Translations under genes and position numbers: made by a program
Source: Parapedobacter indicus
GTDB taxonomy: Bacteria; Bacteroidota; Bacteroidia; Sphingobacteriales; Sphingobacteriaceae
DNA: 64,000 nucleotides
Assembly (NCBI RefSeq): GCF_900113765.1
Contig: NZ_FOQO01000006.1
Location: 62,001-126,000 of the forward strand
Reading direction: 5' to 3'
Notes under the pieces: model-generated
Told to the model about the DNA's origin: nothing
What the model saw: the letters and a program-made list of their open reading frames with translations, nothing else
Databases searched by the model: none
Shown: piece by piece, positions 1 to 64,000 of the stretch
Layout of the letters: the number at the start of each line of letters is the position of its first letter
How positions within the stretch are numbered: the stretch's first letter is position 1

Positions 1-2556
1 AAGTACAAGTCCGGTATAAACGGGAATGGAAGCATTTCTTGCTGTTAAGATATTGTTTCTCCTGGTTCTGAAAACATCCAGCTCTATTCCTAACATCTCT
101 TCCCATAACGACGCATCCAGTCCGATATTCAATGCATGTGCCACCTCCCAGGTTATATTCGGATTGGGTGTCACTCCTCTTGAAAGGCTGATTGCCGGGT
201 CAGCAAAATAATACTTCTCGCCAAATGAATAAGTAGACAAAAATTGGAAAGCATCCACTTGGTCATTACCCATTTTACCGATGGATGCTCGTAATTTCAA
301 GTTGTTCAGAAAATCCCATTGATCCAAAAAATCTTCTTCCGATAATCGCCATCCAACAGAAACCCCGGGAAAGAAGCCAAATCGCCTACCCGCTGGAAAA
401 TTCTGCGAACCGTCATACCTAAAGTTAAAATCTATCAGATAACGTCCTTTAAATTCGTAATTCAATCTGCCAAAAAAATTCCGTCGAGCAATTTCATAGG
501 CCGATCCGGAATTGTCTTTGTTTTCGGCTCCGCCCGCATAAAGTTGGTCTATTGCGCCACTCAGATAATCCCGCCTATAAGCCCAGAAATCACTTCCTGT
601 CGTTTCTGTTTGCTCGGCGGCAATAAAGGTACTTAGGGTATGACCTTCAAAGCTGGCATCGTAATTGAGCCGCGCATTAATTGTTGTCCTGCTCGAATTT
701 AAAAAAGTTTGCCGTAGATCAGGTTGTGCGACAGGCCCTCCTAATTGCTTTGTATATACATCCGTATCGGGATTATAATTATATACTTCCCATGGAATCC
801 TGAAGAGCTTCTCCGTTCTGAAATGGCGATCATGTGCCACAAAACCATCGATCTTTAGTCCGTCCACCCAAGGAACTACAACTTCGTAGTTAAAGGTAGT
901 TTGATAGATGTTGTCCAGGTTCCTTTTATATCCCGTTGCATTCGTTGACATAACCAGCGGATTTTCACCCCGCTCTATTCCCGGCGCAAAAGAACCATCG
1001 GGATTATAAACCGGCAAAAAGGGGTATGTCCGCCAAATGGAATGGAAAATCGTTGCAGGATCGACCGAAGGCAGCGCCTGTTGTTCTTGCCGAGCAGTTA
1101 AATCCAAAGAAACTTTGATGTATGCTGAAATCCTTGCGTCCACATTGGATCGTATGCTGTAATTTTTGTAAGAGAGATCGCTGTTTTTAAGGATACTGTT
1201 TTGATTCGCAAGATTCCCGGAGATATAATACGTCACATTTTCGTTTCCACCATTTACAGATAGATTTTGTTGTGTTTGACTGGAAAAATCTTTTAAAGCG
1301 GCTTTTTGCCAGTTGGTGTTGGGATAACGGATGGGATCGCTGCCAACCCTCATCTTTTCAATTTCTTCCTGCGTAAAACGTTCGGACTGTCCCTGCTCTA
1401 CGAGCAACTCATTCATAAATACCGCATAACTTGGCGCGTCGGCCATTTTTGCCAATCTTGTTGGTTGGGAAAAACCCTGATTGAGTGAATAGCTTATGGT
1501 GGGTTTTCCTATTTGGCCACGTTTGGTGGTGACGAGAATTACGCCGTTTGCCGCTTGCGCACCATATATTGCGGCAGACGCATCTTTTAACACCGAAATA
1601 GAAGCCACGTCATTCGGGTTAATCTGACCTAAACCAGATCGATCCCAAACGCCATCAATAACAATCAGCGGCGCATTATTGCCCAGCGTGCTCTGTCCGC
1701 GGATCAATATCGAGGCCCCAGTACCCGGCAATCCACTGGTGTTTGATGCAATAACTCCTGGAAGCCGTCCCGCCAATGAATTGGAAAGATTAACCGCCGG
1801 ACTCTTCGCCAAATCTTCTCCTTTTGTCGTAGCAACCGACCCGGTAAGCGTTGCCCGCTTTTGGGTGCCATACCCAACCACCACCACTTCATCCAAATCA
1901 CTGATTGCCGCTTTCAATGTGACGGAAACTGTCGATTGACCCTTCAGGATTAGCTCGCGGGTTTCAAATCCGACCGCCGAAAATATTAACGTCTTATCCG
2001 CTTCGTCCACACTTATTTGAAATTCACCGTTGACAAGACTGGTGGTTGCTATTGAAGAACCACTTACAGTTATTGTTACACCTTCCAATGGTGTCCCCTG
2101 CTCGTCCCTGACTATTCCGCGGACGGTTTGCTGCTGAATTTGAATATCCTTAGGTTTGTTTTCTAAAACATGCTCCACTTTTGAGATCAACGTGCCATCG
2201 GACATAATCAATATATTTTTTCCATCAATGGTGTAAGTCAATGCCTGTGGTTTTAGGACCTGTGTTAAAAAAGTCGGCAATGGCATGTCTTTTGCATCAA
2301 TTGTAATTGGATTAGCAGACTTCATTAGCTGATCACTGTATACCACCCAATACCCTGTTTGCTTTTCTATCTCGTCAAAAAGTTGCTCAATTGGTTGGCG
2401 TTTTACTTTTAAAGTAATGGTTTGGGATAGTGACGCAGCACTGAGATGCAGGCTCCCTATCAACAATAGTATCCCTGTTATTCGCATTACACGCAATAAT
2501 TGGTTCTTCGCCGGGCAGGAGTGGGTCCTACCATCCGGCAATACATAATTTATCAT
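1..2556 (-). CDS. SusC/RagA-like TonB-dependent receptor of locus A, C-terminus beyond the window
   Basis: This outer-membrane TonB-dependent receptor would take up oligosaccharide with a SusD partner and signal to the FecR encoded upstream. The reading frame is open for 852 codons to the left edge, so roughly the last 250 to 300 residues are missing. After a signal segment (MRITGILLLIGSLHLS) comes an STN domain starting at SQTITLKVKRQ, a carboxypeptidase-regulatory-like domain and the plug entry motif DLDEVVVVGYGTQK near residue 230. Near the edge it reads RNASIPVYTGLVL, aligning with AKRDLAVPAYTGLVLP of the locus B receptor, so no large indel is apparent. The ATG at 2556 lies in a block conserved at nucleotide level with locus D, so the in-frame ATG at 2487, just before the signal peptide, may be the true start. 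Family confidence is high; the substrate is unknown. Confidence 0.93.
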   Translation of the reverse strand, partial: MINYVLPDGRTHSCPAKNQLLRVMRITGILLLIGSLHLSAASLSQTITLKVKRQPIEQLFDEIEKQTGYWVVYSDQLMKSANPITIDAKDMPLPTFLTQVLKPQALTYTIDGKNILIMSDGTLISKVEHVLENKPKDIQIQQQTVRGIVRDEQGTPLEGVTITVSGSSIATTSLVNGEFQISVDEADKTLIFSAVGFETRELILKGQSTVSVTLKAAISDLDEVVVVGYGTQKRATLTGSVATTKGEDLAKSPAVNLSNSLAGRLPGVIASNTSGLPGTGASILIRGQSTLGNNAPLIVIDGVWDRSGLGQINPNDVASISVLKDASAAIYGAQAANGVILVTTKRGQIGKPTISYSLNQGFSQPTRLAKMADAPSYAVFMNELLVEQGQSERFTQEEIEKMRVGSDPIRYPNTNWQKAALKDFSSQTQQNLSVNGGNENVTYYISGNLANQNSILKNSDLSYKNYSIRSNVDARISAYIKVSLDLTARQEQQALPSVDPATIFHSIWRTYPFLPVYNPDGSFAPGIERGENPLVMSTNATGYKRNLDNIYQTTFNYEVVVPWVDGLKIDGFVAHDRHFRTEKLFRIPWEVYNYNPDTDVYTKQLGGPVAQPDLRQTFLNSSRTTINARLNYDASFEGHTLSTFIAAEQTETTGSDFWAYRRDYLSGAIDQLYAGGAENKDNSGSAYEIARRNFFGRLNYEFKGRYLIDFNFRYDGSQNFPAGRRFGFFPGVSVGWRLSEEDFLDQWDFLNNLKLRASIGKMGNDQVDAFQFLSTYSFGEKYYFADPAISLSRGVTPNPNITWEVAHALNIGLDASLWEEMLGIELDVFRTRRNNILTARNASIPVYTGLVL

Positions 2557-2590
2557 TAACTTTGTTACGTTTGGATAGTTTATAATCCGG
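2540..2590. repeat. 51-bp leader block shared with locus D (copy 1)
   Basis: This stretch matches 39865-39915 at 47 of 51 positions with no gap. It covers the first six codons of the predicted susC frame (MINYVL in both) and the adjacent upstream sequence, after which the coding sequences diverge sharply. Conservation that stops inside the frame suggests selection on a nucleic-acid element rather than on the peptide. Confidence 0.85.
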
Positions 2591-2660
2591 TTTTCTAATA
2601 AATGGTCATAATCGGTATATCCGAACATCGCGAGGGGGTGGTACCAACACCTCCTCGTCC
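2571..2660 (+). ncRNA. putative cis-antisense sRNA opposite the susC leader, locus A
   Basis: On the plus strand a perfect TAnnTTTG box (TAACTTTG, 2557-2564) abuts the susC start codon. Downstream is a hairpin with arms 2632-2640 and 2648-2656 and a 7-nt loop, extendable by one C-G and one G:T pair. The two G:T pairs would be A.C mismatches in minus-strand RNA, so the fold favours plus-strand RNA. The following sequence is poor in T, making this the weakest terminator of the four. No clear -33 element is visible. The 5' end is inferred from the -7 box. Confidence 0.3.
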
Positions 2661-2750
2661 TGTATTCAATAAGTACGTTTCTATCTCTACATCATATGGT
2701 CCTCCTTGTTTAAAACTCAATTTTATGGGTTTTCAGTGGTTATCTGGGTG

Positions 2751-3923
2751 TCATTCGATGTGCAGTTTTTCATGCTCAAAACGGAACCGGATACCGGATC
2801 CCTTGAATAGCTTTAATACGTTCGTTAAATTAACATTACGTGACATTTTGCCGGAAAATGTTTGGGAGGGAATCTCCCCTTCATAAACCAATTCAATATC
2901 ATACCACCGGCTCATCTGCGCCAGCACCTCCACAAAAGGGGTCCGTTCGAAATGGAAATAGCCATCTTTCCAAGCGATAAAAGGTTGTACGTCCACTTGA
3001 TTTATCACCATTCCTTCGGGTTGTACAACGCTTTGTTGGCTAGGCTTCAACACAGCCACCTGGGGCTGTTGGGTAGTTACGGCAACGCGTACCTGGCCTT
3101 TTACTAACGTGGTTCTGACCGTTGCTTCCGCTGCGTATGCAGACACATTAAATTGCGTACCGAGTACCTCAATGGTTTGCCCCCGCGTTTTGACGAGGAA
3201 CGGCGCCATTGTTCCCTGCTTACTTACGTCAAAGTAGGCTTCGCCCTCTAGCTCTACAACCCGCTCATTGCTTTTGAATTTGCTTGGATAACGCAAGGTG
3301 CTCTCTGCATTTAACCAAACGCCGGTCCCATCAGGAAGCGTAATCTGATAGGTGCCGCCGCGGGGTGTACTGAGGACGTATTCATCCACTCCTTCATTCA
3401 CATATTCTTCTAATACCGTAGTGCCGTCGGTATAGGCGACATCGTCTCCCATCACGATACCTGTCTGCGTTTCATTTAAGTTGATCGTCCGCCCATCTGT
3501 CAAAGTTAACGTCGCCCGATTCCCCCCCGGCAGTGCGTCATTTTGCATATCAATGGTCAATTCCATCGGTTTCCCACTGTTGATCCGATACCAATAAATT
3601 CCCAATCCCACAGATAGAAACAGCAATAACATCGCAGCCGCAGTATAATACCACATCCACTTTTGGGTGTTCGCCGCTCCTCGTAGCTTGTTTCCGATTT
3701 TTGCCAGTTCACTTTCCGTATCGGTATCCCGCAACTCCAGCAAGTCAAAGGCCAGTTGGTTTTCATCTGAAATCCGCTCAACTAAATTCCGGTTGCTTCC
3801 ATTGACAGCGAGCCATTGATCCACCTCCGCTTGTTCCTCCGCGGCCAAAGGTTCTTTTCTAGCGTATTTTTCCAGAATTTTCGCGATACGGAAGGCGTTA
3901 TATAGCTTGTCGTCAGCTGGCAT
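2751..3923 (-). CDS. FecR-type anti-sigma factor, locus A
   Basis: This 390-residue inner-membrane anti-sigma factor would hold the locus A ECF sigma factor and release it on a signal from the STN domain of the receptor. It has a cytoplasmic N-terminal segment of about 88 residues, one membrane helix at about 89-112, a FecR domain in the middle (PRGGTYQITLPDGTGVWLNA, then the region around FDVSKQG) and a C-terminal DUF4974 domain (IAWKDGYFHFERTPF, then RWYDIELVYEGE). The order sigma, fecR, susC is standard for these loci. It starts 66 bp after the sigma gene stop and ends 194 bp before susC. Confidence 0.95.
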   Translation of the reverse strand: MPADDKLYNAFRIAKILEKYARKEPLAAEEQAEVDQWLAVNGSNRNLVERISDENQLAFDLLELRDTDTESELAKIGNKLRGAANTQKWMWYYTAAAMLLLFLSVGLGIYWYRINSGKPMELTIDMQNDALPGGNRATLTLTDGRTINLNETQTGIVMGDDVAYTDGTTVLEEYVNEGVDEYVLSTPRGGTYQITLPDGTGVWLNAESTLRYPSKFKSNERVVELEGEAYFDVSKQGTMAPFLVKTRGQTIEVLGTQFNVSAYAAEATVRTTLVKGQVRVAVTTQQPQVAVLKPSQQSVVQPEGMVINQVDVQPFIAWKDGYFHFERTPFVEVLAQMSRWYDIELVYEGEIPSQTFSGKMSRNVNLTNVLKLFKGSGIRFRFEHEKLHIE

Positions 3924-3989
3924 GTCTTTTCCAATGTATACGATAGAAACCGGAAAAAACTTAATTTATCTAAAAGGCGTATGATTTTT

Positions 3990-4574
3990 TTAAAGAAAAA
4001 ACAACAAAAGTGCTAATCCATTGCCGGAAAGCCGTTTTTTTAATAGGCCTACACCGCGTGACTTCTGGTTGTTTACTGTGCTTACGGAGATGTTCAATGC
4101 TAGGGCGATTTCTTTGGGGGTTAATCCGTCTTCATAAGCCATTTTGATAATTCGACGGCATTGTTCAGGCAAGGTATTGATCGCCAGGGCCACCTCACGC
4201 AAGACTTCCGAGTAGATAATTTCCTCCACCACAGCATCTTCCACTTCGTTCACCGTATTCAAATATCGTTCATGCCTGCGGTTCCGCACCTTTTCCTTTT
4301 CTATGTAGTTCAGACAGGCATTCCGCGTTGCTATGTACAGAAATGCTTTTACCGCTGATAAATCCGAGAAATTAACACGCCGTTGCCAAAGTTTAAGAAA
4401 AGCATCTTGCACGATCTCTTCGGCCTGGCCTTTGGGTAAACCAATTGCCAATCGCTTTGCAAAGAAACATAAAGCCGGATGAAACATCCGGAATAGCGCA
4501 TCGAAAGCCGTAGGGTTGCCACGGTGCAACTGCCGTATCAGATCCGCGTCGTCGTTGAGATGAATGGCCTCCAT
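3990..4574 (-). CDS. FecI-like ECF RNA polymerase sigma factor, locus A
   Basis: This ECF sigma factor, 194 residues from the ATG chosen here, probably drives fecR and susC of locus A. It shows region 2 (DALFRMFHPALCFFAKRL, then AEEIVQDAFLKLWQ) and a region 4 helix-turn-helix (YEDGLTPKEIALALNISVST). The frame continues upstream to a TTG at 4667, but the ATG at 4574 (MEAIHLNDDADLIRQL) fits the family start. The protein ends in a hydrophobic tail, GLALLLFFL, a property shared by all four sigma factors here. The long frame would leave only 18 bp to the esterase stop codon upstream; the ATG leaves 111 bp for a promoter. Confidence 0.93.
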   Translation of the reverse strand: MEAIHLNDDADLIRQLHRGNPTAFDALFRMFHPALCFFAKRLAIGLPKGQAEEIVQDAFLKLWQRRVNFSDLSAVKAFLYIATRNACLNYIEKEKVRNRRHERYLNTVNEVEDAVVEEIIYSEVLREVALAINTLPEQCRRIIKMAYEDGLTPKEIALALNISVSTVNNQKSRGVGLLKKRLSGNGLALLLFFL

Positions 4575-4685
4575 GGTATCAAACACAACAAAGGTAACGA
4601 TATTGTTGATTGATACGTATTCCTTCCAATCATTCGACCCCCGCAGCCGGATCTTCTGTAAGACCAACTAATTTCTACATCCGCA

Positions 4686-6881
4686 TTATTTTATCCAAGC
4701 TTCATAAAAATCAGGTAATGTTTCCGCTGACTGCTGAGGAATAATCACAAGGTTATCTTCTGCCTTTCCCTCAGTATATGCCGTACGTATTACCAGTTGA
4801 TCGGTCTCCACCCCACTGAAATTGCTATTACCGGCACCGTCGATCATTCCCACCACCATCAGCTTCCGCGGTGCAAGGCTTGCCGCAAGATCGGGAAGGT
4901 CATAGGCTTTTAGCGCTCCAGGAACGAAACTGTGGATAAATCTCGGTTGATAAAAACGGTTCATTACAATTGACCGGTAAGAAGACAAAGGTTCGATCAA
5001 CGCGATACGGGTGATTTCCTTATTAAACGCTGCAGCATGCAAAAGGACGGATGTCATTTCTTTGTGGGCAAGACCATATACCTCATCTATGTCATTATCT
5101 TCTTTTAGCACCGCGAGCAACCTTGCGACATCACCGGCTTGTACCCCAACTATACTTCTCGCAATCAATGTCGAAGCGAACCAGTTAAGGAGATAAGTCC
5201 GCGGGGATTGTGCACTTCCTTGGCCTATTTCACCCGTTCCCAACATATCCGGAGCCAGCACGGTAAAACCTTTTCTTACGAACCATTCAATTTCTTCGCC
5301 TGGGAATGCTTCCGCTGATTTTCCAGAAGGATGGAGATAAAGCAGTGCCTTTCGGTTCGGGTGTGCTGGTTTCATCAACAGATAAGGAATTACATATGCA
5401 CCCTCTCCTTTTATAAAATATTGTTCTACGACATAGTCTGCTTTTTGAAAACGCCCTGTAAGTACCGGTTCCTGTTCTTCTGCCGGCTCCCTGTATCCTG
5501 AAAGCTTCTTCGCAGCATCCAGTACCTTCGGCGGGTGTGCCCCAAGGTTGTTACGGGAAGATTGTAGTTTTGCCTCCAATTGTTCTCCAATTGTCCGGTT
5601 TAAACTAAAAACAGTTTCGCTTTCCAGTGACGTTGAAAGTTGACCCGTTTTGGTCACTTGTATCTCCTCGTCACTGAGGAGGATGACTTCCTCATCTTTT
5701 GCGCTACCGGGATTATTCAGGTGTTTCTGAAAAAAAGCGTACATGGCTTCTCTGTTTTTCCGGGTAGATGCATGGACAGTGTCATCGGTTACCATGCTGA
5801 AATTCTCCGGTTTATCATATGCCTTATAAATGCGTGATACTTCTTTCGTGGACTCTTTAGATCCCTGAATACTAAATATATCACGGCTTGTAGTGATCAT
5901 CAATGCAGGTTTCGGGGCCCTGGCCAATAAAAAATCCGGTTGGTCTATTCCCCTTTGGACCACATTGAATAAGTTTTGCTCTGCATCCTGCGGACCCTTC
6001 GTCTGCAACAACCTGGTAAACGTAGTAAGGTAGTTCTCGGGGGCCACGGCATAGATACGAGGGTCTATCGCAGCAATGTATGCCGATTGCGTGCCGCCGC
6101 CTGAACGCCCCGTCATACCAATCCGTTCGGAATCTATCTCCTTACGGGTCAACAGATAATCCACCGCCCGGATACCATCCCATATCATATAGCTTGCCTG
6201 CGAAGCACCGGTAATAAAAGCCTGCGCCCCGGAATAGGAATGCTCTTCCGTCAGCAAAGCAATCGATTTGCCCGTTTTCGGGTCGTTGTACTCCAATCGC
6301 TCGCCTTGCCCCACCGGATCAAACGCAAACACGATAAAGCCCTTTTTAACCAGGTTCAATATCACATGTTGATAGGTTTCGGACCGGTACCCTGTAGCAG
6401 AATGGCCACTACAGTAGATGACAACGGGTGCCTTTGCTCCTCTTTTTAATCCATCGGGAATAAACAAAGACGAGGTCACGTAAAACTTTGGCCGGGATTC
6501 ATACACAATATGTTCGACCTTATATCCATCTTTTTCGATCACCTTCACAATCTTTGCATTCAAAGGTGTCTTTTCCGGAAATGGTCCCATAATATCCAGC
6601 AATGTCTCGCGCACGAATCGCTGCCACTCTTTCCAATCAGCTAATGTCGTTAAGGTGGCAATTTTACCGGAGCGCTCGGTTAAATATTCATAAGATTGCG
6701 CTGAGAGATGTTGGTATAGGGAATTAGGGGCATCGCTGAAATGGAGCCATTTACCCGTCAGCACATCATATTGATTTTTGTTCAGTTTATGCTGGGCTAC
6801 CGCCGTCCTATATGCAAGTAACGCAAGCACCATAAATAGGAACGGCATGTTACATTGACTTAAGAATCTTTTACGTTTCAT
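4686..6881 (-). CDS. exported two-domain alpha/beta hydrolase of the acetylxylan esterase type
   Basis: This 731-residue protein has a signal peptide (cleavage probably after RTAVAQ) and two alpha/beta-hydrolase regions. The first, about residues 100-390, resembles acetylxylan esterase or dienelactone-hydrolase-like enzymes. It has the nucleophile elbow GRSGGG with Ser260, an oxyanion-side YCSGHSATGY, a probable acid in TTSRDIF and a probable His in DDTVHAS. The second, about 480-731, keeps the fold pattern (ALLYLHPSGKS, VLAPDMLGTGE) but has GLAHKE where a nucleophile elbow is expected, so it is probably inactive. It is the last gene of locus B, 51 bp after the M19-like gene. A role in removing acyl groups from an imported or surface-bound glycan is inferred. 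It lacks the GCSRxGK elbow of CE15 glucuronoyl esterases. Confidence 0.8.
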   Translation of the reverse strand: MKRKRFLSQCNMPFLFMVLALLAYRTAVAQHKLNKNQYDVLTGKWLHFSDAPNSLYQHLSAQSYEYLTERSGKIATLTTLADWKEWQRFVRETLLDIMGPFPEKTPLNAKIVKVIEKDGYKVEHIVYESRPKFYVTSSLFIPDGLKRGAKAPVVIYCSGHSATGYRSETYQHVILNLVKKGFIVFAFDPVGQGERLEYNDPKTGKSIALLTEEHSYSGAQAFITGASQASYMIWDGIRAVDYLLTRKEIDSERIGMTGRSGGGTQSAYIAAIDPRIYAVAPENYLTTFTRLLQTKGPQDAEQNLFNVVQRGIDQPDFLLARAPKPALMITTSRDIFSIQGSKESTKEVSRIYKAYDKPENFSMVTDDTVHASTRKNREAMYAFFQKHLNNPGSAKDEEVILLSDEEIQVTKTGQLSTSLESETVFSLNRTIGEQLEAKLQSSRNNLGAHPPKVLDAAKKLSGYREPAEEQEPVLTGRFQKADYVVEQYFIKGEGAYVIPYLLMKPAHPNRKALLYLHPSGKSAEAFPGEEIEWFVRKGFTVLAPDMLGTGEIGQGSAQSPRTYLLNWFASTLIARSIVGVQAGDVARLLAVLKEDNDIDEVYGLAHKEMTSVLLHAAAFNKEITRIALIEPLSSYRSIVMNRFYQPRFIHSFVPGALKAYDLPDLAASLAPRKLMVVGMIDGAGNSNFSGVETDQLVIRTAYTEGKAEDNLVIIPQQSAETLPDFYEAWIK

Positions 6882-6932
6882 ATACGGGGTTAATATCGTG
6901 AATAGTATTGTTTATGCTGTTAATTCATCCTG

Positions 6933-8300
6933 TTAAGCAAGCGCTGCCCTGGCAACCCGTAACGCATTGCCTCCTAATATTTTCCGTATCTCTTCATCTG
7001 CATATCCCATTTGAACCATTCCTACCGTAAACAACGGCCAGTTTGTCCATGCCAAACTTTGCCGCATTTCCGTGGTCTCTTTGAAAGGATCTTCAGGCCA
7101 CAAAGCTTCCCACCGTGTTCTCGGCCGCCTATAAGCAGGAACCTGACCCTTCTCTTCTTTGGCAAAAGACGATGTATAAGCCACATCTGTCCCGATACCT
7201 ACATGGTCGCTGCCAAACTTTTTCACCACATAATCGATATGTTTCATCATGGCAGCAATATCGCCGCTGCCACCCAAAAATCTGGGGATGCCGCAGATTC
7301 CGATGTATCCTCCGGTATCGGCAATAGCTTTGATAACAGGATCCGGCTTCGACCGGATATGTTCATACACCGCCGTGGCCGAACTATGGCTTGCCACCAT
7401 TGGTCTTTCAGAAAGCTGAGCAGCCTCCAAGCTGGTTCGCCAACCCGAGTGGGCAACGTCTACAATAACCCCAACACGGTTCATTTCCTTCACGACTGCA
7501 CGGCCAAAGTCACTCAGCCCGGCATTGCCCTTTTCCGCACAACCATCGCCAATCACATTACGGCGGTTATAGGTTAGGTGCATCATGCGGATACCCAATT
7601 GAAAAAACACCAGTACATACCGCAGCTCCTCTTCCACCGATGCCCAATCTTGCGGCAACGGTACACCATTTCCAGTAAAATAGAGTGCATGTCTGTTCTC
7701 TTTTTTTGCTCGTATAATATCATCCGGCGTGACGGCTTTCGCTACAAAATCTTTCAGCATGTCTGTGGTATACGTAAAATGAGCAAGCCGTTTCAATAAT
7801 TTCTTCACTTCATTACCCTCTTCTCCTGAATTTTGGAACACACAGGTTACACCGGCTACTTTCCACGCGTTTTCAAGCTCAAGCCGTTCCCGTTCATTCT
7901 TTACAAAACGGGTCATGGACATATTTTCCTGCATATCCTGAATTTCTAGAGGGGAAGCCTGACTATCAATAGCAACCGTCAACGCTCCGCCATCTACAGC
8001 TGCCCGGGGCATAAAACCATAGGTATCGAAAACAAGGGCATCTCTATGCAGCTCAAGTCCGTGTTCCAGTTGCTTTTTAGTAGGTTTAAGGATGGATAAG
8101 GCAAGGTCATAATCTGCCTTCATGCTAGCGTTCATCTGAAAAGCTTGTTGCGGGCTGCTCAATAGGTTTCCAAGTTGATCCCCGAATCCCGAAATAAGGG
8201 CCGCTTCTGATGTATATCCCTTCGGTATCCCAAGAGCCGCCAGACCAAGCCCAGCAAGACCTCCAGTTATTCTGATAAAATCCCTACGGTTGTTTTTCAT
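6933..8300 (-). CDS. Tat-exported M19 (membrane dipeptidase)-like protein with atypical metal site
   Basis: This 455-residue protein belongs to the renal dipeptidase family (M19) and starts with a Tat-type signal (NNRRDFIRITGGLAGLGLAA). The C-terminal half keeps family hallmarks: HLTYNRRN, VDVAHSG, ASHSSA and GIGTDVAY, which would supply the two later zinc-ligand histidines. The N-terminal HxD ligand pair is absent, with LVFDTYGF where DGHxD is expected, and the bridging glutamate region reads YFTGNGVPL instead of EGG-like sequence. Three of five canonical ligands therefore seem to be missing, so classical dipeptidase activity is doubtful. It lies in locus B between susD and the esterase; SusD is separated from it by 127 bp holding a hairpin. 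Confidence 0.8.
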   Translation of the reverse strand: MKNNRRDFIRITGGLAGLGLAALGIPKGYTSEAALISGFGDQLGNLLSSPQQAFQMNASMKADYDLALSILKPTKKQLEHGLELHRDALVFDTYGFMPRAAVDGGALTVAIDSQASPLEIQDMQENMSMTRFVKNERERLELENAWKVAGVTCVFQNSGEEGNEVKKLLKRLAHFTYTTDMLKDFVAKAVTPDDIIRAKKENRHALYFTGNGVPLPQDWASVEEELRYVLVFFQLGIRMMHLTYNRRNVIGDGCAEKGNAGLSDFGRAVVKEMNRVGVIVDVAHSGWRTSLEAAQLSERPMVASHSSATAVYEHIRSKPDPVIKAIADTGGYIGICGIPRFLGGSGDIAAMMKHIDYVVKKFGSDHVGIGTDVAYTSSFAKEEKGQVPAYRRPRTRWEALWPEDPFKETTEMRQSLAWTNWPLFTVGMVQMGYADEEIRKILGGNALRVARAALA

Positions 8301-8364
8301 ATAAAATTGCTTTATACGTATCCATTTTAAACAGTAGCTGCTGATGCGCCAGCGGTATTTTCAA

Positions 8365-8406
8365 GAAAGCCATTATGCATGTCTTTAAACAAACACGATG
8401 GCTTTC
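8365..8406 (-). other. intercistronic hairpin downstream of susD, locus B
   Basis: Arms GAAAGCCAT (8365-8373) and ATGGCTTTC (8398-8406) are perfect 9-bp inverted repeats with a 24-nt loop, beginning 22 bp after the susD stop codon. There is no strong T-tract on either strand. It could be a processing or mRNA-stability element separating high susCD expression from the downstream enzymes, or a leaky terminator. Confidence 0.4.
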
Positions 8407-8427
8407 GTTAACCTGCCGGTTATTCTG

Positions 8428-10146
8428 CTATAAATTTTCATAACCCGGGTTCTGAACCAATAGCGGATTTTTTTCAATTTCGGCCTGTGGTATCGGCATC
8501 AGGTAGTTCCGATCATTAAAATTTCTCGGTTGAAAAGTTTCCACTTTATAGGTTTTCTTTCCCGATGCATCTTTTATAATCGTCATTCGTTCTGAATCCT
8601 CGCTTAGCACCTCCGGCGCTATTCTCCAACGGCGCACATCAAAATAGCGGTGTTCTTCAAAGGCAAGCTCTATTCTCCGTTCGTTCTGTAGCCTTGCCAA
8701 TAAGGCAGTACCACTTTCTGTAACCTCAGGCATATCCACACTCGGTCGCTGACGAATTTTGTTGATATATGCTCGACAAACTTCCTCATTTCCCAGGTTA
8801 TACATCGCCTCGGCATAATTGAGGTAAATCTCCGCAAGCCGGCAAAAGGTCCATGGCGTGCTACCTGCATTCGCCGCTGACGGATTCGTAATTGATTCAT
8901 CTAAAAACTTTCGTTCATAATAGCCGGTAAGGGTGGCATTATGAGGCGATAAAGCCCCTTCATTGGAATCTTTCCCTCCGGGCAGAAACGTTTCCACCTC
9001 GCGTCCTTTAAAGGGGGCTCCGTCGTATAAAATGCTGGCATAGAAACGGGGATCGCGGTTCACATATGGATTTTGGGGATCGTAGGTGGGATCGTCTTTT
9101 GGCAGTTTCCCATTTAACGTCTCGTAATCGTCAACGATGTTATGCAATGGATGTACCTGTCCAAAGCCGTTATACCCATTCGGATACTGGCTCAGCTCGA
9201 CATAGGTTTCGCGATCTACCTCCGTATTAAAAGGTCTCGACCAGATGATTTCGGAATTATAAGCCGCCGATTCCAAAAATAAGGTTTTATAGTCTGGGTA
9301 CAGTTCATAGATTCCCAGATCGATAACGGCTTTCGCGGCATCAGCGGCTTTTTGCCACTTTGCCAGATCGGTATTGCTAACACTTCGATCGTAGTAGGGG
9401 CTGGCGTCATATAACAACGCACGGGAAAGTATCGCCATCGCCGCACCTTTGGTGATCCGGCCTTTGTTGGCAGCATCGTAATCAAGCGGAAGTAAATCAG
9501 CAGCCTCTTCCAATTCTTTCACGATGAAGGCCATACACTCGTCGTAGGAGTTTCTTGGCACATTGAAATCATCTGCTAAAGCGAAAGGGGTCGTAATCAA
9601 CGGAACACCGCCATAAAAGCTAATGAGCCGAAGATACGAATAGGCCCGTATGACTTTCATTTCTCCGATCATTCGATTCTTGATCCCTTCTTCAATGGGT
9701 GCATTTTCAATGTTGGCAAAGAAAACATTGCTTCTTGTAATCGGACTATAATATCCAGTAGCATTGTAATTAGGGGATGCAAGGGTTAATGTCCCGATCC
9801 AGTAATTTTCAAAGATACCGGGAGTAGACGGCGTTACATTTCCCGAGGTAATGATTACATAATCTTCCCTTCCACGCTGATGGGTTTCATCGACGGTGCT
9901 CTGCAGTTGCCTGCCACCGGGTGCCTCGAACCCCCGAGGTAACGACCTATATACATTGTTCACATAGGTTTCAATCAATTTCGCATCTTGCCAAACACTT
10001 TCGTCCGAAAACTTATCCAAGGGCCGCTTCGTCAAAACCTCTTTTGTACAGGAAGATAAAAACGCCCCGCTAAACACGATGATCATCGCGTACAGCAACG
10101 CGAATCGGTTTGTTCTGATTTTGCTGAAAATAGTGATCGTATTCAT
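8428..10146 (-). CDS. SusD/RagB-like surface glycan-binding lipoprotein, locus B
   Basis: This 572-residue lipoprotein would form the lid on the SusC transporter encoded 9 bp upstream. The signal peptide ends in a lipobox (FLSSC, Cys33). TPR-like helical segments follow, with the family's typical text around MIGEMKVIRAYSYLRLISFYGG, NKGRITKGAAMAILSR and the C-terminal NERRIELAFEEHRYFDVRRW, ending MPIPQAEIEKNPLLVQNPGY. The length is normal for the family. It is certainly part of the locus B operon; the ligand is unknown. Confidence 0.96.
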   Translation of the reverse strand: MNTITIFSKIRTNRFALLYAMIIVFSGAFLSSCTKEVLTKRPLDKFSDESVWQDAKLIETYVNNVYRSLPRGFEAPGGRQLQSTVDETHQRGREDYVIITSGNVTPSTPGIFENYWIGTLTLASPNYNATGYYSPITRSNVFFANIENAPIEEGIKNRMIGEMKVIRAYSYLRLISFYGGVPLITTPFALADDFNVPRNSYDECMAFIVKELEEAADLLPLDYDAANKGRITKGAAMAILSRALLYDASPYYDRSVSNTDLAKWQKAADAAKAVIDLGIYELYPDYKTLFLESAAYNSEIIWSRPFNTEVDRETYVELSQYPNGYNGFGQVHPLHNIVDDYETLNGKLPKDDPTYDPQNPYVNRDPRFYASILYDGAPFKGREVETFLPGGKDSNEGALSPHNATLTGYYERKFLDESITNPSAANAGSTPWTFCRLAEIYLNYAEAMYNLGNEEVCRAYINKIRQRPSVDMPEVTESGTALLARLQNERRIELAFEEHRYFDVRRWRIAPEVLSEDSERMTIIKDASGKKTYKVETFQPRNFNDRNYLMPIPQAEIEKNPLLVQNPGYENL

Positions 10147-10155
10147 GGTTGTCTT

Positions 10156-13100
10156 TTAAAAAGTAAGGTTAAAACCTAGATTATATATCTTGCTTTGCGG
10201 ATAGAAGTCGCCGGCCTCTGACGTGCCTTCCGGGTCAAAATTCTTTAACTTATCCAGGGTGAACAAATTGTTCCCATTGACGTAAACCCGCAAATGCTTG
10301 ATTTTAATCCGCGATAGCAACTCCTGTGGCACTGTGTAGCCCAGTTCCAAGGTTTTCAATCGCGCGAAAGAAGCATCTCTCAGCCAAAAAGAAGAACGCT
10401 GTCCGTTTACCTCAGCGGCAAGCGACGGCAGTCGTGGATATTTGGAATCCATGCTACCGGGGCGATAGCGGTTTTCGATTAACTCTTGGAGGGAATTCCC
10501 GTTAAGACCTGCCTGCGTCCAAATATATTGCCAGGCCCTGGCCTGCCCTGCAAAATTGGCAAACAAGGAGAAATTCTTATAATCCATGGATAAATTAAGG
10601 CCAAAGATCATCTCGGGTATATTGGTTTTATCCATCCGTACCATATCCGACGCATTGATCACCCCGTCATCATTGATGTCCTCGTACTTAAGATCTCCTA
10701 CAACGGTTCCCAGTACGACCGGGCTTGCATCCACTTCTTCCTGTGTTCTGAAAATGCCGATTGCCCGGTAATAGTTATTAGCACCGATGATGTGTCCTTC
10801 CGCTTTTTGCCAGTCAGGCACATTGGATGCTTCGCTGACGTCAATGATCTTGTTTTTTGAATAAGAAATATTTCCGGCGACACGATAGGAGAAGCCGTCT
10901 GTTCTTTTGGCATGCGACAACTCCACTTCAATTCCTTTGTTCTCTACTACCCCGATGTTTTCATTGGGCAAAACAAGACCGGTATACGCGGGCACGGCAA
11001 GATCCCGTTTCGCCAGGATATTGGATCTTTTCGATTTAAATACATCCACCGTAAAGCCCAATGCACTGTTCCAAAGATCACCATCCAAGCCTATATTGGT
11101 CGTTCTCGCCACTTCCCAAGTAATAGTTGGATTAGGAGTTACTCCGCCTATCAAACCCGGCGCAAGCGAGGGTGTCTGTCCTAAATTATACCCCTGAACC
11201 CCGATTGTATACGTAGAAAGGTATTGGAATGCGCTAACCCGGTCATTTCCAATTTCTCCCCATGATGCCCTTAATTTGAGGTCGTTGATAAAATCTAATC
11301 TCTCTTTTATGAAACTTTCTTCAGAGATCCGGTAAGCGGCTGAAACGCCGGGGAAAAAGCCGTATTGTTTTCCTTCGGGAAAAATCGCCGAACCGTCGTA
11401 CCGGAAGTTAAAGTCGAACAGGTACTTATCTTTATAGCCATAACTGACCCGGCCAAAAAAGTTTCGGCGTCCCGTTTCAGATGCGGTACCTGTCGCTTCC
11501 TGATCCTTCAGATCGCCGGCAAACAACTCGTCAATAGCCGGTGATATGTAATTCCGGCGGAAACCCTGAAAGTTATTGCTATACCCTTCCGACTGTTCTG
11601 CAGCGATGAAGGAATTGATGCTGTGATCATTAATCTGCTTATTGTATTTAATGCGGAAGTTCAGCAACGTAGACCTGCCATTGGTCATCCCCTGCCGTAG
11701 CTGTGGCAATAAAATACCACCGCCCAATAACGACGTATAAGTATCCGTGGATTTATCGTAATTATAGACCGTCCACGGAGTCTGAAAGTTTTTAGTAAGA
11801 TCGATGTTGTTGATGTAGGCAAAGAAGCCGTCTATTCCCAAACCATCCACCCAAGGGATCATAACATCAACGGACGCTTTTGCTTGATACCGTTGAGATC
11901 GTTCGTTGTTATTTCCTGTTGCTTCACCCGACATAATCGCGGGGTTATTTCCTCTTTCGAGACCCGCTGAAGGCAATCCGTTGGGATAGTATACCGGTTG
12001 ATAGGGAAAATTAATACGGGCAAACTGAAAAGTAGTTGTTGTACTGAACGCAGGATAGTTTCCATCATCTAAGCCGGCATTCACGTCCAAACCGACCTGG
12101 ATGTATTTATTGATTTTTGCATCCAGATTGGAACGAAGCGAATAGGTCTTAAAATTCGTACTTCCATTTTTAAAAATCCCTTTCTGGTTAGCAAACGATC
12201 CGGAAACCGAATACTTCACGTTCTCCGTGCCTCCCCGTACGGATAGGTTATGCTGGCTTTGCGGCGTTGCCTTTCGAAGCACGGCATCCAGCCAGTTGGT
12301 ATTGGGGTAATTTAATGGGTCGCTACCATCCCTGAATTTCTGTAGTTCTTCGTCCGTATAACGAGGCGACTGATTTCTTTCTACTAAAAGCTGATTCACG
12401 AATTCACCGTATGTATATGAATCGGCCATTCGAGGTACACGTGTCGGTGTGCTGATTCCTTGGTTAAAGGTATAATCGATGGTCGGTGTACCGATTGACC
12501 CTCTTTTTGTCGTGATCAATATGACACCGTTTGCCGCCTGCGCGCCATAAATAGCAGCCGATGCATCTTTTAATACAGAGATGGATTCGACATCATTTGG
12601 GTTGATCTGTGCCCATCCAGCTGATCCCGGAATACCGTCAATAACAATCAGTGGTGTATTGTCTCCTGTTGTACTCCGACCTCGGATTAAGATACTTGCG
12701 TCGTCTCTTCCCGGCTCGCCCGAACGGTTGGAGGCCACGACGCCGGGGAGCAGGCCGGAAATTGAGTTAGACAGGCTCACTGTGGGGCTCCTTTTCAACT
12801 CTCTGTTACCCACGCTGGCCACCGAACCGGTTAAGGTCGCCCTTTTTTGTGTGCCATAGCCCACTACCACTACTTCATCCAAACGGGAAGTACTTTCTTT
12901 CAGGGTTACATTCAGCGAAGTTTGGCCGGCAATGCTGATTTCTTGGCTTTCATAACCCACAAAAGAAAAAACCAAGGTTGCATTTCGATCCAAAACGTCC
13001 ATCGAAAACATCCCTTCCACATTGGTCGATGTACTTTGTTGCGTTCCTTTTTCCTGAATGCTCACGCCGGATAGGGGTTCTCCATTTTCGTCAACCACCT

Positions 13101-13581
13101 TGCCTTCTACCTTGAATTCTGTAATCGGGGCGACATTAAGCCGGAGACGACGAGACCGTGCAGAAAAACGCTGTAAACCAACGGATTTTACTGAATAAGC
13201 TGCGGCTATCTCCTTCTTGTTTTTCCGCTGAATTACGATTGTGTGGTCAACAATGCTATACGTCAACGACTGATTTTTCATCAGCTCGTCCAACACTTCC
13301 GTTACAGCTACGTTGTGAAGATCAACGGATATATTCCTGATCTTTTTAACCAGCTTGTTGTCATAAAAAAATTTGTATTCACTTTGTTGTTCGATCGCAC
13401 TGAATGTCTCCGATAGCGGAACATTTTTTACCGATAGCGTGATTTTTTGTGCAAAACCAAGGGCGGATACCTGTAAACAAGCGACAGTAAGGAATAAAAC
13501 TGTTAGGTTCATTAGTATCAACAGTTTGGGAAAGAGCCGCTTTTCTTTGCACGGTTCTTTCCCGGGTAAAAATATTTTCAT
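10156..13581 (-). CDS. SusC/RagA-like TonB-dependent receptor, locus B
   Basis: This 1141-residue outer-membrane receptor has a signal segment (about residues 20-45), an STN domain (KITLSVKNVPLSETFSAIEQ to about residue 115), a carboxypeptidase-regulatory-like domain (VEGKVVDENGEPLSGVS), a plug beginning DEVVVVGYGTQKRATLTGS and a long beta-barrel ending LGFNLTF. The STN domain is typical of receptors that signal through FecR and an ECF sigma factor, which fits the genes upstream. Sequence blocks such as PAYTGLVLPNENIG align with locus A, suggesting that the two receptors are recent relatives with possibly related ligands. The start ATG abuts the conserved leader motif. Confidence 0.97.
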   Translation of the reverse strand: MKIFLPGKEPCKEKRLFPKLLILMNLTVLFLTVACLQVSALGFAQKITLSVKNVPLSETFSAIEQQSEYKFFYDNKLVKKIRNISVDLHNVAVTEVLDELMKNQSLTYSIVDHTIVIQRKNKKEIAAAYSVKSVGLQRFSARSRRLRLNVAPITEFKVEGKVVDENGEPLSGVSIQEKGTQQSTSTNVEGMFSMDVLDRNATLVFSFVGYESQEISIAGQTSLNVTLKESTSRLDEVVVVGYGTQKRATLTGSVASVGNRELKRSPTVSLSNSISGLLPGVVASNRSGEPGRDDASILIRGRSTTGDNTPLIVIDGIPGSAGWAQINPNDVESISVLKDASAAIYGAQAANGVILITTKRGSIGTPTIDYTFNQGISTPTRVPRMADSYTYGEFVNQLLVERNQSPRYTDEELQKFRDGSDPLNYPNTNWLDAVLRKATPQSQHNLSVRGGTENVKYSVSGSFANQKGIFKNGSTNFKTYSLRSNLDAKINKYIQVGLDVNAGLDDGNYPAFSTTTTFQFARINFPYQPVYYPNGLPSAGLERGNNPAIMSGEATGNNNERSQRYQAKASVDVMIPWVDGLGIDGFFAYINNIDLTKNFQTPWTVYNYDKSTDTYTSLLGGGILLPQLRQGMTNGRSTLLNFRIKYNKQINDHSINSFIAAEQSEGYSNNFQGFRRNYISPAIDELFAGDLKDQEATGTASETGRRNFFGRVSYGYKDKYLFDFNFRYDGSAIFPEGKQYGFFPGVSAAYRISEESFIKERLDFINDLKLRASWGEIGNDRVSAFQYLSTYTIGVQGYNLGQTPSLAPGLIGGVTPNPTITWEVARTTNIGLDGDLWNSALGFTVDVFKSKRSNILAKRDLAVPAYTGLVLPNENIGVVENKGIEVELSHAKRTDGFSYRVAGNISYSKNKIIDVSEASNVPDWQKAEGHIIGANNYYRAIGIFRTQEEVDASPVVLGTVVGDLKYEDINDDGVINASDMVRMDKTNIPEMIFGLNLSMDYKNFSLFANFAGQARAWQYIWTQAGLNGNSLQELIENRYRPGSMDSKYPRLPSLAAEVNGQRSSFWLRDASFARLKTLELGYTVPQELLSRIKIKHLRVYVNGNNLFTLDKLKNFDPEGTSEAGDFYPQSKIYNLGFNLTF

Positions 13582-13594
13582 AATTTCGTTTGTT

Positions 13595-13709
13595 TTGGAT
13601 TAAATCAGTTGTTTTTAGTCAAGAACACATTTTCTCTCCTCACATTCTGTGATAGAGAAGGGATCCAAAATTCCAACCGTTCCGAGTCGCATTCGGAACG
13701 GTTTTATTA
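13595..13709 (+). ncRNA. putative cis-antisense sRNA opposite the susC leader, locus B
   Basis: A plus-strand TAATTTCG box (one mismatch to TAnnTTTG, 13581-13588) overlaps the susC start codon and is followed by TTTTGGAT as in the other loci. A perfect 11-bp hairpin (13675-13685 with 13693-13703, 7-nt loop) followed by TTATT would end the RNA. The transcript would be about 115 nt. The 5' end is inferred. Confidence 0.38.
13675..13709 (+). terminator. rho-independent-type hairpin between fecR and susC, locus B
   Basis: AACCGTTCCGA and TCGGAACGGTT form a perfect 11-bp stem around the loop GTCGCAT. The plus-strand side is followed by TTATT and the minus-strand side by GGAATTTT. Either a terminator for plus-strand RNA or a leader hairpin of the susC mRNA would fit. 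Confidence 0.55.
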
Positions 13710-13758
13710 ACGTGTATCCCTCGGTCGTTTTTATTCATCCATAAGCATACATCCTATT

Positions 13759-14961
13759 TTATTCCGTTACAATTAATTTATTTTCTTCAACTCTAAATTG
13801 GACACCGCCCAGTTCCAGTATCTTAAGTACTTTAGAAAGCTTCGCGCTCCGTTCAAGCTTTCCCACAAATTCATAGTCTTTGACCGGTGCTTCGTACACG
13901 ACTTCAATATCATACCACCGAGAAATCTGGCGCATCAGTTCGGCCAACCCGGTATTGTCAAAGCGAAAATATCCATCTTTCCATGAAACAATGGATTGTG
14001 TATCCACCCCTCGTATCGTATAGGGCGACACAGCAGCCGACTTTCTATTTTTCGATCCCTGGTTAACCTGTATTTGCTGCCCTGGTTTTAATAAGATACC
14101 GCGCCCTTTATCCCTCCCAATATTGATTTTGATGCTTCCTTCCAACAATGTTGTTTCGATCGTTTCTTCGTCGTCGTAGCTGATGACGTTAAATCGGGTA
14201 CCCAGCACTTCAATCGTTTGATCGCCGGATATTACTTTAAATGGAATTCGTTTGGTCCCCTTGTTTACCTTTGCCACCTCAAAGTATACTTCACCCGTAA
14301 TTTTCACGATCCGTTCATTTTCAGCGAAAGCACTGGGAAACCGAATAGATGACAGTGCATTCAACCATACGTGCGTGCCGTCGGGCAACTGAACTTGGTA
14401 TTGCCCTGCTTTGGGTGTCGAAAGGATGTTGTAAGAAAGCGCTTCTTTTACGGTGCTTCCCGCTTTGGCGCCCGGTTGAGAACGGTATACAATTTCTCCT
14501 TCTTTCGTTTTGGTAATAGCCGTTTGTCCTTCTTTCGCCAATGTGCCGATCTTCGCATCGTTCAATGTTATCTTTTCGCCATCTGCGAGCGTTAAAATCG
14601 CACGGTTATCACCAGGTAAAAAATCGTCTACAGACGATATGGCAGGTTGTTCTCGTCCGGCTTTGTTGTTATAGAAGTATATGCTTAAGGCACAGACGAT
14701 CAAGATTGTGGCAGCGATGCTCATTATCCACCGCCTTCTTTTCCTCATACCGTTATGATCATTTGCCTCTTTTGAATCCCCAATGGGAAGTGCCTGCCAG
14801 ATTTCGTCGAGCGCTGTATTCAGCTCGTCTTCGGCCAATGGAGCTGACCTCCGGGATTTCGCCAGTGTTAGGTACCAGGTTTCCAATAGCGCTTGCTCCT
14901 CGGAAGTCAAGGTTCCTTCTTTGTGTTTTTTTAGCAATTCGCGTGCTTGATGGCCTTTCAT
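13759..14961 (-). CDS. FecR-type anti-sigma factor, locus B
   Basis: This 400-residue anti-sigma factor has a cytoplasmic N-terminus of about 77 residues, a single membrane helix at about 78-97 (IMSIAATILIVCALSIYFY), a FecR domain (TPKAGQYQVQLPDGTHVWLN, then ITGEVYFEVAKVNKG and IEVLGTRFNV) and a C-terminal DUF4974 domain (SWKDGYFRFDNTGLAELMRQ, then RWYDIEVVYEAP). It lies 115 bp downstream of its ECF sigma gene and 177 bp upstream of susC. It would transmit the receptor signal across the periplasm to the sigma factor. Confidence 0.95.
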   Translation of the reverse strand: MKGHQARELLKKHKEGTLTSEEQALLETWYLTLAKSRRSAPLAEDELNTALDEIWQALPIGDSKEANDHNGMRKRRRWIMSIAATILIVCALSIYFYNNKAGREQPAISSVDDFLPGDNRAILTLADGEKITLNDAKIGTLAKEGQTAITKTKEGEIVYRSQPGAKAGSTVKEALSYNILSTPKAGQYQVQLPDGTHVWLNALSSIRFPSAFAENERIVKITGEVYFEVAKVNKGTKRIPFKVISGDQTIEVLGTRFNVISYDDEETIETTLLEGSIKINIGRDKGRGILLKPGQQIQVNQGSKNRKSAAVSPYTIRGVDTQSIVSWKDGYFRFDNTGLAELMRQISRWYDIEVVYEAPVKDYEFVGKLERSAKLSKVLKILELGGVQFRVEENKLIVTE

Positions 14962-15076
14962 TACCGTTTCAATTCGTCATATACCAATAAGACGGGTAGA
15001 AACAAGCTTGGTAGTAGAAAAAAATAAACTATTTTTTGAGGGGGATAAACCAGCGTTAAAAATGGATTCACCTACA

Positions 15077-15649
15077 TTAAAAGAAAAGTAAAAAAGCGAG
15101 GACAAGGTAAATCTTATGCTTCAGAATCCGTAGTGCATTATTCATTTGCTTTTTGACGGTTTTATCTGAAATATCCAGCTCAAAAGCAATTTCTTTGTAA
15201 GACAGGTTGATGCTTCGGCTCAGTTCAAACACTTTTCTCATCTTCGCAGGCAATAGTGCCACTTCTTTTTCGATTTGCTCCCTCAGCTCCTTCTCCCGAA
15301 TCCAGTCGTCCGTCATACACTGCCCTTCTTCCAAAAACTGCTGGAGGGAATCAATATATTTCTCCATTACTTTTTTATGGGAAAAAGTAGCTAGAATCTG
15401 ATTTCTGAGTGCAGCATATAAATACGCCGATAACGACGATCGTATTTCTATTTCCTGTCTTTTTATCCAAAACTTTGTAAAGAGTTCTTGCAGGGCATCT
15501 TTGGCTTCGTCCTCATCTTCCAATAACCGGCGCGCATGAAGAAACAACACGCCATTATAGCGCTTATATAGGGCCGCAAAGGCCTTTTCATCGCTTTCCC
15601 TAATAAGCGTTACTAGTTCCCTGTCACTTTGCTCGTCGTATAGAAACAT
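15077..15649 (-). CDS. FecI-like ECF RNA polymerase sigma factor, locus B
   Basis: This ECF sigma factor, 190 residues from the ATG at 15649 (MFLYDEQSDRELVTLIRE), has region 2 (AFAALYKRYNGVLFLHARRL, EAKDALQELFTKFW) and region 4 (RSINLSYKEIAFELDISDKT). The frame can be extended to an ATG at 15658 or a TTG at 15670; the ATGs are preferred because the family normally starts close to this motif. The C-terminus is strongly hydrophobic (YLVLAFLLFF), as in the other three sigma factors. An inverted repeat sits directly upstream. It probably activates the locus B operon. Confidence 0.93.
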   Translation of the reverse strand: MFLYDEQSDRELVTLIRESDEKAFAALYKRYNGVLFLHARRLLEDEDEAKDALQELFTKFWIKRQEIEIRSSLSAYLYAALRNQILATFSHKKVMEKYIDSLQQFLEEGQCMTDDWIREKELREQIEKEVALLPAKMRKVFELSRSINLSYKEIAFELDISDKTVKKQMNNALRILKHKIYLVLAFLLFF

Positions 15650-15664
15650 ACCAATCATATAAAT

Positions 15665-15705
15665 CGTCAATGACCATGTAAATCACCTGCTTTCGCTCAT
15701 TGACG
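15665..15705. promoter_or_regulatory. inverted repeat upstream of the locus B sigma gene
   Basis: CGTCAATGA (15665-15673) and TCATTGACG (15697-15705) are perfect 9-bp inverted repeats separated by 23 bp, ending 16 bp before the preferred ATG of the sigma gene. The half-site separation is close to two helical turns. It may be a dyad operator or an RNA stem over the translation start region; no regulator is identified. Confidence 0.4.
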
Positions 15706-15762
15706 AAGAAGGACAGTTTTTCTTATCCGTTCACCGATCTGATTTTACCGCTTCTATTCAAA

Positions 15763-16833
15763 TTAATAGTTACGGGCAAATTCATCTGCATAGGCATTTA
15801 TCTGTTCATCGGTTAAAGGGAGACCTCCACCAACAATGATCCTGTAACGCATGGTCAACGACTCTCCGCTAGCAAGGGTATAATTCAGTTCTTCAGCACC
15901 CCCAGTAAAATCTTTCACACCAAACGGGTTTGCCGCAAACAAACCATAGCCTCGCGCATGCCAATAGGTCGGATAATTCAGGTTTTTTGGATGGTCAACA
16001 ATCACCAATGAGATTTGTTCGTCGTCGATATTTCCATAGAGGTCCATCCATTTTGCCCGGGTGCCCCAAACGGCCTCTCCCGTTACGCCTTCACTGCTTC
16101 GGTAATTTCCAGTAATCCCTTCATTCGACATTGAGGTTACGGTTGTGGGATTACCGTGGACATCTGTCAGGGTTACGTCTTCTTTCGAGGGCAGTTCCAG
16201 TTGGCGTGCCACCCGGATGCCAAAGCTCCCCTCCTTTGTATCTTTAAAAAGCACATCGCCGTTTGTAGCCGTCCAAGTAGCGACACGATCTATGATCCGA
16301 ACCGAATCTTCTGCGATAAAATGGAAGACTGTATGTTCTGATAGGAGTTCATTTCCTTTTGGATCCACCCAGCTGGCATTGACCTCCATGGATGCTTTGC
16401 CTGCTCCTTCTTTAAGTGTCCCGATACTAACGTGTTGGATCGCTCCACCGTTAATCTCGTTTCTTTTTCCAGTTGAGCCATTGCCCCAGAAGTCAAATCC
16501 ATTGACATTTCCGTAATTGAACCAGTTGCCCACCTGATGTCGGTGGTCTTGGCGTTCGCCCTGCCTGGTTTTTATCGGAAAACCGCGTGTAACCGGCGTT
16601 CCCTTGGCCGTCAGAATCGGATAAAGAATGGGCTTGTACACGGAATCCGGCCACCAATAGGAAGTAAAAAGCTTTCCGTCAACCCTCACATCCACCTTGT
16701 TGCCGGCCTCATCTTTCTCAAAAGTGACTTTCAGCGCTTCCTTTTCATCCTGATCCGATGTCTTCGTACCCTGGCTGCAGCCAAACGAGAACAAACAAAC
16801 TACCCATCCGGCTAAAATCGGTTGTATCTTCAT
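15763..16833 (-). CDS. DUF6807 (PmoA-like) lipoprotein
   Basis: This protein resembles the Bacteroidota family once named methane oxygenase PmoA and now DUF6807, with no demonstrated link to methane oxidation. From the ATG at 16833 it has 356 residues and a lipoprotein signal (MKIQPILAGWVVCLFSFGC). Family text includes RQDHRHQVGNWFNYG, NGFDFWGNGS, KEGSFGIRVA and the end LTMRYRIIVGGG. The frame continues upstream to 16941, but that would overlap the oxidoreductase gene and precede the signal peptide, so it is rejected. It follows the Gfo/Idh/MocA gene by 22 bp, a recurrent pairing in catabolic loci. A role in sugar-derivative catabolism is inferred. Confidence 0.82.
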   Translation of the reverse strand: MKIQPILAGWVVCLFSFGCSQGTKTSDQDEKEALKVTFEKDEAGNKVDVRVDGKLFTSYWWPDSVYKPILYPILTAKGTPVTRGFPIKTRQGERQDHRHQVGNWFNYGNVNGFDFWGNGSTGKRNEINGGAIQHVSIGTLKEGAGKASMEVNASWVDPKGNELLSEHTVFHFIAEDSVRIIDRVATWTATNGDVLFKDTKEGSFGIRVARQLELPSKEDVTLTDVHGNPTTVTSMSNEGITGNYRSSEGVTGEAVWGTRAKWMDLYGNIDDEQISLVIVDHPKNLNYPTYWHARGYGLFAANPFGVKDFTGGAEELNYTLASGESLTMRYRIIVGGGLPLTDEQINAYADEFARNY

Positions 16834-16855
16834 TTTTTTATTTTTTAACGGATTC

Positions 16856-18235
16856 TTAAACTTCGTTGGGAACGATATAGGGTGGCCGGTATACACGCGT
16901 AAGCATGGCATCAGCCTGTGTGTCATTAATAAATTTCTCATTATTCATATCACCACCCATAAAATGCAGTTCTCTTTTTACCCGATAGGAAATATTGGCA
17001 AGCAACGCCAGCGTCGTCGAGTAAAACCCTTCGTTAATATCACAATGCAATAAGGAATCTTTACCAGCGCGTATGGCATCGACAAAATTCACATAATGTT
17101 CACTTCCACCCGCAGCGGCCCGAAATGTAGGGTCGGCTACCTGCGCTGAAACTTCTTTAGAACCGGCAAAAGGCTTAGACTCCCGTTGGCGAAAAGCCTT
17201 CCAGGTGCTGCTATTTAATTCCAGGTAGCCTTCTGTACCGTAAAATATATTGCCCACCCGTATATCCAGGCTTGATTCTCCGTTCGAATATCGCCCCCGG
17301 GTTTCAAACTCCAGCATTTTGCCATCATCATACGTAAACAACGACGTTTGGGTATTGGGGGTTTCCTGCGCACATTCTTTCGGATCGATGCCATAAATAC
17401 CGCCTGCGGAATAAATGGAAATGGGGTGTTCGTTTTTATTGAGACCCCACCGGGCAATATCAAATTGGTGTGGCCCCTGATTACCGGTATCACCGTTTCC
17501 GGTATCCCAGAACCAGTGCCAATTGTAGTGGCCCCGCTTTTCATTGTATGGACGATAAGCCGCAGGTCCCAGCCAACGGTCATAATGCAAGCTTGCCGGC
17601 GGCTCGCTGTCTTTGGCGATCCCAAAAGAATCACGGGGTTTAATACAGGTGCCCCGGGCCATATATACGTCACCGATTCCACCGTCGTGGAGAAACTTCA
17701 TCGCTTCCATTACATTTGGAATCGAGCGGTTCTGAAAACCTACCTGCATCCTAATGTTGTATTTTCGGGCGGCTTCGATCATCTTACGGCCCTCCCATAT
17801 GTTATGGCTGCAAGGTTTTTCTACATACACATGTTTGCCGGCCTGCGCAGCCCATATGGCTCCCAACGCATGCCAGTGATTGGGTGTGGCCATTGATACA
17901 GCATCAATCTCCTTATCGTCAAAAACCTTCCGCATATCCCATTCCATTACGGGTTTAATGCCGGTTTTGTCCTGTACCGTTTTGGCTCCTGCATCCCAAA
18001 ATTTCTCATCCACATCGCACAACGTTTTCAGCCGCACATTATGGCTATCCTTCAGACCGCAGAAACGGCTGATATGGTCTGTACCTCTTCCACTAATACC
18101 GATCACCGCCACCGTAAGGCGATCGTTGGCCCCGAGTATCGAAGCATACGATTTAGCACTGAAGCCCATCCCTCCGATTCCTAACGCGGCGCTTCCGATC
18201 AGGCCTTTTTTAATGAATTCTCTTCGTTTTGTCAT
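16856..18235 (-). CDS. Tat-exported Gfo/Idh/MocA family oxidoreductase
   Basis: This 459-residue NAD(P)-dependent oxidoreductase starts with a Tat signal (MTKRREFIKKGLIGSAALGI), so it probably acts in the periplasm with pre-bound cofactor. The Rossmann motif is AVIGISGRGTDH (about residues 43-54), and the family catalytic-lysine motif is VEKPCSHN (Lys140). The second domain contains the glycine- and tryptophan-rich segment YNWHWFWDTGNGDTGNQG. Members act on sugars, inositols or sugar acids, and some Bacteroidota secreted members cleave glycosides through oxidised intermediates. It is separated from the locus C sulfatase by 289 bp holding two inverted repeats, and precedes the DUF6807 gene by 22 bp. 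Confidence 0.92.
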   Translation of the reverse strand: MTKRREFIKKGLIGSAALGIGGMGFSAKSYASILGANDRLTVAVIGISGRGTDHISRFCGLKDSHNVRLKTLCDVDEKFWDAGAKTVQDKTGIKPVMEWDMRKVFDDKEIDAVSMATPNHWHALGAIWAAQAGKHVYVEKPCSHNIWEGRKMIEAARKYNIRMQVGFQNRSIPNVMEAMKFLHDGGIGDVYMARGTCIKPRDSFGIAKDSEPPASLHYDRWLGPAAYRPYNEKRGHYNWHWFWDTGNGDTGNQGPHQFDIARWGLNKNEHPISIYSAGGIYGIDPKECAQETPNTQTSLFTYDDGKMLEFETRGRYSNGESSLDIRVGNIFYGTEGYLELNSSTWKAFRQRESKPFAGSKEVSAQVADPTFRAAAGGSEHYVNFVDAIRAGKDSLLHCDINEGFYSTTLALLANISYRVKRELHFMGGDMNNEKFINDTQADAMLTRVYRPPYIVPNEV

Positions 18236-18524
18236 TGTTTTGAATATATGTTAATGATGGGTGTAAAGTTCTGTCCCCGAAAGGTCCACTTCTTCGCTAT
18301 TGGCTCTTAAAGTGGCACAATAGTTATAATGAGTTAGTATATCCTTCTGAATGAATGCAGTGCTAAGCTTTCAGAAGGATATACAATACTATTAAATCAA
18401 AATCATAAAGCAGCGTAACTATCCAATAAAATATATGGAAACGTTCCCGGAACTAGGTTTAGGAATTGTACATCCGGCTATTCATAAGGTGACGGCCGGA
18501 TGTACAAAAACGATTCAATCTATA
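18236..18524 (-). other. intergenic region with two long inverted repeats, locus C
   Basis: The gap between the sulfatase stop and the oxidoreductase start holds no convincing gene. One perfect 14-bp inverted repeat has arms 18337-18350 and 18371-18384 (GTATATCCTTCTGA, 20-nt loop). Another perfect 13-bp repeat has arms 18466-18478 and 18495-18507 (TTGTACATCCGGC, 16-nt loop), lying 17 bp past the sulfatase stop codon. Neither is followed by a T-tract on the minus strand, so these look like intra-operon processing, pausing or protein-binding elements rather than simple terminators. Confidence 0.6.
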
Positions 18525-19964
18525 TTAAGCACCATTCGCCTCCCGATAGTTGGGATTTGCTTCGGGCAGCGCAGCGCCTACCTCCCGCAACCAAATGGTC
18601 AATTCATCGTCCAGCGATTTGACCTGTTCTTCCTGACTAGCTGCAAGATTTCGCGTTTCAGCCGGATCTTCCGCAAGATCAAATAATTCGTATTTTGTGC
18701 CCTGGTAGCGCTTGATCAATTTCCAATTATCTTTTCGGATGATGCTGTAGGGTACTTCTTCCTTGTATCGGTAATGGGGAAAGTGCCAGTAGAGTGCATT
18801 GCGATTCAACGTCGCATTGTCAAACAACATTCCTTTTAAGCTTACACCATCGACGATGCTTCCTCCCGTCCGTGCACCCGCCAGCTCGCAGAAGGTAGGG
18901 AACCAATCGTGGCTGATGACGGGCATGTCATTGACAACCCCAGCCGGAATTTTACCAGTAAATCGAACCACCAGCGGTATCCGGATCCCTCCTTCGTAGG
19001 GGAAGCCTTTGCCCGAACGGAGCGGCGCATTGTCGGTGACCCGCAGCAAGCCACCATTGTCGGATGTAAAAACGATCAACGTATTTTCGCTGATTCCCAA
19101 ACTATCAATCGTGCGGGTAATCGTTCCGACGAGCTCATCCATGCTTTCGATCAATGCCGCATAAACCGGGTTATCTTGGTTGGTAGAAGTTTTATTTTTG
19201 TATTTTTCAACCAGCTCAGGCTTCCCCTGTATCGGTGTATGCACGGCATAATCGGCCATATTTAAAAAGAAAGGCTTGTCTTTATTCGCGATGATAAAAT
19301 TTGCCGCTTCGTCGGCCAACCTGTCTTCGAGGAATTCGCCTTCTTTTCTGGGAGGCAGGTTAGGAATCCCAGTCAGTTTATCGTTATCGTAAGGATCAAA
19401 GTAGGATGGTGGCTGCCCATAATCACAGCCGCCAATGTTGACATCGAATCCCTGTTTCTCAGGGTACCAATCGTCGGTTCCTAGATGCCATTTGCCAATA
19501 TGCGCTGTGGTATATCCTTGCCCCTTGAGTACCTCGGCGATCGTTGTTTCTTCCAATGGCAGCCACAACGGGTTTGTCGGACAAAGCAACGAGTCATCAG
19601 GCGTACCTTCATAGCTAAGCGTATACGTTTTATCAACTGGTATTTCGCCGCCCTGAAACCGTGCCCTGATCCAATCGGTGATACCCAAACGGGCGGGTAC
19701 TTTGCCGGTCATCAGCGCAGCCCGTGTCGGCGAACAGATCGCGGCAGCGGCGTATGCCTGTGTAAAGCGCATCCCTTCGGCTGCCAACCGATCGATATGC
19801 GGTGTCTCGTAATACGTGCTCCCGTTGCAACCGACATCGGCCCAACCCAGGTCGTCAATGGTAATGAGTACGATGTTGGGCTTATCGGTACCCGTATCGC
19901 TACCCGATTGGCAGGATGTGCCGAAAAGTAAGAGCAGGCACATGGAAATCAGTGTTTTATTCAT
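18525..19964 (-). CDS. S1-family sulfatase lipoprotein, locus C
   Basis: This formylglycine-dependent sulfatase would hydrolyse sulfate esters in a glycan. From the ATG at 19964 it has a lipoprotein signal (NKTLISMCLLLLFGTSC), so it is probably membrane-anchored. Metal ligands appear in NIVLITIDDLGW, the FGly motif is AICSPTRAAL, the second active-site block is GKWHLGTDDWYPEKQG and the later metal site is VFTSDNGGL. The alternative ATG at 19973 overlaps the end of susD by 17 bp; the chosen one still overlaps by 8 bp, implying translational coupling to susD. It resembles arylsulfatase A-type proteins; the subfamily and regiospecificity cannot be assigned here. Confidence 0.95.
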   Translation of the reverse strand: MNKTLISMCLLLLFGTSCQSGSDTGTDKPNIVLITIDDLGWADVGCNGSTYYETPHIDRLAAEGMRFTQAYAAAAICSPTRAALMTGKVPARLGITDWIRARFQGGEIPVDKTYTLSYEGTPDDSLLCPTNPLWLPLEETTIAEVLKGQGYTTAHIGKWHLGTDDWYPEKQGFDVNIGGCDYGQPPSYFDPYDNDKLTGIPNLPPRKEGEFLEDRLADEAANFIIANKDKPFFLNMADYAVHTPIQGKPELVEKYKNKTSTNQDNPVYAALIESMDELVGTITRTIDSLGISENTLIVFTSDNGGLLRVTDNAPLRSGKGFPYEGGIRIPLVVRFTGKIPAGVVNDMPVISHDWFPTFCELAGARTGGSIVDGVSLKGMLFDNATLNRNALYWHFPHYRYKEEVPYSIIRKDNWKLIKRYQGTKYELFDLAEDPAETRNLAASQEEQVKSLDDELTIWLREVGAALPEANPNYREANGA

Positions 19965-21426
19965 AACCTTCATTTTGTATCAAATTTGAGTTTGCTTCTA
20001 GCTCACGCCGGGGAATCGGATACCTGACGTGATGTGGCATTGCCTGTTTTCCGCGTTGCCGCGCCAATTCAATCAATTTACCATGCCTGACCAAATCCTG
20101 CCTCCTCAATCCTTCGGAAAAGAATTCCCACGCCCGTTCCTGCAACAGATGATCGCGGAATGCTTCCTCCGTGGGCAGGTCATCTAATGTCAGCAACGGT
20201 ACACCTGCCCGTTCCCGTATTTGATTCAGCAAATCAAGCGGCTCGCCATCTGGTCCATTCAGCTCGTTGAGTGCCTCGGCCCGACTGAGCAAAATATCGG
20301 CGTACCGGATAATGGGGCAATCATTGCCATGGAAAGCTGCTATGGCCGCCGGATCTGGCACGAATTTAAAACTCCTCGCATTGTCAAGCGGCTTTCCTGC
20401 GCCGTCCTCTAGGAGCAATACCTGCTTTCCCTGTGTGTCGGTATATTCATTGACAAACATCAGCCCCCGGCGGTCGTCCGGATGAAATGACTTTACAAAA
20501 CTTGTATAACTCCGGTATTGTGCTCCGTAATTCTCCCAGTTGGGTAACACGGGATAGTTGGGGGGAAACGCATGCGCCATGTACGTATTCCCATTTCCCG
20601 AGAGCGGTAAATACGGATGGACAAAAATGAATTCGCTATTGTTTTCGTTGTCAACCGTAAAAAGCTCCTCAATGGTGGGAAACAGGGCATATCGATTTAA
20701 AGATATGATCTCTTCGGTAACATCCACTACTTGCTCCCACTGCTTGGTGTTTAACAAAAATTTACATAAGTAAGCAAGCGCTGCACCCTTGGTAGCCTTA
20801 CCTTTCAGATCCTGTATCGGCGGAAGTACATTCGCAGCTTCCCGCAGTTCGGTGGTCACAAATTCCGCAAAGGCCTCCTCCGTAGGTCTACGGGGCTCCA
20901 TATCCAGGGTTTCCGTCGTGGTAATGAGTGGCACCGGACCAAACAGATCATAGAGATGAAAATAGGCCGCAGCACGTATGAACCTTGCTTCACCAATGAG
21001 CTCTGCAAGCCGTTGTTCGGGGATAGCCGTGACTGCGGATGCATTATCGAGCAGCGAATTGGCATTCCGGATCGCACGGTACATCTTGGACCAGGAGTTG
21101 CTGAAAAAAGCATGTGAATCGTCCCACTGAAAATTCACAAAAAGAATGGCCTCGCGCTCAAATCCACCGCCACTTTCCAATGCGATGTCGGTGGGAAATT
21201 CGGCAAATGTGTGGTTAAACTCCCTGATATTCCCCTTGAATTGGAGTTCACCATAAGCGCTCACCAATACGCTGTTTATGCCTTCCTCCGTTTGGAGCAG
21301 CTTGCTTGGATCGTACTCTGTATAGACTTCTTCTTCAAGGAAACTTTCGCATGCAGGGCATATAAGGGCTACAAATGCCCCTAAAAGCAACCGATAATAG
21401 TTCGTCATTCGTTTCATTTCTTTCAA
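19957..21426 (-). CDS. SusD/RagB-like surface glycan-binding lipoprotein, locus C
   Basis: This 489-residue lipoprotein partner of the locus C receptor has a signal ending in a cysteine (ALICPAC, Cys26). Typical SusD segments follow: ELIGEARFIRAAAYFHLYDLFG, KGKATKGAALAYLCKFLL, IIRYADILLSRAEALNEL and FFSEGLRRQDLVRHG, ending YPIPRRELEANSNLIQNEGYE. It begins 26 bp after the susC stop and overlaps the sulfatase start. At 489 residues it is slightly shorter than the other two SusD proteins here. The ligand is unknown. Confidence 0.96.
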   Translation of the reverse strand: MKEMKRMTNYYRLLLGAFVALICPACESFLEEEVYTEYDPSKLLQTEEGINSVLVSAYGELQFKGNIREFNHTFAEFPTDIALESGGGFEREAILFVNFQWDDSHAFFSNSWSKMYRAIRNANSLLDNASAVTAIPEQRLAELIGEARFIRAAAYFHLYDLFGPVPLITTTETLDMEPRRPTEEAFAEFVTTELREAANVLPPIQDLKGKATKGAALAYLCKFLLNTKQWEQVVDVTEEIISLNRYALFPTIEELFTVDNENNSEFIFVHPYLPLSGNGNTYMAHAFPPNYPVLPNWENYGAQYRSYTSFVKSFHPDDRRGLMFVNEYTDTQGKQVLLLEDGAGKPLDNARSFKFVPDPAAIAAFHGNDCPIIRYADILLSRAEALNELNGPDGEPLDLLNQIRERAGVPLLTLDDLPTEEAFRDHLLQERAWEFFSEGLRRQDLVRHGKLIELARQRGKQAMPHHVRYPIPRRELEANSNLIQNEGYE

Positions 21427-21452
21427 TATTTTGGTATTCCTTAGGAGGATCT

Positions 21453-24400
21453 TCAGAAAGTAAGATTTACTCCCAAACGGAACGTCCTGTTCAATGGATA
21501 ACTGTTGTATGAGGTCCTCGCAATGCCGATTCCCGTTGCATTGCCATCGCGACTGTTTGCATTGGCATCGGGATCGAACCCCTCAAAATCCGACAGGGTA
21601 AACAGGTTGTCGCCAGCGAGGTAAAGTGAAGCCCCAGAAATAACCTTTTTACCACGCAGTGGAAGCTGATACGCCAACGTCACCGACTTAAGCCGGATAA
21701 AGGAGGCATCTGCAATGGTTAGCGAATTGATCGCCCTCGCTCCGCCGTAGGAGCTGGGGTTTACGCCAGAAGGATACGTGGCACCGGGATTATCCGGTGT
21801 CCAGCGGTTGAGGTAATGGCTTGCAATCCGATTACGATTAAAATTGATGGGATAAAGCGATTCAACGATATTTGCATCAAGCGCTTCGATACCTTGAACC
21901 GCATTCAGTTGAATATCCAGTCCAAAGCCCTTATATTGAAATGAGTTGGTAAAGCCAATGGTATAGTCCGGAAAAGGATCTCCGAGAATAACGCGATCGT
22001 CTGCGTTAATCACGCCATTGCCGTCGACATCCTTAAAAATGGGGTGTCCGGGAAGCGCGTCGGGTTGCGCCGATCCAGCAATATTATCCCCCTCCTGAAA
22101 GATGCCTGTAATCTCATACCCATAAAACGCACGGATCGGAACGCCCCTTCTGACGATGGTAAAATTATTGATAAACGTACCGATGTTGCCGTCAATGATC
22201 TCCGGGATAAAATCGGGCAAGCTGGTTACTTTATTTTGCAGCAACGATAGATTAAAAGCAGTGCGCCATTCAAACGGTCCGCTGGTATTGAGCGAGAACA
22301 GTGAAATTTCGACACCTGAGTTGCGTACGTTTCCAAAATTGACGCGCGTACTGGCAAATCCAGTGGTAGCAGGTACGGGTTTATTAAATAACTGATCTTT
22401 GGTATTCTTGATGAAATACTCAACGGCACCGGTCAGCCGGTTGTCCCACAGGCCAAAATCAAGGCCTAAATTGATTTCTTCGGAGGTCTCCCAACGCAGC
22501 GCTGGATTGGGTATCCGCGCCGGCGCGGCCCCTTGCACAATACCGTCGCCCAATATCGCTGAAGATGAAGCAACAAACGTTTGAAACGTTTCAAAATTGT
22601 TAATACCTTGATTTCCTAACCGTCCAAACCCAGCCCGCAGTTTCAGGTCGCTCAGAAATGCGACATTTTCCATAAAAGCTTCTTCACTAAGGCGCCATGC
22701 AAGGGCTACCGAGGGGAACAGGGCATATTTGTTGTCCGCGGCAAATCGTGATGTGCCATCGGCACGAAGGGAAGCGGTCAGGAGATACCGCTCATAAAAC
22801 CGGTAATTAACCCTGCCGAGAAACGAATTTAACCGATTTCTTGAGCGGTTACTGTTCAGCGTAAATTGACTTCGATCACCGCTTTGCAATTGATCAACGC
22901 CGGTCACGTCGGAAAGGAAGTTTGCTGCCCCCGAGCTGACTCCCCGGTTGTTGAATTCTTCAAACGTCACACCGCCCATCAGCGAAAGATGATGGGCATC
23001 CGTAAGCTGCTTATCATATTGCGCCAGGAACTCTGCCAGCCACCTGTTATTTTCATTGGTCGCGATGTTTGCGATCCCGCCGGATGCCCTGCCGCGCTGG
23101 GTCAGCCGACTGTTGTAGCTGTCGAAACGCCGGTTAGTGAAATCGGCCCCAAAACGGACCGTCGCCGTTAACCCGTCCAGCACCTCGTAGTCGGCAGCCA
23201 CCGTACCGAAACTGCGGAATAAGGTTTCTTCCTCGTTAATGCCGTGAATGAGCGCAAGGGGATTCTCCAAAGCAATAAGTGGATTTAGTAGGTATCGGCC
23301 ATCTTCATCAACACCGGCACTCAGCGTTGGGTCAAATTGCAAGGCTGTATTGATGGGGCCCGCATTCTCATTCGCGCGGTTGTCTTCATAAATGGTATTG
23401 TTCACCCACCGGTTGGTATTGAGATTAAGATTTATCTTTAGTTTGTCTGTGGGCGAGATTTCATAATTGAATCGCGCGTTATACTTATCTAAATTCGACC
23501 CCAGCACCACGCCATCCTGATTAAAATAGTTTAACGAAATATAATACCGCGAATAGTCGCCGCCGCCGGAGACCGACAAGCGATGATCTTGGGCCGCAGC
23601 TGATCGGAAAACCTCATCCTGCCAATCCGTACCGGAGCCTGCATGATCAATTTGTTCCGCCGTGTAAATCGGATCCGCTCCCTGATCCGCCAGAATGCCA
23701 TTCAGCACCTCCATATATTCGCGTGCACTCAATACATCGATTTTCTTGGCGACGTCCTGGATTCCTACGTAACCATTGTAGCTTACTTGGGGCTTCCCTT
23801 TCCTTCCTTGCTTCGTAGTAACCAACACGACGCCGTTAGCGGCCCGTGTTCCGTAGATTGCCGCTGCAGAAGCATCTTTCAAAACTTCGATAGACTCGAT
23901 ATCTCCGGGGTTCAATGCGTCAATTGTCGCACCCGGTAGCCCATCCACCACGACCAATACGTCATTGTTGCTGTTAATCGATCCCGCACCGCGAATGCGG
24001 ATGTTCGTTGTCGCGCCTGGAGCCGAGCTTCCCTGACTGATGTGTACGCCGGCCGCTTTCCCGTTCAATAGCTGCAAGGCGTTGCTGGTTACACCCTGCG
24101 AAAAATCCTTCTCCTGAAGCGAAACAACGGAGCCGGTGAGATCCCGTTTACGGGAAGTTCCGTACCCCACTACCACCACTTCATCCAAATCACTTACCGA
24201 GGCACGCAACGTCACGTTGATCACAGATTGACCAGCCACCGGGATTTCCTGCGATTGAAAACCAATCGCCGTGAACATCAGCACACTTTCCCTGCCTTCC
24301 ACGGTCAACTGATAACTACCATTGGCATTACTTGTCGTTGCACGCAATGTTCCTTTGATTCCCACTGTAACACCTTCCAATGGATTGTCCGACTCATCCA

Positions 24401-24836
24401 CTACCCTACCTCTTACTTCGGCCTGCTGTATGGCATCGTTGTTCACTATTGGTAATGGCTCCGAGCTGCTGTTTTTTTGCACCGGATGTTTGCTGATGAC
24501 AATCGTTTTACCCTTTACTACCCAATCCAACGCATACCCTTTCAACAACGCATTCATGACGTCATCCAGCGGTGCATCCTCGATGTGCGCGCTTACTTTG
24601 GTATCCGCCAGTTCCTTGCCCTTCAGTAAAAACAAATAACCACTTTGCTGGCGGATGGACTCCATCGCGTCCGATAGCGGTATCCGACTCACATTCAACG
24701 TTATGCTCTGCGCAACGCTGCTGGCTGCGGCCTGAAATACCGCTCCTATGGTCAATAAAATTGCTAATTTCATCATCAATAGCAATCGATAGGTCAAAGG
24801 CTTGTTAAAGCCTTTAACACATGCATTAAAATTCAT
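21453..24836 (-). CDS. SusC/RagA-like TonB-dependent receptor, locus C
   Basis: This receptor of about 1127 residues has a signal region (MMKLAILLTIGAVFQAAASS), an STN domain (SITLNVSRIPLSDAMESIRQ to about residue 105), a carboxypeptidase-regulatory-like domain (VRGRVVDESDNPLEGVTVG), a plug beginning DLDEVVVVGYGTSRKRDLTGS and a beta-barrel ending FRLGVNLTF. The ATG at 24836 (MNFNACVKGFNKPLTYRL) is preferred over the upstream ATG at 24884 because it abuts the leader motif in the same way as the other three loci. It would import an oligosaccharide and signal to FecR. Confidence 0.96.
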   Translation of the reverse strand: MNFNACVKGFNKPLTYRLLLMMKLAILLTIGAVFQAAASSVAQSITLNVSRIPLSDAMESIRQQSGYLFLLKGKELADTKVSAHIEDAPLDDVMNALLKGYALDWVVKGKTIVISKHPVQKNSSSEPLPIVNNDAIQQAEVRGRVVDESDNPLEGVTVGIKGTLRATTSNANGSYQLTVEGRESVLMFTAIGFQSQEIPVAGQSVINVTLRASVSDLDEVVVVGYGTSRKRDLTGSVVSLQEKDFSQGVTSNALQLLNGKAAGVHISQGSSAPGATTNIRIRGAGSINSNNDVLVVVDGLPGATIDALNPGDIESIEVLKDASAAAIYGTRAANGVVLVTTKQGRKGKPQVSYNGYVGIQDVAKKIDVLSAREYMEVLNGILADQGADPIYTAEQIDHAGSGTDWQDEVFRSAAAQDHRLSVSGGGDYSRYYISLNYFNQDGVVLGSNLDKYNARFNYEISPTDKLKINLNLNTNRWVNNTIYEDNRANENAGPINTALQFDPTLSAGVDEDGRYLLNPLIALENPLALIHGINEEETLFRSFGTVAADYEVLDGLTATVRFGADFTNRRFDSYNSRLTQRGRASGGIANIATNENNRWLAEFLAQYDKQLTDAHHLSLMGGVTFEEFNNRGVSSGAANFLSDVTGVDQLQSGDRSQFTLNSNRSRNRLNSFLGRVNYRFYERYLLTASLRADGTSRFAADNKYALFPSVALAWRLSEEAFMENVAFLSDLKLRAGFGRLGNQGINNFETFQTFVASSSAILGDGIVQGAAPARIPNPALRWETSEEINLGLDFGLWDNRLTGAVEYFIKNTKDQLFNKPVPATTGFASTRVNFGNVRNSGVEISLFSLNTSGPFEWRTAFNLSLLQNKVTSLPDFIPEIIDGNIGTFINNFTIVRRGVPIRAFYGYEITGIFQEGDNIAGSAQPDALPGHPIFKDVDGNGVINADDRVILGDPFPDYTIGFTNSFQYKGFGLDIQLNAVQGIEALDANIVESLYPINFNRNRIASHYLNRWTPDNPGATYPSGVNPSSYGGARAINSLTIADASFIRLKSVTLAYQLPLRGKKVISGASLYLAGDNLFTLSDFEGFDPDANANSRDGNATGIGIARTSYNSYPLNRTFRLGVNLTF

Positions 24837-24849
24837 ATGTTTGTATCGT

Positions 24850-24952
24850 TTGGTAAGCTTATTAATTAATATACCTTGCTGCATTTGCAGTAATTAATTG
24901 GTAACCGTCCAAGCCTATATCGGATAGTGTTCGCCGCACTATCCGGTTTTAT
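24850..24952 (+). ncRNA. putative cis-antisense sRNA opposite the susC leader, locus C
   Basis: On the plus strand a perfect TAnnTTTG box (TATGTTTG, 24836-24843) abuts the susC start codon and is followed by GTTTGG. The hairpin 24921-24929 with 24937-24945 (9 bp, 7-nt loop, extendable by a G:T and an A-T pair) is followed by TTTTAT. The predicted RNA is about 100 nt. The G:T pair would be lost on the other strand. No -33 box is evident and the 5' end is inferred. Confidence 0.42.
24919..24952 (+). terminator. hairpin with T-tract between fecR and susC, locus C
   Basis: CGGATAGTG and CACTATCCG form a perfect 9-bp stem around the loop TTCGCCG, followed on the plus strand by GTTTTAT. On the minus strand the following sequence (ATATAGGCTTGG) is not T-rich, so a plus-strand terminator is favoured. 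Confidence 0.55.
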
Positions 24953-25043
24953 GGACTTTTATCCATCGTTCAGGTCTGTAATTTCATCATAATTTCCTCC
25001 TTTGGCTAGTTAGTGAATCATTCTGTTTGTTGAGCTATTTCCG

Positions 25044-26210
25044 CTAGGGAAGTACAACTACTTTATTTGTACCGCCTGTTTTATCGATCTTAAAATTCAA
25101 ACCACTTTGACGCAGCAAATCCAGCACATTAGCGAGCGATTCCTGGCGGCTGATGGCTCCGTAGTAATAGGTAACCGGAATGGTCCCCTGGTATTCAACG
25201 GTTACATCATACCACCTACTGAGTTGATTCATAACCACCCGCAGTTCGGTTTCATTAAAGCTGAATAGACCTTCTTTCCAGGCAATAACCGAAGCGATAT
25301 CTGCGCGATTTTTCTTTAAGTGGGCATCTATCAACGTACTTTGTTCGCCGGGCAGCAATCGCATAGACAGGCATTGACTTTCGGCAGCAACTTGCACAAT
25401 CCCTTCCACCAATGTAGTTTGCACTTGTTGTTCATCGGGATATGCTGAAACGTTAAATTGCGTGCCGAGCACCTCTACCGTCTGCCCGCTGCTTACCACC
25501 TTGAATGGAACGCCTTTCGAAACATCAAAGTACGCTTCCCCTTCCAGTTTCACAATTCGCTCGCTTTCTGCAAACCGGCTCGGGTACTTCAACGTAGAGG
25601 AAGCATTCAACCACACGTTTGTGCCGTCGGAAAGCGTCACGCGGTACGTTCCGCCCTTTGGCGTAGTCAGAATCAATTGGCTCACCGATTCATGGGTTGC
25701 CCCGGTTGCTTGCCTATTCTGCACTGGAGTTCCATCTAGGTAGGTAATCTCACGGCCAATGACAATACCGTCCTGTACCTCGCTCAGATCAATTGTATTT
25801 CCATTTTCCATAGCGAGCGTTGCCTTATTACCTCCAGGTGCAATATCTACCGTGTTTACAATCGCGGGAGAGCGATCCACCGTATAAATCGTAAAAAACC
25901 AGATTCCGATCAACATAAACAGCAATACCGCCGCCGCAACGGCGATGCCATATGTCCACTTCGTTTTTGATCGAGAAGGCATGGATGTAGAAATATCGTT
26001 TATTAACCGATGGTGAATACGTTTCAGCGCTGCATCAACTTCTGGCGGATTCTCCTTGGCGATATTGCTTTTTGCTAATTCCCGTAAAATACGTGGTCGA
26101 AGGGATGAACTTTCACCTGTCAAATGAAAATGCGCTAACAACATCCGGACTTCTTCCGGGCTGCATTGCTTGTTGAGATAACGTGTGTAAAGATCATTCA
26201 GATCCTGCAT
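25044..26210 (-). CDS. FecR-type anti-sigma factor, locus C
   Basis: This 388-residue anti-sigma factor has an N-terminal cytoplasmic part of about 85 residues (MQDLNDLYTRYLNKQCSPEE), one membrane helix at about 86-110, a FecR domain (TPKGGTYRVTLSDGTNVWLN, LEGEAYFDVSKG, VEVLGTQFNVSAYP) and a C-terminal DUF4974 domain (AWKEGLFSFNETELRVVMNQ, RWYDVTVEYQG). It lies between its sigma gene (129 bp gap) and susC. Its sensing partner should be the STN domain of the locus C receptor. Confidence 0.95.
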   Translation of the reverse strand: MQDLNDLYTRYLNKQCSPEEVRMLLAHFHLTGESSSLRPRILRELAKSNIAKENPPEVDAALKRIHHRLINDISTSMPSRSKTKWTYGIAVAAAVLLFMLIGIWFFTIYTVDRSPAIVNTVDIAPGGNKATLAMENGNTIDLSEVQDGIVIGREITYLDGTPVQNRQATGATHESVSQLILTTPKGGTYRVTLSDGTNVWLNASSTLKYPSRFAESERIVKLEGEAYFDVSKGVPFKVVSSGQTVEVLGTQFNVSAYPDEQQVQTTLVEGIVQVAAESQCLSMRLLPGEQSTLIDAHLKKNRADIASVIAWKEGLFSFNETELRVVMNQLSRWYDVTVEYQGTIPVTYYYGAISRQESLANVLDLLRQSGLNFKIDKTGGTNKVVVLP

Positions 26211-26339
26211 ACAGACTTATATTGGTTTATGAGGATATACGAATGGACCGCCAAATCCATATGCTTAAATTTACTCCTTTTTAAAATAAAACTACAAGCC
26301 ACTGTAAAACAGCAGAATAAATTTAATCACGAGGCCGTA

Positions 26340-26936
26340 TTATAACGAAAATATAAATAGAAAAAACAGGGGATAACTATGGGGATAATGCTTCGCCAGC
26401 TCGCTACGCAGGAATTTGGTGGCTTTTACGATGTGATCGTTCACGGTGCCCTGGCTGATACCAAATAGATGGGCAACTTCCGAATAACTTTTTCCTTCCA
26501 ATTTGCAAAGCATAAATATTTCCCTGCGTCGGGGAGGCAGCTTTTGCATCACGGATTTAATGATAACTTGATTTTCGGCACAGTTTATTTCTTCAACCAA
26601 TGAACCGAAGCGCTCGGTGGCAGCGGAAATCAGTTCTTCCTGAATTTTCTTGTCAAGCGCCGCCCGCCGATAGAAGTCAATTGCTAGATTGGCGGCTATT
26701 CGCCTTATAAATGCGGGAAATGACTTATCGACATTGATTTCCTCCCGCAACTGCCATATCCTGAGAAAAACATCGTGGGTCAGCTCTTCAGCTACTTCGT
26801 GCTGGTGTACCAGCCGATGCAGATTTAGGTAAATAGGCCGTTTATATTGATGATAAAGCTGTTCAAAGGCTTGGTGACTGCCCTTTTTCAGTGCATTTAC
26901 CAAATCAATTTCACTTTTCCGATCATCGTGTGGCAT
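26340..26936 (-). CDS. FecI-like ECF RNA polymerase sigma factor, locus C
   Basis: This 198-residue ECF sigma factor has region 2 (AFEQLYHQYKRPIYLNLHRL, VAEELTHDVFLRIWQ) and region 4 (KLEGKSYSEVAHLFGISQGT). The ATG start MPHDDRKSEIDLVNAL fits the family and lies about 14 bp after a good promoter. The C-terminus is hydrophobic (YPLFFLFIFSL). It heads locus C and would switch on fecR and susC when FecR is signalled by the receptor. Confidence 0.95.
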   Translation of the reverse strand: MPHDDRKSEIDLVNALKKGSHQAFEQLYHQYKRPIYLNLHRLVHQHEVAEELTHDVFLRIWQLREEINVDKSFPAFIRRIAANLAIDFYRRAALDKKIQEELISAATERFGSLVEEINCAENQVIIKSVMQKLPPRRREIFMLCKLEGKSYSEVAHLFGISQGTVNDHIVKATKFLRSELAKHYPHSYPLFFLFIFSL

Positions 26937-26957
26937 TCAGATCATTGGTTAATCAAG

Positions 26958-26989
26958 CGAAGATAACGACAAAACGGGGTAAATACAAA
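26958..26989 (-). promoter_or_regulatory. Bacteroidota-type promoter of the locus C sigma gene
   Basis: Read on the minus strand, TTTG (26986-26989) is followed after 20 bp by TATCTTCG (26958-26965), one mismatch from the TAnnTTTG consensus. It points at the sigma gene start 22 bp away. This suggests that sigma expression is driven by the housekeeping sigma factor. Confidence 0.55.
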
Positions 26990-26990
26990 T

Positions 26991-27017
26991 TAAAAAAGCT
27001 GCCTTAAGGGGCAGCTT
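26991..27017 (-). terminator. rho-independent terminator of the cold-shock gene
   Basis: On the minus strand AAGCTGCC and GGCAGCTT form a perfect 8-bp stem around a 6-nt loop, followed by TTTTTAATTT. It lies 30 bp after the cold-shock gene stop codon and upstream of the locus C sigma promoter, insulating the two units. Confidence 0.85.
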
Positions 27018-27046
27018 CAATGAAAACCAATCTTATTGACTTTCTT

Positions 27047-27238
27047 TTAGATGAGCTTTACGTTCACCGCATTTGGGCCTTTTTTGCCCTTTGCGATTTC
27101 GAAAGACACATCGTCTTTCTCGCGGATTTGGTCAATCAGACCCGACACATGAACGAAAACATCCTCACCGCCACCAATCGGAGTGATGAAGCCGAAACCT
27201 TTGGTCTCATTGAAGAATTTTACTACGCCTTCTTGCAT
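27047..27238 (-). CDS. cspA: cold-shock domain protein of the CspA family
   Basis: This 63-residue single-domain nucleic-acid chaperone binds single-stranded RNA or DNA. RNP1-like GFGFIT and RNP2-like VFVHVS are present, with the usual start MQEGVVKFFNETKGFGFI. Its length is normal for the family. It stands alone between locus D and locus C, with its own terminator and a 104-bp upstream gap. The symbol is generic because the organism probably has several paralogues. Confidence 0.95.
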   Translation of the reverse strand: MQEGVVKFFNETKGFGFITPIGGGEDVFVHVSGLIDQIREKDDVSFEIAKGKKGPNAVNVKLI

Positions 27239-27342
27239 TGTGGTATAAAAATAAAAATTAAATAATAGCGAAGCTACGCATTATTTATGCCAAACTAACC
27301 TGATGACCACAAAAAAATCTTTTAACGTACTCGTACAGTGCT

Positions 27343-28809
27343 TCAATGTGGTCCTTTATTGAACGTACGTATTGCTTCCTTTTCTGTTCCGGGCATCACT
27401 CCGCGAACCCGCTCTGTTGGCAACGGTTTGCCCGTTTCTCGATCAAACCAATCCGCCGTGAGACGATCCGGTGTTGTATCGTCGGTCTCCTTCCGCCAAC
27501 GTTCCATCATGGCACGGTGCTGCTCCAATTCACGCTCATACCCAGGAAGCGACGCAAGATTAATCAACTGATCGGGATCAGATCGACAGTCAAACAGCTC
27601 CTCCCGGGGGCGGGGCGTAACGAAGACATCTGCCTGAGCGACTGTAAGAAAACCGGCTTCCCTGGCATGCTTTAAGTCCGTGAAAGAAGGACTGCCAACT
27701 GCGTCCGCCGGCCCTTGATTGGATAGTGCTGGGCGCATGTTTACTACATACAAAAAATCGCGTGTCCGAACCATTCGTTCTAATGCTTCGTAGTCGTGCC
27801 AGTTGTGCTCGGCAAAAACATAATGACGAACTTCCCGATCAGGTTGGTCGAAAAGCGGGGCAAATGACACCCCTTGGAAGCTCCCGGTTACATCTACGCC
27901 TGCCAACTCCAGCAAAGTGGGCGCAATGTCAATCGTGCTTAACAAGCTTTGGCTCACAACGCCTTCGGATGGAATACCTACGGGCCATTTAACGACAAAA
28001 GGGGTTTTCGCACCGCTGTCGTATAGCCGTGTCTTTGCACGGGGGAAGGGCCGGCCATTATCCGAAAGGATAATAATGAGCGTATTATCGGCTATGCCCT
28101 GCCGCTCCAATTCTGCCTCCACCTGCCCAATGGACCGATCGAATCGACTGATCTCGTCGTAATAAGCTGCCAAGTCCTCACGCGTACCGTCTGCATCGAC
28201 CATGTAGGCAGGAACAACCACTTTATCAGAGATATGACTACCACTCAGGTCATTCGGCCCCCATGGCCGATGGGCATCATACGAGGCAAACCACATAAAA
28301 AAAGGCTTGTCTTTGGGACGATTCTGCAAGGTTTTCACCCAGAGTGCCTCTCCTCCGTCTCCATTCAATTTATTATTCTCCTGTATCAGATCGAATCCCA
28401 GCTTTGCCGATTCCCCCATGTGCCACTTGCCGGCTTGAGCAGTATAGTAACCTGTGGTATGTAACAGCCCGGCAAACGTCGGGATGTCTTGGGGCAACGG
28501 TGTATGCAGTTCCGCCGCTCCCGTATTATGCGGATACCGACCCGATAGAATACTGCACCGACTTGGGCTACATGAGCTGGTGGTTACATAGGCATTGGTA
28601 AAACGGATTCCTTCCGCTGCGATACGGTCGATATGTGGCGTCTGAACAAACGGGTTTCCATAACATCCCAGATCATCCGCTCCGATGTCATCGGCAAGGA
28701 TAAGGACGATGTTTGGGCGCTGGTGTTGGCAATAGACCATCCCAACTAGTCCGAATACCCCAAAAAAGATCAGTGTACCTTTAAAAAGAATGTGATACGC
28801 AAGCCTCAT
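27343..28809 (-). CDS. S1-family sulfatase, fifth of the locus D cassette
   Basis: This 488-residue exported sulfatase has a signal peptide (about residues 1-27), metal-binding NIVLILADDIGADD, the FGly motif SSCSPSRCSIL (Cys80), AGKWHMGE and the late metal site ILSDNGRPFPRAKTRLYDSG. The last segment resembles heparan N-sulfatase (sulfamidase)-like proteins, often placed in subfamily S1_8; that subfamily call is tentative. Its ATG overlaps the stop of the preceding sulfatase by 4 bp (ATGA), so translation is probably coupled. It is the last gene of the locus D operon. Confidence 0.94.
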   Translation of the reverse strand: MRLAYHILFKGTLIFFGVFGLVGMVYCQHQRPNIVLILADDIGADDLGCYGNPFVQTPHIDRIAAEGIRFTNAYVTTSSCSPSRCSILSGRYPHNTGAAELHTPLPQDIPTFAGLLHTTGYYTAQAGKWHMGESAKLGFDLIQENNKLNGDGGEALWVKTLQNRPKDKPFFMWFASYDAHRPWGPNDLSGSHISDKVVVPAYMVDADGTREDLAAYYDEISRFDRSIGQVEAELERQGIADNTLIIILSDNGRPFPRAKTRLYDSGAKTPFVVKWPVGIPSEGVVSQSLLSTIDIAPTLLELAGVDVTGSFQGVSFAPLFDQPDREVRHYVFAEHNWHDYEALERMVRTRDFLYVVNMRPALSNQGPADAVGSPSFTDLKHAREAGFLTVAQADVFVTPRPREELFDCRSDPDQLINLASLPGYERELEQHRAMMERWRKETDDTTPDRLTADWFDRETGKPLPTERVRGVMPGTEKEAIRTFNKGPH

Positions 28810-30644
28810 AAAAACTCCTCCATCGTCTTGACAAATCCCTGTGCTGCGCGAATATCATATTCATTTCCTTTGGGATTGGCTGCGATTAACCGATGGGCTG
28901 TTTCCAAAGCTGGCAGCGCATCGCTGCCCAAGGTCTGCAACACGTTCAATGCCTGTACCCGCGCCATCCGATTGTCATCCGAAACCGCTTGCGTCAAGAC
29001 GTCTATGGCCCGATCCCGGTCGTCCAGGTAATAAAGCGCTTCTGCGGCGGCAATCCTCACGGACACTTCCGGGTCAGCCAGTACGTGCAGCAGCCTGGAT
29101 CTGGCCGGTGCGGCTGCTCCTTCCAAAATCCGACATCCGGTGGCTGCCCAATAACGGACAACCGGATTACTATCCTGAAGCCGTTCTGTTAGCGATGCTA
29201 AAGACCTAGTATCCTTTGAGGCGGCCATTGTGGCTGTCTCCAATACCCGATCTAGTGGGTACCGATTACTCCGAGCGAAATCATACAGGGGCATGGTATC
29301 GGAGATATCGGCCATCATTGGCTCGGGGATGAACCCCACATCCTTGGATGCAATCATCCAATTTGTCAATGCACCGCGCATCCGCTCCAAAACTTGTTGA
29401 TAGTTCGGATCAGCGGCCAAGTTGCGTACGTTATCTGGATCAGCATCGGTATCATAAAGTTCTTCGAAAGGTTTAGGTTCCCAAAATGCGGCCTGGGCAG
29501 CATCCAATGTTCCTTCCCGATAGGCCTTTTCCCACGAAGGCATCGAAGGTGCACGCCAAAGGTATTCAATATACTGGCCATAGATTTTATGCGGCATGAA
29601 ATTGCAGGTATATCGGTACTTTGCATCTCTCACGGAACGGCTCAGATCAAACCGCTCATCCATCCGGCCTCGGAATGAAAACGCATACTCCGGTTGTTCA
29701 TCCGACTGTTTACCCAAAAAAGGATGTCCCTGCATGTATTCGGGAATCTGTACCCCAGCCAGGTTCAGCAGCGTCGGTGCAAAGTCAACAAAACTGACAA
29801 TACGCTCTTGCCACGTTCCCGGGCTGCCGGGGGCCAAATGAGCATACTTCTTAGGAACCCGGATAATCAGCGGCACACGCAGACCCGACTCATACAAAAA
29901 CCGCTTACTCCTGCCCAACACCCCGCCGTGGTCGCTATAGTAGAAAACGATTGTATTTTCGGCTAGCCCTTCCCGCTCCAGTTCATCCAGAATTCCACCC
30001 ACCCATGTATCCATTTGCGTGATCCGGTCATAATATTGCGCCCAGTCACGTTTCATTTCAGGTGTATGTGGATGATAAGGCGGAATTGGAGCCTTTTCGG
30101 GATCATGCATGAGTGTATCCAGTCGCTTGTGAATGGAACTTTCGTGCGAGATTGCTGTATTAAAAACGGCAAAAAAAGGTTGGCCGGGCTTCCGATTTTT
30201 ATAGGTGGCTTTGTTGGACGACTCGTTCCATGCCGCATCCATCCGGCCTTCCAACGGAGACAAGTTATAATCCGTCTTCGAATTATTTGTGGTATAGTAA
30301 CCTGCCTCACGTAGGTATTCCGGAAACAATCGGATCATATCCGGTATCGGATACTGGCTGCGCATGTGCTCGGTCCCCATCGATATGGGAAATACACCCG
30401 TGATTAGTGTAGACCTTGAAGGGGCACATACGGGAGCGGTAGAGAAGACCCGTTTGTATCGCACACCTTCGGACGCCAACTTATCCAGTCGCGGGGTCGT
30501 GGCAAATGTATCGCCATAACACCCTAAAAACGGACTGTTGTCCTCGCTGACAATCCATAAGATATTGGGACGCCCCGGTTGTGCATATGTACACAGACTC
30601 CATCCGATGATGAGTGCACCAAGGAATAACTGATGAATATTCAT
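28806..30644 (-). CDS. S1-family sulfatase with C-terminal HEAT-like repeats
   Basis: This 612-residue exported sulfatase has a signal peptide (MNIHQLFLGALIIGWSLC), a metal site ILWIVSEDNSPFLG, the FGly motif APVCAPSRSTL (Cys73), NNSKTDYN where many sulfatases have GKWHLG, and a late metal site YYSDHGGVLGRSKRF. After about residue 490 it adds helical repeats of HEAT type (VVRYWAATGCRIL, VSVRIAAAEALYYL, MARVQALNVLQTL). The combination resembles sulfamidase-like enzymes with HEAT repeats. The repeats probably mediate partner or substrate contact. It is fourth in the cassette and coupled by ATGA to the next gene. Confidence 0.94.
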   Translation of the reverse strand: MNIHQLFLGALIIGWSLCTYAQPGRPNILWIVSEDNSPFLGCYGDTFATTPRLDKLASEGVRYKRVFSTAPVCAPSRSTLITGVFPISMGTEHMRSQYPIPDMIRLFPEYLREAGYYTTNNSKTDYNLSPLEGRMDAAWNESSNKATYKNRKPGQPFFAVFNTAISHESSIHKRLDTLMHDPEKAPIPPYHPHTPEMKRDWAQYYDRITQMDTWVGGILDELEREGLAENTIVFYYSDHGGVLGRSKRFLYESGLRVPLIIRVPKKYAHLAPGSPGTWQERIVSFVDFAPTLLNLAGVQIPEYMQGHPFLGKQSDEQPEYAFSFRGRMDERFDLSRSVRDAKYRYTCNFMPHKIYGQYIEYLWRAPSMPSWEKAYREGTLDAAQAAFWEPKPFEELYDTDADPDNVRNLAADPNYQQVLERMRGALTNWMIASKDVGFIPEPMMADISDTMPLYDFARSNRYPLDRVLETATMAASKDTRSLASLTERLQDSNPVVRYWAATGCRILEGAAAPARSRLLHVLADPEVSVRIAAAEALYYLDDRDRAIDVLTQAVSDDNRMARVQALNVLQTLGSDALPALETAHRLIAANPKGNEYDIRAAQGFVKTMEEFL

Positions 30645-30688
30645 TCGATAAAACTACACACAATGCTTAAAAATTGCAACCTAACTAT

Positions 30689-32116
30689 TTACCGCTCCAA
30701 TTGATTGATTACCGGCTTAACAGTTGCTTTGTGCTTTTCCAGCAAAGCACTTGCTTGCGCGATAACATCCTTGTGTTCATTGGCAATGTTATACTTTTCC
30801 GAAGGATCGTGGTTCAGATCAAACACCAGCGGTGGGGTGTGTAATGTCTTATCCTGACTTCCATACTCATTTTGTGTGACGAAATGAACTTTGTAGTTGC
30901 CTGTCCTCACAGCGTATATTTCGGTATCCCGGTAATAAAAGATCTCTTTGCGGGGGCTTTTTCCGTTTTCAAACAGCACCGAAGATAAATCGTAACCATC
31001 GTAAATCCGGTCTTGGGGAAGATCCTTGCCGACAATCGATGTGAAGGTTGAAAATAAATCCAATGTACTGCCCATATCCATCACCACACCGGGACTGATT
31101 TTTCCCGGCCACCAAAATATTCCGGGCACTCGCATTCCACCTTCAAACGTGCCGCCCTTTCCCCCTTTCAATAACCCCGCGCTTCCGCCATCTTCTTCAA
31201 ACGTCAACCACGGACCGTTGTCCGAAGCGAATACAACCAATGTATTCCGATCCAATCCGCTCTCCTTCAACGCAGATAACACCTCGCCAACGCTCCAGTC
31301 AATTTCTTCGATCACATCGCCGTATCGTCCCCGGATACTTTTTCCCTCGAACGATTCAGACGCAAACAATGGCACGTGCGGCATGGAATGTGCCAAATAC
31401 AAGAAAAATGGCTTGTCTGTATGGGAACGGATAAAGCTCACGGCTTCTTCCGTATACCGTTTGGTGATGGTATGCTGGTTTGCCGGACGCTCCAGTTCTT
31501 CTGAATTGCGCACTAAAGGTACATGGAAGTAATCTATTTTCGGATTTCTCAATAACTCAAAATAGTTTCCTTTTTCAACCTTATCCATATCATTACTATA
31601 GGGGATCCCATAATAATAGTCAAATCCGTGCGCATTGGGAGCATATTCCGGAAGATGCCCCAAGTGCCATTTTCCGATTGCAGCCGTATTGTATCCAGCG
31701 CTTTTCAACATTTTCGCCATCGTTATTTCGGTAGACGGAAGTCCGCCTTTTGAATCTGGGAACAAAACCCTTCTCTTCTCGCTACACATACCTGATCTGA
31801 TTGGCAGGCGACCTGTCAATAATCCTGCCCTACTGGGTGTGCATACGGGTGCCGCCACGTAAAAATTGGTCCACCGCTGCCCTTCAAACGCCATTTGATC
31901 CAAGTTGGGCGTTCGGATGGTCGGGTGCCCGAATGCACCGATGTCTCCATACCCCATGTCATCGGTAAAGATGACAATGATATTGGGGTTCCGATTCGAC
32001 TCTTGGGCAGAAAGATAAGTTACCTGCTGCACCGTCGCCATTATCAGCAACAAAACAGTTCTCAAACCGACCCGCGGACCGTTAAAACCGCTTACATAAT
32101 CAGCAATCGTTCTCAT
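30689..32116 (-). CDS. S1-family sulfatase, third of the locus D cassette
   Basis: This 475-residue exported sulfatase has the features of arylsulfatase A or GALNS-like enzymes: IIVIFTDDMGYGDIG, the FGly motif APVCTPSRAGLL (Cys92), LPIRSGM, IGKWHLGHLPEY and FASDNGPWL. The N-terminus is long before the hydrophobic signal (about residues 18-37), but no later ATG precedes that segment well. It lies 39 bp after the second sulfatase and 44 bp before the fourth. The substrate is unknown. Confidence 0.94.
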   Translation of the reverse strand: MRTIADYVSGFNGPRVGLRTVLLLIMATVQQVTYLSAQESNRNPNIIVIFTDDMGYGDIGAFGHPTIRTPNLDQMAFEGQRWTNFYVAAPVCTPSRAGLLTGRLPIRSGMCSEKRRVLFPDSKGGLPSTEITMAKMLKSAGYNTAAIGKWHLGHLPEYAPNAHGFDYYYGIPYSNDMDKVEKGNYFELLRNPKIDYFHVPLVRNSEELERPANQHTITKRYTEEAVSFIRSHTDKPFFLYLAHSMPHVPLFASESFEGKSIRGRYGDVIEEIDWSVGEVLSALKESGLDRNTLVVFASDNGPWLTFEEDGGSAGLLKGGKGGTFEGGMRVPGIFWWPGKISPGVVMDMGSTLDLFSTFTSIVGKDLPQDRIYDGYDLSSVLFENGKSPRKEIFYYRDTEIYAVRTGNYKVHFVTQNEYGSQDKTLHTPPLVFDLNHDPSEKYNIANEHKDVIAQASALLEKHKATVKPVINQLER

Positions 32117-32155
32117 ATTTTATGTGTTTAAAATTAATGGATAGGATTCGCAATC

Positions 32156-33526
32156 TCACTTTGTTTTCGTCGGTTGCCACGGTACCGTACCCCCCTGTTG
32201 TATCTGATTCATCAATAATCCGTTCAGTTCTTTGTATTTCTCGGGATATTCCTCAATCAGATTCTTGGTTTCGTAAGGATCGGCATTCAAATCGTACAGC
32301 TCTTGCCTGCTAAACGGACTATTTTGCAGCAACTTCCACCCTCCCCGTTGAACGGCCTGAATGGTAAGCCCTCCATACCTCGTTCCACCTTCTCTTCTGA
32401 CAAAATAAAACAGGCGATTTTTGTCATCCGCCATCTTTTTGTGGGTCAACAGGGGCAAAAAGCTTACTCCATCTGCTCCTGCTATCGGTGATGTACCAAT
32501 TAAGTCTGCCAATGTCGCAAATATATCCATCGTCATCGCGCGGTAATCCGTCACGCTGCCCGGTTGGATATTTTTCTTCCATACAACCCCTGTAGGAACA
32601 CGGAGTCCGCCTTCATAGACACTTTGCTTTCCATCCCGCCATGGACCATTATTAGCGCTGTCCGCTAATAGTCCGCCATTGTCACTTGTAAACAGGATCA
32701 ACGTGTTGTCGTATTGTCCGGTTTCTTTCAGCGCGGCAATCACTTTTCCGATACCATCGTCCAAATGTTCAATCAGTGCCACCAATCGTACCCTTTTTGC
32801 CGAGATACCCGGTTCCCTTTCACGTACGCGCGTTAGCCATTCGTCCGGGGGTTGTACCGGAAAATGAGGGGCGTTATAAGCCAAATACAGAAAAAAGGGC
32901 ACATCGTTTTCTGCCTGCTCGTGAATATAGTTAACAGACCATTGGGTAAATAAATCAGTAGCATGCCCCGGTGGATCAATGAGTGTCTTATTCTCACGCA
33001 TGTAGTTCATCCCATGCCTTCTCTTAACCACATAATCGTCCATCATATCCCCCAACCAGCCATGAAAATAGTGAAACCCCTGGTCGTTTGGAAGATTGGG
33101 TGCCTCCAACCCCAAATGCCATTTGCCGATCAACGCCGTATGATATCCATTGCTTCTTAACATTTCGGGAAGCAACATCGCAGACGTGTCCAAAAACCCC
33201 CAACTGTCCGTTGCGTGCGTGCGGATCACACCGGGTACCCCGGCACGATCCGGAAAGCGGCCCGTCATTAAGGATGCTCTGGTTGGCGAACAAACAGGCG
33301 CATTCGCGTAAAAATTATCGAATCGGAGGCCATCTTGTACCAATGCGTCAATAGCCGGTGTACGAAGATCCTTGGTGCCATAGTAAGAAACATCTTGATA
33401 TCCCTGGTCATCCGTCAGAATGATCAGCACATTGGGCAGCGAATCCCGCTTTCCCCGCTGAGCATTTACATTGATATGGGTTGCTACCATTGAAATCACC
33501 CATAGCAGCCTAGCTAACTTATTCAT
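32156..33526 (-). CDS. S1-family sulfatase, second of the locus D cassette
   Basis: This 456-residue exported sulfatase has a signal peptide (MNKLARLLWVISMVATHINV), a metal site NVLIILTDDQGYQDV, the FGly motif APVCSPTRASLM (Cys79), IGKWHLGLEAPN and FTSDNGGLLADS. It is 13 bp downstream of the first sulfatase, clearly in one transcript. Like its neighbours it needs the cysteine converted to formylglycine; no maturase gene is visible in this window. Confidence 0.94.
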   Translation of the reverse strand: MNKLARLLWVISMVATHINVNAQRGKRDSLPNVLIILTDDQGYQDVSYYGTKDLRTPAIDALVQDGLRFDNFYANAPVCSPTRASLMTGRFPDRAGVPGVIRTHATDSWGFLDTSAMLLPEMLRSNGYHTALIGKWHLGLEAPNLPNDQGFHYFHGWLGDMMDDYVVKRRHGMNYMRENKTLIDPPGHATDLFTQWSVNYIHEQAENDVPFFLYLAYNAPHFPVQPPDEWLTRVREREPGISAKRVRLVALIEHLDDGIGKVIAALKETGQYDNTLILFTSDNGGLLADSANNGPWRDGKQSVYEGGLRVPTGVVWKKNIQPGSVTDYRAMTMDIFATLADLIGTSPIAGADGVSFLPLLTHKKMADDKNRLFYFVRREGGTRYGGLTIQAVQRGGWKLLQNSPFSRQELYDLNADPYETKNLIEEYPEKYKELNGLLMNQIQQGGTVPWQPTKTK

Positions 33527-33539
33527 TACTTATCCCTTT

Positions 33540-34868
33540 TTATAATGTTTTCATTGCCTCGGGTTGCCCCACCGAACGTTCCCATTCAATGAGGGCATCG
33601 CCTAATTGCCTTTTTATATCCGGATAGTCGTCTGACACGTCTTTTATTTCCCCGAGATCCGACTCCAGGTTAAACAAGGTGGTATCCGCTTGATCGATCC
33701 ACAATTTCCATTTGCCGTTTCGAGCCGCTTTCTGTTTGTTATACCGCCAAAAAACAGTACGCCGCGTGGAAGCGCCTTTCCCGTCGAATAAAATCGAAGA
33801 AAAATCGATACCGTCAAACACAACCGACGAAGGTGTTCCCGCATTACAAAGGGATAATACCGTAGGTAATACGTCCATTGTCAATAAGGTCTCGCTTGAT
33901 TCCCCGGGGGAGATCCGGCCTTTCCAATAAGCTATTGCAGGCACACGATGGCCTCCTTCCAGTAAACTACCCTTCGCGCCATTCAGCATACCGTTATTTC
34001 CGATGGGTTCCGCGCCGTTGTCTGAGATAAAGAGGACAAGCGTTTTTTCCTCGAGATCGTACGCTTTCAATGCAGCCATGATTCGCCCCACACCCTCGTC
34101 CATCACTTCGACCATCTCCTTATACGTCGCGGATACATTCTCTGTACTACCCTGATAAGAGAACGATTTACCGGGGAAACGATAAGGTGGATCTTTTCTT
34201 CCCTGAAGTGGCACATGAGGCGCCTCATGCATGACCATCAGGAAAAAAGGTTCAGCCGCATGATGTTCGATAAAATTCTCGGCGTGATCCGTAATCAAAT
34301 CCGTTGAATATCCTTCTTCGTAAACCGAGTCTGTATTGTGCCACCAATCATAGATGCCTGCGTTGTCATAATGAGAATGATAATCGATGTTTCCACTGAG
34401 GTAACCATGAAATTCGTCAAAACCGTGATATACGGGGTTGAACTCATTTTTATACCCTAAATGCCATTTTCCCATCAGGCCCGTTGCATACCCATTTTGC
34501 TGCATGATTTCTGCGAGCGTGAGTTCCGCGGTATCCAAGCCTAAACTTCGCGTTTCCCCCCGCACATATATCACGCCTTCCATGCCTGAACGTTGCTGAT
34601 AATGCCCCGTTAAAAGTGCGGCTCTGGTTGGGGTGCACACCGGTGCATTCGAATGAAAATCCGTAAATTTCAGGCCATTTGCAGCCAATTTGTCAACATG
34701 AGGAGTTCGGACATTTTTATCTCCATAGCAACTCAATCCACCGTAGCCCAAGTCGTCAGCCACAATGATAATTACATTCGGCTTATTATCCGTTCTTGTT
34801 TTACCGCAAGCATACATCATCAAAATAGTGACCGCAATACAGGCTCGGTATGTACTTAATCTCATCAT
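33540..34868 (-). CDS. S1-family sulfatase lipoprotein, first of the locus D cassette
   Basis: This sulfatase, 442 residues from the ATG at 34868, has a lipoprotein-type signal (RACIAVTILMMYACGK), a metal site NVIIIVADDLGYGGL, the FGly motif APVCTPTRAALL, MGKWHLGYKNEF and FISDNGAEPIGN. An upstream ATG at 34892 would overlap susD by 7 bp and put eight polar residues before the signal, so it is less likely. It follows SusD directly, as expected for a surface or periplasmic enzyme co-expressed with the importer. Confidence 0.94.
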   Translation of the reverse strand: MMRLSTYRACIAVTILMMYACGKTRTDNKPNVIIIVADDLGYGGLSCYGDKNVRTPHVDKLAANGLKFTDFHSNAPVCTPTRAALLTGHYQQRSGMEGVIYVRGETRSLGLDTAELTLAEIMQQNGYATGLMGKWHLGYKNEFNPVYHGFDEFHGYLSGNIDYHSHYDNAGIYDWWHNTDSVYEEGYSTDLITDHAENFIEHHAAEPFFLMVMHEAPHVPLQGRKDPPYRFPGKSFSYQGSTENVSATYKEMVEVMDEGVGRIMAALKAYDLEEKTLVLFISDNGAEPIGNNGMLNGAKGSLLEGGHRVPAIAYWKGRISPGESSETLLTMDVLPTVLSLCNAGTPSSVVFDGIDFSSILFDGKGASTRRTVFWRYNKQKAARNGKWKLWIDQADTTLFNLESDLGEIKDVSDDYPDIKRQLGDALIEWERSVGQPEAMKTL

Positions 34869-34885
34869 TCTGTTAGTTGGATTAC

Positions 34886-36445
34886 TCACCATCCCGGGTT
34901 TTGTGTAAGGTTCTCATTAAGTGACAACTCACTATCGGGAATGGGCAGCAGATTATAGAAATCCAGGTACCCGTCCGGGAATTTGGTTTCTATAACATCG
35001 CCATTATGATCTTTTATCTGCAAGGGGTATAGCTCATCACCCATGTTCCATCGCCGGATATCGGACCAATACAACCCTTCCAAAGCAAATTCAATGCGTC
35101 GTTCATGCCGCAACCGCTGTCTTGCTTCCGCTTGGGTAAGCCCCAGGGGTAACAGGGAAATTTTCACATCATCCCGTCCCGTCCGAATCTGGTTGATTAA
35201 GTCAATTGCTTCATCTATGTTTCCACCCGTTTCAATAATCGCTTCTGCTTTGGACAGGATTACATCGGCATAACGCAGTACAATGTTGTTGATGTAGGAC
35301 TGACCAGACGGGGGTAATGCAGATTCGTCATCGACACGATATTTACGGCAGCTGAGGTGTTTGAGCCGGTTGCCGGGATGATTGAACGCACCACCGGGAT
35401 ACAAATAGTCGGGGAATCGATGGCCTAATATGTAAGAACCTGGTAAAACCACCGTAAAGTACAAACGCGGATCTCTTCCTTCAAATGGGTTGCTGGGATC
35501 AACAGGTGCTCCATTTACCGTTTCATAAGCATCGACCAGATCATCTGTGGGCACGTATCGGCTTCCACGCGTCCAACTGCCCGTACCCGTGCCGCAATAT
35601 TGATCGTGTAGAGATCCTTGCGAATTCTCTCCTACCATATATTGTACGTCGAAAATTACCTCCATGTTATTTTCATTTTCCGCGTTAAATAACCCTTCAT
35701 AACTTGGAAATAGCCCGTACTTTTTCAATGCTTCCAATTGCTCAATTACAGCTAATACTTCTTCATAGTTATTCTGATATAAATAAGCTCGCATTTTCAT
35801 ACCCAAAGCCGCTCCTTTAGTCGCCCGGCCTACTTCCGGGGCATCTACATCGAGGTTGGCTATCGCGACATCATAATCGTCCACCACCTGACGCCAAGTG
35901 TCTTCGACCGAAGCACGGCGAACACTCCTTGCTGAATCAGCGGATAAAATGCCGTTGACAATCGGAACGCCTCCGTAGGTATCGGCTAATACGGCATAAG
36001 CTAATCCCCTGAGAAAATGAGCTTCGCCCAGGTACATTGACTTTGCCTGTTCGTTGAGGTCGACGGATTCTATGGATTGGATCAGAAAGTTTGTCCTGAA
36101 AATGATCGAATAAGGGCGCGTCCAACGAAATGTGATCATCTGCTGATCACTTGACCTCAATTGACCATTTCCTGCTTTCGCTATCGGGGTATTTCCCCAG
36201 TTATAAGCGTTTGGGGTAGCGCCGTCAAGAACTCCAAAACCAAAAAGACCTTGGTCGTAAACGGAATTTTCGCGCAGCAGTGCATAGGTACCGTTTAACA
36301 ACATCTTGATATCTGCTTCGTTTTCTGGGAAATTTGCAGATGTAATCTTATCTTCTGGGTAAATACTCAAAAATTCATTTACACAGCCGCCCAACGTCAT
36401 AGCGGTAACAAATAAGAATGAGGTTACTATGTATCTTAATTTCAT
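34886..36445 (-). CDS. SusD/RagB-like surface glycan-binding lipoprotein, locus D
   Basis: This SusD homologue, 519 residues from the ATG at 36445, has the lipoprotein signal MKLRYIVTSFLFVTAMTLGGC (only Cys21 needs acylation). Family text includes YLGEAHFLRGLAYAVLADTYGG, RATKGAALGMKMRAYLY, VLRYADVILSKAEAI and RIEFALEGLYWSDIRRW, ending PIPDSELSLNENLTQNPGW. The open frame extends upstream to 36598, but that part only overlaps the end of susC in another frame and precedes the signal peptide. It begins 4 bp after susC. Confidence 0.96.
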   Translation of the reverse strand: MKLRYIVTSFLFVTAMTLGGCVNEFLSIYPEDKITSANFPENEADIKMLLNGTYALLRENSVYDQGLFGFGVLDGATPNAYNWGNTPIAKAGNGQLRSSDQQMITFRWTRPYSIIFRTNFLIQSIESVDLNEQAKSMYLGEAHFLRGLAYAVLADTYGGVPIVNGILSADSARSVRRASVEDTWRQVVDDYDVAIANLDVDAPEVGRATKGAALGMKMRAYLYQNNYEEVLAVIEQLEALKKYGLFPSYEGLFNAENENNMEVIFDVQYMVGENSQGSLHDQYCGTGTGSWTRGSRYVPTDDLVDAYETVNGAPVDPSNPFEGRDPRLYFTVVLPGSYILGHRFPDYLYPGGAFNHPGNRLKHLSCRKYRVDDESALPPSGQSYINNIVLRYADVILSKAEAIIETGGNIDEAIDLINQIRTGRDDVKISLLPLGLTQAEARQRLRHERRIEFALEGLYWSDIRRWNMGDELYPLQIKDHNGDVIETKFPDGYLDFYNLLPIPDSELSLNENLTQNPGW

Positions 36446-36449
36446 CGCA

Positions 36450-39400
36450 TTAAAAACTAACGTTAACACCAAATGAGACAATTCGCGGAATGGGATACAT
36501 ATTCTGTCCATTGTTGAACGTATTTCTTTCTGGATCATACCCTTCGTATTCGTCGTTACTGACAAGCGTGAATACATTTTGTGCATTCGTGTAAACATAC
36601 AGCTTTTCGATCCCTATCCGCGTTAATGCCAATGTTGGAATTGCATAACCTAACTGTATATTCTTCAGCTTAATATAACTGAGATCCTGAACCCAATAGG
36701 AAGATTCAGAAGCATCCCAAGCATTGTTGAATTTCAGGCTCGGCACGTCGGTATTCGGATTGTCGGGGCTCCAAGCATTTCTCCATCTGGTAGAAATCAT
36801 CCGATTCTCCCAATCCATGTCTGTAAAATTATTCTGCGTATATAGGCTTACGTCAGAAACACCCTGAAATAGTAGGTTCAGGTCAAAGCCTTTATACCGA
36901 AAACCGGCAGACAACCCAAAGGTGTACGTTGGGATGGTGTTTCCTAAGCCCGTTTTATCTTCAAAAGTCAACCGCCCGTCATTGTTAAGGTCTTCAAACT
37001 TCAAGTTACCGGCTTTGGGTGTAAAGCTATTTGCATGCATATGCTGTTTGGCCTCGTCATTTGACTGGTAAACACCAATTGCTTTGTAGCCGTATAATGT
37101 GTTGTAAGCATACCCCTCCCGAATCAGATATAATTGATCCGGCGAATCACCGTCGTTGAATCGAGTTACCTCATTGTCAATGTACGTCAAATTTAACCCG
37201 ACGTTAAACCCGAATTGATCGCGATCCGTCTTTCGGTTATCATAATTGGCTATAAACTCGATACCGTTATTCAGCATCTCGCCCACATTTTCATGCGGGG
37301 CTGTCAAGCCTCCCAAAATCAGCGGAATCGGCAGCTGCACGATAATGTCTTTCGTACGTCTTTTGAAATAATCCACCTCAATGTTAAGCCGGTTATCAAA
37401 TACGCCCATGTCCAATCCGAAATCCAGCGTGGATGTTGTTTCCCAAGTAATGTTTTCATCAACCAACGCTGTCACCGCTGCTCCCGGCGAGAAAACATCA
37501 CCGTAGCTATAACTTAACTCATTGCTCTGCGCGATGACCGTCAAAAATGGCCAGTATCCGGCAATGTTCTGGTTACCCAGTTGTCCCCAGGATGCGCGCA
37601 ATTTTAAATTTGAGAATACATCGATATCCCGGATAAATGCTTCATCAGAAAGCCGCCATCCCAATGAAAAACCCGGAAAAAGCCCCCAGCGATTTCCAGC
37701 TTTAAACCTGGATGAAGCATCGGCCCTAAAATTAGCCTCAAATAAGTAACGACCCATATACGCATAATTAACCCGGCCGAAGTAAGAAAACATACGCAAA
37801 CTGGTCATGTTACCTTCTCCTCGGATCCCGGTAGTTCCCGCATCCACTTGCGTCAGCCCTTCCTTGGGAGGCGAAGTTCTCCTCGCATATAGATTTTCAA
37901 TCTTACTATCTTCTAATTGGATGCCTGCGATCGCTGAAATTTCATGACCACTCGAAAAATCCTTTGTTAGATTTAAGGTACTAAACAAATTATTATTGGT
38001 CGAACCCACATGGGTCCGATCGATTTCCAACCCTTCCCGATTGAAATTTTTGGTAATGGTCTCGATGCCGGTATCGGTGTATCCAAAGACACTGGTATTG
38101 TACTTATCGGTCAGGTCCCAATCCCGGTTTGAAGCAAAGGTGGTTCGGAACGAAAGTAGATCACTTAGTTTAACATCAACGTTAACATTGAGTGTCAATA
38201 TGTTGTTACCTATTTTGTTTAAGCCATTTGCCGCATCGATCAGTGGATTCCGATTGTCATACAACAGACTTCCATCCGCACCGATGGCTTGCACCGAACC
38301 GTATCGGCCATCGCGTGTGTAGGGAGCTATATAGGGAGCCGCACCGCTCAACATTTCAAACACACGCCCCATCGAACCGTACGTAGCGTCGGCATAGGGT
38401 TCTTTCGATTGCCGTCGTAAATAGTTAATTCGACCACCCAGTGTCAGCCAATTATTTACACGGGAATCGACATTCAACCGCATGCCGTAACGTTCGGATA
38501 CTGTATTGGGCACCATACCTTGCTGGTTCAGGTAGTTGAAGGAGAAAAATGAGGATGTCTGTGCGGTGCCTCCCAGGATCGAAACATTGTGTTCGTGCAT
38601 GGCAGCTGTTTTAAAAAGTTCGTTAAACCAATCGGTGCTCGGATATTTGTAGGGATCATCTCCATTCCGAAAGGCTTCAATCAATTCATCGGAAAACAAC
38701 GGCGCAGACCCTTCGTTCGTCAATGCTACATTTGTCAATTCCATACTTTCCGCGCTGTTGTCAATCACGTCGTATCGTCTCCCAAGCGATTGGAGACCGA
38801 AATATGAGTTTAAATTGACCGTCATCTTTTCGGAAGACTTTCCCGATTTGGTTGTAACCAATACCACCCCATTTGCCGCCTTTGATCCGTAAATCGCCGC
38901 ACTTGCTGCGTCCTTCAGCACGGAAATACTTTCGATGTCGTTCGGATTCAATTGATCAAAAGATCCTTCAATACCATCTACGATAATTAACGGATTCGAG
39001 TTATTCAAGGTTCCCCAACCCCGTATCCGCAACTGAGCGCCATCTCCTCCCGGCTTTCCGGAATTTTGGCTAACCCAAATTCCAGAAGCCGTACCTCCCA
39101 GCGCTTGCGATGCGTTTGTAATCGGGCGATTATTGAGTTCGTCGTCAAACTCGACCATCGAAACCGCTCCCGTGAGATTTACTTTTTTCTGTGTGCCGTA
39201 TCCTACTACCACCACTTCATCCAGATCACTAACTGTCGCCTTCATCGAAACATTGATACGATCCTGATTACTTATAGACCGCTCTACGGATTCAAAGCCG
39301 ACGTTTGTGAATATCAATACGGTCGCCCCGGTAGGGACTTCAATGCGATACATTCCGCCGTCGTCAGTAGTAGTAACGGCAGACGTACCTTTTACCGAAA

Positions 39401-39881
39401 CCGTCACTCCTGCCAACGGTTGCCCTATGTCATCGACCACCGTGCCACTTATCGTCCGTTGAGGCTGTACAAGGGGAACGTTATTTTCTCGATAGTTAGC
39501 TGGCAGCCGATGCTTGGTGTCCGGTTTAACGAAAATACTCGTACCATCGATTCGATAGGTAAGTGATGCAGGCTTCAACACCTTGGTTAAAAAGGTTTCC
39601 AATGGCATTTTTCGTGCGGTGATACGGATTGGTTCTGATTCAAGTAAGATTTCATCACTATAAAGCACCGTATACCCTGTCTGGTTTTCAATGACCGAAA
39701 AAATCTGCTTTAAATGAATATGCTTCCGATCCAGCGTAATCGTTTGCGACAATGTTTCGCCACTCAGGTGCATTGTACCCAGCAAAATCCATAACGCTGT
39801 GAACCTCATAATTAGGAAAAATTGTCGGTTAATCGCATGAGGCATGAGAATCCCCCAGCGTAACAATACATAATTTATCAT
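36450..39881 (-). CDS. SusC/RagA-like TonB-dependent receptor, locus D
   Basis: This 1143-residue receptor has a signal region (MRFTALWILLGTMHLSGETL), an STN domain (TITLDRKHIHLKQIFSVIEN to about residue 120), a carboxypeptidase-regulatory-like domain (ISGTVVDDIGQPLAGVTVS), a plug starting DLDEVVVVGYGTQKKVNLTGA and a barrel ending VSFGVNVSF. Its first six residues (MINYVL) equal those of locus A only because the 51-bp leader block is shared. The in-frame ATG at 39809, just before the hydrophobic signal, is a plausible true start. It is the importer and signal source for the five-sulfatase locus. Confidence 0.96.
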   Translation of the reverse strand: MINYVLLRWGILMPHAINRQFFLIMRFTALWILLGTMHLSGETLSQTITLDRKHIHLKQIFSVIENQTGYTVLYSDEILLESEPIRITARKMPLETFLTKVLKPASLTYRIDGTSIFVKPDTKHRLPANYRENNVPLVQPQRTISGTVVDDIGQPLAGVTVSVKGTSAVTTTDDGGMYRIEVPTGATVLIFTNVGFESVERSISNQDRINVSMKATVSDLDEVVVVGYGTQKKVNLTGAVSMVEFDDELNNRPITNASQALGGTASGIWVSQNSGKPGGDGAQLRIRGWGTLNNSNPLIIVDGIEGSFDQLNPNDIESISVLKDAASAAIYGSKAANGVVLVTTKSGKSSEKMTVNLNSYFGLQSLGRRYDVIDNSAESMELTNVALTNEGSAPLFSDELIEAFRNGDDPYKYPSTDWFNELFKTAAMHEHNVSILGGTAQTSSFFSFNYLNQQGMVPNTVSERYGMRLNVDSRVNNWLTLGGRINYLRRQSKEPYADATYGSMGRVFEMLSGAAPYIAPYTRDGRYGSVQAIGADGSLLYDNRNPLIDAANGLNKIGNNILTLNVNVDVKLSDLLSFRTTFASNRDWDLTDKYNTSVFGYTDTGIETITKNFNREGLEIDRTHVGSTNNNLFSTLNLTKDFSSGHEISAIAGIQLEDSKIENLYARRTSPPKEGLTQVDAGTTGIRGEGNMTSLRMFSYFGRVNYAYMGRYLFEANFRADASSRFKAGNRWGLFPGFSLGWRLSDEAFIRDIDVFSNLKLRASWGQLGNQNIAGYWPFLTVIAQSNELSYSYGDVFSPGAAVTALVDENITWETTSTLDFGLDMGVFDNRLNIEVDYFKRRTKDIIVQLPIPLILGGLTAPHENVGEMLNNGIEFIANYDNRKTDRDQFGFNVGLNLTYIDNEVTRFNDGDSPDQLYLIREGYAYNTLYGYKAIGVYQSNDEAKQHMHANSFTPKAGNLKFEDLNNDGRLTFEDKTGLGNTIPTYTFGLSAGFRYKGFDLNLLFQGVSDVSLYTQNNFTDMDWENRMISTRWRNAWSPDNPNTDVPSLKFNNAWDASESSYWVQDLSYIKLKNIQLGYAIPTLALTRIGIEKLYVYTNAQNVFTLVSNDEYEGYDPERNTFNNGQNMYPIPRIVSFGVNVSF

Positions 39882-39915
39882 TACCTTTGTTAAGTTTGGA
39901 TGGTTTATAATCCAG
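39865..39915. repeat. 51-bp leader block shared with locus A (copy 2)
   Basis: It matches 2540-2590 at 47 of 51 positions without gaps. Both copies cover the susC start codon and the TAnnTTTG-TTTGGAT motif. A further shared octamer, CCGAACAT, lies just before the hairpin in both loci (2621 and 39941), with a 5-bp spacing difference. Confidence 0.85.
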
Positions 39916-39987
39916 TGATCATCTTGTTTATAATTTTAGTCCGAACATACGGAGGGATGGAGTCAACATCTCTCCGTTTTGTTTTTT
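39896..39987 (+). ncRNA. putative cis-antisense sRNA opposite the susC leader, locus D
   Basis: This is the best of four candidates. On the plus strand a perfect TAnnTTTG box (TACCTTTG, 39882-39889) next to the susC start would begin an RNA of about 92 nt, ending at a strong hairpin and T-tract. The stem 39950-39959 with 39967-39976 contains one G:T pair that would be A.C in minus-strand RNA. Known cis-antisense sRNAs at Bacteroides susC leaders (DonS type) have the same position and size class. A clear -33 element is lacking and the 5' end is inferred. Confidence 0.48.
39949..39987 (+). terminator. strong plus-strand terminator between fecR and susC, locus D
   Basis: CGGAGGGATG and CATCTCTCCG pair around the 7-nt loop GAGTCAA, with an extra A-T pair, and are followed by TTTTGTTTTTT. 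No annotated plus-strand gene ends here, so it points to an unannotated plus-strand transcript. Confidence 0.7.
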
Positions 39988-40032
39988 AGTACTATCTTAT
40001 CTAGCCATTTTCCTCCTTTTTTAGCCTCGTTA

Positions 40033-41169
40033 TCATTCAATAATCAAACGGCGTCCCACCAATTGGAAGGAGATGCCCGATCCTTCGAAAAAATCCAATA
40101 CGCTCGATAAACGTGCATTCCGTTTCATTTTACCACTGAACGTTTTATTGGGCTTTCTCCGGTACTCAATATCAACATCATACCACCTGGCAAGCTGTTC
40201 CAATACTTCGTCGAACGGTGTTTCTTCAAAACTGAAAAAACCTTCCTTCCAAGCAGTGAACTGCTCGATTGACACCTCGTTGATCGCTGTATTTCCGTCG
40301 GTGATGACGCTCTGTTGTCCCGGCTTCAATGTATTGTCAGCGCCCGCTCTTAAATTGGTTATCTTAACGCTTCCTTCAACCAGCGTTGTCTTGATTGCAG
40401 GCTCATTATCATAGGCGGTAATGTTAAATTGGGTACCCAACACTTCCAGGTTTTGGCCCGCTGTGGCGACACGGAAGGGGCGTTTCTTATCCTTTGCCAC
40501 CTCAAAATAAGCTTCTCCTTTAAGCTGTACCGCCCGCTGGGCGTCTCCGAAGCGACTGGGATATCGCAACGTAGATTCCGAGTTAAGCCAGACCTTAGTC
40601 CCATCAGGCAACGTAACTTGGTAGGTTCCACCTTTTGGAATTTTCATGGTTAGGTGTTGGATCCGCGAAATCGACTCTTTGCTAAGCACCAAACTTCCGT
40701 CTGTGTACCTCAATTCTTCCCCGACGACGATTCCCGATTGCGATTCACTCAGATCAATGGAACGGCCATCTGCCAGAACCAACGTTGCTCGATTGCCTCC
40801 CGGTAAAATAGCTACCGGCGTATCCGGTTGCGATTTCTTTACCTCTTCATTATATAGTAGAAAAAAACCAATAAAAAATACAACAATTGCCGCTGCAGCA
40901 TAGGGAATCCATTTACGGATCTTAATACCACTACGCCTTAGTTGTTTCTGATTTACAATGTATTCGTAAATCCGTTGTTGTGCTAAACTTTCTGAAGAAC
41001 CTGTATTACGATTCGTTTTGGCCTGTTGCCAATCTGAATCCAGGAGTTCCTGAAGCGCCTCATCGTATGAAAATTCCTGTACGATAGACTCCCATTCGGA
41101 GCGTTCGTCATCAGTAAGCGCCTGCACTTGATACTGCCGGTATAAGTATTTGAGCCGTCCAAGGTCCAT
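40033..41169 (-). CDS. FecR-type anti-sigma factor, locus D
   Basis: This 378-residue anti-sigma factor has a cytoplasmic N-terminus of about 86 residues (MDLGRLKYLYRQYQVQALTD), one membrane helix at about 87-106, a FecR domain (IPKGGTYQVTLPDGTKVWLN, LKGEAYFEVAKDKKRPF, LEVLGTQFNITAYD) and a C-terminal DUF4974 domain (AWKEGFFSFEETPFDEVLEQ, RWYDVDIEYRRK). It lies 99 bp after its sigma gene and 151 bp before susC. It would gate the sulfatase locus in response to the receptor. Confidence 0.95.
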   Translation of the reverse strand: MDLGRLKYLYRQYQVQALTDDERSEWESIVQEFSYDEALQELLDSDWQQAKTNRNTGSSESLAQQRIYEYIVNQKQLRRSGIKIRKWIPYAAAAIVVFFIGFFLLYNEEVKKSQPDTPVAILPGGNRATLVLADGRSIDLSESQSGIVVGEELRYTDGSLVLSKESISRIQHLTMKIPKGGTYQVTLPDGTKVWLNSESTLRYPSRFGDAQRAVQLKGEAYFEVAKDKKRPFRVATAGQNLEVLGTQFNITAYDNEPAIKTTLVEGSVKITNLRAGADNTLKPGQQSVITDGNTAINEVSIEQFTAWKEGFFSFEETPFDEVLEQLARWYDVDIEYRRKPNKTFSGKMKRNARLSSVLDFFEGSGISFQLVGRRLIIE

Positions 41170-41268
41170 AACTTCGGTCTGTTTAACTCATTAGTCGAAC
41201 CTAACCAACTTTCGAGGTAATTGATCAGTCAAAAAAAACACAACACGCTGTCATACAATAAGATATTT

Positions 41269-41862
41269 TTAGTTCAGATTAAAGATGAGCAACCAAACAG
41301 CCACGTCAATGTGATGTAGCTTCAAATAGTCTCGTAAAAACCGTAAGGCGTGTTTCATGTGACTCTGCACTGTTCCGGGCGCAATATCGAGTTGTCGGGC
41401 CGCCTCTTCGTATTTTAATCCTTCTTGGTGACAAAGTTGATAGACTCTTTGCTGCTGGGGAGGCAGCAGATCAATTCCTTCTTCAAGAAGCCGTCGAACC
41501 TCTCGCAATAATACACGCTCTTCTGTTTCTTCGCTACTTTCCTGCCACTGCTCTTTTAAATTCCGCTTTACAGCACGGGCACGTTGCAGCTTGCGTAACG
41601 CATCTATGGTGCGCCTTTTGGACAACGTCTTCAAAAATGCTTCTACATTCCGAATCTCGCGAAGTCCATCCCCCTTTTGCCAAAATGCAAGCATCACTTC
41701 TTGGGCTACCTCCTGCGCGCAATCAACGTCTAACAACACCCGAAATGCAAATGCCTTGATTTTCGGGAAGTAGTAATCATACACTTGCTTGAAAGCAAAC
41801 TCATCGCCCGCTGCAATCTTGAACAGCAGTTTTCTATCTTCTGAAAAACATGTTGCCTTCAT
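41269..41862 (-). CDS. FecI-like ECF RNA polymerase sigma factor, locus D
   Basis: This ECF sigma factor, 197 residues from the ATG at 41862 (MKATCFSEDRKLLFKIAAGD), has region 2 (AFKQVYDYYFPKIKAFAFRV, CAQEVAQEVMLAFWQK) and region 4 (HQEGLKYEEAARQLDIAPGT). The frame is open to 42066, but the extra 68 residues have no family counterpart and would use up most of the divergent promoter region. The C-terminus is hydrophobic (VAVWLLIFNLN). It heads locus D and is divergent from the macroglobulin gene. Confidence 0.93.
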   Translation of the reverse strand: MKATCFSEDRKLLFKIAAGDEFAFKQVYDYYFPKIKAFAFRVLLDVDCAQEVAQEVMLAFWQKGDGLREIRNVEAFLKTLSKRRTIDALRKLQRARAVKRNLKEQWQESSEETEERVLLREVRRLLEEGIDLLPPQQQRVYQLCHQEGLKYEEAARQLDIAPGTVQSHMKHALRFLRDYLKLHHIDVAVWLLIFNLN

Positions 41863-42237
41863 GATGGCTATAATATGGTCAGTGCTAAGATACATCCTTT
41901 TTCTAAATGGAAGAGATAGCCAACAGCCGACATTAACAATCTCCTGTTGACATTGCATCATATGCAACTTCGCATTCCCTTCCAAATAGCTATGTTCGGC
42001 ATTAACTAATAACGGAGTAAAAGTATAGTAAATTAATAGATTAAAAAACGCACAATTCATACCCACAAATCGTATAAATTATACGTTTTTCCGTACGAAT
42101 CAATAAGGTCGAAAATTTTTATGGAATTTTTCTCGCTGTAGCATCCGTGTGGCACAATGCGTCCGTATTCTGTATAATATGACGCAATTTTAGTTAAGTT
42201 TGCATAGGCACATCGAGGCACATTAATTTCTATCAGC
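41863..42237. promoter_or_regulatory. divergent control region between the locus D sigma gene and the macroglobulin gene
   Basis: About 375 bp without a supported gene separate two divergent starts. The region is rich in A and T and contains a perfect 7-bp dyad with a one-base centre (CGTATAA-A-TTATACG, 42071-42085), which looks like an operator. It also holds a plus-strand TAAGTTTG box (42195-42202), matching TAnnTTTG and placed 35 bp before the macroglobulin ATG, although no -33 box is clear. Confidence 0.5.
42195..42202 (+). promoter_or_regulatory. -7 promoter box of the macroglobulin gene
   Basis: TAAGTTTG fits the Bacteroidota TAnnTTTG consensus exactly and would give a 5' leader of about 28 nt. 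No TTTG or TTG is seen at the expected distance upstream. Confidence 0.42.
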
Positions 42238-45200
42238 ATGATTCGCAGTATCTTATCGTTTGTTTTGGTTATCACCGTAGCGACTACCATGGCACAAAAA
42301 TCACTCACGCTATCGCCGTTCGAAAAAGAATGGGAGCAAATAAATTCCCTCATCGAAAAAGGACGTCCCCAATCGGCAGCTGAAATTGCCCAGAAGATTT
42401 TAGCTGCAGCACAGCAGAAAGACGATGGTCCGAACGCCATTAAGGCCCAACTTTTTTTGATGGGTGTGGACGAAACCATACAGGACGATGCGATGACACA
42501 CAACATCCTGAAAATTGATTCTCTGATTCAAATCAGCCAAGGGGCCGAAAAAGCGCTATGGCAAAGTATCAACGGTGAGTTGTATTGGCAATATTACCAG
42601 CGTAACCGTTGGTCGATATTGAACCGGACACCATTGGCTGGAGATCCTCCTGCTGATATTGCCACGTGGGACGCAGCTACCTTGATTCACAAAGCAAGCG
42701 AGCTTTATCAAGCTTCCATTCTGGATCGTGAAACGCTGCAAAAAACACCGGTAGAACGTTATACGCCCATCTTAACCCAAGGAGAAAATACCCGCCATCT
42801 GCGACCTACGTTATACGATTTCCTTGCATTCCGTGCCATTGATTTTTTCCAAAACGATGAAAAAGATGTGATAAAACCCGCCTATCAATTCCAGGTAGAC
42901 GGTACACTGTGGTTTGAAACCGCTGAGCGTCTTGCAGATGTGAAGGTAAATCCTGCCCATCCCGAGGCATTGCATTTCCGTGCACTGCATACCTACCAGC
43001 AACTGTTGGCTTTCCATCTCAACGATCCGAAGCCCGATGCATTGATCGATGCAGATCTCCAACGGCTTGCCTTTGTGCATCGGTATTCCGTACATCCCGA
43101 AAAAGATAGCTTATATTTACATGCCTTAGCGCGATTGGAAAAACAGTATCCGGATGTACCTGCAAGCGCACAGGTATCTTATCAAATCATCCAGTTCTTG
43201 TACGATAAGCCATCAACCGATTTATCGAACAAGACAGATCTCCCGGCACTGAAAAACCGATTAGATGCCCTTATTGCTCGCTTTCCGAATACCGAGGGCG
43301 CAGCAAATGCCTCGCATTTGTTATTCCAAATCAATGGTCGATCGCTTACTATACAAACCGAAGAAGTGGTGCTGCCCGATGAAAACAGCAAAGCATTGAT
43401 CTCCTATCGAAATTTGGATAAGATATACATCCGCATATACAACCTCGGCTCACCGATGGACCTCCAGCAAAATGGGTTAACCGATGCGCAACGTGCAAAG
43501 TTGCTGAAGACAAATCCCGAACGGTCGTGGGAACAGTCGCTTCCGGGGTCAAAAGATCTTTATGAACATCGAGCGGAGGTAAAAATAGATCCCCTTGCCG
43601 TAGGTACTTACATATTGGTGGCTTCTGCAACACCTGATTTCCAAGCCGCAAAAAATATACTGCATGCTACGTCATTTCAGGTCTCAGCCATCAGTATGGT
43701 GACCAATGACACGAAAAATGGAAAATGGTTGTTTGCATTGCATCGCAAATCGGGCATGCCATTGCGTGGTGCGACGGTCAACTATTGGGGCAATCAATGG
43801 AATGGCAAGAAAAGAGAATATACGTATATCAAACTGGGCCAAACAAAAACAGACGAAGACGGAAAAGCGCTGGTTAAAGGCGATGGGGAGCAACAAGCGG
43901 CCTTATATGGATCGAATTATATGCAGGTGACGCGTATCACAATTGCTCACCACGGTGATTCCTTGCAATTACCCGGTTATTATTATTTGAATCGCGATGA
44001 AGACGACCAACCTGAAACAGATAACCACCTCTTTTTCTTTACCGACCGCTCCATCTACCGCCCCGGCCAGACCATTCATTTCAAAGGTATCCTGATAGAA
44101 CGAAATAGTAAACACAAAACCAATCGGGTGCTACCCAATGAACAGACAACGGTAACCTTGTACGATGCGAACAACCAGGAAGTGACGTCCGTCGAATTAA
44201 CTTCGAATGAATACGGTTCATTCTCCGGTACATTTACCGCACCGGAAAGCGGCCTTACCGGCCAAATGCGCCTGGGCAATGACCTCGGTGCTGCCTACTT
44301 TTCCGTCGAGGAGTACAAGCGGCCAAAGTTTCAGGTACAGTTCGACTCGCTGAAAGCGAACGTTGCGCTCAATGAGGAGGTAACGGTTAAAGGCAAAGCC
44401 CAAGCCTATGCGGGAAACAATATCGACGGAGCTGAAGTCCGCTACCGTGTGGTAAGACGCGCCCGTTTCCCCTATTTTTGGACGTTTTACCGGTGGGGAC
44501 AACCTCATTCGCCGGAAATGGAAATTGCAAACGGCACGCTGACTACCGATGTGGACGGTGCATTCGAAGTGTCCTTCTCCACCCTGCCCGACAAACAAAT
44601 TAATCCGAATACATGGCCGGTCTTTACATACACGGTTTATACCGATGTAACGGACATTAATGGCGAAACACAAAGCGGCTCCCAAGATGTCAACGCAGGC
44701 TATCGCTCCTTGCAAATCCAGGCATCGATCGATGAGTACCTCAACCTGAAGCAACCGCAAAAATTAGCAATCAGCACGCAAAATCTCAACGGAGTCATCA
44801 CGCCTTCGGAAGTATCCATATCCATCCGGCCGTTGCGCTTTCCAGGAAAACTTTACAGAAAGCGATTGTGGGAAAAACCCGATCAACACCTGCTATCGGA
44901 AGCGGAATTCCGGGCGACGTTCCCAGATGATGAATATACCGACGAATCAGACCACCTCCAATGGCCCGAGGAGGAAGCAATCTGGAATACCGCCATCAGC
45001 ACAGCGACCACCAACGAGGTAATACTGCCAGCTAGCCTTTGGAAACACGAGGGTTGGCATGTGATCGAGCTGAAAACAACCGATCCACAAGGCAATGAAA
45101 TCATCGAAAAAAAATACACATACGCCGTCGATATCACCGCAGAAACAAGGCCGCAGACACCATTGCTCGTATACGCCGATAAAACTTCTTTGCAGCCCGA

Positions 45201-48200
45201 CGAGTCGTTGGAGGTGGTGGTCAAAACTGGCCCGGACAGCACCTATGTATTGGAAACCAATACCGACATCGATCCCGAATTTACAGCATTTACCGAATGG
45301 CAGCGGATTGACCGACGCTTAACCGAGAAAGATCGGGGTGGCCTTGAGTTCTCGTGGTTGTACGTACACAACAACCGTGTTTATCAGACCTCGCAACGCA
45401 TCGCGGTTCCCTGGTCTAACCGGGACCTCCAGTTGGAATGGGCTACTCACCGGGATAAACTGCAGCCCGGCGAAGCGGAGGAATGGCACCTGACCATCAA
45501 AGGCAATAAAAAAGAGGCCGCAGCGGCGGAATTACTGGCCGGTCTATACGACGCGTCCCTGGATGCACTGAAGCCTCATAATTGGCAATGGAACCGCTTT
45601 CAGGACGAAAATTCCTTGTACGGCTATTGGAATGCTACTCAAGGATTCGGGAGATCCAGCGGTAACACGTGGCTCGACAATCTACAAAACGTGGTTCCGA
45701 TTTCTTTTGATAAGCGATACGATGAATTGGACGGCCTCATCAGTCTGATCTATCCGGTTAGGAACCAATTAATGGTTCGCGGCCTTTCCGGACGCGTATA
45801 TGGAGTGGCCACCCCGCAGGCAAAAAGTGCAGGCAACGCCGACGCAGCACTGGAAGAAGCTGTCGTAGTTGGCTACGGAACACAGGAACAACAAAGGTTG
45901 ACAGACGTCTCCGAAACCGACGAAGCTGCCGAATCGGTGGAAGAAACCGAAACAACACCTCCCGTGCGAACCAACCTGCAGGAAACCGCATTCTTCCTTC
46001 CGCATCTCCAAACGGATGCAGAGGGGAATGTGACCTTCAAATTCACCTTGCCCGAGGCACTCACCGAATGGAAGTTCATGGCGCTGGCGCATACCACCGA
46101 TTGGAAAACCGGGTACCTGCAAGGCCAGATCAAAACCCAGAAAGACCTGATGGTCATGCCTAACCTACCACGCTTTTTACGCCAGGGCGACGATATTCGC
46201 ATCAGCAGCAAAATCAGCAACATCAGCTCGGGCGACCTACAGGGCGTAGCCAACCTGCAATTGCTGGATGCCGAGACGCTCCAACCCCTGGCTAGCTTTG
46301 GCGACAGACCGGTCGAAAAGGAATTTGATGCCCCTGCCAACCAAAGTACCACCGTTGATTGGGTGATCCACGTCCCCGAAAACCATTTTGCTCCTGTTGT
46401 GGTGCGCATCACCGCCAAAGCGGGTAACTTTACCGACGGTGAGGAAAATACACTGCCCGTCATTACCAACCGCATGCTGGTAACCGAAACATTGCCACTG
46501 CCCGTACGCGGCAATGAAACCAAGACATTTACCCTCGAAAAGTTGGCTGAACAGTCGAGCAATACTCTGGTCAATCATGCCCTGACGGTCGAGTTTACCG
46601 GAAACCCCGCATGGTATGCGGTGCAGGCGCTACCCTACCTGATGGAATATCCCTATGAATGTGCCGAGCAGGTCTTCAATCGCTTTTATGCAAATGCCCT
46701 CGCAGCCCACATCGTGGGGCAGGCACCTAAAGTGAAGGCTATCTTTGACCAGTGGGCAACCCGTGATACGGCTGCACTGCTATCCAATTTGGATAAGAAT
46801 CAAGAATTGAAGTCGGCCTTACTCGAAGAAACTCCCTGGGTGATGGAAGCCAAGAATGAAACCGAACAAAAACACCGCATTGCCCGGTTGTTTGAAAGTC
46901 ATAAGTTGGCGCAGGGACTACAGCAGAATTTAGCCAAATTGGCCGAAATGCAACAGCCAGAAGGAAGCTTCCCATGGTTCCATGGGATGATGAGCAACCG
47001 CTATATCACCCAATACATTGCTACCGGTATTGCCCGGCTGCGGCATCTTGGCATTGAAGCAGCTGCTTCAGATGCAGCGACGGAGATATTGACGAAAGCC
47101 ATGGGTTTCCTCGATCAGCAAATTAAAGCGGATTACGATGCCTTACTGAAAAACGAAGCAAAATTGGCCGATCAGCACATCAGTTATCCGCAGGTCCAGT
47201 ACCTTTACCTGCGCAGCTTCATTGATAACCCAGCTCTTCCCGAAGAAAGCCAAACGGCCTATGCGTACTATTTTTCACAGGCAACAACTTATTGGCCTGA
47301 ATTCAATCCGTATCTAAAAGGTCAGCTTGCCCTTGCTTTGCATCGGGGCAACAATCACAATATTGCCAACGAAATCATGACTTCCCTCCGTGAGACGGCC
47401 ATTCAAAACAACGAAATGGGCATGTATTGGAAATCCATGCCCCGTGGATATTGGTGGTATGAGGCCCCCATTGAGGCTCAGGCATTGCTGATCGAGGCCT
47501 TTACAGAAGTGGCCGAAGATACCAAGGCGGTAGACGATCTCAAAGTATGGCTCATCAAACAGAAGCAAACCCAATACTGGAGCACCACGAAGGCTACTTC
47601 CGATGCCATCTATGCCCTGCTATTGCGGGGCAGCGATTGGCTCGTCAATGAGCCCGCGGTAACCATTTCGCTCGGTAAAGAAACGATCCGGTCTACCGAG
47701 ATCAAAACAGAAGCCGGTACCGGTTACTTCAAAAAACGCTACGACGGCGATGCCATCACGGCTGATATGGGCAATATTTCCGTCAAGGTGGATAAAGCCC
47801 AAAACGAAGGCGTGGCCTGGGGTGCCGTCTACTGGCAATATTTTGAAGATCTTGATAAAATTACCGGAGCGGAAACGCCATTGAGCCTACGCAAGCAGCT
47901 CTTTATCCAACGAAGTACCGACAAGGGGCCAGTATTGGACGAAATCACGGCAGATAACCCGCTGAAAGTGGGCGACAAGGTAACCGTGCGCATTGAACTG
48001 CGTGTAGACCGCGACATGGAATATGTGCATCTGAAAGATATGCGGGCAGCTTGCTTCGAACCCATCAATGTGCTGAGCGGCTACCGTTACCAAGGTGGAC
48101 TGGGATATTATGAGAGTACGCGCGACGTGGCAACCAACTTCTTTTTCGATCACCTGCGTAAAGGAACGTATGTATTTGAATATCCCGTATTTGTTTCACA

Positions 48201-48306
48201 AGCAGGCGATTTCTCGAACGGCATCAGCACCATCCAGTGTATGTATGCACCGGAGTTCAGCAGCCACAGCGAAGGGATTCGGGTACAGGTACAACCCCAA
48301 AATTAA
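42238..48306 (+). CDS. alpha-2-macroglobulin family protein with CAEQ thioester
   Basis: This 2022-residue exported protein has a signal peptide (ILSFVLVITVATTMAQ) without a lipobox cysteine, unlike the lipoprotein form in Escherichia coli. MG-type domains include the typical TDRSIYRPGQTIHFKG near residue 610. The A2M core reads LPEALTEWKFMALAHTTDWK near residue 1280, and the thioester site is ECAEQVFNR with Cys1475 and Gln1478, followed by a helical thioester domain (QQPEGSFPWFHG). Bacterial members are thought to trap attacking proteases in the periplasm or at the surface. Residues 1207-1216 contain EAVVVGYGTQ, a sequence otherwise typical of the SusC plug entrance. No pbpC neighbour is present; a WYL regulator follows after 5 bp. 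Confidence 0.93.
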   Translation: MIRSILSFVLVITVATTMAQKSLTLSPFEKEWEQINSLIEKGRPQSAAEIAQKILAAAQQKDDGPNAIKAQLFLMGVDETIQDDAMTHNILKIDSLIQISQGAEKALWQSINGELYWQYYQRNRWSILNRTPLAGDPPADIATWDAATLIHKASELYQASILDRETLQKTPVERYTPILTQGENTRHLRPTLYDFLAFRAIDFFQNDEKDVIKPAYQFQVDGTLWFETAERLADVKVNPAHPEALHFRALHTYQQLLAFHLNDPKPDALIDADLQRLAFVHRYSVHPEKDSLYLHALARLEKQYPDVPASAQVSYQIIQFLYDKPSTDLSNKTDLPALKNRLDALIARFPNTEGAANASHLLFQINGRSLTIQTEEVVLPDENSKALISYRNLDKIYIRIYNLGSPMDLQQNGLTDAQRAKLLKTNPERSWEQSLPGSKDLYEHRAEVKIDPLAVGTYILVASATPDFQAAKNILHATSFQVSAISMVTNDTKNGKWLFALHRKSGMPLRGATVNYWGNQWNGKKREYTYIKLGQTKTDEDGKALVKGDGEQQAALYGSNYMQVTRITIAHHGDSLQLPGYYYLNRDEDDQPETDNHLFFFTDRSIYRPGQTIHFKGILIERNSKHKTNRVLPNEQTTVTLYDANNQEVTSVELTSNEYGSFSGTFTAPESGLTGQMRLGNDLGAAYFSVEEYKRPKFQVQFDSLKANVALNEEVTVKGKAQAYAGNNIDGAEVRYRVVRRARFPYFWTFYRWGQPHSPEMEIANGTLTTDVDGAFEVSFSTLPDKQINPNTWPVFTYTVYTDVTDINGETQSGSQDVNAGYRSLQIQASIDEYLNLKQPQKLAISTQNLNGVITPSEVSISIRPLRFPGKLYRKRLWEKPDQHLLSEAEFRATFPDDEYTDESDHLQWPEEEAIWNTAISTATTNEVILPASLWKHEGWHVIELKTTDPQGNEIIEKKYTYAVDITAETRPQTPLLVYADKTSLQPDESLEVVVKTGPDSTYVLETNTDIDPEFTAFTEWQRIDRRLTEKDRGGLEFSWLYVHNNRVYQTSQRIAVPWSNRDLQLEWATHRDKLQPGEAEEWHLTIKGNKKEAAAAELLAGLYDASLDALKPHNWQWNRFQDENSLYGYWNATQGFGRSSGNTWLDNLQNVVPISFDKRYDELDGLISLIYPVRNQLMVRGLSGRVYGVATPQAKSAGNADAALEEAVVVGYGTQEQQRLTDVSETDEAAESVEETETTPPVRTNLQETAFFLPHLQTDAEGNVTFKFTLPEALTEWKFMALAHTTDWKTGYLQGQIKTQKDLMVMPNLPRFLRQGDDIRISSKISNISSGDLQGVANLQLLDAETLQPLASFGDRPVEKEFDAPANQSTTVDWVIHVPENHFAPVVVRITAKAGNFTDGEENTLPVITNRMLVTETLPLPVRGNETKTFTLEKLAEQSSNTLVNHALTVEFTGNPAWYAVQALPYLMEYPYECAEQVFNRFYANALAAHIVGQAPKVKAIFDQWATRDTAALLSNLDKNQELKSALLEETPWVMEAKNETEQKHRIARLFESHKLAQGLQQNLAKLAEMQQPEGSFPWFHGMMSNRYITQYIATGIARLRHLGIEAAASDAATEILTKAMGFLDQQIKADYDALLKNEAKLADQHISYPQVQYLYLRSFIDNPALPEESQTAYAYYFSQATTYWPEFNPYLKGQLALALHRGNNHNIANEIMTSLRETAIQNNEMGMYWKSMPRGYWWYEAPIEAQALLIEAFTEVAEDTKAVDDLKVWLIKQKQTQYWSTTKATSDAIYALLLRGSDWLVNEPAVTISLGKETIRSTEIKTEAGTGYFKKRYDGDAITADMGNISVKVDKAQNEGVAWGAVYWQYFEDLDKITGAETPLSLRKQLFIQRSTDKGPVLDEITADNPLKVGDKVTVRIELRVDRDMEYVHLKDMRAACFEPINVLSGYRYQGGLGYYESTRDVATNFFFDHLRKGTYVFEYPVFVSQAGDFSNGISTIQCMYAPEFSSHSEGIRVQVQPQN

Positions 48307-48311
48307 CGCAC

Positions 48312-49286
48312 ATGGCCGTAGACACCGCCAAACGGTTTGATCGGATTGTGAACATCTACATCCAGTTACAATCCAAACGCGTGGTAAAGGCGCAGGAGCT
48401 TGCCGACCGATTCGGTGTGAGCTTGCGTACTATTTATCGGGATATCCGTAGTCTCGAACAGGCGGGTGTTCCCATTTTCGGTGAGGCAGGATCCGGCTAC
48501 AGTATTGTGGATGGATACCGCCTGCCACCGGTACTGTTTACAAAAGAAGAGGCGTTGAGTTTTGTGGGCGCCCAAAAGCTGATGGGGAAATTTATGGACC
48601 GCAAGCTGCAAGAACATTACGAAGCGGCGCTGTATAAAATCAAGGCAGTGCTTCGGATGACCGAAAAGGATTGGTTAACCAACATTGAATCCAAAATTGT
48701 CATGGCCAAACCTGGTTATGAAATTTTCAACGCCAATGTTCCCCATGCCTTAAGCACATTGTTCGAGAGCATTGCGCAACGCATCAAGGTTGCGCTGTCT
48801 TACAAGGGCCTGCGCGATGAATTGCCGCAACACCGGGTAATTGAGCCCGTGGGCATGTTTCACGAAATGAACTATTGGTATATTTATGCCTATTGTCATG
48901 CACGCAAGGCCTATCGGCAATTCCGCGCCGACCGCATTGCCCAACTGCGGTTGTTAGGCGAACCGTTTGAACAGGAACATCCGACGTTGGGTCAATTTAT
49001 GGAGGAACGTGAGCAGGCGCGTAACCAAACGCCCAAAACAAAAGTCCGCATCCGTGTAACGAAGGACCTAGCCGGCTACCTGAAATGGCAACGCGGCTAC
49101 CATGGTTTTGTATCCGAGCGCGACTGCGGATCGCATGTAGAAATGGAATTTGAAACGCAAGATACCCGCGATGAGTTTCCTCGCTGGTTGCTCATGTTTG
49201 GCGATGGTACGCAGGTGATCGAACCGGACAGCCTGCGCCGACGCATCGCCGAAATACTCGAAGCCGCGGCCGTTAACTTTCGTTAG
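48312..49286 (+). CDS. YafY-like transcriptional regulator with HTH and WYL domains
   Basis: This 324-residue DNA-binding regulator has an N-terminal winged helix-turn-helix (VVKAQELADRFGVSLRTIYR with DIRSLEQAGVPIF) and a WYL ligand-sensing domain around FHEMNYWYIYAYCHARKAYR. The ATG at 48312 (MAVDTAKRFDRIVNIYIQL) matches the usual family start. The frame extends upstream to 48237, but that part overlaps the macroglobulin gene and is unlikely. It follows the macroglobulin stop by 5 bp, so both may be cotranscribed. WYL domains often bind nucleotides, nucleic acids or other small ligands; the target here is unknown. Confidence 0.92.
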   Translation: MAVDTAKRFDRIVNIYIQLQSKRVVKAQELADRFGVSLRTIYRDIRSLEQAGVPIFGEAGSGYSIVDGYRLPPVLFTKEEALSFVGAQKLMGKFMDRKLQEHYEAALYKIKAVLRMTEKDWLTNIESKIVMAKPGYEIFNANVPHALSTLFESIAQRIKVALSYKGLRDELPQHRVIEPVGMFHEMNYWYIYAYCHARKAYRQFRADRIAQLRLLGEPFEQEHPTLGQFMEEREQARNQTPKTKVRIRVTKDLAGYLKWQRGYHGFVSERDCGSHVEMEFETQDTRDEFPRWLLMFGDGTQVIEPDSLRRRIAEILEAAAVNFR

Positions 49287-49296
49287 GCCGCGGCTT
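49261..49296 (+). terminator. possible bidirectional hairpin at the end of the WYL gene
   Basis: AAGCCGCGGCC (49261-49271) and GGCCGCGGCTT (49286-49296) are perfect 11-bp inverted repeats with a 14-nt loop. The left arm lies within the end of the gene and the right arm starts at the last base of the stop codon. There is no proper T-tract on either side. It sits between convergent genes, where it could end both transcripts. Confidence 0.5.
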
Positions 49297-49309
49297 GTCA
49301 CGATCGATT

Positions 49310-49804
49310 TTACCGTTCCCAGAAAAAAGGTGGCTGAATTTCCAACGCACGGAGATACACATATCCCTGTGCGCGGTGGTGGATTTCATTGTCGATAAAA
49401 TAAAGGATGTTTTCGATAATCGGAAAATTGAACTGCCCGAAAAGATTAAATGTCTCGTGGAAGTCTGCCTCGGAAATCTGATCGAAAAGCGCATCAATAC
49501 GCGGCGTAGCCTCATCCCACCGGTGCAATAACGCTTCCTTGGTGGTGATATCGGGCTGGCTTTCTTCGTAAGCACCTTCGGCGCGATTCACGATACCCTC
49601 CAAACCCGGAACAGCAATGGAAAGCATCTCCTTAGCTAAGTCGGCAAATGGCCGCATCCCCCCTACTGAAAAGGTAAATAGCTTGTCCGCCGGAAATGCC
49701 TCGATAACCCGGCGCGTCAGCCGGCGATGCCCCTGCCAATGATTCAATAACTCTGCTTTGCTTAAAATTTGTGAAGTACTCATAACTTGATGTTTTTGAT
49801 CCAT
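49310..49804 (-). CDS. DinB-fold family protein
   Basis: This 164-residue protein has the four-helix DinB-like pattern, with likely metal-binding histidines in LLNHWQGHRRLTRRVI near the start and DNEIHHRAQGYVYLR near the end. Members include thiol-dependent transferases and damage-inducible proteins of unclear role. The start could also be the ATG seven codons later (MSTSQILSKAEL). It is convergent with the WYL regulator and divergent from parE. No specific function can be assigned. Confidence 0.82.
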   Translation of the reverse strand: MDQKHQVMSTSQILSKAELLNHWQGHRRLTRRVIEAFPADKLFTFSVGGMRPFADLAKEMLSIAVPGLEGIVNRAEGAYEESQPDITTKEALLHRWDEATPRIDALFDQISEADFHETFNLFGQFNFPIIENILYFIDNEIHHRAQGYVYLRALEIQPPFFWER

Positions 49805-49924
49805 GACACAAAGAAACCATCCGCCGATGACAACAGTCTGTCAGCACGCCTCCAAGAAAAAATCAACAAAATTCAGTATTATTGCAAAACGAAATTTAGC
49901 TGATAGCCGAAAGCTGATATAAAA

Positions 49925-51790
49925 ATGACCGCATACAACGAAGATAGTATCCGTTCGCTTGACTGGAAAGAACATATCCGGTTGCGTCCGGGGATGTACA
50001 TCGGTAAATTGGGCGATGGTTCTGCCTACGACGATGGCATCTACGTATTGCTGAAAGAAGTAGTGGATAACTCCATCGATGAATTTGTGATGGGCGCTGG
50101 AAAGACCATCGAAATCACCGTAAACGAACATAAGGTATCCGTACGCGATTTTGGGCGCGGCATTCCGATTGGCTCGGTAGTAGACGTAGTCTCCAAAATC
50201 AACACAGGTGGGAAATACGATAGCAAAGCTTTCCAAAAATCAGTAGGCCTTAACGGTGTAGGTACCAAAGCGGTAAACGCACTTTCCACCTCCTTTACCG
50301 TGCAATCGTACCGCGAAGGCAAGACCCGTATCGCCGAATTCAGCAAAGGCGAATTGGTAAAGGATGAAGAAAAAACCACTACCCAACGGAATGGTACGGC
50401 CGTAACATTTTATCCGGACGACAGTATTTTCCGTCATTACCACTACCGATTGGAGTTTGTGGAAAACATGATCTGGAATTATGTCTTTCTTAACTCAGGC
50501 CTGACCATCAATTTTAACGGGCAGAAATTTGTTTCCGAAAATGGCCTTAAAGATCTCCTTGAGCGCAACATCGACGCAGAATCCATGCGCTATCCTATCA
50601 TTCACCTTAAAGGAGATGATATTGAGGTAGCCATCACCCACGGCCAGCAATACGGCGAGGAATATTATTCGTTTGTAAATGGCCAGCACACCACACAGGG
50701 AGGCACACATCAAGCAGCATTCCGGGAGGCATTGGTCAAAACTGTACGGGAGTTTTACAAAAAGGACTTCGATGCCTCGGATATCCGTGCTTCCATCATT
50801 GGGGCTATCGCCATCAAAGTACAGGAACCGGTTTTTGAGTCTCAAACCAAAACCAAACTCGGTTCTCAGAATATCGGACCCGAAGGCCCCACCGTGCGGA
50901 CCTTTATCAATGATTTTGTAAAAAAGGCCCTGGACGACTACCTGCATAAATATCCGGATACCGCCGACGCCTTGCAGAAACGCATACTACAGTCCGAACG
51001 TGAACGCAAAGACATTGCAGGTATCAAGAAGTTGGCTAACGAACGAGCAAAAAAAGCCTCCTTACATAACCGGAAGTTGCGCGATTGCAAAATTCATTAC
51101 GGAGAAAACCATGAATTGGCACAGCAAACCACGTTGTTCATCACCGAAGGGGATTCCGCCAGTGGTTCCATCACCAAGTCGCGCGATGTACAGACACAAG
51201 CGGTATTCAGCCTCAAGGGCAAACCCCTGAATGCATTTGGCCTTACCAAAAAGGTCGTGTATGAAAACGAGGAATTCAACCTGCTGCAGCATGCGCTCAA
51301 CATTGAAGATGGGCTCGACGGACTGCGTTACAACAACATTGTCATCGCTACGGATGCCGACGTCGACGGGATGCACATTCGGCTGCTGCTGATGACCTTC
51401 TTTCTCCAGTTTTTTCCGGATTTGGTCAAGGCGGGCCACGTGTCTATCTTACAGACCCCCCTTTTCCGCGTGCGTAACAAAAAAGAAACCATCTACTGCT
51501 ACAGCGATGAAGAACGCCAGCGCGCCATTCTCAAGTTAGGGGGTAAACCGGAAATTACCCGCTTCAAAGGGCTTGGAGAAATTTCACCGGAAGAATTCGG
51601 CTTGTTTATCGGAAAAGACATGCGATTGGATCCTGTGATTCTCTTGAAGGAATTGAAAATCATTCAATTGCTGGAATATTACATGGGCAAAAATACGCCT
51701 GATCGACAGAAGCATATTGTAAACAACCTGCGCATTGAGGTAGACATTGCCGAAGATCGAAAGACAACAGAAGAAGAGCTTGTAGCCTAA
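49925..51790 (+). CDS. parE: DNA topoisomerase IV subunit B
   Basis: This 621-residue protein is the ATPase and TOPRIM subunit of a type IIA topoisomerase, which decatenates sister chromosomes and relaxes supercoils with ParC. It shows the GHKL ATPase motifs ([36 protein letters not shown]), a transducer domain and the TOPRIM domain ([26 protein letters not shown]). ParE is chosen over GyrB because of its length, its start [20 protein letters not shown] and the Bacteroidota-type insert pattern. parC does not follow; the next gene is purU after 9 bp. Confidence 0.9.
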
Positions 51791-51799
51791 CGATACGCA

Positions 51800-52642
51800 A
51801 TGACGAACCAAACGCTTATTCTTATTCAATGCCGCGATGCGGTTGGCTTGGTAGCCACCATTTCTAATACTGTCGCAAATCACGGTCTTAACATCGTCAC
51901 CATGCGGGAATACGTGGATGAAGCTGCCAACCGCTTCTATGTGCGTATCGTTTGTGCCGGACAAGCCGAAGATAACGACCGGCTCACCGCCGATTTAACC
52001 GTCGCATTACCCGAAGGGGCAACGGTCGTGGTAAATCCGCCAGAGCAAAAACGGCTGGCCATCCTGGTAACCAAAGAGCATCATTGCCTAGGCGACATCA
52101 TTGTTCGCCACTTTTTCAATACGCTGGACGCGAAAGTTTGTTGCGTAGTGGGAAATTACGATACATTACGTGCATTTACCGAACGGTTCGATATCCCGTT
52201 TCATCACATCAGCCATGAAAGCAAGTCGAAGGAACAGTTTGAGGAAGAAGTGGCTGAAACCGTTGAAACGTATCAACCCGATTACTTGGTTCTCGCCAAA
52301 TTCATGCGCATTCTTTCTTCGGATTTTGTATCGCGTTATCCCGGACGGATCATCAATATTCATCACTCGTTTCTCCCTGCATTTATCGGCGCCAATCCGT
52401 ATAAGCAGGCACACGAAAGAGGCGTGAAACTGATTGGTGCAACGGCCCATTTCGTGACCGACGATCTCGACCAAGGCCCGATTATCGCTCAGGACATTAA
52501 GCCGGTGAACCACAGCTTTACCGTAAAAGACATGGTCAGAGCGGGAAAAGAAGTGGAAAAATCGGTGCTTAGCAAGGCGCTTAGAATGGTCATTGAAGAC
52601 CGGGTGATCATCACCGGGAATCGGACGGTGGTGTTTGAATAG
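51800..52642 (+). CDS. purU: formyltetrahydrofolate deformylase
   Basis: This 280-residue enzyme hydrolyses 10-formyltetrahydrofolate to formate and tetrahydrofolate, balancing one-carbon pools and supplying formate for purine synthesis. An N-terminal ACT domain (about residues 5-80, LILIQCRDAVGLVATISNTV) is followed by a formyltransferase-fold domain. The catalytic triad equivalents are Asn186 and His188 in INIHHSFLPAF and Asp224 in DLDQGPI. It is probably cotranscribed with parE (9-bp gap). Its last 32 bp overlap the convergent cupin gene. Confidence 0.94.
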   Translation: MTNQTLILIQCRDAVGLVATISNTVANHGLNIVTMREYVDEAANRFYVRIVCAGQAEDNDRLTADLTVALPEGATVVVNPPEQKRLAILVTKEHHCLGDIIVRHFFNTLDAKVCCVVGNYDTLRAFTERFDIPFHHISHESKSKEQFEEEVAETVETYQPDYLVLAKFMRILSSDFVSRYPGRIINIHHSFLPAFIGANPYKQAHERGVKLIGATAHFVTDDLDQGPIIAQDIKPVNHSFTVKDMVRAGKEVEKSVLSKALRMVIEDRVIITGNRTVVFE

Positions 52643-52970
52643 GAAGAAAATCTTCGCGAACGGGCGTAAATGAGTCAATGAGTACCCCCTCCTCCAAACA
52701 CAAACAGCCATGAAGCGCATCAGGCGGAATCAGGCAGCTATCGCCAGACGCCATGACCACCATTTGGTCTCCAATGGTGTATTCAAAACGGCCCGCCTCC
52801 ACGTAACTGATTTGGGTATGCGGATGCTGGTGCAATGACCCAATACTTCCGGCTTCAAAACGTACCTTGACTATCATGAGATCCGGGGAATGAGACATGA
52901 CTTTACGGCTAACACCACCCCCCAACGTTTCCCAGCTAACTTCCTTATCGTGCGTAAATAAGTCCATCAA
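52611..52970 (-). CDS. small cupin-domain protein
   Basis: This 119-residue single-domain cupin has the metal-binding pattern SLHQHPHTQISYVEAGRFEY and the late histidine in PPDALHGCLCLEEG. It resembles KdgF-like and other uncharacterised cupins that act on sugar-acid products or bind small ligands. It overlaps the upstream methyltransferase gene by 4 bp (ATGA), implying coupled translation, and overlaps the purU end on the other strand by 32 bp. A specific reaction cannot be assigned. Confidence 0.85.
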   Translation of the reverse strand: MMDLFTHDKEVSWETLGGGVSRKVMSHSPDLMIVKVRFEAGSIGSLHQHPHTQISYVEAGRFEYTIGDQMVVMASGDSCLIPPDALHGCLCLEEGVLIDSFTPVREDFLPIQTPPSDSR

Positions 52971-53857
52971 AATTTCCTGAATTTACCAAAAACACCCAGG
53001 GGTAGCTTACTTCCCGCTGTCGCCTGCAGGTAAAGCTCACCTGTATCCAGATTCTGTACAGTTGGCATTGCCGATTTAACCAAGTTTTCGACGATCACGG
53101 AGGAAAATCCCAGCGAATATGTATTGAGAATCAAAAAGTGCTCCTTAGGATCGAGTAGCTGTACCACATCGCGCATCATTTCCGCAATATGATCTTCGAG
53201 TTTCCACTTCTCCCCTTTCGGACCGTGCCCATACGCAGGTGGGTCCAGAATCACACCTTGATAGCGGTTTCCTCTTTTGAGTTCACGCCTGACAAATTTA
53301 AGTGCGTCTTCTACCACCCACCGGATATTCGCAAGTCGCGATAATTCCTGATTCTCGTTGGCCCATGTAACTACTTGTTTGATAGAATCCACGTGCGTCA
53401 CATCGGCACCTGCCGCCCGCGCAATTAACGAGGCTCCGCCCGTATAGGCAAAAAGATTCAATACTTTGGGTTGTTTCGTAGAAAATGACTTGACCGTCTC
53501 GGAGATATAATCCCAATTCACCGCTTGCTCCGGAAAAATCCCTACATGTTTAAATGACGTGAGTCCAAGGCGGAACTTGATGCCGACTTCTGGATTACGG
53601 TATCCGATGTGCCACCGATCTTGCAGTTTCGGATTCTTTTTTATCCAATCGCCACTGGTAGCCGATCGCCCCTGGAAACGGATATCGTGCCGTTTAGCCC
53701 ACTCCGATTCAGACAATCCTTTCGGCCATACGGCCTGGGGTTCCGGACGGATGAGTATGACATCGCCAAAGCGTTCCAATTTTTCGAAATTGCCGCAATC
53801 GATTAGTTCATAGTCTTCCCAGTACTGGGGAGTAAGAAGTTGGATGCTGTTTGCCAA
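52967..53857 (-). CDS. RlmI/RlmK-like class I SAM-dependent methyltransferase
   Basis: This 296-residue enzyme has a SAM-binding Rossmann core (VLNLFAYTGGASLIARAAGA, then THVDSIKQVV) and the catalytic-pocket motif LDPPAYGHGPKGE. It resembles the catalytic part of 23S rRNA methyltransferases such as RlmI but lacks a clear N-terminal PUA domain. An RNA target is therefore likely but unproven. A TAnnTTTG box lies 27 bp upstream. It is translationally coupled to the cupin gene. Confidence 0.87.
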   Translation of the reverse strand: MANSIQLLTPQYWEDYELIDCGNFEKLERFGDVILIRPEPQAVWPKGLSESEWAKRHDIRFQGRSATSGDWIKKNPKLQDRWHIGYRNPEVGIKFRLGLTSFKHVGIFPEQAVNWDYISETVKSFSTKQPKVLNLFAYTGGASLIARAAGADVTHVDSIKQVVTWANENQELSRLANIRWVVEDALKFVRRELKRGNRYQGVILDPPAYGHGPKGEKWKLEDHIAEMMRDVVQLLDPKEHFLILNTYSLGFSSVIVENLVKSAMPTVQNLDTGELYLQATAGSKLPLGVFGKFRKF

Positions 53858-53883
53858 GATAAAATTACTTTTTTACTTTCAGG

Positions 53884-53891
53884 CAAAGATA
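53884..53891 (-). promoter_or_regulatory. -7 promoter box of the RlmI-like gene
   Basis: On the minus strand the sequence TATCTTTG fits TAnnTTTG exactly, 27 bp before the start codon. No convincing -33 element is seen. Confidence 0.42.
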
Positions 53892-53963
53892 AGAGATATA
53901 GGTGGTTTCACGCAGAGAACGTCAAGGATTTCGCAAGTACGCACCGTTGTGTGAACCTACGTA

Positions 53964-54716
53964 TCAAAACCGCTCCTTGGCTGCCTTCATAAAAGGACTC
54001 GCGAAAACGAAATTATTTAACTCTTCCACATCCGTATGGGCGATTTCCTTGTTAGACCCTTCCCACCATTTCTGGCCTTTATAGAGAAAGAGAATGTAAT
54101 CCCCGATCCCCATTACCGAATTCATATCGTGGGTCACGACAACCGTAGTACATTGATATTCATCCGTCAGCTCTGAAATCAGCTCGTCAATCAGAATGGC
54201 CGTTTCGGGATCAAGGCCCGAGTTTGGTTCATCAACAAACAGATACTTGGGGCTCATGCTGATGGCCCGGGCTATCCCCACACGTTTTTTCATCCCCCCT
54301 GAAAGCTCTGCCGGATACAGTTTATTGCGACCTGCGAGGTTTACCCGCTCCAGGCAGTAGTTGGCCCGATCTACCTTCTCACTCCGGCTCATCTCGCTGA
54401 ACATTTCCAGCGGAAAGATAATGTTCTGCTCAACGGTCATCGAATCAAACAATGCGGAATTCTGAAACAGCATCCCAATCTCCTTCCGGATGGGGATCCG
54501 TGCTTCGAAGTCCATCCGCGTAAAGTCTTCTCCGTTATATATTACCTTACCCTGCTCCGGAGCATGCAACCCAACCATGCATTTCAATAATGTGCTCTTG
54601 CCCGACCCCGATCCCCCAATGATCAAGCTGATTTTACCGGGTTCAAACTTGGCATCTATGCCCCTTAATACATGGTTATCGCCGAACGATTTATGGATAT
54701 TTTGAACTTCTATCAT
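53964..54716 (-). CDS. mlaF: MlaF-type ABC transporter ATP-binding protein
   Basis: This 250-residue ATPase belongs to the Mla lipid-transport system, which moves phospholipids between inner and outer membranes. It shows Walker A GGSGSGKST (residues 34-42), the signature LSGGMKKR (about 138-145) and Walker B YLFVDEPNSGLDP (about 158-170), followed by the switch VVVTHDMNSV. It lies 19 bp downstream of mlaE and forms an operon with it. No substrate-binding MlaD gene is adjacent. Confidence 0.92.
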   Translation of the reverse strand: MIEVQNIHKSFGDNHVLRGIDAKFEPGKISLIIGGSGSGKSTLLKCMVGLHAPEQGKVIYNGEDFTRMDFEARIPIRKEIGMLFQNSALFDSMTVEQNIIFPLEMFSEMSRSEKVDRANYCLERVNLAGRNKLYPAELSGGMKKRVGIARAISMSPKYLFVDEPNSGLDPETAILIDELISELTDEYQCTTVVVTHDMNSVMGIGDYILFLYKGQKWWEGSNKEIAHTDVEELNNFVFASPFMKAAKERF

Positions 54717-54735
54717 ATGAAGTAACGGTAACTAG

Positions 54736-55470
54736 CTAAAGCATCAATGCCGTGACAATGTAGTCGGCGACCAAAATAGAAATACAGCTGATGACTACTC
54801 CACGGGTGCTGGCTTGCCCGACTTCCAAGGCTCCACCCCGCACATAAAAACCCTTGAAAGCCGAAACCGATGTGATAATAAACCCAAATACAAATGCCTT
54901 GACTAGGGCCACCGCGACGGTATAACCCCTGAACCCATCCGTGATACCGTTTAGGTAATCCGCCGGTGTGACCGCACCGGAAAGGGATCCCCCCAACAGT
55001 CCACCCATCAACGCCAGGAAAATAGACATGATCACCAGCACCGGAATCATCGTAATACCCGCCAATATTTTGGGGAGAATCAGGTAACCGGGCGCATTGA
55101 TACCCATAATTTCGAGTGCATCAATCTGTTCGGTAACACGCATGGATCCAATTTGGGAGGAGATGGATGACCCCACTTTTCCGGCCAATACCAATGCCGT
55201 AATCGTAGGACTTAATTCCAATATACTCGAGTCGCGGTTAATCTGCCCGATGACGGAGGTCGGAATCAAATCTGAAACCAATTGAAAGGCAATTTGCATA
55301 GTCATTACCGCACCGACAAATGTAGAAATGATGGCAATCAATCCCAACGAGCCTACCCCAATTTCATTCATTTCGTGAATGATTTCCTTCCAATAAATTT
55401 TCCATTTTTCAGGCCGTCTAAATACCGCTCTCAGCAGTAATAAGTATTGACCGAAGTAGGTAAAAAACAT
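54736..55470 (-). CDS. mlaE: MlaE-type lipid ABC transporter permease
   Basis: This 244-residue integral membrane permease of the Mla system has about five to six hydrophobic segments and the family motif text LSPTITALVLAGKVGSSISS and IDALEIMGINAPGYLILPKI. The start MFFTYFGQYLLLLRAVFRRPEKW matches the typical amphipathic N-terminus. It precedes mlaF by 19 bp on the same strand and is divergent from the SDR gene. Confidence 0.93.
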   Translation of the reverse strand: MFFTYFGQYLLLLRAVFRRPEKWKIYWKEIIHEMNEIGVGSLGLIAIISTFVGAVMTMQIAFQLVSDLIPTSVIGQINRDSSILELSPTITALVLAGKVGSSISSQIGSMRVTEQIDALEIMGINAPGYLILPKILAGITMIPVLVIMSIFLALMGGLLGGSLSGAVTPADYLNGITDGFRGYTVAVALVKAFVFGFIITSVSAFKGFYVRGGALEVGQASTRGVVISCISILVADYIVTALML

Positions 55471-55562
55471 AATTCGCTATCCAACGTTAATCAACAGGCG
55501 GCAAGCAATACCGGCTAAATATACACGTTTTACCGATATGAACGAAAATAAGCGCCCCATTG

Positions 55563-55596
55563 TTTGACCTACTCGCTGATAAACTTCTTAACTTTG
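55563..55596 (+). promoter_or_regulatory. Bacteroidota-type promoter of the SDR gene
   Basis: TTTG (55563-55566) and TAACTTTG (55589-55596) are separated by 22 bp and point at the ATG at 55614. Its position within the upstream part of the open frame supports the later start. Confidence 0.6.
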
Positions 55597-55613
55597 ACAT
55601 CAAACGCATTGCC

Positions 55614-56333
55614 ATGCCACTTTTTACTGATAAAACTGCGCTGATAACGGGCGCAACCAAGGGAATGGGACTCGCCATTGCCGAAAAGCTTGCTGAATGC
55701 GGCTGTAATTTGTTATTGTCCGCCCGCAACCGTGAATCGCTTGAAACACTGAAGATCCGGCTAGAAGAAAGCAATCCGGACATTACCGTGCAGTACTTTG
55801 CTTGTGACTTTGGGGATAATGAACAGCTAACAAAGCTGATTCATTGGGTAGAAGAGCGAATCCTTCGTGTAGATATCCTCGTGAACAACGTGGGCATATT
55901 CAGACCAGTTTCCTTGCTAAATGAATCCGATGAAGACTTCGATCTGCAAATGCAGATCAATTACCGTACCCCCCATCGGTTGTCCCGGTCGGTTGCCCGT
56001 AGTATGTGCAAAAACCGCAAAGGTCACATTTTCAATATCAGCTCTATAGCAAGCAGAGAGCCCGTTTCATCTGCTGCCACCTACACTGTAACAAAATATG
56101 CGGTGCGGGGTCTAACTCAGGTATTGCGGGATGAAGTTAGGCCATATGGAATAAAGGTGACTGAAATCATACCCGGTTCTACATTGACGGCTTCATGGGA
56201 AGGAACAACGGTTCCTGCCGATCAGTTTATACTGCCAACAGACATCGCTACAGCGATTGTAACCTGTCTGCAGGTAAGCGTAGGCGCCCACGTGGATGAA
56301 ATCGTGATAAAACCTCAATATGGTAACAGCTAA
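55614..56333 (+). CDS. short-chain dehydrogenase/reductase, FabG-like
   Basis: This 239-residue NAD(P)(H)-dependent oxidoreductase has the cofactor motif TGATKGMG (residues 12-19), NNVG (91-94), a catalytic Ser in NISSIAS (143 or 144) and the YxxxK pair Tyr157 and Lys161 in TYTVTKYA. It resembles FabG-type and other classical SDRs; the substrate is not evident. The start at 55614 is used because a promoter lies between it and the earlier ATG at 55560. It is divergent from mlaE and followed by the PspC gene after 12 bp. Confidence 0.9.
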   Translation: MPLFTDKTALITGATKGMGLAIAEKLAECGCNLLLSARNRESLETLKIRLEESNPDITVQYFACDFGDNEQLTKLIHWVEERILRVDILVNNVGIFRPVSLLNESDEDFDLQMQINYRTPHRLSRSVARSMCKNRKGHIFNISSIASREPVSSAATYTVTKYAVRGLTQVLRDEVRPYGIKVTEIIPGSTLTASWEGTTVPADQFILPTDIATAIVTCLQVSVGAHVDEIVIKPQYGNS

Positions 56334-56345
56334 AATGGATGGATC

Positions 56346-56909
56346 ATGGAAAAAAAACTTCAACGAATCCCCCACGAAGGAGCAGTGGCTGGTGTTTGCG
56401 CAGGATTAGGTGTCTATTTCGGAATAGATAAAACCTGGGTAAGGCTGGCATTTGTACTTAGCGTTTTCTTTTCGGGTTACATGGGTATCGGGCTATTAGG
56501 ACCGATTGTTTATATTGTTTTATGGATTGTTCTTCCTGTAAAAGCATTCTCGTTGCCACAAGACCCGTTCGATGTAAACTACCGGGAAAAAACAGACCCA
56601 GCATTCACAACTTATCCCCCCTATACACCGAAAACTCCCAACAGAGGAATTTCAAAAGACAGATACATAGCCGGATTAATTCTATTAGCGGTAGGAATAT
56701 TTTTCCTACTCCATCAATTGGATGTGTTTTACTGGCGCGATTTTGCCCGCTATTGGCCGGTACTCATCATCCTCATGGGATTAGCAAGCATTGTAGGGGC
56801 CTTCAACAGCAGGCAACCTATCTTTCGGCGTGAAAAAGAAAACAGGCCGAGCCAAGAACCCGAACAGCCGATAGATGGTAGCGACGAAGAACATTCTTAC
56901 ACGAAATGA
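56346..56909 (+). CDS. PspC-domain membrane protein with additional C-terminal helices
   Basis: This 187-residue protein begins with a PspC domain (KLQRIPHEGAVAGVCAGLGV and a following helix ending LWIVLPVKAF). A linker leads to a pair of helices (AGLILLAVGIFFLLHQLDVF and the region around WPVLIILMGLASIVG) that match the LiaI/DUF5668-type membrane domain. PspC proteins take part in envelope-stress responses. It lies 9 bp before a second protein with the same helix pair, suggesting that the two products assemble or regulate each other. Confidence 0.88.
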   Translation: MEKKLQRIPHEGAVAGVCAGLGVYFGIDKTWVRLAFVLSVFFSGYMGIGLLGPIVYIVLWIVLPVKAFSLPQDPFDVNYREKTDPAFTTYPPYTPKTPNRGISKDRYIAGLILLAVGIFFLLHQLDVFYWRDFARYWPVLIILMGLASIVGAFNSRQPIFRREKENRPSQEPEQPIDGSDEEHSYTK

Positions 56910-56918
56910 GCCAAGATC

Positions 56919-57872
56919 ATGAATAAAGAAAAATTGAGTTGGGGACTTATCCTACTGTTTGTGGGGGGTGTCCTGTTACTGAACAACTTAGATATCATCA
57001 ATTTTTACTGGCGATCGGTATTCAGTATGTGGCCAGTGATCCTGATTGTCGTTGGAGTAAATCTATTAGTGCCACGGCGGGGTATCGGAAATGCCGTATC
57101 CATTGTCGTTACGATAGCTGCTTTGGCTTTTCTCGCTTACCGTGGCATGTTTCCTCCCCGCAGCGACTGGTGGGTATTCGACAACAAAAGCTGGCATAAC
57201 GAAAGCAGACCATCGGCAACCGATGGAAAGCGATTGGAAAAATCCGATCAAACATTTACCCATGACTATGACGCTACAGTGACCACCGCACATCTTACGA
57301 TTAAGGGAGGAGCCGTAGAATATGAGATCGAAGGCCTCACCGACAAACTGTTCAGTGCCGAGGCAACGAGTACAATTGGGACACATTATTTAGAAACCAC
57401 AACAAATGGTTCCAATGCAAACCTCACCTTCCGAATGACGGATCAGAAAAAGGGCAATTGGAATGTAAATGGCGATGAAAATTGGGCTAAAATCAGTTTA
57501 AATGTTAACCCTATTTGGCATATCAACCTTGATATGGGTGCCGGATCGGCCGAGTTTGACCTGACAACGTATAAAGTAGCCAGCCTGCATTTTAAAGGGG
57601 GGGCGGCCTCTTTTGAAGCCAAAATGGGTATGCCTTTGGAAGAAACGGTCATTACCGCAGAATCGGGTGTGGCCAGTGTCGAAATTGAAATCCCGAAAGC
57701 CGCTGCATGCCGAATTGTAATTAATTCCGGTCTTTCCTCACGAGATTTCCCGGGCTTTACGAAACAAAATGACGGCTCATATATAACCGAAGGGTTCGAT
57801 CGTGCTAGCAACCGGTTTACCGTGAATCTAAAGGGCGGGCTTTCCTCCTTTACCGTAAAACGGTATGACTAA
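56919..57872 (+). CDS. LiaF/DUF5668-like membrane protein with a beta-rich C-terminal domain
   Basis: This 317-residue protein has N-terminal membrane helices (SWGLILLFVGGVLLLNNLDI and MWPVILIVVGVNLLV, then a third near residues 60-74). The exported C-terminal part looks like a repetitive beta-rich toast-rack or LiaF-like domain (INLDMGAGSAEFDLTTYKV, LHFKGGAASFEAKMG, GGLSSFTVKRYD). Related proteins sense or respond to cell-wall and membrane stress. Its TAA stop overlaps the next ATG by 1 bp (TAATG), so translation is coupled. Confidence 0.85.
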   Translation: MNKEKLSWGLILLFVGGVLLLNNLDIINFYWRSVFSMWPVILIVVGVNLLVPRRGIGNAVSIVVTIAALAFLAYRGMFPPRSDWWVFDNKSWHNESRPSATDGKRLEKSDQTFTHDYDATVTTAHLTIKGGAVEYEIEGLTDKLFSAEATSTIGTHYLETTTNGSNANLTFRMTDQKKGNWNVNGDENWAKISLNVNPIWHINLDMGAGSAEFDLTTYKVASLHFKGGAASFEAKMGMPLEETVITAESGVASVEIEIPKAAACRIVINSGLSSRDFPGFTKQNDGSYITEGFDRASNRFTVNLKGGLSSFTVKRYD

Positions 57873-58486
57873 TGAATCCTTCCGATCAATATGAGGTGGT
57901 TATCCAAGGAAAACCCAAAGGACCGTTTTCGCTGGAGGAATTGCGTGCGATGAACCTCCACCCTACGGACTTTGTAAAACCGGTAGGGCACCCCGAATTT
58001 AAAGAACTGCGGGAACTGGAGACGCTCAGCAACCAATTGAACGTTGTCCATCAATCCACAGCGCCGCAATATTTCGCTTCACTGGATATGCGCCTGCTTT
58101 CTACGGCTATTGATTATTTCTTCGCATTTTGTGGCTATGCAGTCTTGGCTGCCATCTACCTCGGCGGCACCGCAAATGACCAAACACGCATTCCCACGCT
58201 TATCATGGGCCTTTCACTTGTTCCCATTTTCAAGTTTATTGCATGCGTTATTCTAGAAGGTTCCAGGAAACAGGCATCCATCGGCAAAATGCTTATTGGT
58301 GTGAAGGTAACCGATGAACAGGGCAAGCCGGTTGGCTATGGCAGGGCGCTGGCGCGTAACCTAGCTAAACTGGTCGGTGTTGCAACACTGGGCTTCGGCT
58401 TCCTTTCGGGTTTCTTCGACCGGAGACAACAATGCTTACACGACAAAATTGCAGGTACACTGGTGATTAAAGATCGGTTAATCTGA
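57872..58486 (+). CDS. GYF-domain RDD family membrane protein
   Basis: This 204-residue protein has an N-terminal GYF_2-like domain (YEVVIQGKPKGPFSLEELRA) and a C-terminal RDD membrane domain (about residues 65-200) containing LDMRLLSTAIDYFFAFCGYA, KQASIGKMLIGVKVTDEQGK and the end DKIAGTLVI. RDD proteins are small integral membrane proteins, some linked to ion transport. It starts within the stop codon of the LiaF-like gene, so the three genes from 56346 to 58486 form one operon. The joint function is probably envelope stress; this is inferred. Confidence 0.88.
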   Translation: MNPSDQYEVVIQGKPKGPFSLEELRAMNLHPTDFVKPVGHPEFKELRELETLSNQLNVVHQSTAPQYFASLDMRLLSTAIDYFFAFCGYAVLAAIYLGGTANDQTRIPTLIMGLSLVPIFKFIACVILEGSRKQASIGKMLIGVKVTDEQGKPVGYGRALARNLAKLVGVATLGFGFLSGFFDRRQQCLHDKIAGTLVIKDRLI

Positions 58487-58505
58487 ATATATTAATCATT
58501 ATCCC

Positions 58506-58513
58506 TAACTTTG
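58506..58513 (+). promoter_or_regulatory. -7 promoter box close to ispG
   Basis: TAACTTTG matches TAnnTTTG and ends 9 bp before the ispG ATG. If used, the transcript would be almost leaderless. No -33 element is clear. Confidence 0.4.
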
Positions 58514-58522
58514 TAACCGGAT

Positions 58523-60529
58523 ATGGATACAAAAACAGGAAACATCTTACCGGGAGGTTATTGTCATTCGTTGACCGAATATTCCAGGTGGCATACCCGC
58601 GAAGTGGCCATTGGTGACGTACCCTTGGGCGGCAAGAATCCCATCCGTATCCAGAGCATGACCACCGTCGATACCATGGACACCCTAGGTTCTGTGGAAC
58701 AGACCATTCGTATGGTAGACGCAGGCTGCGAATACGTACGTATTACTGCACCCAGTATCAAAGAAGCGTACAACCTAGCTGAAATTAAAAAAGAGCTTCG
58801 CAAACGGGGTTATCCTGTTCCATTGGTTGCGGATATTCACTTTACTCCCAATGCGGCGGAAGTGGCCGCGCGCATCGTCGAAAAAGTACGCATCAATCCG
58901 GGCAATTATGCCGATAAAAAGAAATTTGATCAACTCCATTATACCGAAGCGGAATACAGCGCCGAATTGGAACGGATTTACACCAAATTCGCGCCGCTTG
59001 TAAAAATCTGTAAGGAATACGGCACAGCCATGCGCATTGGCACGAACCATGGGTCTCTTTCGGACCGCATCATGAGCCACTACGGGGATACGCCGGAAGG
59101 TATGGTAGAGTCTGCAATGGAATTTATCCGTATCTGCGAAGACCTCAGTTATTTTGACCTCGTTATTTCCATGAAATCCAGCAACCCTCAGGTGATGGTG
59201 CGTGCATACCGATTGTTGGTGGAAAAAATGGTAGCCGAGGGAATGAACTATCCCCTGCACCTCGGTGTTACTGAAGCAGGAGACGGTGAAGATGGGCGTA
59301 TCAAATCCGCTGTAGGCATTGGCACACTTCTCGAAGATGGGTTGGGCGATACGGTCCGTGTGTCATTGACCGAAGAACCCGAATTTGAAGCCCCCGTAGC
59401 CATTGCATTAGTAAACAGGTATACCAACCGTCAACGAGAGACCGCCGTTCAAAAAGCAATGGATAACACGCTCCCAGTGCCCATGGCTCAACCCGTTATC
59501 CAGCCTTACATGACTGCCGAAACGAATGCATTTATAGGCGGTTCACTGGTACCACGGGTTGTCGTCGACATTTCTCAGACAGCACTAAAGGACCCCGCAA
59601 TCCTCACGGATGTGGGGTATAAATATGACTGGTTGCTTGACAAATACCATATGGGTGAACAGTCGGTTGATTTTGTTTATCTGGCAGATCAACTCCCCTC
59701 ATTTACGATGCCTGGGAACCTCAAGCAGCTTTATGATTATCCTACCTGGAAAACCATTAAAAATAAGGCTAATATCCATCCGGTATATACCTTACGAGGG
59801 TTTATAGAAGCCGATCTGCGGGATCCCTATCTTAATCTGGTACGGATCAGCTATGCCGATTTGGCCACTTCCGAGTTTGAAGCCCTACCAATCGATAAAA
59901 CGATCGTCTTTTTGCTGGAAACAAACGTAATCCATGGGATGGCAGACCAACGCCTGTTTTTTGCTGCGCTGTCTGAAATCGGGTTGAATAATCCTGTCAT
60001 TATCCGCCGGCACTATCCGGCCCAAGAATTTTCTGCAGTGCCGGGCGATTTGATGGATCCGGAAGAACCGCTATCAAAGTTACAGGTTTATGCAGCAACT
60101 GATTTCGGAGCACTCCTAGTGGATGGAATGGGCAGTGGTATCTGGATTGATTCGCCCGCCACGCCGATTGACAAATTGGTATCTGCTTCCTTCGGAATTT
60201 TACAAGCTACTCGCTCCCGGATTTCCAAGACAGAATATATTTCTTGCCCGAGTTGCGGCCGTACACTTTTTGATCTGCAAGAAACCACACAAATGATACG
60301 CAGCCGCACAAACCACCTGAAAGGACTCAAAATCGGGATTATGGGATGTATCGTGAATGGCCCGGGGGAAATGGCCGATGCTGATTATGGTTACGTGGGT
60401 GCGGGCCCCGGCAAAATCACGCTCTATCGTGGCAAAGAAGTCGTTAAACGAAACGTTTCTTCAGAAAGCGCCCTGGATGAACTTATCGAAATCATACGCG
60501 AAGATGGTCGCTGGTTAGACCCGGAATGA
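58523..60529 (+). CDS. ispG: 4-hydroxy-3-methylbut-2-enyl diphosphate synthase, long form
   Basis: This 668-residue [4Fe-4S] enzyme of the MEP isoprenoid pathway reduces 2-C-methyl-D-erythritol 2,4-cyclodiphosphate to the hydroxymethylbutenyl diphosphate. The N-terminal TIM barrel reads VAIGDVPLGGKNPIRIQSMT. The C-terminal cluster-binding domain has CPSCGRTLFDLQ and GIMGCIVNGPGEMADADYGY, which supply three cysteines. A large insertion (about residues 270-550) separates the two, as in plant, chlamydial and Bacteroidota enzymes, explaining a size well above the approximately 370 residues of the short form. Confidence 0.96.
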   Translation: MDTKTGNILPGGYCHSLTEYSRWHTREVAIGDVPLGGKNPIRIQSMTTVDTMDTLGSVEQTIRMVDAGCEYVRITAPSIKEAYNLAEIKKELRKRGYPVPLVADIHFTPNAAEVAARIVEKVRINPGNYADKKKFDQLHYTEAEYSAELERIYTKFAPLVKICKEYGTAMRIGTNHGSLSDRIMSHYGDTPEGMVESAMEFIRICEDLSYFDLVISMKSSNPQVMVRAYRLLVEKMVAEGMNYPLHLGVTEAGDGEDGRIKSAVGIGTLLEDGLGDTVRVSLTEEPEFEAPVAIALVNRYTNRQRETAVQKAMDNTLPVPMAQPVIQPYMTAETNAFIGGSLVPRVVVDISQTALKDPAILTDVGYKYDWLLDKYHMGEQSVDFVYLADQLPSFTMPGNLKQLYDYPTWKTIKNKANIHPVYTLRGFIEADLRDPYLNLVRISYADLATSEFEALPIDKTIVFLLETNVIHGMADQRLFFAALSEIGLNNPVIIRRHYPAQEFSAVPGDLMDPEEPLSKLQVYAATDFGALLVDGMGSGIWIDSPATPIDKLVSASFGILQATRSRISKTEYISCPSCGRTLFDLQETTQMIRSRTNHLKGLKIGIMGCIVNGPGEMADADYGYVGAGPGKITLYRGKEVVKRNVSSESALDELIEIIREDGRWLDPE

Positions 60530-60541
60530 ATTTTTGGTAGT

Positions 60542-60560
60542 ATACTCCCCAACGGGGTAA
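60542..60560. terminator. possible hairpin between convergent ispG and the T9SS cargo gene
   Basis: CCCC-AAC-GGGG with flanking ACT and AGT (2-nt bulge) lies in the short gap between two convergent stop codons. There is no clear T-tract. It could stop transcription from both sides. Confidence 0.3.
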
Positions 60561-60564
60561 GTTG

Positions 60565-61077
60565 TTACAAGACAGAGATACGCTTGACGACCGTTTCTGT
60601 ACCCGCGGATACACGAATAAAATAGAAACCGTTAGTTAATTTATTACTCGTATCGAAGACATGGCTTTGGGAGCCCGCATCAAGTTCTTGATTTAACAAG
60701 GTCATCACCTCATTGCCCAATGCATCCATTACCTTAATCGATACCGAGATTTGTTTGCTCAGTCGAAAAGATAAACTGATCTGATCGACAACCGGATTAG
60801 GAAATACTTTAACACTGCTCAACAGCTTTTCATTATCCGCAGGATTATTGCCGATACGAAAGGGAAAAAAATTACGTAATGAAGAAAAAAATGACCGTTG
60901 AGCACGTTTTTCCGAATCGGACAATAGCAGCGTACTGGATTGGGATTCGCCTTGTTTCGCCACACGTGTGGTATCCGTTGCAGTTGCCACAGAATGCTGC
61001 ACAGCATTGGCTTCCCCGGCAAAAACCGTAGCGCTTACTGTTAGGATAACAACGATGTGGTGTAAAAACTTTCTCAT
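60565..61077 (-). CDS. small secreted protein with a T9SS type A sorting domain
   Basis: This 170-residue protein has a Sec signal peptide (about residues 1-25, ending EANA), a short low-complexity middle (about 26-85) and a C-terminal T9SS sorting domain (about 88-170: VKVFPNPVVDQISLSFRLSK, IKVMDALGNEVMTLL, NGFYFIRVSAGTETVVKRIS). The sorting domain directs export by the Por system and usually surface attachment or release. The protein contains almost nothing besides signal and sorting domain. A good promoter lies about 110 bp upstream, implying a long leader. The function is unknown. Confidence 0.85.
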   Translation of the reverse strand: MRKFLHHIVVILTVSATVFAGEANAVQHSVATATDTTRVAKQGESQSSTLLLSDSEKRAQRSFFSSLRNFFPFRIGNNPADNEKLLSSVKVFPNPVVDQISLSFRLSKQISVSIKVMDALGNEVMTLLNQELDAGSQSHVFDTSNKLTNGFYFIRVSAGTETVVKRISVL

Positions 61078-61186
61078 ATATTTCTGGTCAGATTACGGCG
61101 AAATGATCTGATTTGACTTAAATTTAATCATTCACCACTCCCAAACCGTATTACAAAGGTAGAATAAAGCGTCTAAACTGTGTAAA

Positions 61187-61217
61187 CAAAGATAGAAGTT
61201 TTTTATTAATTTAACAA
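61187..61217 (-). promoter_or_regulatory. Bacteroidota-type promoter of the T9SS cargo gene
   Basis: On the minus strand TTG (61215-61217) is followed after 20 bp by TATCTTTG (61187-61194). A second TAnnTTTG-type box (TACCTTTG, 61154-61161) lies closer to the gene but lacks a -33 element. The 5' leader would be about 100 nt. Confidence 0.55.
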
Positions 61218-61287
61218 TTTTTAACACGTTTTGACGTTGAAATACGCATAGTACGCAATTCGGCACCTAAAGCAACAGCCATTGATA

Positions 61288-62979
61288 CTATTCCTTGATG
61301 CTATTCAACTTGGAATGCCGATAACCGTACCCGAAGTATACCAGCAGGCCGATAAGCAACCATACCAAAAAAATAAACCAGTTGCTCGCACCCAGTTGCG
61401 ACATCAAGTACAGGTTGATAAGAATTCCCGCAACGGGCAACACCGAAAACCGATGCCTATACCCCAGGATACAAAGTGTGACCCAAACTAACCAAAATAC
61501 GATGATAAGTATTTTATGTTCTAGGATTTCGGCAACCGACAGTCTGCGCCATTCTGCAATTGTTTCTTGCCCGTATTGGTAAACACTCCATACGGCGATT
61601 AATAACCCAATCGTGATCAAATATTTGCCGTTGATATAGGGCACCCTGAAACGGGATTGCCTGGAAATGCCCGTATGGTCCATGTACAGCACGCCGGCAC
61701 ATACCAGAATAAAGGCGAAAAATGTACCTACACTTGTCAGATCCACAAAGAAATCCATTTTGAAAAATAAGGCAGGCACGGCCACCAGAACACCCGTTAC
61801 GACGGTGGCAAAAGAAGGCGTTTTATATTTCGGGTGGATCGTAGCAAAACGCTTCCAAAGCAGGCCATCCCGGCTCATTGTCATCCAAATACGCGGTTGA
61901 GCTAATTGGAAAACCAACAGCGCACTCGTTATTGCAACGACGGAAGTGACGGATACAATTCCTGCCATGTAGTCCAAGCCTACGTATTCAAATACATAGG
62001 CCAACGGATCCTTGACATTCATTTCTGTGTAATTTACCATACCGGTCAATACCAAGGTAATTAACACATAGAGCACCGCACAAATCAATAAACATAAAAT
62101 CATGGCCTTAGGCAGGTCCCGTTGCGGATTTTTACATTCCTCGGCCGTGGTGGAGATGGAGTCAAATCCGATGAATGCGAAAAATACCGCAGCCACACCA
62201 CTCAATACACCTTCGACGCCGTTTGGTGCAAAAGGGGTCCAATTTTCGGGCTTAACAAAAAAAGCACCACCGAAAATAACGAATAAAATAACGCCTATTT
62301 TTATAGCCACCATCACGTTGCTTGCCGTGCGCGATTCCTTAATACCGATATAGACGAGCCAGGTTACCAAAAAGGTGATAAGGCCAGCCGGTAGGTCAAA
62401 TATTAGGGGAAAATCACCCCATTTAGGAGCCTGTTCATAAGCAGCGGCTGCTCCCCGTTCAATCCCGGATAGCGAATCAAGCCCCTGCGTTTGCATTTTT
62501 GCGTAAGCTTCGGTAGCATACCCCGGTGCCATGGTAAGCCATCCGGGCAAATGAATACCGAATCCCTCAAGCATGCTTACAAAGTATTGCGACCACGAAA
62601 TAGCCACCACCATGTTTGATACGGCATACTCCAGAATAAGTGCCCAGCCGATAATCCAAGCAAACAGTTCGCCAAATGCAACATAAGCATAGGTATAGGC
62701 ACTTCCTGAGACAGGTACGGTACTGGCAAACTGTGCATACGACAATGCCGTAAACACACAGGCAATCGCTACGAAAACAAACAGCAACGACACCGCTGGC
62801 CCACCGTTAAAACTAGCCAATCCGATCGTACTGAAAATTCCCGCACCTACAATGGCCGCTATTCCCAGCGAAACCAGGTCACGGACACCCAATATTTTAG
62901 CTAGCCCCCCACTTCCATCAGACTGCGATGCCCGGATAATTTGCGCTACATTTTTTTTGCGGAAAAGTTTATTCGCCAT
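61288..62979 (-). CDS. APC-family amino acid permease (CAT/YfnA-like)
   Basis: This 563-residue inner-membrane transporter has about twelve to fourteen hydrophobic helices and the APC-family first-helix text VSLGIAAIVGAGIFSTIGLA, followed by VPVSGSAYTYAYVAFGELFA. The region AVFFAFIGFDSISTTAEECK is typical of cationic amino acid transporter-like members. It would import an amino acid with a proton or exchange it; specificity cannot be decided. A TAnnTTTG box lies 32 bp upstream. Confidence 0.92.
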   Translation of the reverse strand: MANKLFRKKNVAQIIRASQSDGSGGLAKILGVRDLVSLGIAAIVGAGIFSTIGLASFNGGPAVSLLFVFVAIACVFTALSYAQFASTVPVSGSAYTYAYVAFGELFAWIIGWALILEYAVSNMVVAISWSQYFVSMLEGFGIHLPGWLTMAPGYATEAYAKMQTQGLDSLSGIERGAAAAYEQAPKWGDFPLIFDLPAGLITFLVTWLVYIGIKESRTASNVMVAIKIGVILFVIFGGAFFVKPENWTPFAPNGVEGVLSGVAAVFFAFIGFDSISTTAEECKNPQRDLPKAMILCLLICAVLYVLITLVLTGMVNYTEMNVKDPLAYVFEYVGLDYMAGIVSVTSVVAITSALLVFQLAQPRIWMTMSRDGLLWKRFATIHPKYKTPSFATVVTGVLVAVPALFFKMDFFVDLTSVGTFFAFILVCAGVLYMDHTGISRQSRFRVPYINGKYLITIGLLIAVWSVYQYGQETIAEWRRLSVAEILEHKILIIVFWLVWVTLCILGYRHRFSVLPVAGILINLYLMSQLGASNWFIFLVWLLIGLLVYFGYGYRHSKLNSIKE

Positions 62980-63011
62980 ACAACGGTACTATAAAGCCCA
63001 TTTCAATCGGT

Positions 63012-63019
63012 CAAACTTA
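63012..63019 (-). promoter_or_regulatory. -7 promoter box of the amino acid permease gene
   Basis: On the minus strand TAAGTTTG matches TAnnTTTG exactly, 32 bp before the ATG. The -33 element is not obvious. Confidence 0.42.
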
Positions 63020-63047
63020 GGGAAAAATACCGAAAGCTTGGATAAGC

Positions 63048-63722
63048 TTAGGAAAGTTTGGATTGGATCTCCTCAAAAATAAGGGGAAATTCGTCATCGA
63101 GTTTCATCGCGTAGTTCGTGATAACTTCTGTGATCCGACTGCATTGATCACCATCCAGTTGCACATCCCATAAGCGACGACAGATTGCGATCATCGCATT
63201 GGTGATCTGACCAAACTCACGGTAGCTAGCCATGTATTGCGCACGCATGAAGCTGTTGAAATACGTAAAAAAAAATGTTGTGTCCGGAACATCGCATAAT
63301 TTCAGGAAACGGTCTGTTACGTCTCGATCCGCCGCGGCCAGGTATTCGTAAAAATCCGATTCGTGCACCCACTTGTGGTGGAGTAACAGGTGGTCAAGGA
63401 GCAGTTCCAAAGCAATGTGTGACAAGAACGAGGGGCGGATCACCGTGGTTTCCACAAGCGGGGCAAGCAAGATCCTCAACTGATGGGTGTGATCATAGAA
63501 AAAAGAGGAACCATGAAAATAGCGGTCGGCCTCTACGTGCCGCATCCATCCGTGGTAAATATGCTGAAGTTTAGGATTGTTACCGAAACGGTCTTCGTAC
63601 TTTTGAGGCAAAACATTTACATGCCTGTCGGCATTCTTAATAAGATCCGGCAATATGCACCCGAGCACCAATTCGGGATTATGGCTATAACGTTCGAAGT
63701 AATAATGTGAAAGGAAATTCAT
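63048..63722 (-). CDS. AcpH-like (DUF479) phosphodiesterase family protein
   Basis: This 224-residue protein starts MNFLSHYYFERYSHNPELVL, the family-typical opening of acyl carrier protein phosphodiesterase relatives. It contains ILPDLIKNAD and a central histidine-rich helix set (IYHGWMRHVEADRYFH, LLDHLLLHHKWVHESD) that fits an HD-like metal site. Canonical members remove phosphopantetheine from acyl carrier protein, but many Bacteroidota homologues are uncharacterised. It stands 68 bp upstream of the permease gene on the same strand, with the divergent tyrS on its other side. Confidence 0.82.
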   Translation of the reverse strand: MNFLSHYYFERYSHNPELVLGCILPDLIKNADRHVNVLPQKYEDRFGNNPKLQHIYHGWMRHVEADRYFHGSSFFYDHTHQLRILLAPLVETTVIRPSFLSHIALELLLDHLLLHHKWVHESDFYEYLAAADRDVTDRFLKLCDVPDTTFFFTYFNSFMRAQYMASYREFGQITNAMIAICRRLWDVQLDGDQCSRITEVITNYAMKLDDEFPLIFEEIQSKLS

Positions 63723-63785
63723 CCGCCACTTTCCAATTATTGAGCACTTATTGTGCCAAGATAACGAATTTCGCCGATATTCTAC

Positions 63786-63793
63786 TATCTTTG
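63786..63793 (+). promoter_or_regulatory. -7 promoter box of tyrS
   Basis: TATCTTTG matches TAnnTTTG and lies 39 bp before the tyrS ATG. No -33 element is seen at the usual spacing. Confidence 0.42.
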
Positions 63794-63832
63794 CCGCCGT
63801 ATTAATCAGGCAATTTAATCGTACAAATAACC

Positions 63833-64000
63833 ATGGGTTTTGTTGATGAATTACGTTGGCGGGGCATGTTGCATGATATCATGCCCGGCACCGAAGAGGA
63901 GTTGCAAAAAGGGAAATTGGCCGGATATATAGGCTTCGACCCTACGGGCGATTCCCTGCACGTCGGCCATCTCACGCAATTGATGACATTGATTCATTTT
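63833..64000 (+). CDS. tyrS: tyrosyl-tRNA synthetase, N-terminal part
   Basis: The window ends 56 codons into this gene. The start [20 protein letters not shown], the tyrosine-binding strand [16 protein letters not shown] and its HVGH signature (the HIGH motif of class I synthetases) identify tyrosyl-tRNA synthetase. The enzyme charges tRNA(Tyr) in the cytoplasm. It is divergent from the AcpH-like gene with 110 bp between starts. Confidence 0.93.

Follow-up and report, generated by a model that had tools for sequence, protein, structure and literature searches.

We present the discovery of a family of candidate cis-antisense RNA genes at the junctions between fecR and susC in Parapedobacter indicus, and consider it quite likely that each susC locus controlled by an ECF sigma factor and FecR carries such a divergent gene, whose structured product would lower susC expression. 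The box, the stems, their strand polarity, the link to FecR and the conservation of the arrangement are observed directly in the DNA. From them we infer transcription, exact ends, repression and mode of action, with the mechanism read from the position of the RNA and from its likeness to DonS of Bacteroides. Antisense transcription would start from a TAnnTTTG box laid over the susC start codon, run away from susC through the susC leader, and end at an intrinsic terminator that directly follows fecR and an ultrashort open reading frame (ORF). The resulting RNA, of about 95-115 nt, would comprise two stems: P1, with which it opens at the 5' end, and P2, the terminator. It would most likely lower susC output in cis, through a duplex with the leader beside the ribosome-binding region, through convergent transcription, or through both. 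The locus would stay quiet until its sigma factor is active, with strong ECF-driven sense transcription then overriding the antisense promoter.

Genomic setting of the loci

The 6.16 Mb genome of P. indicus contains 77 FecR matches, and the window analysed here is a whole stretch of 64,000 nt from it (C18:62001-126000). Four loci in the window, A to D, display the gene order sigma factor, FecR, leader and susC. A domain scan recovered sigma factor and FecR domains at all four, and SusC and SusD domains at D, with A-C scanned for sigma factor and FecR only. The ORFs and domains of locus D, all on the minus strand, identify an ECF-type sigma factor (41269..42066; Sigma70_r2, Sigma70_r4_2), a FecR anti-sigma factor (40033..41169; FecR, FecR_C) and a susC-type TonB-dependent receptor (36450..39881; Plug, barrel, CarbopepD_reg_2). 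An ORF of 2022 aa on the plus strand (window 42238-48306) is divergent from the sigma factor gene of this locus. A search of the window with Rfam 15 yielded no match above the gathering score.

A junction was treated as analysable if the next large ORF lies at least 60 nt from fecR; this left 71 of the 77 FecR neighborhoods, the exclusions being one without a following ORF (L075) and five with a gap below 60 nt. The initial annotation of the window had described a box, a TTTGG motif and a hairpin at its four susC leaders. We recovered all of these at the positions given, and found the family to be far larger, with about 50 copies in this genome.

A promoter-like box over the susC start codon

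The -7-like box of locus D (TACCTTTG; 39882..39889, plus strand) adjoins the susC ATG (complement of 39879-39881), and counterparts on the same strand occur at A (TAACTTTG; 2557..2564), C (TATGTTTG; 24836..24843) and B (TAATTTCG; 13581..13588). Thus, the reported TAnnTTtG box stands at A, C and D, but B deviates from it with an imperfect copy. The fixed distance claimed for the TTTGG motif holds at all four loci, where it starts 13 nt after the start of the box. Across the genome, an antisense TAnnTTTG is present 40-125 nt ahead of the antisense hairpin in 55/71 junctions, as against a mean of 5.4 and a maximum of 10 in 20 rounds of dinucleotide shuffles, and the distance between box and hairpin is mostly 60-100 nt; the other 16 of the 71 junctions have no box near the hairpin.

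Relative to the start codon the box occupies distinct registers: in register 0 it adjoins the codon directly, in register +1 the two share one or two bases, and in register +5 it runs across the codon, which results in proteins that start with MY. It is found in one of these three registers at 51/71 junctions versus 0/254 control ORF starts of the same genome, a comparison in which the controls were tried at the first ATG only and the junctions at up to three in-frame ATGs. Anywhere in the region from -40 to +5, the box word occurs at 7/254 control starts. In 7 loci the box is displaced by 43-78 nt from the start codon, and in five of these, with the start codon 43-73 nt off, it still lies 66-71 nt from the hairpin. 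These observations bear on a rival explanation, in which all these elements belong to the susC mRNA: the box would simply be an A-rich ribosome site read on the opposite strand, and the hairpins would form a structure in the sense-strand leader, or an attenuator. That the box adjoins or overlaps the start codon at 51 junctions speaks for such a reading; nevertheless, given the three registers, the seven displaced loci and its absence at the 254 control starts, the box is, as far as its sequence context indicates, more than a ribosome site.

The SusC N-termini of L001-L077 fall into the classes MINY, MxFxxCVKG and MY. The N-terminus MINY is encoded by ATGATAAATTAT in 21/21 cases, with the codons concerned having frequencies of 0.16, 0.54 and 0.57. 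These classes look dictated by the antisense box and not by the protein; if this is true, it is a warning for annotators that a promoter on the opposite strand would in part determine the N-terminal residues of these SusC proteins.

A complete -33/-7 promoter was sought and not found, both at the P. indicus loci and in the named relatives considered below. TTTG at the -33 position with a spacing of 19-21 nt was recovered in 0/32, 1/46, 1/7 and 0/8 loci by register, and at the expected spacing in 3/61 cases from the named relatives; a TTTA/TTTG-like element with a spacing of 18-20 was seen in 16/46 loci, these being of register +1 only. The Bacteroidota-type promoter is accordingly represented by the -7 box in 55/71 junctions, with the -33 TTTG missing in nearly all. 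Of the promoter and terminator architecture originally proposed to be shared by the four loci, the box and the antisense hairpin are retained, but a -33 TTTG is lacking in nearly all loci, the box of B is imperfect and A is without a U-run. In Flavobacterium the TAnnTTTG box is placed at -12 to -5 in the part of the study cited here (PMC9723704). When this rule is applied to the box, the predicted +1 at A, C and D is the G of GTTTGG, and the RNA would therefore begin with P1.

Strand polarity of the junction hairpins

The fold energies of the plus and minus strands are, respectively, -30.4 and -18.4 kcal/mol at D, -35.7 and -22.6 at A, -39.2 and -27.5 at C, and -39.7 and -32.8 at B, and the antisense fold is the more stable one in 52/54 junction hairpins. 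A score combining the hairpin with the U-run is higher on the antisense than on the sense strand in 68/71 junctions; the 95% point of mononucleotide shuffles is exceeded by 58 of the 71 antisense scores and by 29 of the sense scores, the latter because hairpins read on both strands. In a strand-neutral search, with G:T and A:C treated as equal, 54 strong hairpins were detected in the 71 junctions. These contain, as read on the antisense strand, 59 G:U pairs and 7 A:C oppositions, and when loci are sorted by the lean of their wobble pairs 40 fall to the antisense strand and none to the sense strand. The 8 nt on the antisense 3' side contain on average 5.0 T, versus 2.4 of the matching base on the other flank. 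The covariation was assessed in 25 aligned copies, i.e. those among the 54 that align cleanly by eye and which also served for the covariance model: 93.5% of the cells are paired (81.5% when shuffled) and 60 show double changes (17.9 when shuffled), with slid versions of the alignment all scoring far lower. All the strand-discriminating sequence tests favour the plus strand, which is antisense to susC.

The early preference for a plus-strand transcript is hence reinforced by the antisense scores, the wobble pairs, the folds and the covariation. It had been drawn from G:T pairs in the stems of A, C and D; these are indeed present there, but are not limited to them as B has G:T pairs too. Covariation supporting pairing in minus-strand RNA alone, which had been named as the contrary outcome, was not encountered for P1 or P2; the hairpin that leans to the minus strand is a different one, inside susC. 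In favour of a sense-strand structure in the leader, sense hairpins do form, with lower scores, and the wobble pairs of this in-gene hairpin favour the sense strand (A:C 46 versus G:T 17). It is opposed by the G:U count of 59 versus 7 A:C and the U-rich antisense 3' flank (5.0 T in 8 nt versus 2.4), by the antisense fold being more stable in 52/54, by the absence of the box from the control starts (tried at the first ATG, as opposed to the first three at the junctions), and by the five loci in which the box keeps its distance from the hairpin away from the start codon. We hence reject a sense-strand attenuator or a plain ribosome site on the strength of strand polarity, control starts and displaced boxes, and hold this explanation to be highly improbable.

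Anatomy of the predicted RNA

At locus D the predicted antisense RNA spans 94 nt of the plus strand (39894..39987), from a +1 placed 12 nt after the start of the box to the end of the T-run, as derived from the box rule, the fold and the alignment. Stem P1 (39894..39946) is predicted by the fold and by family covariation to pair 39894-39901 with 39939-39946. It is followed by the terminator-like hairpin P2 (39949..39977), identified by hairpin search and fold, with 11 bp and a 7-nt loop, and by the T-run TTTTGTTTTTT (39977..39987). The folds of the other loci predict comparable RNAs on the plus strand, namely at A (2569..2666; P1 2569-2577/2618-2626, P2 2630-2658, no clear U-run), B (13592..13708; P1 13592-13601/13662-13671, P2 13675-13703, short T-run 13702-13708) and C (24848..24954; P1 24848-24853/24909-24914, P2 24921-24945, with the tail GTTTTATGG). 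The predicted length at the four loci is 94-117 nt, the ends being read from box and hairpin, and the predicted RNA of D is perfectly complementary to the susC leader from -13 to about -106.

An intrinsic terminator on the antisense strand is predicted across the family; it is strong at D, and its U-run is weak in several copies. T-rich sequence after the hairpin had been noted for three of the four loci: D has a strong T-run, but those of B and C are short, and there is hardly any after the hairpin of A (2631-2657). The statement that no known plus-strand gene ends at these hairpins is in agreement with our finding that no plus-strand ORF of at least 100 aa ends at that of D.

The TTTGG motif proves to be part of the 5' arm of the second stem P1, with GTTTGGAT pairing with ATCCRRAC just before P2. 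P1 attains a score of at least 14 in 31/54 copies (shuffle fraction 0.16) and of at least 18 in 13/54 (0.015), and at the threshold of 14 its wobble pairs amount to 49 antisense G:U versus 5 A:C. This second stem has to be considered in an explanation in which the hairpin serves solely to halt antisense transcription before it enters fecR and the sigma factor gene. This transcription would originate from a weak promoter located within or past the susC start, with the RNA itself being inert. Such a reading would suit a terminator that is the best-conserved part and a promoter without a -33 box. However, a second stem with compensating changes closes the 5' end of the RNA, the distance from box to hairpin is held mostly at 60-100 nt, and the arrangement is absent from receptors away from FecR (see below), and we consider an inert RNA quite improbable. 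In a further alternative, it is the act of antisense transcription that matters and not the RNA, with polymerase collision or promoter occlusion taking place at the susC start. Here, the box does overlap the susC start, which puts it in the path of the sense transcript, whereas the two-stem structure and its covariation are left unexplained. We judge this alternative to be unlikely, and note that it can act together with the structured cis-antisense RNA that we favour.

Association with FecR and spread across the Bacteroidia

The combination of the box with a strong antisense hairpin is seen at 49/71 FecR junctions versus 1/40 TonB receptors away from FecR (Fisher p 6e-13), these 40 controls having been chosen by eye among 150 listed Plug matches outside the FecR neighborhoods; the wobble bias is also absent from them (9 to 7). 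Together with the sigma factor and FecR domains at A-D, this establishes that the arrangement is tied to loci under ECF sigma/FecR control, as had been surmised from the four loci.

A covariance model, R1, was built without the box. In the own genome it yielded at least 42 matches at E<=1, of which 40 are in FecR neighborhoods (150 of 1330 candidates were scored); at E<=0.01 all 32 matches among the scored candidates are in such neighborhoods, 25 of these copies having trained the model. Likewise, its matches to locus A (C18:64566-64667, E 1.6e-12) and locus C (C18:86845-86956, E 6.0e-9) are to copies in the training set. The search of susC leaders in related genomes, which had been suggested from the outset, covered 20 relatives and recovered 45 matches in 7/8 congeners; the 12 genomes from other genera gave no match. 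The silence of R1 outside the genus implies that the primary sequence diverges fast, and the more distant relatives were therefore tested by architecture instead. Forty of the 45 congener matches were fetched: 39 have a box within about 25 nt of the start of the model (background 0.8% per random 31-nt window), and in all 40 a long susC-like frame runs on the opposite strand, with a frame the size of FecR upstream.

A named set of Bacteroidia, including Pedobacter, Mucilaginibacter, Sphingobacterium, Solitalea, Daejeonella, Dyadobacter, Telluribacter, Niastella and Chryseobacterium, was assembled from 80 FecR loci kept from a genome search, 66 of which were analysable. The antisense score exceeds the sense score in 65 of these 66 junctions, G:U outnumbers A:C by 59 to 11, and the box is present in 61, a count that stands beside the figure of the own genome, on which the shuffle control for the box was run. 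Other genera of the same family contributed 27 loci, 13 of them analysable, with the antisense score higher in 13/13 and a box in 9/13; of the 4 analysable junctions from further families of the class, 3 showed a strong antisense hairpin and a single one a box. In other classes, none of 6 analysable junctions, which include two near-identical pairs, shows a box or a strong antisense hairpin. Three genomes of the Bacteroidales, picked by the Rfam family Bacteroidales-1, provided 50 fetched junctions, and in the 29 that were analysable the antisense score is higher in 24, the box is present in 18 (again beside the own-genome shuffle control), both are present in 17, and G:U stands at 28 versus 2 A:C.

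The presence of the same architecture in the Bacteroidales extends the arrangement to the order where DonS-type RNAs were discovered. With the signature conserved at many FecR-controlled loci, the antisense regulator familiar from Bacteroides of the gut is probably a general one in this class. If this is true, most uptake loci under FecR control in Bacteroidia from soil and water would likewise be subject to antisense control of susC.

Relationship to known systems

The founding paper on DonS of Bacteroides is reportedly that of Cao et al. 2016, and DonS is said to sit in an ECF/anti-sigma locus. By position and anatomy, the predicted Parapedobacter family belongs with the DonS-type RNAs. The position, the orientation (divergent and antisense to the susC leader) and the type of locus are the same, with the Parapedobacter RNA being predicted from sequence: at D it would cover -13 to -106 of the leader in a locus with susC, susD, FecR and sigma factor domains, and control by an ECF sigma/anti-sigma pair is reflected in the 49/71 versus 1/40 distribution. 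The Bacteroidales junctions, moreover, agree in box, hairpin and polarity. The source cited gives DonS-type RNAs a length of 78-128 nt (PMC7366714), and for the four Parapedobacter loci the prediction is 94-117 nt. The experimentally known representatives are from Bacteroides, whereas the present family is from the Sphingobacteriaceae and other Bacteroidia, with about 50 copies in a single genome; if borne out, what was a curiosity of single genes would become a family of sufficient size for covariation analysis.

In the text cited, DonS is described as repressing its own locus, with the mechanism stated as unknown (PMC11697453). The PUL-associated cis-antisense RNAs of B. thetaiotaomicron were counted at ten by Ryan et al. 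2020 and at 32 by Ryan et al. 2024, the latter being associated with both correlated and anticorrelated pairs in the cited portion of that work (PMC10994844). Transcripts of mucin O-glycan PULs of Bacteroides are described as having a cis-acting region in their intergenic leader (PMC5635687). The Parapedobacter family would share with these post-initiation control in the leader of the susC transcript, but the mucin O-glycan leader acts in cis on the sense transcript, and the portion of the source cited does not name an antisense RNA (PMC5635687). In Flavobacterium psychrophilum, another member of the Bacteroidota, antisense transcription is accompanied by the same TAnnTTTG box; however, its antisense RNAs are presented as largely pervasive transcription, and the cited part of that study does not describe a family linked to susC (PMC9723704). 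In the literature covered, which included few subscription papers and did not extend to the founding paper on DonS, we found no description of a box over the start codon, of a two-stem family outside Bacteroides, or of the ultrashort ORF.

Ultrashort ORFs and a hairpin inside susC

Between fecR and the antisense hairpin, locus D has an ultrashort sense ORF on the minus strand, M-A-R-stop (39997..40008), recognized from the reading frame and from family evidence. On the same strand, locus A has ATG-ATG-stop (2687..2695), locus C has M-M-K-L-Q-T-stop behind a GGAGG-like site (24970..24990), and B has a possible M-D-E-stop (13731..13742) along with overlapping candidates. Ultrashort sense ORFs between fecR and the antisense terminator occur in 40/56 own leaders versus 18.2 when shuffled, and those with Thr before the stop number 18 versus 1.6 in the same 56. 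The spacing from ATG to ACN-stop is a multiple of three in 31/39 own and 28/36 congener cases and is evenly spread in the shuffles, as expected of a real reading frame. Thr is the last residue of 38 of 70 chosen ultrashort ORFs, a choice which favoured Thr where several ORFs existed. Leaders of the Bacteroidales have similar ORFs, e.g. M-K-stop and M-E-stop after GCCT.

A hairpin inside susC near its start is supported on the minus strand by sequence and family evidence at A (2514..2532) and C (24793..24818; 11 bp), and is missing at D and B. Just beyond the box, an in-gene inverted repeat is found in 46/93 own and congener loci versus 5.2 expected, while further into susC there is no excess (8 versus 6.0 expected). 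The lean of its wobble pairs to the sense strand has a p of 3e-4, and in other genera the signal is weaker (18/61 versus 4.2). We rejected this hairpin as a part of the antisense RNA, since the predicted start lies downstream of it and the bias of its wobble pairs is towards the sense strand. It overlaps the position expected for the antisense -33 element.

We tentatively raise the possibility, to which we give a lesser chance than to its being wrong, that the whole fecR-susC leader is a single cassette of the class Bacteroidia present in tens per genome. It would combine an ultrashort sense ORF, frequently of the form M..T-stop, whose translation decides whether the leader is open, with a two-stem antisense RNA whose -7 box over the susC start fixes the first residues (MINY, MY) and, in many loci, with the sense in-gene hairpin. 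Along with the ECF sigma factor it would form a double-negative, switch-like unit, with sense transcription silencing the antisense promoter and the antisense RNA silencing the sense leader. The antisense RNA gene proposed here predicts, in its turn, that the RNA starts at the G of GTTTGG, that the box constrains the first codons of SusC, and that the ultrashort ORF belongs to the leader.

GGAGG sites are unusual for Bacteroidota, and one precedes some of the ultrashort ORFs (minus strand; window 24970-25000, 39997-40020 and 2687-2710). A recurrent word, TAACCAATT, precedes the ultrashort ORF, reappears close to susC in the sense leader, and could be part of the sense promoter.
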